Origin: Bugula neritina
Taxonomy: Eukaryota; Bryozoa; Gymnolaemata; Cheilostomatida; Bugulidae
Assembly: GCA_964035545.1 (NCBI GenBank)
Contig: OZ037767.1
Span: 15,495,498 to 15,559,497 of the forward strand
Reading direction: 5' to 3'
Length of the DNA stretch: 64,000 bases
The position numbers and the translations under genes are program-made. Below are positions 1-64,000 of this stretch, one piece after another (position 1 is the stretch's first letter; each line of letters begins with the position of its first letter). Below the pieces are notes generated by a model. It was not told the DNA's origin. It ran no database searches and saw only the letters and a program-made list of their open reading frames with translations.

Positions 1-364
1 AAACATGAGAAATCATGCAAAATTAAGAACCTTGATTATTTAGGTGTATTTTTTGATGTCTCACTAATTTTAAGCAAAAAGCATTGTTCATTAGCAGCTA
101 AATTGTAAAAATGGCTAAAAACTGCAGATTTCCAGTGTGTACTAAATTAAGTAAAAAGACCCAATCACCTTTGCAACATAATTCAATAATTGCATGGTCA
201 AGCAGAATAAACTACAATTAACAGCAACAACAGTGTAATAGTTGCGTAGAAAAGTTGTACTGCAAAAAACTAAAAGAATGCAAAATCTATAAATGTGTGC
301 TACCAAGTAAATGCTGAACAGACATCATGAAATAGTGTACGGAATACAAACTATTAAACTTACC

Positions 365-516
365 TGTTGATCTAATGCAGCCAAAACCTTAAGCTTAGAG
401 TAGTGGAATGGTGCTGTTCGATGTTGATATGCTACAAGTAGCTAAGATGACTCAAATTCTTGCCTTTAGGAGTAAGAGGCCTCAGCACAGTTTCAACAAT
501 ACTTCCAATAATCTCT
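365..516 (-). CDS. candidate terminal exon of the same unidentified host gene
   Basis: The minus strand has a possible acceptor (GGCTCCTAATTGAG) followed by an open frame containing SASVEIIGSIVETVL and RPLTPKGKNLSHLSYL, then TAG. The phase fits the candidate exon at 1203-1305. A further perfect donor (CAACAG then GTAAGT) lies near 363, downstream of the stop. So the exon end or the frame may be wrong, or there may be an intron in the 3' UTR. Function unknown. Confidence 0.27.
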
Positions 517-1202
517 ACGGATGCGCTCAATTAGGAGCCACAACAAAGCACACCCATGTCATTTTAGTAAACTCTAAAAAATGAACAGAAATAAAACTGT
601 TAGAGAGTAAACAGAGAAACATATAGTGATGGGGGAAAAACCTGTCAGAAAAGGTTATATACACTCATAGTCATAACACGAAGAAAAAGATAATGAATAA
701 CAAGCTATTCAAGATGACACAAGAAACCAAACAAATTTCTTTGACTAAAAAATATAATTAAATACTATATTACTTGTCAAAAAATATTTGTTTTGAACGT
801 ATTATTGGGAAGAATTGCCAGTGTCTTAAATTTTGAGATTAAAGTTTCTGCCTAATAGCGGAAATAGAGAGGCAATCAATAGTGTACAAAACATGTTTTC
901 AGTTATTGGCTGTTGACTAAATTGACAAAGTTAAAGAAAGCTTCCATATCATTATTTATTTTGTTCTCAAGTGTGTGGTTACAGTTTCATGAGTCAGAAA
1001 TATAATTATTTGAGATATGAAATCAAATGTAGTCAAAAGAGTGTCATACAATTTAAAATGTAGTAATAGAGCTTTGACAATAATTTCTTCTGCTAAGTAA
1101 AACAGGTACCATTATGTGCTACTTATCTTTTAGAGATGAACATCAAGGATGTTGAAAACAAAATAGTTGTAAATTACAGCAAATACCTTTCTACTTACCT
1201 AA

Positions 1203-1305
1203 CCAGAGAAAATAAGTTTTCAACCTTGCATGCACTCAGCTGGTTTTCAATGTTTGGATCAGTGACATCTTTATAACTGATAGCAGCATTATGTGATAGC
1301 TTTAG
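1203..1305 (-). CDS. candidate internal exon of an unidentified host gene
   Basis: Read on the minus strand, an open segment of about 35 codons contains the peptide HNAAISYKDVTDPNIENQ and ends at a strong splice donor (GGTTAG then GTAAGT) at 1202. The amino-acid mix is balanced, unlike translated AT-rich filler. The acceptor side is weak (CCTAAAG before CTATCAC). Two leftover bases at the donor match a one-base start in the candidate exon at 365-516. I do not recognise the protein. The call rests on splice signals and composition only. Confidence 0.3.
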
Positions 1306-2295
1306 GAATTGTTACCTTAAATCTAAATTATATAGAACAAGAAGTGCAAAAATATGGCATTAGTACTCATTGCACAATACACACTTGCTAGAGTAGCTAA
1401 TCTAGCATCACATTAATTTAAGAAAGACAAAATTTTATTACTGTTCACAAATGATGAATATTAAAATTTGAATAATTAGACAAATTAACAATGATATTGA
1501 TGTTAGTTCAAACATTACTAATGGTAAACACCAAAATACTAATAGGAATAGTCATGTTAACATCAATTAGAAAAGTAAAGATAATTTGAAAATGAGACAG
1601 TTTATAGGTCTAACTCTTATAGTTGACAAGCAATTACAGGGCAGTCATATTGATGTAGGCTACCCTCAAAATGTAGCACTTTAAAAATAATAAAAAGACA
1701 GCACATATAAGAACATAATTTTAAAAATAGGCATATGTTACACCTATATTTTGATTAACAAAGAAATCTTCTTTACTTTATTAATCTAGCTCATATAATG
1801 GTATTCTGTCTTAGTATGTTATTTTAATACTTGAAATCTAATCAGCTACAGAAAAGTACTTCAATTCAAAGGCCTTCATAATTATTCTTTAGTTTGCTAT
1901 TTAAATAGACAGTAAGGTTGATGAATAAAATAAAAGTTAGTAAAGTAAAAACTAAATAAATTGAGAATAATATCTCCACTCTAAGGTTATAATCCTTATA
2001 AATCAACATTTTAATACTCCTGTTATCCTTAGGTATAGTTGTTAGCAATTTAACTATGAGCTCGAAGCCAAATGTCAGTATCAGCATCCCCATTACATTG
2101 ACTAAAACTGACTTTATAACCCTCAAGCTGTGGCACTCAATTTCTATAAGTAGTAACTAACAACAAATATAAAATTATTTATTTGCTACTGATAGTGATG
2201 ATAATAATAATTAAAAATAATAATATGATCCATTAAAATAGAACTAATAAAGCCAACGACGTTAATGGTATGTCTAACTAAACATAGCATGTCTC

Positions 2296-5165
2296 GTCTG
2301 GCAGTGGGTATGTGGAGGACCAGGCAACCTACGGCCGTCAACCCGTTACTGGCACAACTAGAAGAAGATACTCAAGAGAAGACAACAAAGTTGTCATGAA
2401 ATGCTACTTCAAAAGTACACCCAAATTAAGAGGTTATAGAAAAACAATGTATGAGCTCTGTAGACCCGGATCAAGGAATTATTTAAAAAGAATGTTTAAC
2501 ATCAGCGAATAGAGACTAGCGGATTAAGCAAGAACTATGAAGAAACACAAGCATTTTATGGAAAAAGAACTCCATAAGATTGAAGAAGGAACCTTGCAAG
2601 ACCTAAGCACATCAATTGGTGAAGAAGATAATGAAGAGCTAAATTTGCAAATAGAGGATGTTATAGTACAACATGAGATAGCATATAAATCAGCCATGAG
2701 AACTTTAAGAGTACCTAGTTCAGAGGTAGAAAAAGTGTTAGTAGAAAAAATATAAATGAGCATAGCAAACTATCTAATGATCGACCAACACTAAGAGCCC
2801 TTAGGCACATTGAGAGGGTCAAATTACTACAGGCAGCAAGACAGATCAATGAAGTATTAGACTGTGTTGAGATTATTAATACCATTGAGCTCAATAACCC
2901 CACCATGGCTTGTGCGAAAAATAGTAACAGAACAAGTGTGTAACAAAAAAGAAAAAGAAAAACGGACAATGTACAAGTATGGAAAATATGACTGCAGAAG
3001 AAATAAAAAGAAATTAGATCAGACTTGAGTAAAATAGTAGAGTGAAAAAGTAGAGCTTACAATGATTCATTGAGAAGAATGGTTGAAGGAAAATCTAGGA
3101 TAAAAAACAAAGAGTATGGTGTAGTGATTGAAGAACTGAAGCAAAACCTGAGAGCTGTAAGCTAGAAGATAAACAGATATACAGAATGAGTTGACCAATA
3201 TAACCAGAACAGGATGTTTACAATGATGAGCGCTTTTATCAAGAATTACGAGGAAATGAATGTACATCTAAAGAGGCACCCGACAAGAAAAACAAAAGCA
3301 TTCTGGTAAAATATATGGGGGTCAGGAAACTAAAAATAATACCAATGCAGAATGGCTATACATAAAGTAAGCAACAAATTGGAGCATATGTAAAGACAAG
3401 GGAATTAGATCTTAGAAACAATGCAAACAACTGGAATGGCAAATAATGTCATAAGGTTGATAAGAAAAAGCATGAAATCTGGAAAACACAACTGAAATAC
3501 CTGGAAGAAAAGATAGGAGAAATAAAGATCAAACTAAGAATTTTTCAAGGAGACTCTTTATCTCTATCCCTTTTCTCCAACTACCAATTCGCATGACAGA
3601 AGCGGCTCAATGATGCAAATTTCGACGAGGCAGAAAACAAACTATCTTCTATATGTGAATGACCTGAAGCTAAATAGGAAATCAAAGTCAGAACTGGAAG
3701 CTTTGGTAAACACTGCCAGGATCTTCACAAGGGACATAGAAATGAAATTTGGATTAAAAAATGTGCCACACCGGTTATGAGAAAGGGAAAGAAAATCAAG
3801 GACACAGGAATCAGTTTGCCTGATGAACAAGCAATCAAAGATCTGGGTAAGAAGCCGTATAAATATCTAGGATTTTTTGAGACTGATAGAATACAAATAT
3901 ATGAAATGAAAAATAAGATTAATGAGTACTATAAACAATTGAGAAAAGTTCTGGATTCAAAACTGAATGGTGAGAACACAATCAAAGCAATAAACACATG
4001 GGCAGTAACAGCAGTGCATTACACATCTAGAATACTTGACGGAACTGTTTCATGAGCTAAAGGATATGGACTGAAAGACAAGGAAGCTAATGACAACAAA
4101 CCGTGCACCCCATCCAAGAGCAGATGTAGGCAGGCTGTATGTTAGCAGAAGAGAAGGCGGTAGAAGAATGGTGTCAACTGAAAAATGCATAAATATTGAA
4201 AACTGCAGCATGTCAGACTACATAAATAGAACATGGACTGATAAAAACACCACACTGAATACCTTCTTAAAAGACAAAACAGCGGTAGAACTAAATAATG
4301 ATAAAGTGATAGAAAAAACTGATGAGTGGAAAGAAAAAGCTTTACGTGGACAATACATCAAAATGGTGGAAGACATGAAAGCATTTTCCTGGAACTGGTT
4401 GAAGTATGGTTGGCTGAAAAAGGAAACATAAAGACTGCTGACAGCTGCGCAAGATCAACTATTCACTACTAGAAATTATAAAGTGGCTATGATGAAAGAA
4501 CAGGGTAGCAAGAAGTGTGGAATGTGTAACACAAGACACAAAACTTTGATGCATATATTGAGTGAATTTGAGAAGGTAGCACAAAAATAATATAAGAAAA
4601 GACACAACCTCGTGGCATCGATAATTTTAATAGTAGTTGTGTGAACTTCGTGGGTTTCAGAGAAGTAAGAATTGGTACGAACATCAAACAAAATCAGTAC
4701 TGAAAAACGATGATGTAAAAACCTTGTAAGATTTTAACATACACACTGACATAGTCATCAAAGTTAGGAGACCCGATATATTAGTAGTTGACAAGCATAA
4801 TGCCGAAACAACGATAATTGATATCACAGTCCCTGTTGACTACAGAGTAGAAGAAAGAAAATTTGAAAAAATAGGAAAATATCAGAATTTAGCACTAGAA
4901 TAAACCCGCCTTTGGAAAACACCAAAAAAGTCATCCCGTTGTAATTGGAGCCTTTGGAGCTTCATACAAGATTGTAGACTGGCTGACACTACTTGAAGTA
5001 GCTGAAAACAAATGCTCACTAATTCAGCAGACACCCTAACTAGGATCAGCATAAGCTCACATCTTGAGGAAAGTTCTATCCATTCCAGCCTAGTGTAACT
5101 AGGCCAATGGTAAAAGGTTACACCAGCTGAAAAACTGCGGTCAATCAACAATAATAATAATATAC
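2296..5165 (+). mobile_element. decayed non-LTR retrotransposon with restriction-like endonuclease (R2-superfamily type)
   Basis: A multiply broken plus-strand element. Signs in order are: a basic N-terminal block (RRRYSREDNKVVMKCYF, near 2357); RT motif remnants near 3540 (FQGDSLS); the RT catalytic region near 3645, where the two Asp residues have become YVND; a better preserved post-RT segment at 3777-4055; a CCHC-like knuckle near 4515 that has lost its last Cys; and a PD...D endonuclease signature near 4770 (RPDILVVDKH then IIDI). It ends in a short (AAT)n tract near 5148-5164. Stops and frameshifts in every part show it is dead. The order RT, knuckle, PD-D nuclease is the R2-superfamily plan; the exact clade is not established. 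Confidence 0.7.
3777..4055 (+). pseudogene. post-RT segment of the decayed R2-type element
   Basis: About 92 codons without a stop. They include KYLGFFETDRIQ and NTWAVTAVHYTSRILDGT, the conserved thumb-like region that follows the RT core in R2-type elements. The next segment at 4090-4431 continues the same protein in another frame (HPRADVGRLYVSRREGGRR). The upstream RT active site is mutated, so no activity is expected. It is annotated as the best-preserved fragment of the element at 2296-5165. Confidence 0.6.
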
Positions 5166-5194
5166 AACTATATTAGTGCAGTTGGTTCTATTAT

Positions 5195-5206
5195 ATTAGA
5201 TTAACA
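5195..5206 (+). repeat. 5' copy of the LINE target site duplication
   Basis: ATTAGATTAACA occurs here immediately before the LINE and again at 9010-9021 immediately after it. A 12-bp direct repeat at both ends fixes the element as 5207-9009. Confidence 0.8.
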
Positions 5207-8200
5207 ACGCAACGCAACGGGTCTGTGAACACTCGTCAGGAAACTGAAAGGGCGAATGAATTCCATGAATCAACGGCCATTCACTGCAACTAGGTATGTT
5301 TTCCAGTCGTCGAGGCTCCATTGCCACTGGATCCATACATGCCTAGCCAAGCTTACAGAGTATCGTTTCGTGCGACAATGCTCTATACCACGCACAGCTT
5401 CTGCTTGCAACCCTCCTCAAGCCCTGCGGCGATTGGAGCGTAGCGACGGGAACAGGGAAGTGAAGCCTGGAGGTTTCCAGTTACAAACCAGCACGTAGGC
5501 GGTAGAGATTTATCAGTCGCTCAACTTAGGACAGGGAGCAGTATGGTTGTTCGGTAGTGATCTCTATGACTGAGCAGTCCTTTTTAGGACCCACTCTGCT
5601 CACCTCAATCAGAGGAGAGGGCTAGAAAAGGTGCCCCAAACATAGTCTGCTCCCAACTCAACCTGGCTGGATTACCGCGTCCAGCGGGTTCACCTCTTTG
5701 CGGTCAGAAAATACAAATGAACATAGCAACCTGGAATGTACGGACAATGATGGACAATGATAAATGAAACAGACCTGAGAGAAGAACGGCTTTCATAGCT
5801 CGTGAACTCAGAAGACTAAATGTAGACATAGCAGCCCTTCAGGAAACTCGCTTAGCTGATGAAGGGCAGCTCACGGAAATTGGTGGTGGGTACACTTTTT
5901 TCTGGAGAGGGAAACCAGCTGATGAACAGAGAGTTCATGGGGTTGGTTTCGCTATCAAGAATGAGGTTGTGAGGAAACTCGACCAGCTACCAGTGGGAAT
6001 CAACGACAGGATGATGACTCTCCAACTAAACCTACGCCGCAACAGGAAAGCAACATTGATTTCAGCATATGCACCGACATTGCTTGCTGATCATCAGGAA
6101 AAGGAGCAGTTCTACTCCAATCTAGATATGGTTCTATCAGGGATCCCCAAGAGTGCGAAAATCATGGTCCTTGGAGATTTTAATGCTCGGGTTGGAAAAG
6201 ATCACCATGTGTGAAAAAAGATAATTGGTAAAGATGGGACTGGGAAGCTAAATAGCAATGGGGAAATACTGCTCACCAAATGTGCTGAACACTCCTTGGT
6301 AATCACAAACACTCTTTTTAGACAGAAAGACCGACGCAAGACCTCATGGAGACATCCCAGATCTGGCCACTGGCACCTTATCGACTACATCATTGTCAAA
6401 CAACGGGATGTGCAGGATGTGTGTATAACCCGAGCTATGGACCTATCTGATGCTTGCTGGACAGACCATCGACTGATTCTGGCAAAAATGAACATATGTA
6501 TTCATCCAAAACAAATAAACAGGAAAAGAAAGCAGACAAAAATAAATCTATCGCTGCTCAACCAGCCAGAAATAAAGCAGAGCTTCCAAAGTGAGCTCAC
6601 AGAGAATATCCAAGATATTGATATAAATTCTACTCATGGCAGCTGGGAAGTTCTGAGAGATTCGATCTTGAAAACATGCCACTCAACCCTGGGTAAACCA
6701 GAACGAAAACATGAAGATTGGTTTGATGACAACGAACAAGAAATAAACGAGCTCATGAAGGAGAAACGCCATGCTTTCAGCTTATGGCACCAAGACTATA
6801 GAAATGTGGAAAAAAGGGAACATTATCATAAAATGAGAAGGAAAGTACAGGCGAGAATAAGGACAATAAAAAATGACTGGTGGATCCGAAAATCTGAGGA
6901 ACTTCAGAGACTTGCTGAGACAAACAGTAGCAAAGAGTTCTTTTCCGCTACGAAGAGATTGTATGGCCCAATTTTTGGAGGATGTGGGCCAATAGCTTCC
7001 AAAGATGGTTCCACAATACATAAGGGGAAAGATGAGATCAAGGGCAGATGGGCTGAACATTTCTCAGAGCTGCTTAACCAAGACACTATGGTAGATGAGA
7101 AGACCTTAGAATGTCTGCCACAACTGTCAATACTGACCCACCTAGCCGAACCCCCAACGATTGACGAACTTGAGAAAGCATTATCCATGACTAAGTCAGG
7201 AAAAGCTGCCGGACCGGATGGAATACCTGGAGAGATTTTTAAAGGTGGTGGGCTAGAATTGAACAGAAAATTGCTAGAGCTCTTTCAGCTGATTTGGGAA
7301 AAAGAATCACTTCATCCTGATCTGAAGGATGCTAATATTGTAACTCTTTACAAGAAGGGTAACAGAGCCGATTGTGGAAACTATAGGGGTATCTCTCTGC
7401 TATCCATTGCTGGAAAGCTTCTGGCGAGAATAGTTAGTTTTAGACTTGGCCAATTGATAGAGAGATGCCTACCAGAGAGCCAATGTGGCTTCAGACCTTA
7501 CCGAGGAACTGTGGATATGATTTTTGCTGCTCGGCAGATTCAAGAAAAATGCCTAGAGCAGCACCGTGATCTGTTTATGGCATTCATCGATCTAAAGAAA
7601 GCCTTTGACACAGTTCACAGACCAACGCTGTGGAAAGTGCTAGGCAAGATTGGATGCCCCGACAAATTAGTTACCATCATTCGCATCTTACATGATGACA
7701 TGAAGGCATCAGTATTAGTTGATGGAGACCACTCTAAGGAGTTTCCTGTGAACACAGGAGTAAAACAGGGATGTGTGATAGCACCTACTTTGTTCTCGAT
7801 TTTCCTCACTGCTGTACTTCAACTAGTGAGTGAATGTATGCCATCTGGAGTAAGAATCAGATATAGATTTAATGATATTTTCAATGTCAGACGTCTCAGA
7901 GCTAAGACGAAGACAGCTACCGAGGCTATCCATGAACTGCAGTATGCTGATGATAACATGATCATGGCTCATTCCGAGGAGGAACTTCAACTTGCTCTCA
8001 CAGCATTCAATACAGCATACACCTCTCTTGGTCTAACACTCAATGCCAAGAAGACGCAAGTAATGTACCAACCACACCCGAATACTGAAAGACATGAGGA
8101 TTTTTCCCTCAAGGTGGGAGACCAAATATTAGACCAAGTCACTACCTTCAACTATTTAGGTAGCTGCCTATCCTCTAAAGCAAACATTGATGCTGAAATA

Positions 8201-9009
8201 AACCGAAGACTCCAGGCCGCCAGCTCCGCATTTGGGAGGCTGCAAACACGCGTTTTCAACAACAAGGATATATACAGACAGACCAAACTAAAAGTATACA
8301 AAGCCATTGTTCTCCCGACACTACTTTATGCCTCTGAAACTTGGGTAACCTACAGCCACAACCTGCTGTCCCTCGAGAGATTTCACAACCGCAGTCTCAG
8401 GCGAATCCTCGGAGTCAAATGGCAAGACAGGCAGACTACTAACAGTGTTCTCGATAAAGCTCAAACTACAAGTATTACTACCATGATTGTGAAGAGACAA
8501 CTGAAGTGGTCTGGCCATGTGGTAAGAATGGATGATAACCGGCTACCAAAAAAGATCATGTACTCTGAGCTGAACACTGGAAATCGCTCACAGGGTGGTC
8601 AGAGGAAAAGGTATAAAGACACTCTACACGAGAGCCTTAAGCAGTGTTTCATTCGACCACAGACCTGGGAAGTTCAGGCCTTGGACAGAAAAAATTGGAG
8701 AACTGTTGTGCATCAAGGGACAGCGATTTTTGAACAACAACAACGCCAAAAACGAGAGCACAAACGGTTGTTAAGGAAAAGCAGGGAGTTATGCTCTGTT
8801 ACACACCCACCAGTGACTGACTCTAGTAACATTTGTCCTCACTGTGGCAAATTATGCCGATCTCGAATTGGGCTTGTGAGTCACCTCAGAACTCACAACC
8901 TCTAGTAGGATCTTACGGATTTTTGAACTGGAACGGATTACGGATCTTGGCACAGACTATGGCTTGCAAGCAGACATCATACTCGTCACACGAGGGATTG
9001 CTGACACAC
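5207..9009 (+). mobile_element. full-length LINE (APE-type non-LTR retrotransposon), 3.8 kb
   Basis: A complete element of 3,803 bp between two copies of a 12-bp duplication. It has about 510 bp of 5' leader, one long reading frame (5717-8905) and a short 3' UTR with no poly(A) tail. The single ORF, the compact size and the absence of a poly(A) end resemble RTE-like elements, but the clade is provisional. It inserted about 40 bp downstream of the older R2-type relic. The intact duplication and only two nonsense changes suggest a fairly recent insertion. Confidence 0.8.
5717..8905 (+). pseudogene. LINE endonuclease-reverse transcriptase, single frame with two in-frame TGA codons
   Basis: Starting at ATG 5717 (MNIATWNVRTM, the usual start of an apurinic endonuclease domain), the same frame runs 1,062 codons to TAG at 8903. 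The only breaks are TGA at 5765-5767 and 6212-6214. The N-terminal endonuclease carries QETRLAD, LGDFNARVG and the late motif DHRLIL. The RT follows, with FIDLKKAFDTVH, GVKQGCV and QYADD; the catalytic Asp pair is near codon 742. The C-terminus ends in one C2H2 finger (CPHC...HLRTH, near codon 1040). The second TGA sits where Trp would be expected (TGG to TGA); the first could be a decayed CGA. Both look like ordinary single-base decay, though stop readthrough cannot be excluded from sequence. Confidence 0.85.
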
Positions 9010-9021
9010 ATTAGATTAACA
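9010..9021 (+). repeat. 3' copy of the LINE target site duplication
   Basis: ATTAGATTAACA, identical to 5195-5206, directly follows the end of the LINE. A short run of TATAGGTATAAG-like repeats lies just downstream (9085-9155) but is outside the element by this reading. Confidence 0.8.
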
Positions 9022-10399
9022 TATCGATTATGACTTTTCGATTGCCACCCTGATACTATGAGCAAAATGTACAAGCATATGTGAAATTATAAATATGAGC
9101 ATAGGTATAAGAATAGGTATAAGTATAAATATAAATATAGGTACAAGTATAAAACGAATGATTATATTAATAATAATATTAGTCAGTGACACCTATAACC
9201 GTAATGGTTTTTAGACTTACAGTTATCATTAACATTAGCTGAGTAATATGATTAGTTAAAATAATGGTATGCATTATTATATCATAGTTATAAGTTATAA
9301 CTCTAGTCTCTAAAGAGCAACAGCAAGTGTAACTGGGATATTCATATTAAATTTCATATTCACATGGTGCAATGTTTATGTTATGAACTAATTTATTCCT
9401 TCAACAACATTTAACTATATAATTTATTAACACTAACTTTGAGCAGCAGTATTAATAAAAGAAGCGTATTACACATATAAAATAATAAAATCCTTGTAGT
9501 AGGACTAATAGTATTATTAGGTCCAGTATTATTCTTGTTACCTTATTCATCATTTATGAGTTATCAAATTTAAAATTACTACTTATTAGCATCAGCATAT
9601 GTGACCAGTCGCGACAAAACCGGGGATGTGGCGGCGTTTATAAAGTGTAGTAAATGAAGGTTTAATTTGGATATACTTAAATTTGAAATTGATTTTCAGT
9701 TTTTAGGTTTTGAACTTTTCTAATACAAAAAAATCCAAGGATTTCAAAAATCATACTTTCGCAAGCATTTGATGATTCCTTCAGCTTCAAAATTGCATTT
9801 AAAGTTGGTAACTAAGGCATTCAATTTTTTAAATGGTGAAAAATTTGCGAAGTTATCAAATAAAGAAAGAAGACAATTTTAGTCATTTTCATAGCGTGAG
9901 ATCTTGCAGATTTATTTTTTATCAAATGAATTTAGCTTACACCTCTTTCTTCGCATTGTCAGAAGCATCGTATTTAAAATCGCAGGCTAGTTTTAGTTTT
10001 TCATCGTGCTCCATCCAAAGTTAGCTTTTAAGTTACTGAGCTGTTTTGCCCTTTGGCCTTTGGTGATAAATGCTAAACTTAATTTTTATCTTTAGCGTTC
10101 AAGCTTAAAAATCACGACAATACAGGTAATTATACTTAAAACCATCCTTTACGCTATTAACTTAGAATTGTTGCCAGGATTATTTGTAGTTATCAATTTA
10201 TTTATATTCATACTATCACTAGGACTGGAGTATGTCTATTCTTATTCTATACTAGTAACTATTTAAATGACTCTCACTATGACTCACAGGTTGAGGTACG
10301 GTTACTCATAATGATAATCATAATGAATATTATTCATGATTTACTGATACAGGTATTTGGCAGTAAAACTAAATGTAGCTCATTAATATTAATACTAAT

Positions 10400-10516
10400 A
10401 CTCAGAGTCAGACTCAAATAGTGAATTTATAATTATTAATTATTACTTATACTATTAGTAATAGTATAAGTAATAATTAATAATTATAAATTCACTATTT
10501 GAGTCTGACTCTGAGT
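10400..10516. repeat. perfect 117-bp palindrome, 58-bp arms around a single base
   Basis: Bases 10400-10457 are the exact reverse complement of 10459-10516, with one G (10458) at the centre. I checked positions along the whole arm and found no mismatch. The arms are AT-rich inside and carry ACTCAGAGTCAGACTC at the outer ends. Such a DNA can extrude a cruciform; a fold-back error in assembly would look the same. Confidence 0.9.
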
Positions 10517-13500
10517 TTCACCTTCGGTCTTAAAACTTGATACTTATACTGATAGTATTATATTTATTAATTTATTCTATAGTTGATATTTAAATTTACT
10601 TTGGACTTATTCTTAGTAACTTTTAGCCTCTGTCTTAGATTTTGTGAATACAGTTACTGATTACTATTACTATTAGTATTACTATTAGTATTAACGTTAG
10701 GCCTACTAGTCGAGCTACCGTTTCCTTTTGTGATTTTCAAATTAGCTCAAAGTTTGATTTAAAATATAATGATAAAATCTTTATCACATTATGCAGGCTT
10801 ACAGTTACTGTCAAAACTCAATTGGTAATCCTATTTATATTGATAAAAGCATCACCTATAACCAAATTGAAATGGTAAATGTGATTAAATGTAAATGAGT
10901 ATAATGATGAAATATTAATGTGAGTTCATATTGATTCTATAGTTGACTGACTTAGTTCTTCAGTAAGTTACTTTTAGTCTTATTTAGTGAGTAGTAACAC
11001 TAACTGAATGCATAAATAGTCTAAACTTTTTAATTTTATTATAAAGGATGAGCAAAAGTTTATTCATATTTTAAAGTAATTTATTGAATTCAAATTGATT
11101 TCATAGTAAATGTCTTTAATATATTCAGTTGCATTTAGCTAGCTTTTTTACTCAATTAAATGCCTGAGTGGTTAATAGTTATCGAAAGACATTGCTTCAA
11201 AATTGCCAATTGCAGATATGCTAGATATTCAAGTGCATAATGTGTAATTTTACTGATAATACTATGTTAATATAGAATAATACGATATTCTGTACATTTT
11301 AGAAAGTGGGCTTATGAGAACATTAGAGTGAAGACTTATACCTACACAACTCTACTACCTATCAATCTAACACTCCTAATGTAGACACTCTGAATTTTGG
11401 CTTGCAAGGTTATGGCTTGTGCTTATTTCATTCATAAAAAGGTTTGCAGTCTTTTAATGATGTGCTTAAAAATGTTCAACAATTTTTTTAATTTAAATTG
11501 TTCTGTTTAAATGTTGATAAAATGCAGGATGACAATTAACTGCTGCCATAATAGTACCACAAGACTGTTTAACCAACTATTTTTTTATAATATAACTGCG
11601 TATAGTTTCTAATCAAGCTACCGTTTTCTTTTGTTATTTAAAAAAATCAACATTGTACTTGCAGCTCTGAAATAGACAATAGATGGGTAGATTGGCAGAA
11701 TAGATGTCAAGTAGCGGCATCTATAATTGCTAGAAAATCAACTGATGATAGTGATGAAGCTTTTGCCACATACATGGTGTTATGTGTTCATACTCCGTAA
11801 ACTCATATTATGAAGACCAAGGAAGTAGAAAGATGAAAAGTGCCTTTTTTGCAAAAACCGTAGAAGCTACCTAATTTTCTTTTCTTGATAAGAGTTAATT
11901 CAAGCATAATGGTTGTATCCAGGCTCGATTTGTTACTGCATTTAATTAGTTTTTTTAAAATAATGTATTTGATGTTTTAAATGTGAATATTAATGCCTAA
12001 TAAAACTCAAAAGTTCTAATCGCTGATTTTATGTTTATATTTTCAACATCAATTGCTAAATTTAATTGCCGTTAGAGATTATAAAGATATTTATGAATGA
12101 ATCTCGAATGATCTCATAATAGTCAAATGATTTTCTCATAAGTGTTCTACTCATTAAGCAATAACTATGAAACAGCACAGCTCAATAGCTGCAGTTTGAT
12201 ATATTACACAATATATTAGAGGAGAGGAAGATATTCAATGTATAACAGGAAGCAGCTGCCATTTTGTTTTATATGACTTCCTGCTAACTTAGATGCCCAA
12301 TTTAAATATCTCAACACACAAATTTGCTGAAACATCCTCCTCTTTGCTGGAATTGTTGAACCTTTCAATCATTAAACAAAGTAAAAAGCAAATTGACAAA
12401 TAAATTAGACAAAAAGTTTGGCGGCCATATTTGACCTAATTTTATGTTGAGGCAGCATGAAATTTAATTTAACAGAAAGCCCAAACTTTCACAATTATTT
12501 TGATACCAAATTTGTCACTATTCCTATTATACAAAGACCCGTTGCTAAGGCTTGTAAATTGTAAACAAATAATTCTCAATTTATTCTAGAGTTGCCAACT
12601 TTAAACGCAATTTTCTCGAAACAGTAATTTAGAAATTCTAAAAACGTTAAAGTTTTTAAATACTGATATCTCGAGTTCTATTTATGCTAGAGACTTCAAA
12701 TAAAGTGCAAAATGTTCAAAAAAGTCTGCTCTATCACTCTATAGTAATAACTAAGTTTTCAACATTTTATATACATCCTTTGCTTTGTGGTGCCAGGTCA
12801 CATATAAAAATGTGATCATTAGGAATAACTATCATGAGGTATGATCTATGATTTGCATTATCTATATATAGTTTAATACCAATATGATATATTATTATTG
12901 CTGATAGTTTATGTTATAGTTAAATTTATACTTATCCTTACAGTTACCTATAGTAGCACTTATTAGTTATTTGTGGTAGCCAAACTAATGTTTAATATTA
13001 TTAAATTAAACTGAGTCTCATAAAAGTGTTACTAAGAATTTTAATTATAATCGCAATGGTGATCATATTACTTTATTATAATTATTATATTTTATCATTA
13101 ATGCTAAACTGAGTTAATGTATATACTTTGAGTTTTACTATTACTAATCATATTTACACTTATAGTAAAACTAAATATGCAAAAGTTATACTTATACTTT
13201 TACTATTAGTATTTCATTATCTCATCTCATCTCATCTAATTAATCTCACTCGGAGCGCTTTGGCTCCTTTATCGAGATGCAGTGGTGTATGAACAATTGT
13301 TTAAATTATCAGTAGTAAGGAAGAAAACCATTTTGTCTACGAGATAAGAATATAGTTAATTATGCTTTGATTCAAAGCTCAATAGCTAGTTACTGCCAGG
13401 AAAGAAAAAAAGGAAAAAAAAAAGCAAATAAATAAATAAATATACACCGCACAGCTTCAGATGATATAAAGCAGAGTCGGTGTAAAGTGCTTATAATCAG

Positions 13501-13554
13501 TTAGGCAAAGCAGCTAGAACTTACATCTAAGATTGCAGTCCCATTACTATTACC

Positions 13555-13665
13555 ACTAATACTACTATTAACACTAGTACTACTACTAGTACTAATACTA
13601 GTACTACTACTACTACTAGTACTACTACTAATACGTCTACTACTGTACTAGTACAACTACAAACT
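13555..13665. repeat. (ACT)n/(AGT)n trinucleotide patch
   Basis: Imperfect ACT repeats are interrupted by ACTAGT, making the patch partly self-complementary. Similar patches occur at 36527-36760 and 42135-42232. Confidence 0.7.
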
Positions 13666-15158
13666 TTGAAAATAACTGCAAGAGAGGTATGATTTAGTCT
13701 TTCTCTTTTTCTTAGTCTTACTGTGACTCTCAGCCGAAATGTAAAATAAAATTGTGAACTAATAAGTTAAACCCGAGGCCGAAATTTATTTATTTAAATT
13801 TAGACAATCTGAATCTTTGGCTCAATCCTTGAGTTTGACTATTAGTCTTAGTATTAGTATTACTATTAGTATTAGTATTACTATTACTATTAGTATTACT
13901 ATTAGTGTTATGATTGTGATTATCATTGGCATTATCATTATGTCATTATAATTTTGGTAATTCTAACATTAATCATAATCATAATATAAGTGGTAATGAT
14001 TAATGATAATTATTTTCATTTTGTAATCATAATGATAATCATATTGATGTAAATTTTGATGCAAAACCGAGATACTAAAACTAAAACTAAAAGTAAAAGT
14101 TATAAAATTAAATGATAAAATATTCTTATTATATTCATTAATATTATTATTAAATATATTATTTCATTAGAAAATAAGTTACAGCTTAGCATGATTGAAA
14201 TTCAGTAAAAATTAGTTTATCGACAGCGAACATGCACGCGTCTTGTCAACATTCGATTCGTAGTGCCATAGAGAAATCCAGATCACTGGTAGTACGACTA
14301 CTACAAATATTACTACCAGTATAACGGATTACAGATCCTTGGCGATTTCAGCTGTGAGTGACCTTCACCTTACATTCTTGTCACGTGCGCGGCATAAGAC
14401 TTAGTAGAGGGTATTATAAAGCGCTGAGCTGGAAAAGAAATATATTATAGGTAATATAATTATGGTAATATAGGTAATATTATTGAGGTAATTGGTATGG
14501 AGTATAGACCTATCACTGATAGTATCAGCTACCAGTTACTTAGTCTTACAGTTACTACTTTAACTTATAAATTACTACTCAACTGCTTGGAATCATTTGT
14601 CTTTGATCATATTCATATTGATATCATGGCATTGTCATTGTGATTGTAATAACTATTAATATTTTTAGTTCAACATCAATGCCGAACATATTGTAATAAC
14701 TAATAAGATAACCATAATGTTGATATATTTTGCTAATAGTTATAGTAATAGTAATTCAGTGTCACTCTCACTCTGTCACTGTCAGTGTGAGTGGTCGTGG
14801 ACTGGTGGAGTGAGACTCAGACTTAGAGACAGAGTGACTCCGAGTAAGTCTGAGTGTTGGTAATAATAATAGTCATATAAATTTAAATTATATTTACTTA
14901 TTACTGGCAATCACAATGGCAATAGTTATAGTAATAGTAACTTTCACTTACTCTTAAATCATTGAATCTGAACTTAAAGTAAAATTAAGCATTATGATTA
15001 TGATCATCATTATGATTATTTATGATTATACCTATGATTTTATTATGTTTAAATTAAAAATTAATATCATGATAACATCATAGTGATGAACATAATGATA
15101 AATGATAATATAAAAGTAAATCGATAAAATATACATTGATTTTGAATCATGGTGATAC

Positions 15159-15463
15159 TGTTATGATTTTCAGATTTAGGGTTGATGTGCTATCCAGAGA
15201 GTCTATTTATTTGCTATAGAACTGCACCAGGATAAGTCGAGTGAACGAGTATATTTTACACACAATTATACATTATAAAAACGATACATTATATTCAAAC
15301 AAGTTACACATCTAATCTATTTCACACTCTAGCTTCGACTGAGTTAACAGCGGGAAACTATAATCGCTGCTAACTATCAACTACGCTAATTGGCTATCCA
15401 TTGTTCCGGGTCAATTAGGCGACCCTACATGTTGTGCTGCTGGTAGTTCCACGAACCACCACA
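15159..15463 (-). repeat. 3' LTR of element 1
   Basis: 305 bp, TG...CA, matching 22320-22624 except for one visible G/C difference in the segment CAATTAGGCGACC versus CAATTACGCGACC. It lies next to the polypurine tract. Confidence 0.93.
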
Positions 15464-15479
15464 CCGCCCCCACCAGCAG
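15464..15479 (-). promoter_or_regulatory. polypurine tract of element 1
   Basis: On the minus strand CTGCTGGTGGGGGCGG abuts the TG of the 3' LTR. Element 2 has the closely similar CTGCTGGGGGGGACGG at 29021-29036 in the same place. This is the expected primer for plus-strand DNA synthesis. Confidence 0.8.
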
Positions 15480-15753
15480 AAAGCCATCTTTCTGATATAT
15501 ATATAAAAAAAAACATTCATTAGTAACCGCATACATCAGTGGACAAAAATAATACATAATATACAGGAAGAGACATAATAATAGACAGAGTCATTATAAC
15601 GATCCGTTGCATACAATTGGCCAGCTGTAGATAGACGAGGAATACTAGCTAGCTGTGGTGTTAGACAGGGGATAACCTGTTAAGCAGTCAAACATTTACA
15701 TGACATCTTGGTTTCTCCCAAGAGGCGGAGTTGGAGTACTCCGGGTAGTCTAA

Positions 15754-16541
15754 CTAGAGTCCTTGTTGGGCACGCCGGTGCTTGGCTTGGCATGTACGCA
15801 GTTTCCGTTTCATACGGCATACGGATCCCTTTAGCTGGAAGAGTCCTGTGGTAGTGTTAAGTAGATCTGGTGCCAGCTGGGTGAATTCTTCTTGTAATCG
15901 CAGGAGGCGTTCTTCTACTGTGGCTAGGCGGACTGGGTCTGGGGACGGTGTCCGTCTGCGGCGCAAGGGTGGACTGGGGGACCTGGTTCGTCTCTTCGTC
16001 GGGGTAGGGGAGATCTCTCCTTCTTCTGGATATGTGAATTCCTCGGGAGTGTATGTAATTTGAGGGCGGTCAGACACCAACGGGGATTGTTGGCGGGCGT
16101 TGTCTAACACACGTTGGAACCCCGAGGACAGAACGGCTAACAGCATGGCCTTCTTCACCAGAGGTCGTATAAGTGTGAGGAACTCCGGGTATAGCTTAGC
16201 GTCGACCACGTAGTTTTCTCCAGGGAAACAGCCCGTCGCTCGGTGTCTGGTGACGGGGTAGGGATACACATCATTGTACCCGCAGGGGCAGAATGTTAGT
16301 AGGAGATGAGCATTGACGTGTAGTTTAAGGGAGCGGTGAGAGGCGCAATCTTCACCACAGATCTGGCATCTCGTCCGTCCTCTGGACCCCCAGGCCGTTT
16401 CTATTTCTTCTTCTGTTTGTGGAGACACCCACCGCCAACGGCGGCGTAGTGGCTCAGGCCGGTCACCACTAGCATACTCCTCCGGATGCGGAGCGGGAAG
16501 TGTTCTATCCCGTACCCTGGTTGTAGCGGGTCGAGTGTAAT
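15754..16541 (-). CDS. extra 3' ORF of element 1: zinc-finger/coiled-coil protein, predicted spliced exon 2
   Basis: An open frame (16575 down to 15754, 273 codons) lies between pol and the 3' LTR. It has no ATG before its conserved part; a splice acceptor (ACTTTTTCAG) places the exon start at 16541. Joined to the Gag donor at 22246 it would make a protein of about 276 residues. It contains a C2H2 finger (C-x2-C-x12-H-x3-H, starting CQIC), then a CPCG...YPYPVTRH segment that may be a second metal-binding unit, an Arg/Ser/Pro-rich stretch, and a C-terminal heptad-like region (VEERLLRLQEEFTQLAPDLL). Element 2 has a homologue. It shows no signal peptide or membrane segment, so it is not a typical envelope. 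A nucleic-acid-binding accessory role is inference. Confidence 0.75.
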
Positions 16542-16566
16542 CTGAAAAAGTTTCAACAGTGTTAAT
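16541..16566 (-). promoter_or_regulatory. predicted splice acceptor for the extra ORF, element 1
   Basis: On the minus strand a TTAAC branch-like motif is followed by ACTTTTTCAG ending at 16542, then AT. The junction splits the GAT codon so that a G from the donor restores it. Element 2 has the same arrangement at 27966-27979. Confidence 0.6.
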
Positions 16567-16855
16567 ACAGTACACTGCCGTGTTGTCAGCTTGAACAGCT
16601 TGGCAACTCCTAATTCAGTTACCTCGTAGAGATTTATGGTAGTGAATAGTCAGATAGAACACGTATTGCAATGAGATTATAAAAATCTCTAAGTCAAACT
16701 GAGTTCTTACTACGGTATTTCACTAACCTATCTCCAGCTCGATTGACTCAGTGAGTCCGAGCTGAGCGATGCAATCTAGTTTCGTATTAAGATATAGTTA
16801 ACTCACCCCACGATCTGTTGTCGTAAGACATACTGAATGTGTGAAATGGTTTGAA

Positions 16856-17446
16856 CTACTGCTTAGAAACACGTCTACTCCTGACTGCATCAGCGTATGA
16901 AAAGATCGAGCAACGTGGTTGGGGTGCGTGATTAAGACTTTGTGCACCCGGCGGATGAATTTTGTTTCTATTTCCGCCGATACAAAAGTTGATATTTCCG
17001 TGGTGTTGACAACTCCCACATTTGCTCGATACTTTTCTCGTACGGTTTTCCCCTAGACTTTCATACGCGCCGCTTTTAACGCAGTCGCATATGAAGTCCT
17101 TCAAGTATGCGGGGGGTTGCCTCGTACGCTGTCCCCTTTCTAGGGGGGGTGACACGCTTGCCGGTTCGTTAGTAGGGGCCTCTAATGGCGTCTCTACTTC
17201 ACCGTTAGCGGTCACCTCTTCTTGTTCTCCGGATGGAGCCCCTCCCTCCGTGGGGGTTTGCACTTCCGGAACCGGTTCGGTTTCTGGAAGTGATGGAATT
17301 AGACTTGGCGGTGGCGGACACGCTTCTGTTGATAAAAGCTGCCGCTCCTCTCTCACCAAGTTTTCTTCCCGCGGTATGACCACTTCGTATTCAGGTCCAT
17401 GCCGCCGTCGCCCGCGCGTTGTTGTCTGCCTCCTGGGCTCTAACAA
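16856..17446 (-). pseudogene. Pol C-terminal tail, element 1
   Basis: An open frame of 196 codons continues Pol beyond the integrase after a frame change at a run of eight C (minus strand, near 17447-17456). It is Pro/Glu-rich, contains TRQPPAYLKDFICD, a segment typical of the region after gypsy integrases, and ends in a Cys/His-containing tail finishing FSYADAVRSRRVSKQ. The tail is conserved to the last residue in element 2 (ending 27669), so it was probably part of the functional ancestor. Confidence 0.7.
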
Positions 17447-17491
17447 CGGGGGGGGCTTCTCCCACTCTGTCGGGGCTAGCCCAATATGGTT

Positions 17492-18893
17492 TCAAGCGAG
17501 ACTCATTCTGGATAAACACCTGTCCTGAGCGCTCGATCTTGTACGTATGATTGGGCATAGCCTCGACTTCAGTTTATCAGCCTGTCCGCGACGCCTACGG
17601 TAATTGACCATCCACACCTTATCTCCCGTTTGATAGAGAGGTGGTTCATCGGAATCTTCGTGCCGCACCTTCCACTGCTGTTGGCGCAGTATATCGTGTG
17701 CGGCCTTCATCCGTTCCACTAGTTCACTGGCATACTCGTGAACCGAGTTGTCTTGCTCTGGAACGTGATAGGTGAGATGGTCAGGGACACGAGTCTCTCT
17801 CCCGAGCATCAAGAGGTTTGGGGTCTCACCAGTACTGGTGTGTGGGGTGCTACGGTATGCACGCATGACTTGCGGCAACACCGTATCCCATTCCTCTTGA
17901 CCTCGTCCAAGGAGGAGACTCCGGAGTGCATCACCTAGCATCCGGTTGTTGCGCTCCACCACCCCGTTACCTTGAGGGTGGTAGGGGGTGGTCCTGCTCT
18001 GATTTACTCCCCAGAGGTGGCAAAGGTCGCTCATCAGTTGAGACTGGAATTGAGCGCCTTGATCAGAGTGTATCTGTTCGGGGAGCCCAAAATAACAGAA
18101 TACATGTTGGTCTAGTGCCCTGGCCACTGTTGGGGCTGACGCATCTGGGATAGCCAGAGCATCCGCCCACCTAGTAAAGTGGTCGGTTAGTACTAGGATC
18201 CAATTATTGCCTCTGGGGGTCAGGGGCATGGGTCCGACTAGGTCTACAGCGACTACTTGCCAGGGCCTACCAGCATATAGCCTCCGCCGTCCTGCTTCAC
18301 CAGGGGGGCGGCTATGCTTACTGGCCTGGCAGATCTCACACTGTTTGACTCTGAGCCGGACGTCACGCTCCATTTGTGGCCAATACCACCGGAGTCGTAA
18401 TTTGGACATCACTCTCTTGACCCCTGCGTGGGCCTGTTTGTGAGTATCCCAAATCAACTCACGGCGGATGGCCGTGGGGCAGACTACCCTCTTCCTCTCC
18501 GGGTGTCTGCCGCTGGCGGCTAGAGAGATGGTTAATAACCCATCCTGCCCGATCCGCAGCGAGTCCCAACGCTGACAGTATAGCCGGAACTCGTATGCGT
18601 TCCTCGCTGGGTCGTCGCCCTTCCCTTTTGGCCCGGTATATGTCTGCCACGACTCCAGGCAGCTCTTCGTGGAGCTTCTTCAGCTCCCGAACATTACCGG
18701 CCAGTACAGGGTTGGCGCGGAGGTTTTGTACATCCTCCGGGGACTCATCAACTCTTTGCCTGGGTTGACCTTGGTCCCAGTCAAACGGTGCTCTGTGGTG
18801 AGCCAGCGTCTCCAACTCGCATCGCGGGGGACCTCCATCCCTCCTCTCGATGTTGAGACACTGTTTGCAACCTCCGTCAGGTTGGCGACTCAA
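17492..18893 (-). pseudogene. Pol linker and integrase, element 1 (broken)
   Basis: After the RNase H stop the frame resumes at 18893 and runs to 18459. A one-base shift near 18600 then moves the coding into the frame ending at 17492. The integrase has the H-H-C-C zinc-binding domain (H...H in HKQAHAGVK, CEICQ) and all three catalytic residues: D in VAVDLVGPM, D in SDQGAQF and E in VVERNN. Its C-terminal part appears to lack about ten residues and shifts frame near 17560. The core looks intact, but it cannot be translated as one chain from this copy. Confidence 0.8.
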
Positions 18894-18911
18894 CCCATCC
18901 GCATTGCTGTG

Positions 18912-21446
18912 TCATTTGCCCGGTCGATGTTCGATCCGGTACGAGAATTCAGCTAGGATTTCGAGCCACCGGGCGACCTGACTAGAGGGCTCTGCTCTCT
19001 TGCACAACCAGATCAGCGAGGCATGATCCGTACGCAGCCGGAACTTCCTGCCGTATAGGTATGGTCTGAAGTGCTTCACTGACTTGATTACTGCCAGCAG
19101 CTCCTTGCGGGTAGTGCAGTAATTTCGTTCAGCGGGTGAGAGAGACTTGCTGTAGTAGGCTACTACTACCTCTCGGCCTTCCTGCACTTGTGACAGCACA
19201 GCGCCAACATTTTGGTCACTGGCGTCCGTGTCGAGGATGTACTCCAGAGTGGGGTCTGGGTAGGCCAAGATGGGCGCCGTTAGTAGGCAGCCCTTGAGGC
19301 GGTCGAACGCTTCTTGTTCGACTGGGGTCCACTGCCACGTCACTCCCTTTGCGGTGAGCCGGTTTAACGGCTGGGCTATGCCCGCAAAGTCTGGTATGTA
19401 TTGCCTGTAATACCCTACCAGCCCCAAGAAAGCCCGGAGTCTGGTCAAGTCTTGGGGGGTGACCCAGTCTTCTACTGCCCGTACCTTTTCGGGATCCGTT
19501 GCCACGCCGTTTCGACCGACAACGTGCCCCAGGTACTTGACCTCCGGCTGCAATAGAGCGCACTTGGAAGGTTTGAGCTTAAGACCGGCACCTCGGAGTC
19601 TCTCGAAAACCTCCTGCAGACGACTGACATGTGTCTCGAAGTCTGGAGAGATTACGATGACATCATCGAGGTAGACCAGCAGTGTCTTCCAATGGAGTCC
19701 GCTAAGGACTTGTTCCATCAGCCTCTGGAAGGTGGCTGGGGCGGAGGTTAACCCGAAGGGCAGTACCTTCCACTTCCACAAACCGTCCCGTGTGATAAAC
19801 GCCGCTTTCTCCTGGGCGTCGGGACTCAGAGGAACTTGCCAATAGCCGCTTAGGAAGTCTAACGTACTGAAGTACTTGCTGCCGGCTAGGGCGTCCAATG
19901 ACTCGTCAATACGAGGTAGAGGGTAAGCGTCCTGTATGGTTACGCTATTGAGTTTGCGGTAATCCACACAGAACCGCCAACTGCCGTCTTTCTTCCGGAC
20001 CAGTACGACTGGCGAGCTCCACGCACTATGGGCGGGCTCTATCAGTCCCCGGTCCAGAAGATCCCGTACTTGTCGGCTAACTTCCTTCTCTTTTTCAGGC
20101 CCCAGTCTGCGTGTGGGCTGCCGGACAGGGACTGTCCCTGCAGTCAGCGGTATTTCGTGCCTGACAACTCCAGTCAGCCCCACGTCATGATCTCCGCTAC
20201 TGAACACATCACCGTAGTCGCGTAGCAACTTCGCCATGGCTTGGCGTTCCTTGTTGTTCGCGCAGCCGCCACTGGCTGTTCCGTATATCTCCCGGAGATG
20301 TGTTGGGACTGCCCCTCGTCCCTGAATAGGGCACTGAGGGAGTGCCTCTGTCGCATCACCCAGCGACGGGCCTACGTCTCCCTCCTGAACAGAGTGAAAA
20401 CGGCCCAGCATCGACCCAGCCGGGAGCTTGATAGGCTCGGTAAAGGGGTTGACGCACTGCACTAAGATCTCCCCTTGCTCAGTCAGCTGATTCAGACTGC
20501 TGGCAAGTTGGATCTTTTCGTGCGCGCCTTCAACCACCCCGAGTCCAGAGATCCGGCTATTATTCACCCTGCAGTGAATGGTAGCCCGGGAGTGGCCTGG
20601 TATGATACGGTTGCGTACCACTTGCACACCTCCCACTAAAGGGCGGCCGAACTTGTCGACGCAGGCGAGTTCCCGCCCGGACATCATCATTGCAGATCTG
20701 CTAAAATCTATGTGACATCCGTGCCGTTTAAGGAACGGCATCCCGAGGATAGCATCCTCCTTGAGCTGACTGACGATGAACGTCTCTTGGATCGTTTGAT
20801 CACGGACTCGTCCCGTCAGCTCAATTATACCATAGAAGGGAAGGCACGACCCGTCAGCTAGGGTGCCGTATTCCCCTTCGTATGATTCCATCTCGCCCCT
20901 GACCCTAGCACTGAGGGTGTCGAAGAGTTGGCGGCTTAAGAGGTTTGTGGTACAGCCCGAATCAATGAGGAAAGTAACAGCTTTGCCTTCCAGTTTACCG
21001 GGCAAGAAATAGCTGTTCCCATGGGGCTGCACCTGAACTCTCTCTTCAGGCCCTACTCTCGCAGGGAGTACCTCCCTCGCTTTGGGTCGCGAAGGAGGTC
21101 TCTTGGGGCGGTGGTAGGTAGGCCTCGGGGGTGCCGAGGTTAGATCCCCGGCTACCTTTGTGGGCTCCCATCCAGATTCTTGGACTCGTAGCCCTGTGAA
21201 TCTGTTGTGAAGGGGCATAGAAAAGGCAGCCGCGGGGCGAAGCCCCTTGCTGGTCCGTCGTGGCTGTTGCCACTGTTGGTTGCCAGTACGCGGTACCCGT
21301 CTGGGTGACCTGCGTTTCTTCTTCCCTGGGGGTTTCATCGTCGGCCCGCAGGAGGTGGGAACATCTGCGGGCCGCGGTAGTTTAACCCCTGATTTAGGAA
21401 GGGACAATATCGGCGGAAATGCCCTTGATTTCCGCACTCCCAGCAA
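18912..21446 (-). CDS. Pol protease-RT-RNase H, element 1
   Basis: An open frame in the -1 frame relative to gag, entered through the frameshift site at 21380-21386 rather than by its own ATG. It includes an aspartic protease (FLIDSGCTTNLLS), a conserved spacer, a reverse transcriptase with VDYRKLNS, LPFGLTSAPATFQ and the catalytic VYLDDV, and RNase H (TDASDQNVGAVLS and RTDHASLIWL). It stops at TGA 18914-18912, directly after HRPGK, where related proteins read on into NADGLSR. The TGA probably replaces TGG, since the downstream frame continues for another 140 codons. It overlaps gag by about 110 bp. Confidence 0.88.
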   Translation of the reverse strand: MLGVRKSRAFPPILSLPKSGVKLPRPADVPTSCGPTMKPPGKKKRRSPRRVPRTGNQQWQQPRRTSKGLRPAAAFSMPLHNRFTGLRVQESGWEPTKVAGDLTSAPPRPTYHRPKRPPSRPKAREVLPARVGPEERVQVQPHGNSYFLPGKLEGKAVTFLIDSGCTTNLLSRQLFDTLSARVRGEMESYEGEYGTLADGSCLPFYGIIELTGRVRDQTIQETFIVSQLKEDAILGMPFLKRHGCHIDFSRSAMMMSGRELACVDKFGRPLVGGVQVVRNRIIPGHSRATIHCRVNNSRISGLGVVEGAHEKIQLASSLNQLTEQGEILVQCVNPFTEPIKLPAGSMLGRFHSVQEGDVGPSLGDATEALPQCPIQGRGAVPTHLREIYGTASGGCANNKERQAMAKLLRDYGDVFSSGDHDVGLTGVVRHEIPLTAGTVPVRQPTRRLGPEKEKEVSRQVRDLLDRGLIEPAHSAWSSPVVLVRKKDGSWRFCVDYRKLNSVTIQDAYPLPRIDESLDALAGSKYFSTLDFLSGYWQVPLSPDAQEKAAFITRDGLWKWKVLPFGLTSAPATFQRLMEQVLSGLHWKTLLVYLDDVIVISPDFETHVSRLQEVFERLRGAGLKLKPSKCALLQPEVKYLGHVVGRNGVATDPEKVRAVEDWVTPQDLTRLRAFLGLVGYYRQYIPDFAGIAQPLNRLTAKGVTWQWTPVEQEAFDRLKGCLLTAPILAYPDPTLEYILDTDASDQNVGAVLSQVQEGREVVVAYYSKSLSPAERNYCTTRKELLAVIKSVKHFRPYLYGRKFRLRTDHASLIWLCKRAEPSSQVARWLEILAEFSYRIEHRPGK

Positions 21447-22288
21447 AAACTGACCGTTTCTCCATGTGGCGGCGCCGATGGCCGCATGGGCTCAGGGGCG
21501 GTACTCACTGGGTTTTGTGGTGTCAGTGTTGCTATCAGCTTGGCTAGCATATCTGTCAGTTGAGTGACTTTCGATGCCGTCGCCAACTGGGACACGGCAG
21601 CCGCGGCGGGGGTTTCCTCCCCTTGTCCCGCGGCCGTGTCTGCGCGGTCTATCTCCACTTGATGGGAGCTTCCGCGACTTTTATGCATTTGATTAGCTAG
21701 GAGGTAAGCTTCCCCCTCAGTCAGAGCATCTTCAACGGTGGTGACTCCCCTAGCTAGAAACTGGTGGTGGAGACCCAGATCGTCGACAGATGCTATGAAA
21801 GCGTCGAGGGTATACCTCTCGCGGTTGACTGGGGGCAAGTCGCTGTACGCGATCTGTGCCAGCTTCATGACCGCGGCGGCATGCTCCCGCAGCGGGGTGC
21901 GGGGATCACGCCGCAACCTCTGTAATCGGGCCCTGGCATCTGTAGCAGAGAGGCCGAAGCGGGCCCGCAGAGAAGCAAAGATATTATCAATGTCTACGCC
22001 CAGCCCATAAGGCTTGGCTTTGTCCATCAATGCCATTCTAAGCTTCAGCAAGGCCACCCTAGGGGGCCACTGGGCGACGTCCATTACGTCGCTAAACTCT
22101 TGGATAGATTGTTCCACCTCCTCTTCACCCGTGAAGGTGGGCGCCTTTAACCTGTAGCGGTCCTCAGCTAGTTCTCGCGGAACCCTTCGCTCTTCTACTA
22201 CATGGTTAACAGGCATTGTCTCTACAGCATTGTCTCTACGCTCACCTTCTATTGCCGGTGGTTGAGTTCCAGCATTTTCAGTCTCCAT
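21335..22288 (-). CDS. Gag, element 1
   Basis: 317 codons from ATG at 22288 to TGA at 21335. The central part is a capsid-like helical region beginning KAPTFTGEEEVEQSIQEF, homologous to the Gag of elements 2 and 3. A single CCHC zinc knuckle (CWECGNQGHFRRYC) lies near the C-terminus. The start lies 13 bp past the primer binding site. A consensus splice donor sits after 14 codons (22246/22245) and a -1 frameshift signal overlaps the last codons. It should form the particle that packages the RNA. It is open from end to end and is probably functional. Confidence 0.88.
   Translation of the reverse strand: METENAGTQPPAIEGERRDNAVETMPVNHVVEERRVPRELAEDRYRLKAPTFTGEEEVEQSIQEFSDVMDVAQWPPRVALLKLRMALMDKAKPYGLGVDIDNIFASLRARFGLSATDARARLQRLRRDPRTPLREHAAAVMKLAQIAYSDLPPVNRERYTLDAFIASVDDLGLHHQFLARGVTTVEDALTEGEAYLLANQMHKSRGSSHQVEIDRADTAAGQGEETPAAAAVSQLATASKVTQLTDMLAKLIATLTPQNPVSTAPEPMRPSAPPHGETVSFCWECGNQGHFRRYCPFLNQGLNYRGPQMFPPPAGRR
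21342..21386 (-). promoter_or_regulatory. -1 ribosomal frameshift signal, element 1
   Basis: Minus strand: slippery heptamer GTTAAAC (21386-21380) read as G TTA AAC in the Gag frame, spacer TACCG (21379-21375), perfect 10-bp stem CGGCCCGCAG/CTGCGGGCCG (21374-21365 with 21351-21342) and a 13-nt loop. The heptamer follows the X-XXY-YYZ slip register in the Gag frame, and the pol frame is exactly -1. The whole cassette recurs in element 2. Confidence 0.8.
22241..22250 (-). promoter_or_regulatory. predicted splice donor inside gag, element 1
   Basis: Minus strand AGAAG then GTGAG; the exon would end at 22246, 43 nt after the A of the Gag ATG, with one base of the next codon left over. Element 2 has its donor at exactly the same distance and phase, and element 3 at the same phase. 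Confidence 0.6.
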
Positions 22289-22300
22289 CTTGGATGCACT

Positions 22301-22318
22301 ATCCCACCGCTGCCACCA
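22301..22318 (-). promoter_or_regulatory. primer binding site, tRNA-Leu type, element 1
   Basis: Minus strand TGGTGGCAGCGGTGGGAT starts one base inside the 5' LTR. It is the complement of ATCCCACCGCTGCCA plus CCA, the 3' end I recognise for animal tRNA-Leu (AAG/TAG type). Identical in all three LTR elements. Confidence 0.85.
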
Positions 22319-22319
22319 C

Positions 22320-22624
22320 TGTTATGATTTTCAGATTTAGGGTTGATGTGCTATCCAGAGAGTCTATTTATTTGCTATAGAACTGCACCAGGATAAGTCG
22401 AGTGAACGAGTATATTTTACACACAATTATACATTATAAAAACGATACATTATATTCAAACAAGTTACACATCTAATCTATTTCACACTCTAGCTTCGAC
22501 TGAGTTAACAGCGGGAAACTATAATCGCTGCTAACTATCAACTACGCTAATTGGCTATCCATTGTTCCGGGTCAATTACGCGACCCTACATGTTGTGCTG
22601 CTGGTAGTTCCACGAACCACCACA
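22320..22624 (-). repeat. 5' LTR of element 1
   Basis: 305 bp, TG...CA, followed outside by the duplicated ATAC. It faces the 5' LTR of element 2 (24125) across 1.5 kb, so the two elements are transcribed divergently. Confidence 0.93.
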
Positions 22625-22628
22625 ATAC

Positions 22629-24120
22629 TTATACTCGTACCGGTACTGATAGTGATAGTAATACTAATAGTAATAGTAATATAAATTTAAATAATATTTA
22701 CTCATTACTGGCAATCACAACGGCAATAGTAACTTAAACTGTAACAGTAATGGTATGGGTATGTTTGAAATTGTCACCATCAGTATTGCTATGAGTCAAA
22801 ATATAATGCTATCATACCAATAATTTAAAATAGTAGTATTACAAAGCTTCATTTGTAACTTTTACTTGTACCAATTTGGAATTTTGAGTTATACATATTC
22901 TTAGTAAAAGTCTTCAAATTTATTGTCAAAATGAACTTGAAATTAAACACTCAGTGGTAAAAATTAAACTAAGACTGACTGTAAGTGACTAAAATTAAAA
23001 ATAAGTAATTTTAAATATCGATTTAGTATTTTTCTTACTCTTTGTCTTAAAATTGATTTTTTTTTCTATTTCTATTACTATTGCTATTAGTATAGTTGAC
23101 TTAAATTTAATAATAGATATGATTATATCTTTATAAATGTGATCTTTGATTTTATGAATAGTAATTCGAAAACTCTTTGTTATTATTTATTTTTGATCAT
23201 TGTAGTTATTATCATTATATTTGTATAATAATTATGATTATCAACTTCAATATCGATATTTGTATCATGATATGGATATCTGCCTCCATCCCATGTTCCA
23301 TCCCATGTTCCATCCCATGTTCTATTTTGCAGTGCCTTTTTACATTCACGTCTAGGTTCACATTGCGATGGTCATACTGATAGCACTTGGGGATAGTGAG
23401 GAGCATAATGATTATCACTAATATTAAGATTATCGTTATTAGGATTTAGAATAATTTAATAAACAAGCAACTTAAAGCAAATGTTTTTACTAATACAAAT
23501 ATTAATTACTAATATAAATATAATACTATGAATATTATAATTATTATACTTTACAATTCAAAGTAAGATAATCATAATACGAACTGGTAAAACTAAATAT
23601 AAAGTAAACGTAATAATACTAATAGTAGTTATTCATTCTCCTTTGGTTTCACATACTAATAATTGGAAACCTCTGTCCTAATATTATTTCTATTATTATT
23701 GCTCAAAGTTTGATCCCCATTTAATTTTATAGTTCACTCACCAGCTACATAATTTTATTAAAATACATGTGGTATTAGTTATAGTAATAGTGAAACTTGA
23801 AGTTGAATAGCATGCTTATTACTCACTGCTTTTTGCTTACATTATTAGGGTTACTCTTTAGTCTTAGAGATACCCTAACATAAACTTGAAAGCTGGAGGT
23901 AGTACTAGTCTAGTGCTGTGTTAATTCTACACTGTTGACTTATCAACACTGTGACTATAATTATGACTCCTAAGTCAAAGTCATTTTCATAGAGTAGTAA
24001 TCACTATGACAGACTGAAAGTCAGGATGATTAAATATAATGATAAAGTGTGTAAGAATAAATCATAATTCTTCAATTATAAAGATAAATGGATAAAAATT
24101 GCAATCATAGTTTAATGTGC
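22629..24120. other. AT-rich spacer between two divergent LTR elements
   Basis: No gene is supported. It contains TAGTAATA-type simple repeats near 22640-22690 and three tandem copies of a 12-mer (CCATCCCATGTT) at 23286-23322. Confidence 0.6.
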
Positions 24121-24124
24121 CTAT

Positions 24125-24476
24125 TGTAGTGAGTAGTGCAAGTACAAATACAGGAATCGCCCTCTCCCTACTCTTGGAATACTTAGACTCTTATGTAGCA
24201 ACCAATTAGCAGCTCCGGAAGATATGCTTCCGAGTCACGTGACACTTCCCGGGTTATTAGCATTATATCACGTTGTTGTAAGCGGAGGCTTGTAGTAGTA
24301 ACATGTGTTAGTAGTTGACTCTTGTATAGGATAATTTGATGTGATGTTTGGTTTATGCTTTATTGTGGATAATAAATATAATTACTCGACAGCTACCCTA
24401 GTAATTGATAACAGAATAACCAGCTAACTATACGCAAGTAAATAACTCACGCTCAGTAATTGCACAAATTACTACA
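24125..24476 (+). repeat. 5' LTR of element 2
   Basis: 352 bp, TG...CA, identical on inspection to 29037-29388. It carries AATAAA at 24371-24376 as a candidate polyadenylation signal, plus palindromic motifs listed separately. Confidence 0.95.
24215..24243 (+). promoter_or_regulatory. candidate enhancer motifs in the LTR of element 2
   Basis: An inverted pair CCGGAAG (24215-24221) and CTTCCG (24227-24232) resembles paired ETS sites. It is directly followed by the 10-bp palindrome GTCACGTGAC (24234-24243), an E-box of the CACGTG class. The same motifs recur in the 3' LTR (+4,912 bp). A promoter role is inferred from position and motif only. Confidence 0.35.
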
Positions 24477-24477
24477 G

Positions 24478-24495
24478 TGGTGGCAGCGGTGGGAT
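24478..24495 (+). promoter_or_regulatory. primer binding site, tRNA-Leu type, element 2
   Basis: TGGTGGCAGCGGTGGGAT one base after the LTR, identical to the sites in elements 1 and 3 and complementary to the 3' end of tRNA-Leu including CCA. Confidence 0.85.
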
Positions 24496-24511
24496 CTTGC
24501 GTATAGCAGTC

Positions 24512-25462
24512 ATGGCAGAAGACGGCACGGAGCTACCCATTCCACTGAATGAAGGTGAGAGAGATAATGTTGATATACCTGTGGAACCAGTGGTGTTAGA
24601 TGAAGAAGTGAGAATTCTTAGAGAGTATGGTGAAGACAGATACCGGATGAAGGCGCCCACCTTCGCAGGCGAAGAAGCAGTGGAGCAGTTTATCCAAATA
24701 TTCCAAGATGTGATGGAGATTTCAGAGTGGCCGCCAAGGGTGGCGCTGCTCAAGCTCAGGATGGCGCTGACGGGCAAAGCTAAGCCGTACGGAGCGGGAC
24801 CTGACATAAACGGAATCTTTGCTTCCCTGCGGGCCCGTTTTGGCATCTCTCCCATAGATGCGCGGGCCCGTCTACAGAGGATGCGGCGTGATCCTCACAC
24901 GTCACTAGAAGAGCACGCTGCCACGGTGTACCCACTAGCGCAGATTGCATTCCGCGATCTGCCTCCGGTACACCGTGAGAGGTATACTTATGATGCCTTC
25001 GTGCAGTCCATCAACGACTTGGGGCTCCACCATCAACTCCAAGCGAGGGGAGTCACCACGGTCGAAGATGCACTTGCGGTGGGAGAAGCCTACCTCTTGG
25101 CGACTCATATGCACCGCAACCGCGTGGCCTCCCGCCAGGTGACCACGGAGCACTCTACTGCTCACACCGAATTAGACGCGGAACCCTCCGCGGTGGCTAA
25201 TGTGAACCAGATGTCACTAGCGTCAAAAATCTCACAGATGACTGACATGCTAGATAAACTGGTCACCACATTAGCTTCCCCAAGCCAGGTAGATACTGCC
25301 CGTGAGCCTAGCGGGCCGCAGGTACAATCACCAGGCATGGGGCACCACTTCTGCTGGGAATGCGGAAGGCCAGGACATTTCCAGAGAAACTGCCCTCAAC
25401 TCCCACCAGGGTTAAACTACCCCGGCCCGCAGATGTTCCCACCTCCTGCGGGCCGTCTGTGA
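24512..25462 (+). CDS. Gag, element 2
   Basis: 316 codons from the first ATG (24512) to TGA (25460-25462), without a break. The capsid-like region (KAPTFAGEEAVEQFIQIF onward) aligns along its length with element 1 Gag, and the zinc knuckle CWECGRPGHFQRNC lies near residue 281. The splice donor after codon 14 and the frameshift cassette over the last codons match element 1. Gag presumably makes the particle in which the element RNA travels; preserving it in an RT-less element suggests it is still used or was until very recently. Confidence 0.9.
   Translation: MAEDGTELPIPLNEGERDNVDIPVEPVVLDEEVRILREYGEDRYRMKAPTFAGEEAVEQFIQIFQDVMEISEWPPRVALLKLRMALTGKAKPYGAGPDINGIFASLRARFGISPIDARARLQRMRRDPHTSLEEHAATVYPLAQIAFRDLPPVHRERYTYDAFVQSINDLGLHHQLQARGVTTVEDALAVGEAYLLATHMHRNRVASRQVTTEHSTAHTELDAEPSAVANVNQMSLASKISQMTDMLDKLVTTLASPSQVDTAREPSGPQVQSPGMGHHFCWECGRPGHFQRNCPQLPPGLNYPGPQMFPPPAGRL
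24551..24560 (+). promoter_or_regulatory. predicted splice donor inside gag, element 2
   Basis: GAAG then GTGAGA; the exon would end at 24554 after 14 Gag codons plus one base, the same distance and phase as in element 1. With the acceptor at 27978 it would remove a 3,424-nt intron. Confidence 0.6.
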
Positions 25463-27669
25463 ATCACCCAGGGAGGCCCGCGCGTCTGTCGCCCCGCTGG
25501 GCGCCGCGCGGAGATGCTGTGAAGTGGCGACCCCTGCGGCAAGTAGGCTCAAGCCACTCGCCGCCTGGGTCCTCTACGCCACTCCGGCACCAACACGGAG
25601 CCGGCAGACGGTTGACCACAGAGCCTGCGAGGGAAACGGTACAAGCGCCGCAAGGCGTACCGCCCCAACCTCGGCAGCTGGTCAATAGTCGCCGCCAACC
25701 GTGGACCCCTCGACCCACAGCGAGGGAGGTGCAACCACGGCACACTCAATTGCAGCCGCACGGAAGTAGCTACTTCCTGCCAGGGAAGTTAGCCGGCAAG
25801 CCTGCCAACTTCCTCCTGGACTCCGGCTGCACCACCAACCTCCTTAGCCGTCAGTTCTTTGACACCCTCAGCGCTAAGGTCAAGGACAGGTTGGCACCGT
25901 ACGAGGGGGATCATGGCACCTTGGCAGATGGGTCGTGCATTCCCTTCTACGGCATTATTGAGCTAACTGGTTACGTCCGTGACCAGGCCATCCAAGAGAC
26001 GTTTATCGTCGGGCAGCTCAACGAGGATGCTATCCTCGGGATGCCATTCTTACAACGACACGGTTGTCGCATCGATTTCAGTAAATCTGCGATAATCATG
26101 GGCGACAAGGAGCTCGCTTGTGTCGATAAGTTTGGTCGTCCTCTAGCGGGAGCAGTGCAGGTAGTACGGAGCTGTACTATACCAGGCCACTCCCGGGCTA
26201 CCGTCCGCTGCAAGGTAGACGGTGGCCAAACCTCTAAGTTGGGAGTTGTCGAAAGTACGCACTCGAGAGTCCAACTTGCCCGTAGTTTTAGCCGGCTCAC
26301 GGGGCAAGGAGAGATCTCAGTGCAGTGTGTCAACCCCTTCTCAGAGACAGTAGACCTACCACCCAGATCCATGCTGGGTCGCTTCCATCCTGTCCAGGAG
26401 GAAGCCATTGGGCCGTCGTCGGGAGCTACGACGGAAGGTCCTCAGCAGAGCCCGTCTCGAGGGCGGAGGACCGTCCCAACCCACGCCTCCCCTCCTCCAG
26501 GGACGCGTGGCTGCACAGGCAACGGGAAGCGCCAGGCTATGGCTAGGTTGCCACATGGGTACAGTGAGGCGTTCAGCCACACAGACCACGGAGCCCGCCT
26601 AAATAGAGCAGGCTGCCGTGAGGTACCACGGGCGGCGAGGACCGCCCCTGCTCAGCCACTTCAACAGAGGGCTGACACGCCCCCGGAGGCTGCCCAGAGC
26701 CTCCGCGCCAAACCTGTATGGGCTGGTAACGTTAGGGAGCTACCGAAGCTCCAGGAATGCCTTCCTGGGGTGGTAGCCGACGTGTACCGAGCGAAACAGG
26801 AGGGGCGACGACCCAGTAGTACACAACGGCGACAGGGATGCGCCGAGTTACGGCTGTACTGTCAACGTTGGAGCTCTCTGCGGGTCGGGCCAGATGGTCT
26901 GCTAACCATGACCTTGGCCGCCAACAACGGACAGCCAGCCAGGAAGAGGGTTGTCTGCCCAGTTGCCATCCGCCGGAAGTTGATACAAGACACCCACGAG
27001 GAGACTCACGGAGGAGTCCAAGGGGTGGTCACCAAGCTACAACTCCGGTGGTACTGGCCTAACATGGAACGGGATATCCGACGCAGAGTGAGACGGTGCA
27101 AAGTCTGCCAGACCAACAAGCATAGCCGTCTCCCTGGTGAAGCGGGGCGGCAGACGCATTGTGCGAGAAGGTCTCGGCAGGCGGAGACTGTCAACCTGGC
27201 CGGAAACACCTCCATGACACGTCAGGAAGACTTGGCGAGGCGAGAAAGGCCACTTCCGTCCTTGAAAGTGCGCCCACCGCCCCCAACGTCAAGCCTGCCA
27301 TCATCACCACTTCCGGAACCAGAAACAGGTCCGGAAGTGCAAAAACCCCCCGTGGGAGGGGCTCCGCAAGGAGATACCAACATAGGACCAGCACCACACA
27401 CTAGGCAACTTCCAGCGTGTCTCAGAGACTGTGTACGTGACCGCGGTATAAGCGGCAGTAACAAAAGTCTAGAGAGGCCTCGCATGGGAAAACAGGCAAA
27501 GAGCCGTGGGAGTTGTGATCACCACGAGAATCTCAACTTTTGCCTCGGCGGAATCTCACACGAGATTCATCCGCTGGAAGTGAAAAGCCCTAGTCACGTT
27601 TCACAACCACGCTGCCCGGTCTTTTCCTATGTTGATGCAGTCGAGAGTAGACGTGCCAGTAAACAGTAA
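25360..27669 (+). CDS. deleted Pol of element 2: protease, integrase zinc-binding domain and tail in one open frame
   Basis: A 769-codon open segment in the -1 frame relative to gag, entered through the frameshift site at 25411. It has an aspartic protease (FLLDSGCTTNLLSRQFF), the conserved protease-RT spacer, then a junction near 26665 that jumps from the RT leader to the region after RNase H (NVRELPKLQECLPGVVAD). Next come the H-H-C-C zinc-binding domain (HEETHGGVQ, CKVCQ) and the start of the integrase core, in which the first catalytic Asp is now Asn (TVNLAG). A second junction near 27215 leads to the Pro-rich tail ending FSYVDAVESRRASKQ. Both deletions keep the frame and no stop occurs. 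It can still supply a protease but not DNA synthesis or integration. Confidence 0.88.
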   Translation: MRKARTFPEKLPSTPTRVKLPRPADVPTSCGPSVNHPGRPARLSPRWAPRGDAVKWRPLRQVGSSHSPPGSSTPLRHQHGAGRRLTTEPARETVQAPQGVPPQPRQLVNSRRQPWTPRPTAREVQPRHTQLQPHGSSYFLPGKLAGKPANFLLDSGCTTNLLSRQFFDTLSAKVKDRLAPYEGDHGTLADGSCIPFYGIIELTGYVRDQAIQETFIVGQLNEDAILGMPFLQRHGCRIDFSKSAIIMGDKELACVDKFGRPLAGAVQVVRSCTIPGHSRATVRCKVDGGQTSKLGVVESTHSRVQLARSFSRLTGQGEISVQCVNPFSETVDLPPRSMLGRFHPVQEEAIGPSSGATTEGPQQSPSRGRRTVPTHASPPPGTRGCTGNGKRQAMARLPHGYSEAFSHTDHGARLNRAGCREVPRAARTAPAQPLQQRADTPPEAAQSLRAKPVWAGNVRELPKLQECLPGVVADVYRAKQEGRRPSSTQRRQGCAELRLYCQRWSSLRVGPDGLLTMTLAANNGQPARKRVVCPVAIRRKLIQDTHEETHGGVQGVVTKLQLRWYWPNMERDIRRRVRRCKVCQTNKHSRLPGEAGRQTHCARRSRQAETVNLAGNTSMTRQEDLARRERPLPSLKVRPPPPTSSLPSSPLPEPETGPEVQKPPVGGAPQGDTNIGPAPHTRQLPACLRDCVRDRGISGSNKSLERPRMGKQAKSRGSCDHHENLNFCLGGISHEIHPLEVKSPSHVSQPRCPVFSYVDAVESRRASKQ
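25411..25455 (+). promoter_or_regulatory. -1 ribosomal frameshift signal, element 2
   Basis: Slippery GTTAAAC (25411-25417; TTA AAC in the Gag frame), 5-nt spacer TACCC, 10-bp perfect stem CGGCCCGCAG (25423-25432) with CTGCGGGCCG (25446-25455), and a 13-nt loop. It lies five codons or fewer before the gag stop. All parts match element 1, although both reading frames overlap here, which also constrains the sequence. Confidence 0.8.
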
Positions 27670-27965
27670 TCAGTTACCACTCTCATTCCAAAATGTCTTA
27701 CTATTCTGGATCGAAGGGTGAGTTAATTATGTTTTTGGTATGATAACTAGACTGCATCAGTCAGCTTAGCTACACTAGCTAGCTGGAGATTCGATAATGA
27801 TAAACAGTGGTGGGAATACACGTCGACTTTGATTTTAAATAATCTGTCATAGCGAGTGTGTTCTCCATCAACTATTCATTAGCCTGAATCTCACGAGTGT
27901 AACTGAACAGAGTACCGGTCAGGCTGTACACGCCGACGGTGCCTCAGTGTATAATCTTTAACACT
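27670..27965 (+). other. non-coding gap between pol and the extra ORF, element 2
   Basis: About 300 bp without a supported reading frame. It corresponds to a similar gap in element 1 (16567-16855) and leads into the splice acceptor. Confidence 0.5.
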
Positions 27966-27979
27966 GCTACTCTTTCAGA
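27966..27979 (+). promoter_or_regulatory. predicted splice acceptor for the extra ORF, element 2
   Basis: A pyrimidine-rich GCTACTCTTTCAG ends at 27978, with a TTTAACAC branch-like motif about ten bases upstream of the tract. It splits a GAT codon as in element 1. Confidence 0.6.
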
Positions 27980-28694
27980 TCACACTCGAGTGACCACCTC
28001 CCGGTCACGGGACCAGCCAACCTCTCTGTCTATGGAAGAAGAGCCTGTAATGGAGAATGGCATACCAGTAGTACTCCGCCGACGACACCGTTGGGTGTCA
28101 CCCACGACAGAAAGGAGAATTGAAGAAGCCTGGGGACCCAGTGGACCACACCGAACCTGCCAGGTCTGCTTTGAGGAGTGTCCGTCACACCGCTCCTTGC
28201 GTTTACATGTAGATGCCCATTTCCTACTCCACTTCTGTCCCTGCGGGTTCCACGACGTCTACCCGTATCCCGTGACAGTACATAAGCTAAGCTGCTTCGC
28301 CGGAGAGAACCACACTGTTGATGAAGACAGTTTCCCCCTATACCTGGATGCCATCAAACCAGTCATCAGGAAGGCTATTACCCTGGCCGCACTAACGTCA
28401 GGGTTTCACGTACTGTTACTATCTGCCCGCCATAAGTCTCCTATGGTTCAGGGCCCACCTCCTACCCCCGTCAACCCTAGCAACACCCCAGAAGTAGAAG
28501 AAACAACCATATCCCGTATAACGGAGACCCCTATAACCCCACCAAGGCCTAGCCAGCTGGCTAACGTAGAAGAGCGGCTTCTAAGACTGCAAGCCGAGTT
28601 CACACAACTTGCCCCTGACTTGCTGGATACGACGACAGGTCTATACCAGTTGAAGGACTCAGTGGGACGACTGAAGAGGCGGCTACGGGCCTGA
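27979..28694 (+). CDS. extra 3' ORF of element 2: zinc-finger/coiled-coil protein, predicted spliced exon 2
   Basis: The open frame runs from 27939 to TGA 28694 but begins without ATG; the first ATG is near 28033, inside the conserved-length region. Spliced to the Gag donor it would give about 252 residues. It is homologous to the extra ORF of element 1: RHRWVSP, a C2H2 finger (CQVC... with C-x2-C-x12-H-x3-H), FCPCGFHDVYPYPV, then VEERLLRLQAEFTQLAPDLL near the C-terminus. The stop comes about ten codons earlier than in element 1, apparently by a Cys-to-TGA change, with homologous codons continuing beyond it. Function unknown; a nucleic-acid-binding or assembly role is inference. Confidence 0.75.
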
Positions 28695-29020
28695 CAGGCT
28701 CGACACAGAGCACGGTCGCTACAAGAAGCAGAGTCCAACCAATGAGAATGCCTGGGGTAGGCACCTTCGTTGAGCTATAGCTCGTTTGGAATGTGACGAG
28801 CGCTCCGACATTGGCCCGCGTGCTGGTAAGCACCCTCTCTCTTAATAGCTGACTAGATGTGTGTGATCGATCACCCTGTTGTCTTCTAATGTAAACGTTG
28901 TCGTGTTTAACTATTTCTTTTCTTACTCTTTGTGGGTTTACTTATGTATATTTTCCTTTTTGGATTATTGTATGGTTTTTCATTATGTTTTTTTATTGTG
29001 TTATCAGAAAGTAGGGCTTT
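28695..29020 (+). other. 3' untranslated part of element 2
   Basis: About 325 bp without a supported gene between the extra ORF and the polypurine tract. It includes a T-rich stretch at 28905-29000. Confidence 0.5.
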
Positions 29021-29036
29021 CTGCTGGGGGGGACGG
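29021..29036 (+). promoter_or_regulatory. polypurine tract of element 2
   Basis: CTGCTGGGGGGGACGG directly before the TG of the 3' LTR; matches the tract of element 1 except for a few bases. Confidence 0.8.
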
Positions 29037-29388
29037 TGTAGTGAGTAGTGCAAGTACAAATACAGGAATCGCCCTCTCCCTACTCTTGGAATACTTAGAC
29101 TCTTATGTAGCAACCAATTAGCAGCTCCGGAAGATATGCTTCCGAGTCACGTGACACTTCCCGGGTTATTAGCATTATATCACGTTGTTGTAAGCGGAGG
29201 CTTGTAGTAGTAACATGTGTTAGTAGTTGACTCTTGTATAGGATAATTTGATGTGATGTTTGGTTTATGCTTTATTGTGGATAATAAATATAATTACTCG
29301 ACAGCTACCCTAGTAATTGATAACAGAATAACCAGCTAACTATACGCAAGTAAATAACTCACGCTCAGTAATTGCACAAATTACTACA
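29037..29388 (+). repeat. 3' LTR of element 2
   Basis: 352 bp, no difference seen from 24125-24476. AATAAA lies at 29283-29288. It is followed by the duplicated CTAT. Confidence 0.95.
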
Positions 29389-29392
29389 CTAT

Positions 29393-30110
29393 TTTAAGCT
29401 ATCAATTTAATTACTATAATATAAGTGCCCAAAGTACAACTTTCATAATTATGTTTTAATTTAATACAGATACCATAGTATCATATACGGTAGAATCAGT
29501 TGTATCTTATTTAATAATAAAGTAACTTATTGCAGCTTTCACAGTTAATAATTATTCACTTGTTAGTCTTTGAACTAGGACAATGTTTGAAACTTGAAGT
29601 AGAATGAAGTTTGATTTCAGTTGCCGCAATGGTATCTGCAGTCACAATAGGGATATGCATATAACTATGTTTATACTTGTGAAAAATATATAGTCAAAAC
29701 TAGATAAGGTAATAGTAATTATAATTAGTTTCACTTTTAATATATTCCTTTAAACTGGAAAATAGACAGAAGCATTTAATCATGAAAGTAGTGGAAGTAA
29801 ATCAATTCACTAAGTATAGTAAAATATTTACTATTCAGTGAGTTTATTTACTTTAGTTAATTGTACTTGATTATTTCTGTTGGTTTTTCAGTTGGTTTTT
29901 CTGCCTTTTGCTATAGCATATCAAACTACCACAAAATCATGCTTCAATATTACAATGTTAAACATAGTGTTACTGTGTAATGTTATTGTAATGTGATAGT
30001 AATATTTGGATCATTGTAAGTATTTCTGTTGTTGTACTGATTGATAAATATTTTTTGGCTTGCATGGATATTTAAAACGATCAAGGTGTCATTTGAACCT
30101 GGACTGGAAT
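29393..30110. other. AT-rich spacer
   Basis: No coding region or repeat with clear boundaries is seen between element 2 and the candidate first exon at 30115. Confidence 0.5.
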
Positions 30111-30114
30111 AAAG

Positions 30115-30162
30115 ATGGCAAATCGAGAAGCTAGCTACAATTCTTCTGCAGAAAGAAACTTG
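30115..30162 (+). CDS. candidate first exon of a small unidentified host gene
   Basis: ATG in a good context (AAAGATGG), preceded by an in-frame TGA, followed by 16 codons (MANREASYNSSAERNL) and a perfect donor (TTG then GTAAGC). The phase is 0, which fits the next candidate exon at 30641. The chain of four exons (30115, 30641, 32345, 33765) keeps frame across every junction and would make about 79 residues. I do not recognise the product. Confidence 0.4.
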
Positions 30163-30229
30163 GTAAGCAAACATAAGCTGCAGCATTAAGCAGTAAGCAA
30201 TATGGCAATGAACTTTGCTTGATTTTGAT

Positions 30230-30300
30230 TGACCTTAAAATGTCTGGTCACCTTTTACCGCCGTGGTCCTGCGCGGTTGGCGGTGACCTTAAAATGTCTG
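30230..30300 (+). repeat. 17-bp direct repeats around a GC-rich hairpin
   Basis: TGACCTTAAAATGTCTG occurs at 30230-30246 and 30284-30300. The 37 bp between are GC-rich and can fold: GTCACC and CCGCC on the left pair with GGCGG and GGTGAC on the right. It lies in the first candidate intron. Confidence 0.7.
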
Positions 30301-30640
30301 ATGCACGTAAAATAAATTTTGTGACGGTCAAAAGTATGCTGATCTTTTTTGTATTTCAATGCATCGGTGTCTTAGCTTAAGAGCTGAACCCAACAATTAT
30401 GATCTAAAGCTGTTTTTTACAAGAAAGTGATTTTACTGTCTTTCTGATTATTCTTGGTTTTTCAGCTTGATGATTTGAATAAATGGAATTGATTTTGGAT
30501 ATTATGTAATGGATGAAAGAAATTTTTCTTAAATTTGTACTGAGCAATTTTTGCTATTGCTATGATGTTTAGTGATAAAATTGCACCCTTAATAACCCTG
30601 AAAACTTTCATTACTAGCATTTGCTTATGTTCATTTTTAG

Positions 30641-30708
30641 GAAATTAAAATGAAGACACAACTCACCGATGCTATCTCACTGTGCCTGCATGCAGTTTAT
30701 CTAAAAAG
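30641..30708 (+). CDS. candidate second exon of the small host gene
   Basis: Acceptor TTCATTTTTAG, then 22 codons (EIKMKTQLTDAISLCLHAVY...) and two bases before the donor (AAAAAG then GTACTC). Phase 0 in and phase 2 out, matching both neighbours. The composition looks like real protein, but no family is recognised. Confidence 0.4.
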
Positions 30709-30902
30709 GTACTCCTATTAGCTGGCTCTTGCCCAATACCTGGTTGTTTCTGTAACTATTTTTTACTCGCAGATGAGTTTTTTGAGCTTGACATTTTATT
30801 GATTTTGAAAGTTATAGTGAGCTTTGAACTTGCTAGCATCGTTTTTTAAAGACTTGCTGCAGTTTTTATCAACATTTTTTAAGTCAATGGTGTTGGTTTG
30901 GA

Positions 30903-31224
30903 AGCTCTCTCACTCCTCTCTCTGTCTCTTTCTCCCACACCTTCCACTCAACCTCTCTCTCTTTCTCTCCCTCTCTCCCACCCTCCCTCTCTCCCACCCT
31001 CCCTCTCTCCCACCCTCTGTCTCTCCCACCTTCTCCCTCTCTCTCCCACTCTCTGTCTCTCCCAGCTTCTCTCTCTCCTAACCTTTCTCTCCTCTCTTTT
31101 CCACTATCTCTGACTCTCTCCCTTTCTCTCTTTTACCCCATCTCTCTTCCATCCTCTCCTAACCTTTCTCTCCCGCCCCCTCTCTCTCTCTCCCACCCTC
31201 TCTCCCACTCTCTTTCTCTCTCTA
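30903..31224. repeat. 320-bp polypyrimidine (CT-rich) tract
   Basis: Almost entirely C and T on the plus strand, built from CTCT and TCTCCCACCC units. Such tracts can form triplex DNA. It lies in a candidate intron; open frames across it (Ser/Leu/Pro) are artefacts of composition. Confidence 0.85.
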
Positions 31225-32344
31225 GTTTGCATGGCTTTACCCAATTTTGGTTTATTTTTTTATTTTGTTTCAGAGTATCCAAAAGGAAAGCTAAAATTTA
31301 TTTAATATATATTATACCAACTTGAGCTTTACTATAATATCAAATAAATGCTGTGTTTTGTTAAAACAATGTTTGCAACTTTGTAGTATATTCAAATTCA
31401 TAATTTATTTGTAGAGTCACACAACAAGACACTACTCTGACACACTCACAAGTTGCCACTGATCCAGCAGTATAGATGATTGTTTTCTCCACTGGCTATG
31501 CTGTCACACTTTACTGATGTGGTGTTTGAAACAAACCAATTGTTTGCCTACGCAGACTAGGGTGAGAAAAAAAGTGAGAAATGAAAGCTGTTTTTAATAC
31601 CAACTACACTTAGTTTTTATTGAATGAAAAACAAAGTGAAATCATTAGTTATCAGTTAAATGACTAAATCACTGTTTATAAAGATGAAACACAAATAATC
31701 TTATAATATGCTAATGAAATTTGGCTTTCAAATAGCTTTTTTCGTATATTTGTTGAGGAAGTTTATCTTCAACAAAACTTCGTAGCTGTTGAACATGTGG
31801 AGAGTATTTTATGTTGCATAAATTTATAGAGTAAAAGGTTCTTATCAAACTTTTACAACTTAGCTTATCTACGGTTTAAAAGTGTGAGTCACCCTTCACA
31901 CTAGAGTTTTATAAAGTTTTAATGAATGTGCAGTATTTCATAGAATATTGTGTGTCTTGTTTAGCTATTTATACCTTTTCAGTGAGATTGGAGTAAACAC
32001 ACCTCAAAATTCACATCTGGTATCACATTGATTTATCGCAAGTCAAAGTACACCTACTAACTCGTCCTTCCTTAATACCTGCTTGCTTTTGCACTTCTAC
32101 TTATTTCATATACCTAACATTTCTCTTGCAGATGAATTACATCTTTTAAGTTGTAAAAGCCTTAAATAGCATGAAATTAATGAGGTTTAAACCGTGGCCA
32201 CACTAACTATTGATGCGTTTATTGATGGGTTAAATTACACGAAAATATTTTTTCTTTCTTTTCTAGTTTTACCTAAAGTATTACATACCATTGATGCAGG
32301 CTTTGCTGAAGTTTTTGGGTGATGATTTGTCAATAATTTTCCAG

Positions 32345-32440
32345 AGAAGATGATACCACGGTGGCTGAAGTCATTATGCAGTTTCCAAATTTCTTTTGGC
32401 TTTGCTCTAGTGAAAATGTTGAAAAACAATCAACAAAAAG
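32345..32440 (+). CDS. candidate third exon of the small host gene
   Basis: Acceptor AATAATTTTCCAG, one base completing the preceding Arg codon, 31 codons (EDDTTVAEVIMQFPNFFWLC...) and two bases before the donor (AAAAAG then GTTTGT). The phase fits both sides. A second frame through the same exon is also open, so the frame rests on the phase match. Confidence 0.38.
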
Positions 32441-33764
32441 GTTTGTACCATAAACTAAGTTATTATGTGCATGTTGCCAAAGCATAAAGTGTGCCGGACA
32501 TATTTAAGTTTCTGTTGAATTGCGTTTATGCTTTTCCTGCATGAAAAAAGTTCAGAGTTTCAGTTAATATCACTTGCCTAGTACCCACCTACGTTTTAAA
32601 TCATATTGATGCAAAAGTTCTTTTTGTGATAATAAAAGTTTAACTTGCTTAATTGCTATTCAATGCCCATTGAAGTTTCCAAACGTAATTAATTAGTTGA
32701 TTTGGCAGCATAGTATCGATAATTAATGAAGGCAGCCGGTATAATTATAAGCATAAATATTTATATCTACATGAAGATGTCATTCCCAATGATTGTTATT
32801 CTGAAATCAGCTGATTAAGTTATCACAAACTAAGCATTTTGACCAGTGGCTTTTACAATGTAACTCGGTGAAATTTCAGTCCTATAAGATAAATTGAATT
32901 TCTTACTGAAAATCGTGAAGGTATTAAAGTTTAAAGTGAAAGTTTAAAGGGTTATCTCTCTGCAAATTCTAATAGCATTGTGCCAATTAGACTTGAAAAA
33001 ATTTCAAGGCACTATAAAGCACTAAGCCCATTCTTACAAGTAGTTTCAAAGTGCACTGGAATTTCAGTTTACTTGTCCTTGTATAGAATTCTGATCTACA
33101 CTATATAGCGTTCACTATTGCCTGCTTCTTCTAAGCATCTATAATGTACTAACTATAGTTTGCTTTGAGAAGTGAATTTCTACTTGGTATTTTTTCCTTA
33201 TCGTTCCGTTGTTTGCCAGTAGTATTAATTTAATGGATTTTCTCTTTTCAAACACATCATGCAGCCTGCAACTACACAATTAGTCAGTAATTTCTTTCAT
33301 TAAAGTAGCTCTTCTGGTTACTCTTGCTCACCTAAAAGCCTGAGCCTCATTCAAATTGCAAGTTTTTAGAGTTGTTAATTTTTCATGCAGTCTTTCATTT
33401 TTTTTTGTTGGGCACAAAATTAGTATTCACTAGACCTAATCATTCATCTGCATGTATGCCCATTGTTTGTTCATAAAAGAAAAACCTCTGCTGAATATTG
33501 AACTAATAATGAAAATAAATTCCCTAAACTAAAGGTAGCAGTGTGATTTTGGTATTACAATTAGTTGTTGGCATAGAGTCGAGTTATTGACAAGAATTTT
33601 CAAATCGAAATGAATGAACTTCATTGTAAGTCAGCAAGATTTAGTCTAAGTAAACATACCATTACATTGTGTTTTATTTAGCATTTGTAGAAGGCAACAT
33701 ATATTTTAAGGATTATTGTAAACTTAAATGTAATTTTAAGTACTTTCCATGTTTGTTATTGTAG

Positions 33765-33792
33765 ATGGTCTTGTTCTTTGGAATGGAGGTAG
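33765..33792 (+). CDS. candidate last exon of the small host gene
   Basis: Acceptor GTTTGTTATTGTAG followed by a frame-compatible WSCSLEWR and TAG at 33790. It is short, so chance is a real possibility; the true downstream exon may lie elsewhere. Confidence 0.2.
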
Positions 33793-33799
33793 CAACTCC

Positions 33800-36520
33800 T
33801 TGTGTCAAGCTTAACTGATTGACTACTGAATCCCAATCATATGTTTTGCCAAAAAATGTGAAATGGAGTGCATGTCTATTTTATTTGAGAAAATATTAAA
33901 AATACTTTTGAAACTTCATCTAGCCAAACAATACAACAGTTTCATTTTATTAAAAAATATCATTTGCCCAAAATGTATTATGTAATCAAACAATTTCTAG
34001 AAAAAAAGTGCTTTCTTTCAGTTTTGCCAATGAATTACATATTTCATTACATGCTTGTCTTTATAATTTTATTAATTTTTTTTTGGTGAGTCACTTAAAG
34101 TCAATTCAACCTAGAAAAGTCTGAATTTCAGACTTAATTTCAAGCTGGAATATTCACATTTTTAGGTCTGCGTTTGCAAACTTTGTTGTGTTACTTTACT
34201 TTTTATAATTTTTAAAATAAATATCTTTTTAGCCTGTGCCTATCCATGATTAGAATAGCATAATAATATTTAACTTTTCTTCAATTTTAATAGATGAAAA
34301 TGTTGATCAGTTGGAGTATTCAGTTTAGCTGAATTTAACTTGCTTCTGCCAAAACAATCTTTTGGAGTTGTCTGCCCTTTCTTTAGGTAATTTTTTGACC
34401 TATGGTCAACGCAATAATTATAACTTTTTAAAGATGCTTGTGAACCTAACAATATAGCATAACTATCAAACCACATTATTCATTCAATATCTGCATAAAA
34501 TTTAGCCGATAATCTGCCACCCAATGAGCTTGAAAAGATGTTAGAATTCTAGCTCAGTGCTGCCATCAATGTAGATATTTATAATGATATAAAGCCAAAA
34601 CTCATTATTTATAATGATATAAAGCCAAAACTCATTATTGCATGAAATTATCTAACCATTCCTGACAAAGAATTGAGATAATAACTCCAAAGTTGGTCAG
34701 TTGAAACCATGGCAATAATACTTTAATCCTAATAATTGTCAGGTTTAATTTTATACCAAGCCCCAATAAGTACATATCACTATGACAACACAGCCTAAGC
34801 ACCTCAAATGCAAAAAATGTAGTAATGTGGTGCTACAAATCCACCAGTTACAAATGAGTAGAGCTTTCATGATTATTGGTCTACCATAATGTTTATTTAG
34901 TTTTAAGAACTGGCATAAATGCTATTATATGTGGGAGGTATTTGAAAAGCTTCCAACTCCATCTTCAACTACGGGCTATTATAATTATGCCGATAGTCGA
35001 GATACTACACTCAGACTGCCCTGTTATAGTACTATGATTGGCTACTGCAAAATTTTTGCCGATAGACAACATTTATTTATGATGCAATGTATCTCGTATT
35101 GGTACATAAGTGTTATGTCTGAGGACGAGATACTGTGAAATTATGCCCTGGCATCTATAGAGGTAAAGATAATACGACGTAAATCTGTTTTTCTATTTAA
35201 TATATTACACTGTAATTATATAAAATTTATTACATATGTAATGTATTAAAATTGTGATTCTTTTATATCAATTATATATGACTAATATTACCTTTATTTT
35301 GAACATATTATAATATTGTTTTATTCTTAAACAGCAATTATATTTTTATTATGTTGTTTTTATCCAGCTATATAATACTTATGGCATCTTGATATTTTAT
35401 TATTTTTGTACAGCAACTATATAAACATTATATAATTCTTGTAGAGTAGTTATAAAAATGTTACAATATTATTGTATATTAGATATATAAACATTATATC
35501 ATTATTCTATTGCAATTATCAGTGCATCACACGGCTTTTACGACTGTCAGGGTCGATCCTCATTTTGCCATTTCGCGATATTAGCCGCAATAAACAATAT
35601 ATTTTCGTGCGATAACATCGACTGTCTAGGGCGCTACTGTTGACGAATCAGAACAAAGAGAGCACATGAGCGCTGTAAACATGTACGTGTTGTTATGGTT
35701 ACTAATGATGATCTGCTACGTAATTTTTGTAGTAGACAACTCTCACAGAAATCATTAATTTGTCTTTTCCTTATTTAGCTAACAACTTTTGCCTAGAAAA
35801 GAGAGAAGGCAAGGTGGCTCAAGCGATGCTGTATTTTTTAAGAATGTTTTAGCATAAATTCTGTTTGGTTTATCCTACTAGAATGTTACCTGCTGCAGCA
35901 TCAACACTATCATTGCAAAACTATATCTACTTATAACAAAATCTTGATGCCCATAGCAAAATTATCTACTTTATTGTGGCGGATGTGCAAGAGTTTGGAG
36001 TCATCTCATCAATTACACATAGCAACAGAAGAACACAATATAGAAGTAACAGAAAGCCAAAGACGGTATACCTTTATTTTTAACCAAGAAAGAATTTTGT
36101 TAATAAACATTATATTGTTAAGTTCACCATAAAAAAACTGATTTTACAAGTGGTTACATCTTTTCCGAAAATGAAGTCGTCCGCTCACCAGACACCTAAA
36201 AAATAATTATGCAACATGATATTTTTAAAATTAAACACAGATATGCAACAGTCATCACCTACATAATTTTTTATAAATTTAACAAGCTTGTTTAGTGAAA
36301 GTGTATAATACAAATACTAATGTTGATGGCGAAAATGCAGCGGTAGCCATGTTCCAGCAAGATAGTAAATCAATATATAAATAAGAAGTCATATCATATC
36401 TATGTTATATATGTATTCAATTCTGGTTTATGCTTTATGCCTTCAACTATGAGTGCACAACCACTAATCCTATTTCTACCAACACCATCTCTACCGCTAA
36501 CAGTACTAACGTCAGAACCA
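33800..36520. other. AT-rich stretch without a supported gene
   Basis: It contains a two-copy 30-bp tandem repeat at about 34577-34640 (unit including AATGATATAAAGCC). A 69-codon ATG frame at 34929-35138 has no recognisable domain or splice context and is left uncalled. The rest is AT-rich filler. Confidence 0.5.
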
Positions 36521-36526
36521 AAAGCA

Positions 36527-36760
36527 ACTTCACCACTACTACTAATAATTCTATTATTTTATTATTATTACTTCTACTACTATACTACTGCTACTACTAC
36601 TACTACTACTAGTAGTACTACTGCTACTACTACTTCTACTACTGCTGCTGCTGCTACTACTTCTACTACTGCTACTACTGCTGCTGCTACTACTACTACT
36701 GCTACTACTACTACTGCTACTACTACTTTTACCACTACCACCGCCGCCGCCATCACTACT
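36527..36760. repeat. (ACT)n/(GCT)n trinucleotide repeat
   Basis: Imperfect ACT, TCT and GCT triplets over about 230 bp; the Thr- or Val-rich open frames here are by-products. Confidence 0.8.
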
Positions 36761-36937
36761 ATAAATATTGTTTCTACTACAAATACTGTAAATCTTACCA
36801 GCAGCAAGTTATATTGGAAACTGTTAGCTCAATTTATCATTGTATTAGTGCAATAACAAAATGTTTATATTTTAATATAGTCAAACCTTTTAAAAAACTA
36901 GGCTGCTACTTATGAACTAAGAAGTTGTGCTACCCAC

Positions 36938-37026
36938 CTTGATATGCACTCAGCTCCAACACCAAGCAGGTGGTTATGATGCTTCTCCACAATGGCCAGG
37001 CCATCCAGCTGTCCGATTGTATGCAT
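36938..37026 (-). CDS. candidate exon of an unidentified minus-strand host gene
   Basis: Minus strand acceptor ATTTTTACGTAG, then 29 codons beginning MHTIGQLDGLAIVEKHHN and containing LLGVGAECIS, then donor ATCAAG/GTGGGT. The composition is strongly protein-like compared with the surrounding AT-rich DNA. The exon leaves two bases over (phase 2). No partner exon with a matching phase was identified, and the family is unknown. Confidence 0.42.
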
Positions 37027-38228
37027 CTACGTAAAAATTATTGGCATATGGTGCAAGAAATGATTAAAAACCAGATAGGTGTGCTAGAATTTATACAGCA
37101 TAATATAGAGTAAGGTAAAAGAGAACAGACCGTCAAGTGGTACAGCATAGAAACAATTACTAGCTATTATATGCTTTATAGAAGTTGGCAAATTGTAGCC
37201 CACTAGATATGAACTTTGGTTAGCATTTTATTTTGGCTTTCAGCAACTGCTTTAATCAATGATCTTGGTAAAACCAATATGTTTACAAATTAACACCTCC
37301 ACTAGATAGGTATACAGGTCAAAATATTCCAATTGGTGACATACTAAAAGAAAATGTATATTTATTCATCTTTGAAAGATTGCTAATAATTTATAAAACA
37401 GCGTCGAAATCAGTAAAGTAACAGCGCAAATAAGTTTATTAAACAGCATTATAGGATTGCCTATTACTAGTTTCATGATTTCTATTATTTTACTGGTTTC
37501 AAACATAATATAGGCTGAAAAAGCAATATTAGTTCTCTCACTTTTGCTAACTACATTGCTTGGAAGGCCATCATAATTAGATCAGATCAAACAAATGTGT
37601 TGACAGGTAGACTGGAACAGGCCTAAAATTTGCAAGGTATAATTTAAATGTATCTGGCCTGAAATTGCTGAAACTGACAATACAATAATATGAGAAACGA
37701 GCAGGGTTTTTTATTAAAGCTAGCAAAAATAATTCCTCTACATATAATTAACATACAGTTCATACATATAATATATTACTATGTCCAGGCAGCAGTGCTT
37801 GTTCTAGCCAAAAGAAAACTGATTTAATGGCTGATTTTAATGGCCATCAAGAAATTTATGGCGCACAGTGGCATTGTCATATTTTTAATATTCAAAATTA
37901 CAGTTCTAATCTATCAATCATTTTATCAATACTACTATACTATGATCTACTCCTGCTGCTACTGCTGCTGGTTCTACCACTGCTACCATACTGCTGAGTA
38001 ATGCAAGCTAAGTAATTTAAATTACAATTAAAAAAATTATCGGACTTTCTTTTCTATTACCTGTCCAGTTTAGCATTTCTTTCATCATAGCTTGCCATAG
38101 TAACTTGAAAATTCACAGGGTTTGAGTTAGACCTATGGAATATACTTACAAGTAGAATGAACCCACAGTTCTGCAATATGTCATAAAAACATTCAAAATA
38201 AAACTATAGGAAAACCAAGTAAATGCTT

Positions 38229-38416
38229 CTAAGTATTAGCGCAAGTAAAGATGCTATGCAATCTATCCAACATGCAGCCAAATGTCTCAAAATAAGTATC
38301 AGAGTTATAAATATAAAATGTTTCCAAATCAAGGCTAGCAACACTTCTGTTGTTGTGATAGCAAATTTTGCTTAATAAAGTAAGGAAACCAGCTTCCCTT
38401 GCATGACTCAATTTCT
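38229..38416 (-). CDS. possible terminal exon on the minus strand
   Basis: Acceptor-like TTTTTCTTTAATAG followed by about 61 open codons (SHAREAGFLTLLSKICYHNN...) ending in TAG at 38229. Composition is only moderately protein-like. It lies upstream, in transcription order, of the minus exon at 36938-37026, so both cannot belong to one transcript as called. Confidence 0.2.
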
Positions 38417-38654
38417 ATTAAAGAAAAATTCTACTCTCCTAATCGCTGAAACACAGGCCTGTCACAAGTACATGAATGGTAAATCTACATGTTTCCCTAA
38501 AACCATCATCAAAACAGTAAACACACTGCTAAATATTTATTTTTACTTTTTCTGCTCAAACATTTAAATGGGCTCTGCAGGATATGACAAATACCAAAAT
38601 AATTCCACTTTGTGAAGTAGCAAATATGGACAAACAACCACCCTAATATTCACG

Positions 38655-39110
38655 CCAAAAGAAAAGTCTACGAAGTTTGTGTTCTCAGCATTCTTCCTTG
38701 TGGATCAAAAAAATGGGCAACATGTGGACTGCAAGAATCAAAGCTCAGCACTTTTCTTACCTGGAGTTTAAGATACATGTTGAGTAAAATCTGGGAAGAT
38801 AAAATGATAAATGAAGATGTATTTGAAATCACAGACCCGGATTCTCTTTCTTCAAAACTGAATTTCTTCTGTCTTCACTGAGCTGGTCAACATGCCAAAG
38901 TATCTCATCCGCCGCACTCGATTGCATGCATTAATATCAAAAGGAACTCATCCAGCTAGAAGAACTTATATCTAAGGTTTGAGGATGTCCTGAAACAAGA
39001 GCTTAAGAAATTTTACATAAAATCCAATCAATTTACCACCTCTCAAATGGAGGCAAAGCATTCTTGCAGGATGGGCATTCAACACTGGAAACAATATAAA
39101 GGGAGCTATG
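38655..39110 (+). pseudogene. decayed C-terminal fragment of a LINE reverse transcriptase
   Basis: Translation gives KRKVYEVCVLSILPCGSKKW, then WEDKMINEDVFEITDPDSLS, a stop, AGQHAKVSH and LYLRFEDVLKQELK. These match in order the post-RT region of APE-type LINEs (KVY.A.VLP.LLYG.E.W ... W.D..TN..VL ... WAGHV ... R.KD.LK..LK), as seen in the LINE at 8300-8640. No RT core or ends are visible. It is a truncated, mutated remnant of a related but different family. Confidence 0.65.
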
Positions 39111-39114
39111 GCTA

Positions 39115-42100
39115 GATGTTCAAGACATGAATGCTAAGGGTGTCATGTATATGATCACTGAGATATTTATGACAATCTCTCAATATACCTTAGCATATTA
39201 AATATGCTTGTAGTTATAGCTATTACTATAGTTGTTATATATGCTACTAACTAACAAGCAATAACCGTATTACAAACATAGGTGAATAAGAAAAATAATT
39301 CAACAGTGGTGATATCAGTATAGGTATTATAATTTAGCAATTGGCATACAAATTAAAAATGATGAATATAATGATGGTTAAAGTTATTAGATACCTAAAC
39401 TTATACCTATATTAATTAAAACAGTGACTTGTTGAAAAATAAATAAACTAATATTCATTAAAACTTTATTAAATTAAAAGATAATGTTGAAGTAAAATGA
39501 ACAGTTAAACTTAATTTATTCACAATAATTTTAACTTTTTATGATCAACCTTAAAATAAAAACTCAAGTATTTGTAGCAAAGTTTTGAATAAAGTTGGAT
39601 TTTGCAACGGTTTGAGATACTTTCACTAGCACTATGTGCATAACTGTATAAGTTTTATCATATTAATACAGTTACATACTCATACTCAAATATATAGTAA
39701 CATTTTCAATAAATCAGGTATTAGTATTGAGATTGCGTTGGTCGAGATAACATCATGGTTACTCACTTATGGTTGTATACTTTAGCTTATACTTTTAGTT
39801 ACATGTACTACTGCCCTATTATTAAACTTAATCTTAGTCTGTCATCACTTAGAAAACATAATTCAGTCTTGAGGCAAATCAGTTTGAGTGTCGTTAGTTT
39901 CATTACCACTAATCATTAGATTTAGTCAGTGTACTTAAAATTTATTGATCAATATTACCATCAAATTTAAGTGACTATTATTATGAATACTATATCTATC
40001 AAATATCAAAAACTGCAAGCTTAATAAGTATGATTAAGAAAATCACAGCCAACATGGCGATGATTGAATTGTATGCTCGTGCTATTGAGATTCCTAACAT
40101 AAAGGTTAACCTTACATAATGATTAGATAACAATCATATTCAATTTTTCATTACTGTCATTTGTTAGGAAAAGCATCCAGTCATAATTACTCCTATGCTC
40201 CAACCAAATAATTGCTTAGCCCCATTTAACAAAAAACCTTTCCCATCAGGGGTTTCTCACAGGGATGCCAACTATAAACTTGCACAACTTTTATTTAATA
40301 GTAAATTAATTTACTTATATAAAAATTATTACATTCACAGTGATACATTGATGGTCATAATGTTTTATATATCAATATCATCATTATGATACAATTATCA
40401 CTATTACTATATGATATCTTATCAATAAAATTTCATAAAGTTCATGAAAAACATTAAATATAACAATTTAATTAAAACTAAATCACTGCCAAAGGGCAAG
40501 GTAGAGTCAAAATTAAATAAGCTATAGGGTGTAGGCTATAAGTGTAAGTATAATTATCACTATAAAACTAAGTGACTGATGAGTTGGTACTTGGTAGAAT
40601 AAACATATAATGAACATAAACAATCATAAACTAAAACACCATTACACATATGATTTATGACCCTTTGGTTTCTATTTTTAATTTTAGCTTTACCTTGTCT
40701 TTTGGCATTGGTTATAGTATTAGTTTAGGTTACACCACTATCAGTTACTATGACTATGAGTATGAGTGAGTAGCCTTGCCCGTAGAACTAGGAGTAAGAG
40801 TAGATCACTAGAAGTAGAAGTATGGGTATCGGGGTGTGACTATAAGTATAACTCATAGTCATAGTATGATTATCTTACTGAAAGTGATACTCATAAACCT
40901 CAAGTGATAATCATAATGATACTCAGCATGACATGTAAGGTGTATGATAGTCAGTCTCGGTTATACAGAGTAGAATATCAAACTTTAAGTTTAACTGCTA
41001 CTTTGAAGTAGGACTTAGACATCACCATTTATGGGTATGTCATGCCGTCATAGACTATAGACATAGTATAAGGTTCTAATACTATAAGTATAACTATTAC
41101 TACTATAAGTATAAGTCTTTAAGTTTAAGTATAACTATATTTACTATTGATTAATTTCGATTTGATACTATTACTATTAGTAATACTGTATTAGTATTAG
41201 TATTACACTTTACAGTATTACTATTAGTATTAGTTGATCCCATACTGATAGTGATACTCATACCACTACCATTATGATTATGATTAAGAGTACTACAGTG
41301 AGTTATACTCACAGCTATACTGATTACTAATTTAAGATCACTCTAATCAGTAACTGTTATCACTAAGTATTAGTGGATTATTTATCATTTTATGATTTTA
41401 TCATAGTCATAGTGAAACTGATTGAGTAATACTTATAATTATAGCTATATTCATATTGGTAGTGATACTGATAGTGATGCTGATAGACTTAGACTTAGAG
41501 TTAGAGTTAGAGTCAGAGTGTGAGTCAGAGTGAGAGCGATATTCATGTTTATAAATATGATTATAACTAAGACTAAGAGTAAGAGCAAATGTAAAGTCTA
41601 ATCGTGACATTATAACTATTACCATTAGTGCATTCGTATTACTATTAGTATTAGTATTACTAATTATTAATCTATTTTCCAATAATAACCATGCATATGC
41701 CCTAGCCTATAACTATAAGTTTGAGCACGCCTATGGTATTCAAAATTGAAATTGAATCTTTGGGTCATTTGACCAAAGGAGCCGCGGACTCAATTAGGCA
41801 TTGGACCTTGGGGGCGATTCTAGTGTTCAAGTAGAACCGATATTCGGTCAAAACAGGTCTGGTCTATCATGGTGGCCAGTAATTTATCTGCGCAAATTTA
41901 CTCGACTCTTGTGTTCATAATAAACTCGGCCTGACTACTCCGCAAATGGGGCGATAATCATAAATTTCATAATAATATATTATTAGAGACTAATTTAGTA
42001 TGTATACACATGTCGGTAATTACAATCTAGTTCCATTCTTCAGGAAAACCCATTACGGATCAGGTTGGTACTATTGCTATTACTATTAGGTTGAGAATAT

Positions 42101-42134
42101 TATTAGTAAAACAATGTGCTCATTTTTGATATAA
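39115..42134. other. AT-rich spacer with simple repeats
   Basis: No gene is supported. Degenerate repeats of TATAAGTATAACTA and GACTTAGAGTTAGAGTC type occur at 40730-41660. A GC-richer patch at 41750-42070 has no recognisable coding or terminal structure. Confidence 0.5.
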
Positions 42135-42232
42135 ATTATTATTACTACTAGTACAGTAGTAGTACTAGTAGTAGTACTAGTAGTACTCTAGTTACTAGTA
42201 CTACTACTAGTAGTAGTAGTAGGCCCACTAGT
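42135..42232. repeat. self-complementary (AGT)n/(ACT)n patch
   Basis: Runs of AGTAGT followed by ACTACT with CTAGTAG junctions, so the two halves can pair. Confidence 0.7.
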
Positions 42233-45200
42233 AGTTATGGTGTCTAATACCTTGATTGAGAACTGTGAAAATCATTAGATTTAGTGATAACAGACTACCA
42301 CTGTAAGTCTGTAAGTGCTTTAGAGTTTAGTACTAGATGTACCACAAGTATCAATGCTTTAGGTTTTTATGGTGTTAAATACTCATTGTTCTTACAATCA
42401 ACTATGAAACCTTGTGAGTCTATGCCTAGTAGATGCGTTACTGATAAATAACTAATAATATCTGCTTGTTATATGGGGAAGAATTTTTTGCATAGTAATT
42501 TCTCTCGTGTTTGTATTTTGATTTTTCTAATTTCAATATACTTAAGAAATATCCTGGAAAGCATTTTTTGCCAGTTCATTTCTTCTCTTTATTTCTTGTT
42601 CATTTTAACCATGCGATATCAGTTATTAACTCTCCAAGGTATACTGTTTTAATTATTCGTTGCTCTGGTGTAGCATCTAGGATGGTGTTGATTTTAAGTG
42701 TGGTGCAGACTTTTTGAAAATCATGGCTTTTGTTTTAAAACCTTTCTTATCCATATCACAAAGTTTTCTTGCTTGTTTACCGCAATGAGTCTTAATCTAA
42801 ATAAAAAAGCAATATTTGATCAATTAAATTTTCAATCTGAAATTGGTTTTCAAACTGCTTTTGCCATTTAGTGTTCTTTTGCTGATGCTATATTAATGTG
42901 ATTTTAAAAGGGAGTTTGCTGCGTTATTAGATGTACTTATAATATGGGTATTTAAGTTCAATGGGAATATAAATATCCTTTTCATTATTGAAATGTTCAC
43001 AATGACAACTCTGTTCATAGCTGCTGACTACAACTTAAAAGTTATCTGTTTGGAATGATTTTTATAGACTCTTGATAATGATGAATAGGCTATAGCTATT
43101 CCCTGTGCTTGCCACAACTTGAGACATTGACTGAAAGGAGTATGGCAGAAGATGACGTCAGAAGTGATGCTGCAAAAAGTTGAAACTTAATAAATAAAGA
43201 TTGAAGCTGCGTGAAAAGTAGGTGCATCTTACATATTTATTAAAATTCTACATCAATTTGTATTTATTCATAATACCTATTTGAAAATTCCCTGACACAC
43301 TATATTTATACAGCATTACAATATATAATTATATGTAATATCTTAGTTCTCATCTGTTTGTGGGTTGCATGTTCAAACAATTTTGTTTTATAATAATTTT
43401 CTGCAAATGCAGTCATGCTCAAATTTCTTGGACACCCATAGATAATTTTTGGTTTTGTTGGTAATTCATGTTTTCCTCAGTATTTATGAGGTAATATAAG
43501 ACAATGTACACACCAATTAAAAGCTAAATATGCTCTCAACATGTTTTAATTTCTGTGAAAAATTGCTATAAATCTGTTTTTAAGCATAGCTCTCTGGAAT
43601 TACAGTGGTAACCCTGAGAAAGGCTATTGAAATTCATATCGTATTGGCGAGGGTGGGGATATAGTTGAACCAAAAATTGTGTTTTTTAGCATGACTTGTA
43701 GAGAATTATTTTGCCAATCCAAAGACCATAACCATAAAAGTCAGTCATATGTTGCTGTCTTTGTCCTTTGAAATCAAATGTGTAAACATTTTACTCACTA
43801 ACATAGAGCCCATTTTTTTACTAATTTTTTTTTACAACGTGCCTCTGTAGGGGGCAGATTGAATCGCTCTGTGAAAAAGTTGAACCAGTACCATTTATCC
43901 TATAATATAAATTGTTTTACCACTTTTGCAAGTTGAAAAAAAATTATGAAAGATTGAGGATAAAAATCAATCAAAAAATCAGAATGAACTGGCATAAACA
44001 AATGGTAGAAACTCTGGATATGATCTGTGACGGTTACCGTTTATAATTTCATTAATGGGCAATGCAAAAAACTCTTTAAAACCGATGCGGTTATAGTAGC
44101 AAACTGATAAGAAAGCTTTCAAATGCTGTTTTCTTGTAATTCTTCTTTAAACTAATCACATATATGAAGTGGGGTTCTCCCATATGACATCAAAAATACG
44201 CGGCATGGTTGAGCATAACCAACTTTTTTAGAGGGCTGTTTGAGGCTCTCAATTTGATTGCGTATGATTTACAATACAATACAATTTACCAACTATTGTT
44301 CGATGGTCACATGTCTTGTTTTATTTTTTCATCTTTTTTGTTTTCAATATGAGCAAACAAGTAAGAATTGTATGGGTACGTTAAATTATTATTTAATTTT
44401 TCAGAATATTTCAGTTGGTGGCCACTATGGAGGAATTGAATGGAAAGCTGCAAAGACGGTTTCAGGCACTTATATGTAAGGCATTGGATATGGAGAGAGG
44501 GAGATCTGTGCTTATCCTTATATAATGCAAGTAAGTTAATTAATGTATTGCTGGCTTTTATTTATATGCATATAAAGTTTGTTTAGTGACTATTTGTGCT
44601 TGAAATTATTTGCAAAATTTAATTTGTCCTCTGCTTATAAAAATCTATTCAGAACTTTTTGCCTGTAGAATCTTCAACGTTTTAATTATATTTTTGTGGA
44701 GTTTTAGAAACAATTTCTTGGTACACAATCTGTTGCTACCAATGTAAGGTGACGGTACTTCTCTTGACTTCTAAAATGGAAGCAAAGCTTGTTTCCTCTC
44801 ACAATTACTTTTTGAGTGTGATGTTCGCTAAGGCACACATTTGAACATGTCAGTTACTACACTTTAATAGATGTTTTAGTATTGAATATATTTTAGTTTT
44901 AGGTAACATGAAATATTGAAAATAATGTATGCGAATCTGGTGAATGTTTAGACTTCAACTACCCCTATGCAAATGCAGGTTTAAACCATATAATCAAACT
45001 AAAAATCAATTATTTTTCTTTATAGTTGATTTCTAGTTTTTTAGGTGAGAACTTGTTTTGTTTTGTTAAAAATTGTGGTTGGAAAATATCCTTATTCACC
45101 AGGCCACAGCTGCAACATTTACACTGCATGTCATCGTGATTTATGATTGAAGGCTAAGTGCAGTGGTAGAGTGTGGCAAGGCATAGGTCTAAGTACTGAA

Positions 45201-45993
45201 GAGACCACGGAGCAGAAAAATATTTATATCTCAAGATGTGGCTTGATTACACAGCATATGAATTATGATGGTAACAAAATATATGCCTTTCAACTTTAAA
45301 GTTTTTTTAAGCTTGCATTAATCTTATTCAAGATAGTATCTGTCCAAGCATTTAACAGCACATTGTATAAGGTTTTGCAAATGTTATTTAACTTTGTTTA
45401 CTACTTGTTTTTTGCTATTTTCAACAACTCGAACATGCCGCCAGTTTTTGTAATTTTCAAACAAGAAATTTCACAAACTCCATCAAATTGATTCAAATAG
45501 ATGTTATATGCACTATGCAGTTACAAAAGAATATTTTATTAACTAATTATGAGTCATAGTGTGTTGTAAAAATCTAAAACTTAACTATGTATTATTATGT
45601 CTCGTAAGACTATTTTTCAAAAAATTCTAAAGGGTTTTATTTATATATAACTCAAAGCCTGCAAAGTTTTTTTTTGTCCAAAGTTCTTATTGTGACAATT
45701 AAAAGTCGCATCATAGTTTTTATTCTGTTGAATTACTTCATCACCCTTCGAAATTATTTCTTTCACTATGATTATTATAGTTGCTACCTATGATTACTTA
45801 ATTCAACATATATTCTTATTGTTATCAATTTTTTTTCATAACTGTCTTAATTCCATTTTCAAAAACTTATTTAAAAATGATATTAGCAAGTTGAATAGTT
45901 AGTTAAATGTGGCTTCAGATGCCATACGTGCATACATTGTCACTTTTTACATAGGCAATCATTGTATTTCCTAAATTAATTATTTCTTTTTAG
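42233..45993. other. AT-rich stretch, one doubtful exon-like segment
   Basis: Mostly featureless. At 44405-44530 a good acceptor (TTTTTCAG) precedes a protein-like segment (MEELNGKLQRRFQALICK...) that meets TAA just before a donor (CAA/GTAAGT). Its phase does not fit the next candidate exon, so it is not called. Confidence 0.4.
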
Positions 45994-46084
45994 TTTAAAA
46001 TGAACTACTCGATGGCTGTTGTGGTGAAGCTGAAAAATGCTGACATAGAAGATGTAATGGAAAGACTTTGTTTTGCTTGTCCAG
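45994..46084 (+). CDS. candidate first coding exon of a second small host gene
   Basis: Acceptor TATTTCTTTTTAG, ATG at 46000, then 28 codons (MNYSMAVVVKLKNADIEDVM...) and one base before a clear donor (CCAG then GTAAAT). Continued through 46440 (weak), 46863 and 48224 the frame holds and gives about 95 residues. No family is recognised. Confidence 0.38.
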
Positions 46085-46439
46085 GTAAATCATTTGTACA
46101 AAATTAAAAGTCTATTATGATAACAGATGATCTAAAAATAAATTGCATATCTTAAGGCTTAGTGGTAATATAATATACTTTGAGCACAAATTTAAAAGAT
46201 TAAAAAGCCCTGCATTGCTTACCTAGTATATTATCTCTTTACACATATTAGAAAAAGAAGTCATCATAATTTTTTTACTACAGAACATAGTCAAATTATT
46301 ACATTTACTTTTACATGAATAATCAGTTTCTCAGTTTTTTTTCTTTATCTTCATGAACAAGCATTAACTTTGAAGACCTAAAAATAATGCACACAATTTT
46401 GAGGTATTTTTCTTCTTAAGTGTTTAAAATGTTTGACAG

Positions 46440-46462
46440 TTGGAAGAATATTTGGACATGAT
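46440..46462 (+). CDS. possible 23-nt exon linking 46084 to 46863
   Basis: Acceptor GTTTGACAG and a weak donor (GTCAGT) bound a segment that adds eight codons (VGRIFGHD) and converts phase 1 to phase 0, exactly what the next exon needs. Very short, so it may be chance. Confidence 0.18.
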
Positions 46463-46862
46463 GTCAGTATGTTTCCTAGTTTTTCATATGGTTGAACTTG
46501 ATTTTTGTCATCCTCCTATACTCCTTAAGTGTGGAGTCCTGAATGTACACTTTTACTACGCTATTGTTCAGGGTTGTTTTAATTTTACTCTGTTACTTTA
46601 CTATATTTTAATCAACAAACCCCTAATTTATATTGATGGTATTTATGGTTATATTTTAGTCAAGCTGACCTAACACTTGTTCAGTTCAGGCTCATCAATG
46701 TATGTTTGGTTTAGAAAATTAAACTGCAATGTGAAGTATTCAGACTAGTTACTTAACTAAAAAATGCACTAAATGCAAGGAAATATTATGTTAATATTTG
46801 TTACCATAGTTCATTTCAAACTCATACATGTGATCAACAAAATACTTCATTTTGTTTTGCAG

Positions 46863-46948
46863 TGTAATCAAGATGAAATTATGAATGATGAAATTATGGA
46901 TGGCAGCCAATTTATTTTGACTATCAGACAAGGACTACAGTTTTTATG
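46863..46948 (+). CDS. candidate internal exon of the second small host gene
   Basis: Acceptor TTTTGTTTTGCAG, 28 codons (CNQDEIMNDEIMDGSQFILT...), two bases, then donor GTAATT. The split Trp codon is completed by the G that opens the exon at 48224, a good phase match. Confidence 0.42.
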
Positions 46949-47451
46949 GTAATTTCAATTTTTGAATATATCTCTTATATTATACATAAAATGTTCACCT
47001 TCTGCTTTAATTTGCAGCCAGGTTTTACTCATGGCTGCTGTATTCAAGTCACCTCATCACACAGCCAATCTACAAGACTGTCATAAAAGTTGCTATTATA
47101 TTTTTTCACCAATTAATTAAAAGAAATAGAACTTCGGCTTCACAAGTGGTGTCACTCTCATACTCATTGTTTTACTTAATTTTGCCATCCTCCTATTCTT
47201 CACTGTATTCTTTTAGGTCGCAGTGTTCTGCACTAATCTATGATCTCTTTTGATTTTTAACCCCCATGTTTAAATGTTTTGGTCTTGCTCTCTTTCTCTG
47301 GAGTTTCACACTGATGTAGCTGATTCCCTTCTTGTTTTATTGTTCTCTGCTGCATAGGTGCCCATATTATTCCAGCCTTCTCTTTCCCACAAATATAGTT
47401 ACTGCATTTACTGCCGCCCTGTCTCAGATCCCTTCATTTCTGGGGACGAAG

Positions 47452-47928
47452 CAATATTCCGAAGGCCCATTGCTCCGAAGGTCCATTAGTCCGAAAATTA
47501 GTACACACAGGCATCCTCACTGAGAATATCATTAATATCACTCACAATTCAGTTTAAGTTCTTGCTATATTATTGATCTGTGGGTGGCATGCTGTTTGCC
47601 TATTTGTGATTGTTTAGCCTGAGATTACACTATGATCAATAAGGGCTGTATCAACATTCCATTATGGCTGCTCCATAAACAAAGTACACACCAAGCTATT
47701 CATTAGCCTGTCACCTCGCAAGCCTGTAATTAATAATGTACCGTACGCATAATCATGTTGATAGATGATGTAGCAAGTAGGCAACACACATGCCACCCAC
47801 AGAGCAATAACATAGCTAGAACTTAAACTGAATTGTAAGTGAAATTAATGATATTCTCATTGAGGATGCCTGTGTGTACTAATTTTCGGACTAATGGACC
47901 TTCGGAGCAATGGGCATTCAGAATATTG
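47452..47928. mobile_element. 477-bp foldback element with long terminal inverted repeats
   Basis: The first ~165 bp and the last ~160 bp are imperfect inverted copies. Outer ends read CAATATTC.GAA..GCCCATT and include CTCCGAAGGTCCATTAGTCC. There is no coding capacity, so this is a MITE or foldback type. No clear target duplication is visible. About 260 bp of its left part, inverted, matches the right part of the insertion at 61353-62108, so both belong to one repeat family. Confidence 0.8.
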
Positions 47929-48223
47929 ACTAGTTACCCTCATTGCTTATGTAGCACAACTCATCTCCATGAAACCTAATTGATCCTCTAGGTACTAAGA
48001 ACTAGGGGCTGTCTGCAGTCATAATTTATTGCCAAAAGACATTGTCAGTCAAATGCACATTTTATATCAGCATTTTCAATTTTGTTGGAGTCTTCTTGAT
48101 GGAGCCTTACCCTATTTCTTTTTCTACCCCTGTTTTGCATACTCTGTTGCTATGTGTCACTTCAATGAAACCATCGCCTCAACTTATTTAGTTTGACTGT
48201 TGAAATATATTTTGCTTTTACAG

Positions 48224-48314
48224 GTCTAAAAGAAAGTGGCCATTTGAGTTTAAGTGCAGCTTCACTATTGACAAGAACATCTACGTTAGAGAAGAAAAGC
48301 ATCTAGCTATATAA
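48224..48314 (+). CDS. candidate last exon of the second small host gene
   Basis: Acceptor TTTTGCTTTTACAG, then a frame completing Trp and reading SKRKWPFEFKCSFTIDKNIY... to TAA at 48312. The composition is convincing and the phase matches the exon ending at 46948. Product unknown. Confidence 0.42.
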
Positions 48315-48319
48315 TTAAG

Positions 48320-50840
48320 ATGATTTGCAGTGATTTGCACCCTGATGTTACCCTACCAGTGGTTCTGTTGTCATACTATTGTTCTTTCATACCTTTGTAC
48401 TTTTTATTGTAAAGAGCTAGGCTTGAGCTCTGTAATAGGCAAGCCTACAATATATATTGACTGACCACAAATATGTCATCTCTCTCTCTCACATAATCGC
48501 ACTAGCATTGGTTCCAAAAACTCACACCTTAGTAATTAGATGCATAGCACAAAATTTTAGCAATAGGAGTATTGGTAAATTTTCCACATGAGTGGTGAGG
48601 AAATAACACTAACTTGAGACATTTCTAAAACTATGAACATTGCTTTGCAAATAATCTGTACAGACCAAAAAGCTATACTTATCGTCTTTTATTCAGTGCT
48701 ATAAGCCGGTATTTTTCAGAATTTTGGCCACAGCAAAGTGTTTTGCCTTTTTTTTGTACACATAATATTTGATTTGGAAAACTTGGAAGCTGCGGCTTAC
48801 ATGCACTGCATTTCATCATTCTCATTCAGAAATGAATTTCTCATCACCTCATGGAACTAATTACATACCAAAAGAAACCACAACTAATATGTTACTGCAA
48901 CTACGAATTCACACAATGCTCAGTCATAGAAGCAAGTAATAGAAATCTCAATGTCAGCCCTGGTCAATATTTACCTAAATGGCAACAAACAAATTTTACT
49001 GCACCATTTCAACAAGTTAAGAGGTAAAACGCCTATTCTTTTAATTTGATTGTTCAGCTTTATTTTATTTTTAGGTTGTGCTGGCTGGTGCAATAAAAAT
49101 ATATTTGGAAAGGCTTTAGTTTTATAGAGGAAAAACAGTGAAATAACTTTCGTTTTACCATGCACCCCTAATCAACGCTGTTGCAGTTTAAGAGCTTAGG
49201 CTAATAAAGTTTCTCAGCTAATTAATCCCACCTGCACACATCTTTACACATAATTATCAGTCATCTCAGCACCATGCAGTTTTTAGTTGCATATTTCAAG
49301 TTATTCTTTTATTGTAAATTAAGAGATAAAAACAAAAACTGCAGGGCTTACCTACAGCCAAGTAGAGAAATATTCAATGTGCTGTCAAAGGCAAACAAAC
49401 AACACGAACTATTATAATATGATATTAACTATATGCACATGTGCTATGCTTCTATTTATTTTTGAATTTTGGCTCAGATATGCTAAATACTCAAACTTGG
49501 CTTACTTCTTTTTCTATTCAGCTGTATAAGTCAATAGCTAGTATTTTAAGAATAAAGTTTCTACTTAAATAGAATTTCTATAGGGTAGTCTTTAGTATTA
49601 TACATTTTTTGTCTGCTAAAATTTATGTGCAAAGTAATATTTATAGTACTGTTTTGAAAGAATAACACACCATTTGGTGCAGGAATGTGGTCCCTATAAA
49701 AATGCAAGTGTTGGTGATGGAAGTAGTAAACCAATTGCTACTGCAAGTGTAGAGTAGTGTGACTTTCAGCCATGACAGAACGTACTTCAGAGCGTAATGA
49801 CATAGCATAACGTCAATAGTTGTGCATTACATGGATTAGTTGCCTGCTGGCCCGTTTGTAACACATTCTGTTAGTGCAAATAGTCGTAAACCAGTAGGCC
49901 TAATGGGGCTGCATTCGCGAACTATTAATAGTTAACATATTATGCCGACCACACTGTCATTAACCTTTGACCATATTAATTGTTTTCCATATGCCTATTG
50001 TGAACTGAAATATTATGTTAGCCGCAACGCGTTTGGTAAGCTTATCAGTTTAGCTTTAGCTATATAAGTACTTGTAAGCTCGCATGCTCCAGGCAATACC
50101 ATGGTAGGCCAACTGCTAGGACCATGACTAGTGCAGCCACAATTAATGTAACCAACCAGTTTTGACTGTATAGTGTGGCCATATGTTTGGCTTTGTTGGT
50201 ATTTTGTCAGAGTGCAAGTCTCAACTGATGCCATAAATTGCAATGTGAAAACTATCATGAATCAAGTAATATGTTAGTAAAGATATGCAAAACTGTATAG
50301 CAAGTCACAAAGTTATCTCAAAACAATCAGGGTTTCAAATTTCATCACTGATGGCCATAGCTCAAGCAAGTTGAATGTCATTGCAACAAAAGATATAAAA
50401 AATGAAGCAACTTGTGTTCTCCAAAAAATTAGTTATTGTACAAAATTTACATCTAATATTAGTTTAGATCTTTTCATGATTTGCTGACGTAAACCTAAAA
50501 TTGAGGCTGCATGTGTTCTTAAACCAAAGTGTGCTCACCTATAAAAGATAATTTGACTTGTCAATCTATTATCTAGTACATCAGTACCATAGCTCTGACC
50601 ACTGGCTGTGCCTTAGTAATAATATACAAACTACTTATTTCTAACTGTTAGTTCATTTAATCAAGATACCTTTACAAGTAGCAACGGAGTCATAGGCTAA
50701 TTTTAAAACAAGATTGCAATCCACTGCTAGTGAACACCCTGATGGAATATAACCCACTCATTTCTCTAGCTAAGGAGTCTAGCTGCATGTTGTTTATATT
50801 ATTATAATATAGTTGCTCATGTATTAGCTTTCTTCTGCAG
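48320..50840. other. AT-rich stretch without a supported gene
   Basis: I see no convincing exon, repeat boundary or RNA gene. Short open frames here are consistent with chance. Confidence 0.45.
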
Positions 50841-50842
50841 AT

Positions 50843-50915
50843 GATGAATTGGCTTAGTGGTAAACAGTGTCTCCTATGCACCCTGTAGGTATGGGTTCAA
50901 GCCTCAGCAAAAGCA
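50843..50915 (+). repeat. tRNA-like sequence, probable tRNA-derived SINE head
   Basis: An A-box-like TTGGCTTAGTGG (50849-50860) and a B-box-like GGTTCAAGCC (50894-50903) are spaced as in a tRNA gene, with an A-rich stretch following. A full cloverleaf is not evident, so a SINE or decayed tRNA is more likely than a working tRNA gene. Confidence 0.45.
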
Positions 50916-51375
50916 AATTTTTTTACAATCTACTCTTGCCAAATACTTCCACTACATTTTTTATACTAATTTTACACAATGATATGCGTAATAATAGTGA
51001 TGGGTCAAATATGACTATAACTGTAGCATTTCTTTCACTTTTCAAATATCATTCAACATGCAGGTGGACAATATATATAGTACATGCATATTAGTTAGAT
51101 ACTGAACACTAGGCTAAATATAGTGTTTAATTAATAAGTAAATATTGAGAGTTGGTGCAATAATAGAGGAATTAAGTTATGTTCTTGTGATTACATTTTT
51201 ATTAACCCGCACCCTACGCTAAAATTTATTATCCAGATAAGGAAGGTTAGGCTATCAAAGCTTTTAAATTACTGCACAGAAGTGTAAAAATAGCAGCCTA
51301 GCTATTTCTTCTTGTAATAATGAAATGACATTCATTATGTATATAGGCATATATATCGTCTATACCTACATACAT

Positions 51376-51565
<190 letters not shown>

Positions 51566-51797
51566 TTTTTTTTTAATTCTGTTACATCATATTTTAGCTT
51601 TAAAACATGCATGTTATGTGCATTTGTTTATCACACCCATGCAGTAAATATGTCAAAAATTCCTTACTTTTGGTACCTAAAATTTCTTTTAAAATATAAG
51701 CAGCTATATATAGAGCATTTTTTCAAGTTAAAAAATATGTATATATATTTTTTAACTATGTTTTAAAAGGAATACAAATATGTAAACCCCAAAGCAG

Positions 51798-51957
51798 TGA
51801 TTGCCTTCTTTCAATGCCATATTTTTGATGACACTAAGAAAGAAGGTGATAATGCAACTCCTAAGAGCATGTTGCACTATGTCGTTCCTCTGTTTGCGAG
51901 TATACCATTTGTATTAATGTATGAAGTCTTCAACATATATTTCAACTTATTTTTGCA
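51798..51957 (+). CDS. possible exon between two microsatellites
   Basis: Acceptor-like CCCCAAAGCAG, about 53 open codons with protein-like content (IAFFQCHIFDDTKKEGDN..., then a hydrophobic VVPLFASIPFVLMYEVF), and a possible donor (TTGCAA/GTAACT). No partner exon is identified. The hydrophobic half could be a membrane segment. Confidence 0.2.
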
Positions 51958-51995
51958 AGTAACTCGTGACAGTAAACTATATGCTTGCCTTTCTT

Positions 51996-53733
<1,738 letters not shown>

Positions 53734-53900
53734 GCCAGATGTATGCTGGTTTGCAGGATGGCAGAGAATGCTTCTGTGGTACAACCTTTGACCTCTATGG
53801 AGCTCTAGACGAATCAAGTTGTAGCAGTAGATGCACGGGGAATACAAGTCAGATATGTATGGGGGAAGATGGGCAAACAGTGTATACAGAGCACTGTCAG
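53734..53900 (+). CDS. exon encoding the C-terminal half of a WSC domain
   Basis: Acceptor CTTATTTTAG, a frame reading MYAGLQDGRECFCGTTFD, then Cys-rich CSSRCTGNTSQICMGEDG and VYTEHCQ, and a perfect donor (CAG then GTAAGA). YAGLQ.G.ECFCG...C...C.GN..Q.C is the signature of the WSC carbohydrate-binding domain found in extracellular and membrane proteins. The exon needs one base from its predecessor and ends in phase 0. It may belong to the same gene as the exon at 56273, but that exon needs phase 1, so an intermediate exon or another splice form is required. Confidence 0.72.
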
Positions 53901-54336
53901 GTAAGATGAGACATTTTTAGATAAAATGAGAAAAAATCTTTAAGTAATACATGGAATTAGAATTTTTTAATCTTCAAGACATCAAGTTTTATTTAACCAA
54001 GTATTTAATTTTGCAGATGATAATAGTTTTAAAAAATTGGCTGATAGCGAAATAGCTTTTAAAGGAATATTAAAATAATTAAATTCAATTACGAAAGTTT
54101 GAATGATTTGACCGTACTTCTGACAAAAAATAATAATACCATAATTATTTAATTATTACCAAATAATAATTTTTTTAATCTATAGCTACATTGTTTAGTT
54201 TATTTTCACATTCTTGTAAGTAACAGTATGGTATAGTACAGTATATAACATGTTTTTTGTTGAATCGTGTAAAATTCTTGTTACTTTATGATAAATTATA
54301 ATAACTTTGCTGCTTCCAATATGCTAAATAAATGTA

Positions 54337-56107
54337 CAGTGCTGTGAAAAAGTTTAAGGACGCCTCATTGTTTTCCATAATAGCAATGTTCCAAGCTAAT
54401 TTCAAGGCATAACAAAAGCATTTCCATATAGGCATGATGTCTATCAAAATGTTCCTCAAGATCTTCTTATTTCATTTATATAAATTATTGGTGTTTTTTT
54501 CACTTTCTTCCAAAATTTGAGTGAAACAATGAGATACTATGCATATATGGGAATTATTCAATGTTTTCACAATTTGTGTGTACTGTAGGACATCAGAATA
54601 GTTTACTTGAAATATAGAAAAATATTGTTTGTGAATTGTTATACACATTATAGCAGCATTGCAACACACAGTGCTTTAAATTTTAGTATCAATGTTTTGT
54701 TGGCCAGCCTTTATTCTCAATCACAAGTCGACAGCGAGGAGGCATCGACTCGTACAGCTTCTCTAATTCGTTTTCAGCCACGACATGATGCCATGCATGA
54801 ATTACAGGCTCTATGAGTGTCACCTTAGTTGTTGGCTTCTGTGAAGTACTATTTTAGTCATTCTTGACCATGAATTTCTTATTGGGTTTAATTCCCAGCT
54901 TTGTGCTGGCCACTTAAGCATTGAGACCCTCTGCTTTTTCATCCACTCTTAAACAGTTTTTGCCCAATGGCATGGTGCATTGTCATCTTCAAATATGTTA
55001 ATTTCATTTAAAAAGAAGTTTTTTATGATTGGAAGAAGTGTAGCATTGAAATTCTCCATATATTTTGGAGCATTAACATCATTCCAGAGCAATTACTGAG
55101 TTGACCTACACCTTTTGATGTTATACAACCCCAGAACATAACACCGATAAGGTGCTTAATTGTTCGAAGAATACATTAGGGGTTATATTTCTCATACTGG
55201 TATCTTCTAACAAAACAGTTTCCAGCATGATTGTTTACATTAAATGTGGATTCATCTGAAGTAATTACTTTTTTGTAATCATTCACTATCTAACTACCAT
55301 GCTCCTTGGCCCACCGTAGCCGGTTTTTTGCTACTTCTCGGTTAGTAGAGGCTTCCTTCTTGCTTTGCAACCTCGTAGACCATGGCTCAGCAATCTTTGC
55401 CTTATCTGGGATGCCGAAGCTGCTGTTCCTGTTGATTCTGGGCATTCTTTGCTAACTCAGAACTTATTTTATGACGATCCTTCTGTCTGATCCTAATGAG
55501 AACCTTGTCATCTCTAGGTATGCTTATTCTTGGTCGTCCACTTCCAGGTTGATCTGCTACACTGCCAGTCTCCATGAACTTCTCGATAATTTGATGTACA
55601 GTTGTCTTCGCTTTGCCAACCTTTTCAGGTAATTTTCTAACTAAATAACCTTCCTTACACAAGAAAATTATTACAAACCTTGCTTTTGAAGTAAGATTTA
55701 CATCTCTCATTTTGTCTATGGCAGCACCTAAGTGGACGCCATGTAAAAGCTTACAACTGAATGACAGATTTTAAATTATGAAATAAAGTCATACTTTATG
55801 ATATCATGATGCCATGCACAAAGTCAAATTTCACTGTTTAGCCTTTTGTGGTTATCATAAGCGATAAACTTTGGAAACATAAAAACACAGGAGTTGCGCT
55901 TTCCTAGCTACTTGTGTGGTTAGCCCGAAAATGGGTAGAAAACATTGCAGCAGTAAAAATTTATGAAGTAGAAATTGTAGTGCACATTCTAAAGATCATA
56001 TTGATATATAGAACTTGCAGGAAAGTACTAAGAACTTCCAAGAAATGCCTATTAAACAAAATACAGAGAAATTTCTGCAAGCGTCCTTAAGCTTTTTCAC
56101 AGCACTG
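54337..56107 (-). mobile_element. Tc1/mariner-type transposon, decayed
   Basis: 1,771 bp between TA dinucleotides (54335-54336 and 56108-56109). Terminal inverted repeats of about 27 bp start CAGTGCTGTGAAAAAG and continue to TTAAGGACGC with one mismatch. The transposase is on the minus strand and broken. The element lies in the interval between the WSC exon and the NHL/PAN-like exon. Confidence 0.88.
54720..55710 (-). pseudogene. Tc1-type transposase, inactivated
   Basis: The N-terminal part (55710-55402, 102 codons) has the paired-type helix-turn-helix region (FLCKEGYLVRKLPEKVGKAK, then SGRPR). Downstream the catalytic region is readable only across frames: SDEST holds the first Asp near 55255, FEDDNAPCHWAKT the second near 54990, and the NPIEN block has become NPIRN near 54890, so the catalytic Glu is replaced by Arg. 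Several stops and frameshifts confirm loss of function. Confidence 0.78.
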
Positions 56108-56272
56108 TACATATCTTTAGTATGTTCAAGCTTGCTGACCCAAATAATTATGTATGTTTTAAGATATATGTAATACATATTTATTTATTTAGTAATATTT
56201 ACTTCTGTGTTTTTATGAGTTTCTAGAATCATACTTTTATTGTTACATTATTTATTATTGTGCTATTTTTAG

Positions 56273-57516
56273 AAAATGTCAAAACACGAAAAAACAAACC
56301 CGCAAACTTAGTCCAAGTCAGAAATATTGAAGTTAGAGAAATAAGTGATGACATCATATCCTTTATCGAACATCCGGCTGATTCTACTAAAATATTAGCG
56401 GCTACATCAAAACAACTTGTAGAGATCAATCACCATGGAGACTGTATAGCAGTAGCTGGTGTGCAGCTACAAGGTTGTGCCTATCAATCGAATGAATTTT
56501 CTTTTTCCTCAATCGGTCATTTTATTTATGCCCATTTCAACAAACTGAAAGTCTCTCACAGTCTTTTCAACAAATCAGCCATTTTGGTTGCTGATGCAGG
56601 TAATCACTGCGTAAAGTTTCTCATTCTAAAAAATTTATCATCTTTTGAGTTTGAAAATTCAATAAATGACTACCATGTTGGTAAGTGTGGATCTTTTAAA
56701 AAAGAATCGTTCTTGGAGAGCCTTCAAAGTTTAGTTGATCTTAAAGAAATGGAGCTGAACACCCCAAAACATCTTTCTCTGTACCATGACTCTGAGACTA
56801 TCAGACTGGTTGTTAACTGTGTACTGACTGAAGTATACTCTGTTATTGTTGGTATCTATCCAACTCACACTGTAGCATATGAGTACAGTGGACACCCTGG
56901 GTATGTAACTGATGTTTCTGAAAATCTCTATTGGCCATTATTTCGATCAAAAGGATTGAAAAGTCTTTCAACTGATAACAGCACATCAATAAACCAAATC
57001 ATTGTCATTAATGGGAGTTACTCAACTACTGCAAATTATCATTGTAATTCCAGAAACAGTTCTGCTATTCCTAGACTGTTTCAAAGTTGGCCTTTAGTTA
57101 TTGCAAATGGTGAATTGAAATCTCTGGTTTATAATTCGACAAGCAGTGAAATCAAACTAACTAACATAAATATTGCTAATCTTTCTACAAAAACACCCCC
57201 TGAATTTAGCCAGTTTACTATGACAAAGGAATCCAATCAAATTATTCTCTACAATCAAAGCCTAAAGAAATTTTATTATGCAAAGGCATTTTCTCGCTAT
57301 CGGAAAATTCTGGAAATGTTCTGTAGTGACTATGTAATAGCAAAAGCCATTGTGGGTGGACCTGAAAGTTGTGCTTACATCTGCAGTAAATATGGTAGTC
57401 AGTGTGTTGCTTTTTCTGTTAATGATTATGATAATTCTTGCTACATTCATGACCACTTTGACTTGGCCGATGCCTACATATTGGATGACTCAGCTTGTTA
57501 TTTATCTATAACATAA
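56273..57516 (+). CDS. large 3'-terminal exon with NHL-like and PAN/apple-like regions
   Basis: Acceptor GTGCTATTTTTAG, then 414 codons to TAA at 57514. Near the start LVADAGNHCVKFL matches an NHL-repeat strand, suggesting a beta-propeller-like region. The C-terminus has a PAN/apple-like cysteine pattern (ESCAYICSKYGSQCVAF ... CYIHD). Many N-x-S/T sites and the cysteines suggest a secreted or cell-surface protein. It lies 2.4 kb downstream of the WSC exon on the same strand, so one extracellular WSC/NHL/PAN gene is likely, though the phases show a missing exon. AATAAA near 57880 could end the transcript. Confidence 0.72.
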
Positions 57517-57675
57517 TTATAACGTATAATTTTATAGTTGAACACCACTTTCTGATGACAACATTAGTGATGCTTTATTTTAATTTATGTTAATTTTTAT
57601 TAATCATAATTATATTATTTTCATTCAATCAAATAGTTTTTGGATATGATACACAGTGGCTTTTGAAAATTATGT

Positions 57676-57868
57676 GTGTGTGCGTTGTGTGCGTTGTGTG
57701 CGTTGTGTGCGTTGTGTGCGTTGTGTGCGTTGTGTGAGTTGTGTGCGTTGTGTGCGTTGTGTGCGTTGTGTGCGTTGTGTGCGTTGTGTGCGTTGTGTGC
57801 GTTGTGTGCGGTGTGTGCGGTGTGTGCGATGTGTGCGGTGTGTCCGGTGTGTGCGGTGTGTGCGGTTT
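57676..57868. repeat. 9-bp minisatellite (GTTGTGTGC)n
   Basis: About twenty copies, first GTTGTGTGC and then variants with CGG in place of CGT. Located in the likely 3' UTR of the gene ending at 57516. Confidence 0.9.
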
Positions 57869-58099
57869 GTGTGTGTGTAAATAAAGTATTCTATATACAG
57901 AGTATGTATTTATTACAGACTACAGATTTCTATATTATATTTGTGTGTCTATAAAATTCAATAAAATACAAATCAATGATATTATTTATTTGAAGCTTAT
58001 TTGGGAATTTGTTATTAAATATGTGTGTGTGTGAGTATATTATATATATAATTATATTATAGATATAATATAATTATAGATATAGAATACTTCTAAATA

Positions 58100-58310
58100 A
58101 AAAATAGTTATAGATATAAACAGGTTATCGGTGTAGAATAGTTATAGATATAGAATAGTTATAGATATAGAATAGTTATAGATACAGACTAGTTATAAGT
58201 ATTGTATAGTTATATAAGTATAGAATAGTTATAAATATAGAATAGTTATAGATGTAGAATAGTTATAATTATAGAATAGTTATAAATGTAGAATAGTTAT
58301 ATATATAAAA
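58100..58310. repeat. tandem ATAGAATAGTTATAGAT-type repeat
   Basis: About twelve degenerate copies of a 14-18 bp AT-rich unit. Confidence 0.75.
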
Positions 58311-58319
58311 GTGCAGCAG

Positions 58320-59705
58320 TCAATAATTTAAACAACCTTACAAACACATCATTATATATCTTATACACAAACATTCACCAGATATATTTAATAATTTATG
58401 ATGCACATGGTCAAACATGCAATTAATATTGCTAATATTTAACTTTAAATACGTTATTACTAATATTGTTTACATGAGTGCATTTGTTGAAAAGAATGGT
58501 AATAACAGTTATAAAAGACAATTAAAATTTTTACTGGGTTATGTAATATACTTTGTTTATCTGCATGTTTCTTTTAATTACCAAATATATAAAATAATAT
58601 TTTAATGAACACAAAGTTATTCACTGTTTCACAAATTTGTTTTCTTATGATCAATAGGTTTTTCCACACTTTTTGTATTTGTAAAATAAAAATTTCTAGA
58701 TTTATTAGCTTAATATTAAACAGTGTCTGTTTATATTTTTAAAAATAGACAGTGTTTATTTTAATCATTCTCAAGAAACTTAGGTAGGTAAAAAATAAAC
58801 TATCAAAAATTGAAAATTAATTGCCAAATCCAAGATACATCAATTCAATATTACATTTAAATTTATAAAACAAATGATTTTCTGTTTTTGATAATAGATT
58901 TTTTTGTTTTATTATACAAGCTCTTTTGTAAAAAAATGCTTTTTGTAGTTATTAATATATTTTAAGAAATGATTACAGTTTCAAAAGTGGTCAAATTACT
59001 GCAGCTGCTTGGCTTCAGTGAAACAACTCTTGTTGCTTAAAGCTAATGGGCTTTGAAATTATGTTTGTTATAGAAGGATTATTAATGTAAATATCTATAG
59101 AAGCTTGTAGACTAAGACTTAGTGCCTTGTGATTAAATATCATTTTACAAATATCTTAAACACTGACGTATAACTGACAACAAAAAAGGTATTCTTTCAT
59201 GTTTGAATATTGGAACTGAAAATTATTGATTAATTTTTAATTTTTATTATATAAACAAAACATGGAAGTTTACTATACATTTAAAAACTTTAAGCTACAA
59301 AGCAACACTAAGTACAACAATTTCAGACCAGCTATAGAGATCAAATCTTGAAAAATAAAATCTAATCCTGTCAAGATACTGAAGTCAGGTATTATGAGCA
59401 TTACATATATTTATATACCTACATTTAACTTTCTATGTTTTACCTTTTACATGCAGTTTAGGCTTTATGATTTACAAATTTTATTTTGTATTCCACATTT
59501 TGCACTCTGTATTTTATATTCTGATTTTCATATTGCACATTTTGTGTTTTATGCTCTACGTTTCACCTTCCATGTGTGACATTCTACATTTTAAGTTTTA
59601 CATTTCGTATTCTAAATATCGTATCATATTAGAGGTAATGTTTTATATATTTTAGTAAAACGATCGTAATATCACAGCCTCGCACTTAGAGTATAAATTT
59701 TATAG
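58320..59705. other. AT-rich spacer
   Basis: No gene is supported. 59430-59630 is a degenerate tandem of ACATTTTGTATTCT-like 11-13 bp units. Confidence 0.5.
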
Positions 59706-59711
59706 GCATAT

Positions 59712-59980
59712 TGTAACGGGCGTGGTTTACTCGTCTCGCGCACCCCCTGCCAATCACAGAGAGTGATAGATAACAATTGTATTAAGCCAAGCAGTAGTAG
59801 TTAGTTAGCATGTAGCAACAGTGATGTAAAGCAGTAATTACCGTGATACTTAGAGATATTTTCATGTTTTATTATATACTTGTAATAAAGATTCCAAGTG
59901 AAACTACGATTGTATTGTCTGTGACTAAATGATAATTGGACTCACTAGAAGCCCACATAATTATTGTGCATCGCACAACA
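59712..59980 (+). repeat. 5' LTR of element 3 (inferred)
   Basis: It starts TGTAACGGGCGTGG and ends CACAACA, directly before the primer site with the same one-base gap as in elements 1 and 2. With no second copy in the window, the left edge (269 bp) is inferred. It contains AATAAA near 59884. Confidence 0.65.
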
Positions 59981-59981
59981 G

Positions 59982-59999
59982 TGGTGGCAGCGGTGGGAT
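59982..59999 (+). promoter_or_regulatory. primer binding site, tRNA-Leu type, element 3
   Basis: TGGTGGCAGCGGTGGGAT, identical to the sites in elements 1 and 2. Confidence 0.85.
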
Positions 60000-60032
60000 A
60001 TTTCTAGCTGAGACAATGAACAGACGGGAAAC

Positions 60033-60735
60033 ATGACAGAACACACAACAAAACACCCGGGAGGTAAGCCAGCCAATTTTTTTGCATATAGAGGAGGTGT
60101 ATAGAGATAAACTGACCGCTCCCACCTTCACGGGTGTAGAAGATGTGGAGCAATTCATCGAGGAATTCCACGATGTGGTAGACGTCGCTCAGTGGCCGCC
60201 ACAAGTAGCCCTCGTCAAACTGCGGGAGGTATTGACGGAGCGCGCTAGACAGTTCGGACAGGGACGGAGCGTGGCGGAGATATTCACTGCACTACGGAGC
60301 CGTTTTGGCACCTCCGCCCTGGAAGCCAGGGCCCGTCTACAAGTGCTACGCCAAGCGGAAGACACTCCACTCCGTGACCACGTTGCCTTAGTGAAGAGAC
60401 TGGCACGGAGCGCGTACAGCGACCTGCCAGAAACACACCGACGGAACTTTACTCTCATTGACTTCATGCAGTCCCTGAAAGATGTGGGTCTCTACCACCA
60501 ACTAAAGGCGAAGGGAGTGACCACCTTAGAGAGTGCCCTCCAAGTCGGGGAAGACTACCTCCGGGCCGAACAGCTATATACCGAGAAAGCAGAAGGCAAG
60601 CAAGTCACCGCGGCGGTAGCCCAATCACTCGGAGAGAAGATGGGCCGGTTGACCGTCAGACTGAAACAGATGGCAAAGACCCTTACCGATGCCGGGCCCC
60701 CCAGCCGAGGACCAAAGGGAGAGACCCCAGAGTGA
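60033..60735 (+). pseudogene. Gag of element 3, frameshifted and lacking the zinc knuckle
   Basis: ATG at 60033 opens a frame that shifts by one base at a T7 run (60077-60083). The capsid-like part then continues to TGA at 60733 (LTAPTFTGVEDVEQFIEEF onward, aligned with the other Gags). The CCHC knuckle present in elements 1 and 2 is missing, and the stop lies where the frameshift site would be (GTGAACTACCCGG in place of GTTAAACTACC). A consensus splice donor (GGGAG then GTAAGC) sits 31 nt after the ATG in the same phase as in elements 1 and 2. Confidence 0.75.
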
Positions 60736-61031
60736 ACTACCCGGAGTAAGAAAAGCGGCAAGCCAGGGCCTTCCCGCCCAAGAGACCCCCAACCCAGAAG
60801 AAGGCCTCACGGGCCGAAGAGAGAGCAACCACGGGGCGTACCCCGTGAATGGCAGATACCACGACGGACCAGCCGCCCTAATGGGCAACGCGAACCGTTC
60901 AGGCTACCAATCACCAACCGCTTCAGCCAGTTACCGGAGACGAAGCTAGCCCTCGGGACATCGGAAAGGAACTAAGCACCCCTCCGCCAAAGAAGCGGCA
61001 CCAGCAGGCCACCAAACGGACAACACGCCGT

Positions 61032-61352
61032 TTGACGGAGACTGCGCATGCTAGGGAAGTAAGGTTGCAACCGCATGGAGAGAGCTACTTCTTGCCCGGG
61101 ATGGTAGCCGGCAAAGCCGTCACGTTCTTGCTAGACTCCGGTTGCAACACGAATCTCCTCAGCAGACGAGTCTTCGATGCCCTCCCTCTCCAGGTGAGGA
61201 AGGAATTTGCTCTCTACACCAGGGAACCTGGCACCCTCGCAGACGGGTCGCGTATCCCCTTCTACGGTGTTGTAGAGCTGCCTGGTCGCGTCCGCGACCG
61301 GGCCATCCAGGAAACTTTCATCCTCAGCCAGCTGGAAGAAGATGCCATCCTG
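61032..61352 (+). pseudogene. protease region of element 3, first part
   Basis: An open frame with the aspartic protease motif FLLDSGCNTNLLSRRVFD and the conserved GTLADGSRIPFYG, ending at DAIL where the next insertion begins. The rest of the domain resumes after 62108. The stretch 60736-61031 is a degenerate gag-pol linker without a clear frame. Confidence 0.75.
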
Positions 61353-62108
61353 CACAGGATAGTTAAGGGCAACCTTTTAGCTGCAACTGCCTTGCTGAGG
61401 TTTGCATTGTAATCATATAAGAATTCAGTACCAGTAAAATAAAATCTCACCTAATTATGCTAGAGTCAAAATTTAAAAACTATGCTGTAGATCTTCTTTT
61501 TCTCCAGGGTAAATTTTTTGGAAATTTCAATTTTAATTTTTTTTGCAAAGTTATAGACAAAAAACTGCCCAATTTAGGCCAATTTTGCCTGAAAAGCTGA
61601 CTTTTCAGTACCAATAAAATATCTCAGCAGCAAAACATGATATCTGAATAAAAATTGCACTGCTGGAATCCTGAGATATTTCTCCAGGGTAACTTTTTTT
61701 CTTTTTTCAATAATTCTTCTAGATTGCCCACAAATTGGTGATTTATACACTGAAAATGCCATATTTTTTCATAGTAAATTAGCAGCGCGCAGTGCTTCAC
61801 GCTTCAATGAGCACGTAGGGATGAGAAGATATTGGCGCGTACATGCTAATTATAGGCTTGCTAGCTGGCAGGCTATAATGAATAGCTTGCTTGGTACTTT
61901 GTTTATGTAGCGCCTATACTGGAATGTTGATAGATAACGCAGCCCTAATGAAGGTTGCTGCTTATTGGTTGTAGTTTGATCTTAGGCTAAACAATTGCAA
62001 GTAGGCAACACGCATGCCACCCGCAGAGTAGTATTATTCAGGAACCTAACCTCCATTTTGAGAGAAATTTATGATATTCTTAGTGAGGATGCCCTTAACT
62101 ATCCTGTG
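61353..62108. mobile_element. 756-bp insertion with 19-bp inverted ends, inside the element 3 protease
   Basis: CACAGGATAGTTAAGGGCA (61353-61371) is exactly inverted at 62090-62108. The insert splits the protease codons between DAIL and GAPFLKRH. No transposase is encoded. Internally, two related segments (CAGTACCA.TAAAAT ... CTCCAGGGTAA) are repeated about 180 bp apart, and the right ~260 bp match the foldback element at 47452-47928 in inverted orientation. A target duplication is ambiguous: TG on each side, or ATCCTG if the ends are drawn differently. Confidence 0.8.
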
Positions 62109-63486
62109 TGGGGCGCCGTTCCTGAAGCGACACCAATGCCATATGGATTTCCATAAGTCCGCCATACTAATGGCAAGCCGGGATTTTTCCTGTGTCGATA
62201 GGTTCGGCCGTCCCTTGGTCGGGGGCGTGCAGGTGGTACGTAATTGTACAGTACCCGGCCGCTCCTGGGCGATCATTCACTGCAGGGTGAATGACCACCA
62301 ACTCTCTGGATTAGGGGTCGTTGAAGGAACGCACAAGAGAATCCAACTCGCCAGTAGCTTGAACCGGCTAACTGACCGAGGGGAGATTTTGGTGCAGTGT
62401 ATCAACCCCCTTTCAGAGTCGGTGACACTACCATCCGGATCCCTACTGGGGCGCTTCCACACGGTCCAAGAGGGAGACATAGGGCCGTCGCTGGGCGAGG
62501 CGACGGAGGGTCCCCAAGAGCGCCCGTCTGTACGGCGGGGGACCATCCCGGAACACGTTCAAGAGCTATACCAGTCAGCCTGTGAAGGCTGCGTGGGCAA
62601 CAAGGAGCACCAAATTATGGCCCAGTTGCTGCGCCAGTATGGGGAGGTGTTCAGCAGCGGAGACCAGGACGTGGGCCTGACTAGGGCCGTCCGTCACGAA
62701 ATACCGCTAGCTGCCGGGACTCTCCCTATCCGCCAACCCACTAGGAGACTGGGGCTGGAGAAGGAGAAGGAGGTCAGCCGACAAGTCCGGGATCTTCTGG
62801 ACCGCGGCCTCATAGAGCCTGCACATAGTGTGTAAAGCTCCCCAGTCGTTCTGGTCCGGAAGAAAGACGGCAGTTGGCGGTTCTGTGTGGATTACCGCAA
62901 ACCTAATAGCGTAACCAAACAGGACGCCTACCCTCTACCTCGGATAGACGAATCCCGGGACGCCTTTGCCGGCAGCAAGTACTTCAATACTTTAGACTTG
63001 CTGAGTGGCTACTGGCAATTCCCCCTGAGTCTCGACGCCCAAGAGAAAGCGGCGTTCATCACCAGAGATGGGCTGTGGAAGTGGAAGGTACTGCCCTTCG
63101 GGTTAACTTCCGCTCCTGCTACCTTCCAGCGGCTCATGGAACAGGTTCTCAGCGGGCTCCACTGGAAGACGCTGCTCGTCTACCTCGATGATGTCATCGT
63201 GATCTCCCCAAACTTTACGACTCATGTCAGTCGTCTGCGGGAGGTCTTCGAGCGACTCCGAGGTGCCGACCTCAAACTCAAACCTTCCAAGTGCGCTCTC
63301 TTGCAGCCGGAGGTGAAGTACCTGGGGCACGTCGTCGGCCGCAATGGCGTGGCGACGGACCCCGACAAGGTGCGGGCTGTGGCCGACTGGGTCACCCCCC
63401 AGGACTTGACCGGACTCCGGGCCTTCCTGGGGCTGGTAGGGTATTATAGACAATACATACCAGACTTTGCGGGGGTTGCACAGCCG
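62109..63486 (+). pseudogene. protease end, spacer and reverse transcriptase of element 3
   Basis: It resumes with GAPFLKRHQCHMDF and runs to TAA at 62833, where a Trp codon is expected (SAWSS in element 1). The RT then continues in the same frame: VDYRKPNS, LPFGLTSAPATFQ, the catalytic VYLDDV and YLGHVVGRNG. Coding stops matching after FAGVAQPL, at the TTAA where the next insertion begins. Apart from the stop, the RT core looks intact. RNase H and integrase lie outside the window or are lost. Confidence 0.85.
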
Positions 63487-64000
63487 TTAACCCTTTGGCG
63501 ATCAACTTTGAAGTTACGTAGTTTTAAGCCTCGTTTGAGTTTATCGCTAAATTTGCTAACAAATATTGCATAACTTTCAATTTCATTATTAAAAAGTTAC
63601 ACTTGATTTTGGCTTTAAATAAACTGGGTATTATAATTTTGAGAGTATCTTCTTTTATAAAAAGCTTCTTAAAGTGAGGGGAGACCTCAATTCTAGCTAA
63701 AATCAGTCATTTTAATTTGACCTCTCAAAACCGCCATTTTAAAATTAAAAATTCAAAATGATAAAATTAATTTATAATATGATTCAAAATATAGTGATTT
63801 TAACATTTCTGTTTATTTAGATGTTCTTCTAAATGTAATCTGAATAAAATAAACTGGCTCTCTATAACTTGACAGCAGTTTTTTGCATTTGAAAGTAGCG
63901 TTAAAATTTACCGACAATTTTGAAATTTAGGGATTAAATTGAAAAGCAACTAGCTGGCTTGGTAGCTATTAATTTAATGGCTCTAATTATCCCAAAATTA
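63487..64000. mobile_element. probable piggyBac-type insertion, left end only
   Basis: At a TTAA that is native to the pol gene (element 1 has CAGCCGTTAAACC at this point) the sequence changes to CCCTTTGGCGATCAAC and then AT-rich DNA. TTAA followed by CCCT... is the usual junction of piggyBac-type elements. The far end and any transposase are outside the window; 63541-64000 shows no coding region. Confidence 0.55.

What the first reader, a model, noticed from the sequence alone, without database searches (positions are those of the whole stretch)
15754..28694. Extra retrotransposon protein apparently made by splicing the first 14 Gag codons onto a 3' zinc-finger ORF
In elements 1 and 2 the extra ORF has no ATG at its head. 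Both have a consensus donor exactly 43 nt after the Gag ATG (AGAAG/GTGAG at 22246; TGAAG/GTGAG at 24554). Both have a consensus acceptor with a branch-like TTAAC/TTTAAC motif (TTTTTCAG at 16542; CTCTTTCAG at 27978). In each, one leftover donor G plus AT rebuilds a GAT codon, so the fusion is in frame. Element 3, a third lineage, also has a strong donor early in gag in the same phase (60063). Flanking sequences and LTRs have diverged, so chance conservation of site, distance and phase is unlikely. This would be a retrovirus-like subgenomic strategy used for a non-envelope protein.
Basis: partly seen in the sequence, partly recalled or inferred. Interest (0 to 1): 0.88.

Follow-up and report, generated by a model that had tools for sequence, protein, structure and literature searches.

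The report
Spliced Gag-leader protein of a retrotransposon
Related retrotransposons in one unnamed 216-million-base genome appear to make an extra zinc-finger-like protein by splicing, joining its coding region either to the first codons of Gag or to a tiny start exon, because integrated DNA copies of both spliced forms are found.

Summary
The Gag-to-ORF3 join exists as DNA: one LTR-flanked copy in the same genome (L039/L069) holds leader, 43 nt of gag and the extra ORF, joined exactly at donor and acceptor; metagenome protein P0027 has the same join. Eight copies of families A and B have lost exactly that intron, as have two copies read in family C and a third listed. The gag donor is in phase in 75 of 79 gag starts from six families. 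ORF3 is under purifying selection in family C and matches no Pfam family above cut-off. A spliced 3' non-Env ORF with gag-frame exons is known from Cer1 CERV, and a donor just inside gag from Rous sarcoma virus: a new variant of a known kind. A CERV/Rev-like role in RNA export is inference. No RNA data were available.

The parts
22320..22624 (-). Element 1 5' LTR (305 nt; 3' LTR 15159-15463 differs by 1 substitution; TSD GTAT/GTAT)
21335..22288 (-). Element 1 gag ORF, ATG at 22288
22246..22288 (-). Element 1 Gag-leader exon: 43 coding nt up to donor AGAAG|GTGAGC
16542..22245 (-). Element 1 predicted long intron (5704 nt), gag donor to ORF3 acceptor
   Evidence: the corresponding join is seen as DNA in L039 of family C, not in this family
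16807..16831 (-). Element 1 local start exon ATGTCTTACGACAACAGATCGTGGG, donor |GTGAGTTA, 24 nt after the pol stop
   Evidence: donor motif at 272 places
16542..16806 (-). Element 1 local intron, 265 nt, ending TTTTTCAG
   Evidence: precisely missing in L017, L029, L082, L083
15754..16541 (-). Element 1 ORF3 body: C2H2-like Cys/His region and C-terminal long helix
15159..15463 (-). Element 1 3' LTR
24125..24476 (+). Element 2 5' LTR (352 nt, identical to 3' LTR 29037-29388; TSD CTAT/CTAT)
24512..25462 (+). Element 2 gag ORF
24512..24554 (+). Element 2 Gag-leader exon: 43 nt up to donor TGAAG|GTGAGA
24555..27978 (+). Element 2 predicted long intron (3424 nt)
27693..27717 (+). Element 2 local start exon ATGTCTTACTATTCTGGATCGAAGG, donor |GTGAGTTA, 23 nt after the pol stop
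27718..27978 (+). Element 2 local intron, 261 nt, ending CTCTTTCAG
   Evidence: precisely missing in L078, L079 and in the related copies L080, L081
27979..28694 (+). Element 2 ORF3 body
29037..29388 (+). Element 2 3' LTR
60033..60063 (+). Element 3 Gag-leader counterpart: 31 nt from the second ATG to donor GGGAG|GTAAGC, phase 1; this copy is frame-broken

Best explanation
[quoted passage not shown] ORF3 has one phase-1 splice acceptor that two alternative phase-1 donors can use. Donor 1 lies 43 nt inside gag (31 nt in some families); splicing removes gag-pol and makes a subgenomic mRNA whose product starts with the first 14 Gag residues. Donor 2 ends a 22-25-nt ATG exon lying 23-30 nt after the pol stop; splicing removes only about 260 nt and leaves gag-pol RNA otherwise complete, with ORF3 opened by its own ATG. 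Both joins give GAT and the same protein body. SHOWN as DNA: the local join in families A, B and C and the gag join in family C (and in P0027), the shared acceptor, the phase, and selection on ORF3. INFERRED: that both mRNAs are made and translated in living cells in every family; that the local ATG is reached by re-initiation after pol or by another transcript; and that ORF3, with its zinc-finger-like region and basic C-terminal helix, is an RNA-binding regulator that helps unspliced element RNA leave the nucleus, as CERV does for Cer1.
For: (1) L039/L069: two LTRs (346 and 350 nt; 1 substitution and a 4-nt indel) flank a 1108-nt interior of PBS, leader, ATG + 43 nt of gag, then ORF3. The join is GGAATGAAG|ATCACACTCGA, against GGAATGAAG|GTGAGG in the gag of relative L116 and CTCTTGCAG|ATCACACTCGA in relative L040. 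(2) P0027, 81% identical to the spliced L039 product over its whole length, begins MAEEGTELPIPRNE|DHTR. (3) Local-intron loss: 8 places (reversed control 0) against 272 that keep the donor (control 1), both with up to 3 mismatches; plus family-C copies L053 and L059 (read) and C4:21224849 (listed, not read upstream). In family A the nearest neighbour of L083 and L029 is intron-bearing, and L017 and L082 are tied between intron-bearing and intron-loss copies, so losses probably recurred. (4) 75 of 79 gag starts carry a phase-1 GT[AG]A[AG] 31-46 nt after an open ATG, over six families whose leader peptides otherwise differ; the split codon is GGT in 72 of the 75 (not in L097, L098, L123), although GGT is 25 of 171 Gly codons in element 1 and 2 gag and pol. 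(5) ORF3 dN/dS is 0.11-0.24 in the ten pairs of five family-C copies. (6) A 25-nt phase-1 ATG exon with a consensus donor also follows pol in one copy each of families D and F.
Against: No RNA evidence at all. Only one exact gag-ORF3 DNA copy was found in 215.8 Mb, and none in families A or B. L039 lacks a perfect target duplication (CTGG against CTTG). The gag donor codes for a conserved E-G-[E/K], so part of its conservation may be coding. The shorter local-join pattern gave 20 places against 44 for its reversed control, so only its exact and near-exact rows, and those read further, count. No intron-loss copy was found for the acceptor proposed in families D and F. The export role rests on analogy; sequence comparison finds no relative of known function.
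Confidence: 0.85

Rival explanations
1. Only the short local intron is functional. ORF3 is normally made from the MSY/MAC start exon, and the gag join is a rare by-product of a strong acceptor.
For: Local intron loss is commoner (8 in families A/B, 2 read and 1 listed in C, against 1 exact gag join). The local exon's reading phase matches ORF3 in families A, B and C, and a similar phase-1 exon is present in one copy each of D and F.
Against: The gag donor is in phase 1 in 75 of 79 gag starts over six families. The gag join recurs in P0027, only 81% identical to L039's product. Counts of DNA copies reflect packaging of near-full-length RNA, not mRNA abundance.
Confidence: 0.2
2. The local intron mainly serves RNA handling: splicing a small 3' intron marks full-length gag-pol RNA for export, or competes with the gag donor and so protects full-length RNA; the local ATG is incidental.
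For: A copy with the local join at C1:18781645 has its gag start 3199 nt upstream of ORF3, against 3456-3467 nt in ten other family-B copies, seven of which are listed with the intact local donor (the stretch between was not read). The local exon junction lies 48-55 nt after the pol stop in the copies of families A, B, C and F measured.
Against: The reading phase of the tiny exon matches ORF3 in A, B and C, and a phase-1 exon exists in D and F, which this reading does not require.
Confidence: 0.15
3. The joined copies are chance deletions or assembly artefacts and no splicing occurs.
For: No RNA data; L039 has an imperfect target duplication.
Against: Twelve DNA copies (8 + 3 + L039) in three families share breaks exactly at GT-AG boundaries, at two different donors, and an independent metagenome sequence has the gag break.
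Confidence: 0.03
4. ORF3 is an envelope-like or host-captured DNA-binding protein rather than an RNA export regulator.
Against: No Env family in Pfam scans. The matches cannot separate RNA from DNA binding, and model confidence is low (mean pLDDT 59.3), so the evidence is thin either way.
Confidence: 0.3

Closest known systems
CERV of Cer1 (C. elegans LTR retrotransposon), PMC10309623
   [quoted passage not shown] made from a spliced mRNA whose exons 1-3 are in the gag frame; CERV has a candidate leucine zipper and a cysteine-rich loop; unspliced RNA must also be exported (abstract, passages and section 15 read).
   Different: CERV is 517 aa from five exons and the 3' ORF is only its C-terminal half; here the Gag leader is 10-15 codons and a second local start exon exists. 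Sequence relation to CERV was not tested.
Rous sarcoma virus (alpharetrovirus) env/src splicing
   Same: Splice donor just inside gag: gag AUG at nt 380 and donor at nt 397 (PMC5035971, passages read). That Env then carries the first six Gag codons is recalled, not read here.
   Different: The 3' product there is Env or Src; here it is a small zinc-finger-like protein and there is a second donor near the acceptor.
gypsy (errantivirus) env subgenomic RNA, PMC4276936
   Same: Ty3/gypsy-type element with a third ORF expressed from a spliced subgenomic RNA (passages read).
   Different: Third ORF is Env; no Gag leader exon of this kind is stated in the passages read.
OVEX1 chicken endogenous retrovirus, PMC2717909
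   Same: Third ORF of doubtful Env kinship, on the second exon of a singly spliced mRNA (passages read).
   [quoted passage not shown] no Gag leader.
BARE (Ty1/copia, barley), PMC3735527
   Same: LTR element that separates RNA pools for translation and replication (title and abstract start in the search listing only).
   Different: Different superfamily; a single ORF.

Membership tests
Ty3/gypsy LTR retrotransposon | Flanking LTRs with TG..CA ends and short target duplication | tested here: met
   Elements 1 and 2: 305-nt and 352-nt LTRs, TSD GTAT and CTAT
Ty3/gypsy LTR retrotransposon | Domain order protease, RT, RNase H, integrase | tested here: met
   Element 1 only: Asp protease, RVT_1, RT_RNaseH, then H2C2 and rve, in separate ORFs. 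Element 2's pol ORF shows no RT, RNase H or rve
Ty3/gypsy LTR retrotransposon | RT phylogeny within the Ty3/gypsy clade | not tested
   no tree built
Cer1/CERV-like accessory system | Non-Env ORF between pol and 3' LTR joined by splicing to gag-frame exon(s) | tested here: met
   L039 and P0027 joins, seen as DNA or predicted protein, not RNA
Cer1/CERV-like accessory system | Sequence or fold homology to CERV | not tested
   CERV sequence was not in hand
Cer1/CERV-like accessory system | Protein required for nuclear export of unspliced RNA | not testable with these tools
   needs cell experiments
Retroviral Gag-leader subgenomic mRNA (RSV type) | Donor a few codons after the gag AUG, in phase with the 3' ORF acceptor | tested here: met
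Retroviral Gag-leader subgenomic mRNA (RSV type) | Spliced RNA observed | not testable with these tools
   no RNA reads; only DNA copies of the spliced form
Errantivirus/retrovirus Env | Signal peptide, furin site, transmembrane segment or Env family match in the 3' ORF | tested here: inconclusive
   No Env family in Pfam; no signal-peptide or membrane predictor was run
C2H2 zinc-finger protein | Pfam C2H2 match above the curated cut-off | tested here: not met
   zf-C2H2 13.4 bits against cut-off 25.2; none at E 0.01 in 45 members
C2H2 zinc-finger protein | C2H2-type fold of the Cys/His region | tested here: inconclusive

The most novel reading that the evidence does not exclude
One acceptor with two competing phase-matched donors forms a switch. 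Using the gag donor makes a CERV/Rev-like regulator mRNA. Using the tiny 3' exon keeps gag-pol RNA whole while giving it a genuine splicing event that could license export, and opens the same regulator behind pol. This would be a retroelement-encoded splice switch between regulator RNA and genome RNA, kept in three families with the acceptor shown and probably in two more, including a family that has lost its polymerase and integrase core.
Probability: 0.25. Interest if true: 0.8.

Novelty: new variant of a known kind. Interest (0 to 1): 0.6.

Why it matters
It shows from genomic DNA alone that a Ty3/gypsy-type element very probably uses retrovirus-style subgenomic splicing for a small non-envelope protein, with alternative first exons. 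That links simple LTR elements to complex retroviruses and gives a further candidate, beside Cer1, for an element-encoded RNA-export regulator. Integrated spliced copies offer a way to demonstrate retroelement splicing when no RNA is available.

Tried and rejected
Looked for the gag-ORF3 join in the element-1 family: 28-base pattern, up to 3 mismatches, 0 matches. The 16-base join with up to 1 mismatch gave 51 places against 28 for the reversed control; only L039 is exact. Of the other 50, I fetched 8: five near-matches (L073-L077), which read as unrelated sequence, and three of 17 TAAAG sites (L070-L072), which proved to be family D/F-type ORF3 with no intron there. The remaining 42 are 14 TAAAG sites and 28 read TGCAG or AGCAG; the latter I take as unspliced family-C acceptors, as in the family-C loci read.

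(20-base local join, up to 3 mismatches): 20 places against 44 for the reversed control. Six rows are exact and two have one mismatch; these eight are the places that one search finds with a longer pattern and control 0. Rows with 2-3 mismatches are mostly chance; three of them are family-C joins (two read).

Considered that the gag donor is only coding conservation: not excluded on its own, but the Gly codon GGT, the change from GAG to AAG with the donor kept in family F, and the DNA copies argue against it. The product 0.146^6 overstates independence, because families share ancestry.

Families D and F have about 75 extra N-terminal ORF3 residues where A-C have intron; acceptors proposed there (D CGATGCCAG|TA, F CTCACCTCAG|TC; introns of 53 and 52 nt) found no intron-loss copy, so they stay unproven. 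Family E's ORF3 region looked degenerate in the one copy read (L167). The viral-contig scan with P0027 found nothing. In one search, of 100 proteins found with the L039 product only P0027 covers the whole query. The MSY-type query found 59 proteins, none new with full-length cover; the new sequences (P0121-P0137) were not read. The structure model is weak overall, so I draw no function. The four exceptions among 79 gag starts: L104 has lost its ATG, L133 was missed by the script although the donor is visible, L148's donor is mutated, L150 is phase 2. Four of the 83 gag starts given (L095, L100, L129, L158) were dropped because no PBS was located. A first script for this count failed on its PBS pattern and was replaced. 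In one search, 34 of the 66 loci given matched the local-exon pattern, and no intron-bearing family-B copy was among them, so nothing is said on recurrence in B. In the dN/dS run L064 was not parsed, L040 stops early (188 codons), and pairs between families are saturated or nearly so at silent sites. Host not identified; I suspect a sponge, from recall only.

In-print searches: (papers under open licences only; judged by titles and abstract starts, plus the papers cited). None named this ORF3 or this element.
Full report
WHAT IS THERE. Element 1 (minus strand, 15159-22624) and element 2 (plus strand, 24125-29388) are young LTR elements: LTRs of 305 nt with 1 difference and 352 nt with none, and 4-bp target duplications GTAT and CTAT. 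Element 1 has protease, RT, RNase H and integrase domains. Element 2's pol ORF shows only protease and the integrase zinc-binding domain. [quoted passage not shown] the two products are 55% identical.

All four sites, the 43-nt distance and the GAT phase are confirmed. Element 3's donor is in phase only from its second ATG (60033, 31 nt), this copy is frame-broken, and no ORF3 was seen within 3 kb of the window end.

DIRECT EVIDENCE FOR THE GAG JOIN. A protein search with the two ORF3s found 147 proteins (P0002 is the window's own), of which 120 were listed. One of the 120, P0027, begins MAEEGTELPIPRNE|DHTR: 14 Gag residues, then ORF3 from the predicted GAT. Searching the genome with P0027 gave 146 scored matches, and only one covers residues 1-261, L039. 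L039 is flanked by two LTRs. Between them lie the primer-binding site, leader, ATG and 43 nt of gag, then ORF3, with gag-pol missing. The break is exactly GAATGAAG|ATCACACTCG; relatives read GAATGAAG|GTGAGG in gag and CTCTTGCAG|ATCACACTCG before ORF3. This is what reverse transcription of the predicted spliced RNA would leave. The flanks CTGG and CTTG are not a perfect duplication.

A SECOND START EXON. Directly after pol both window elements have a 25-nt ATG exon with a consensus donor: ATGTCTTACGACAACAGATCGTGGG|GTGAGTTA (16831-16807) and ATGTCTTACTATTCTGGATCGAAGG|GTGAGTTA (27693-27717). They lie 265 and 261 nt before the ORF3 acceptor, in the same phase. With up to 3 mismatches the unspliced motif occurs at 272 places (reversed control 1) and the spliced one at 8, all exact (control 0): four of family A and four of B type. 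Family C has ATGGCTTGCCAAGAATCGAGAG|GTGAGTTA, and L053 and L059 lack its intron exactly; a third place is listed. In family A the intron-loss copies L083 and L029 have an intron-bearing copy as nearest neighbour over 300 nt, and L017 and L082 are tied, so the loss probably happened more than once. A copy with the local join at C1:18781645 has its gag start 3199 nt upstream of ORF3, against 3456-3467 nt in ten other family-B copies, so near-full-length RNA without the local intron was evidently copied into DNA.

CONSERVATION. Of 83 gag starts (80 fetched, 3 from the window), 79 had a located primer-binding site, and 75 of these have a phase-1 GT[AG]A[AG] 31-46 nt after an open ATG. By leader peptide they fall into six families that I named A-F. 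The split codon is GGT in 72 of the 75; GGT is 25 of 171 glycine codons in gag and pol of elements 1 and 2. One copy each of families D and F has a distant ORF3 with about 75 extra N-terminal residues and a 25-nt phase-1 ATG exon after pol. Their acceptor is only a proposal, and a search for its spliced product found nothing.

HOW IT PROBABLY WORKS. One acceptor, two donors, one phase. The gag donor gives a short mRNA in which ORF3 borrows the Gag start. The local donor gives a long mRNA in which ORF3 has its own start, 23-30 nt behind the pol stop in the copies of families A, B, C and F measured. Both joins are shown as DNA; transcription and translation are inferred. The best functional guess is an RNA-binding regulator of the element's own unspliced RNA, by analogy with CERV, which is made from a spliced mRNA with gag-frame exons and is needed for nuclear export of Cer1 RNA (PMC10309623: abstract, passages, section 15). 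I put that function at about one in three.

WHAT IS KNOWN. Rous sarcoma virus has its gag AUG at nt 380 and donor at nt 397 (PMC5035971, passages). Gypsy env comes from a spliced subgenomic RNA (PMC4276936, passages). So the strategy is a new variant of a known kind; the points I did not find in print are the ORF3 family, the double first exon, and the proof by integrated spliced copies. The literature searches covered open-licence papers only.

Noticed in passing
24125-29388: Element 2's pol ORF lacks RT, RNase H and the integrase core yet the element keeps gag, protease and ORF3. Ten other copies read have about the same gag-to-ORF3 spacing (3456-3467 nt; 5747 in element 1), so it looks like an amplified non-autonomous family that retained ORF3.
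   Followed up: partly
L165, L166, L168, L169: Families D and F encode about 75 extra ORF3 residues in the place where families A-C have the local intron: either an exon became an intron or an intron became coding.
   Followed up: partly
16807-16831 and 27693-27717: The local exon junction lies 48-55 nt after the pol stop in families A, B, C and F, close to the usual distance limit for nonsense-mediated decay (the limit is recalled).
   Followed up: no
L066 (C6:11190329-11192832): A family-C copy with LTR and leader only about 0.8 kb upstream of ORF3 reads as gag running on towards ORF3, an internal deletion rather than a spliced copy.
   Followed up: partly
6296-8905: Another reverse-transcriptase ORF (869 aa, RVT_1 E 4.8e-39) of a different element type; five other places in the genome have an RT match with the same score.
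   Followed up: no
59700-64000 and L084: Element 3 breaks off near the end of pol, about 2.5 kb past the window, and continues into AT-rich sequence.
   Followed up: partly
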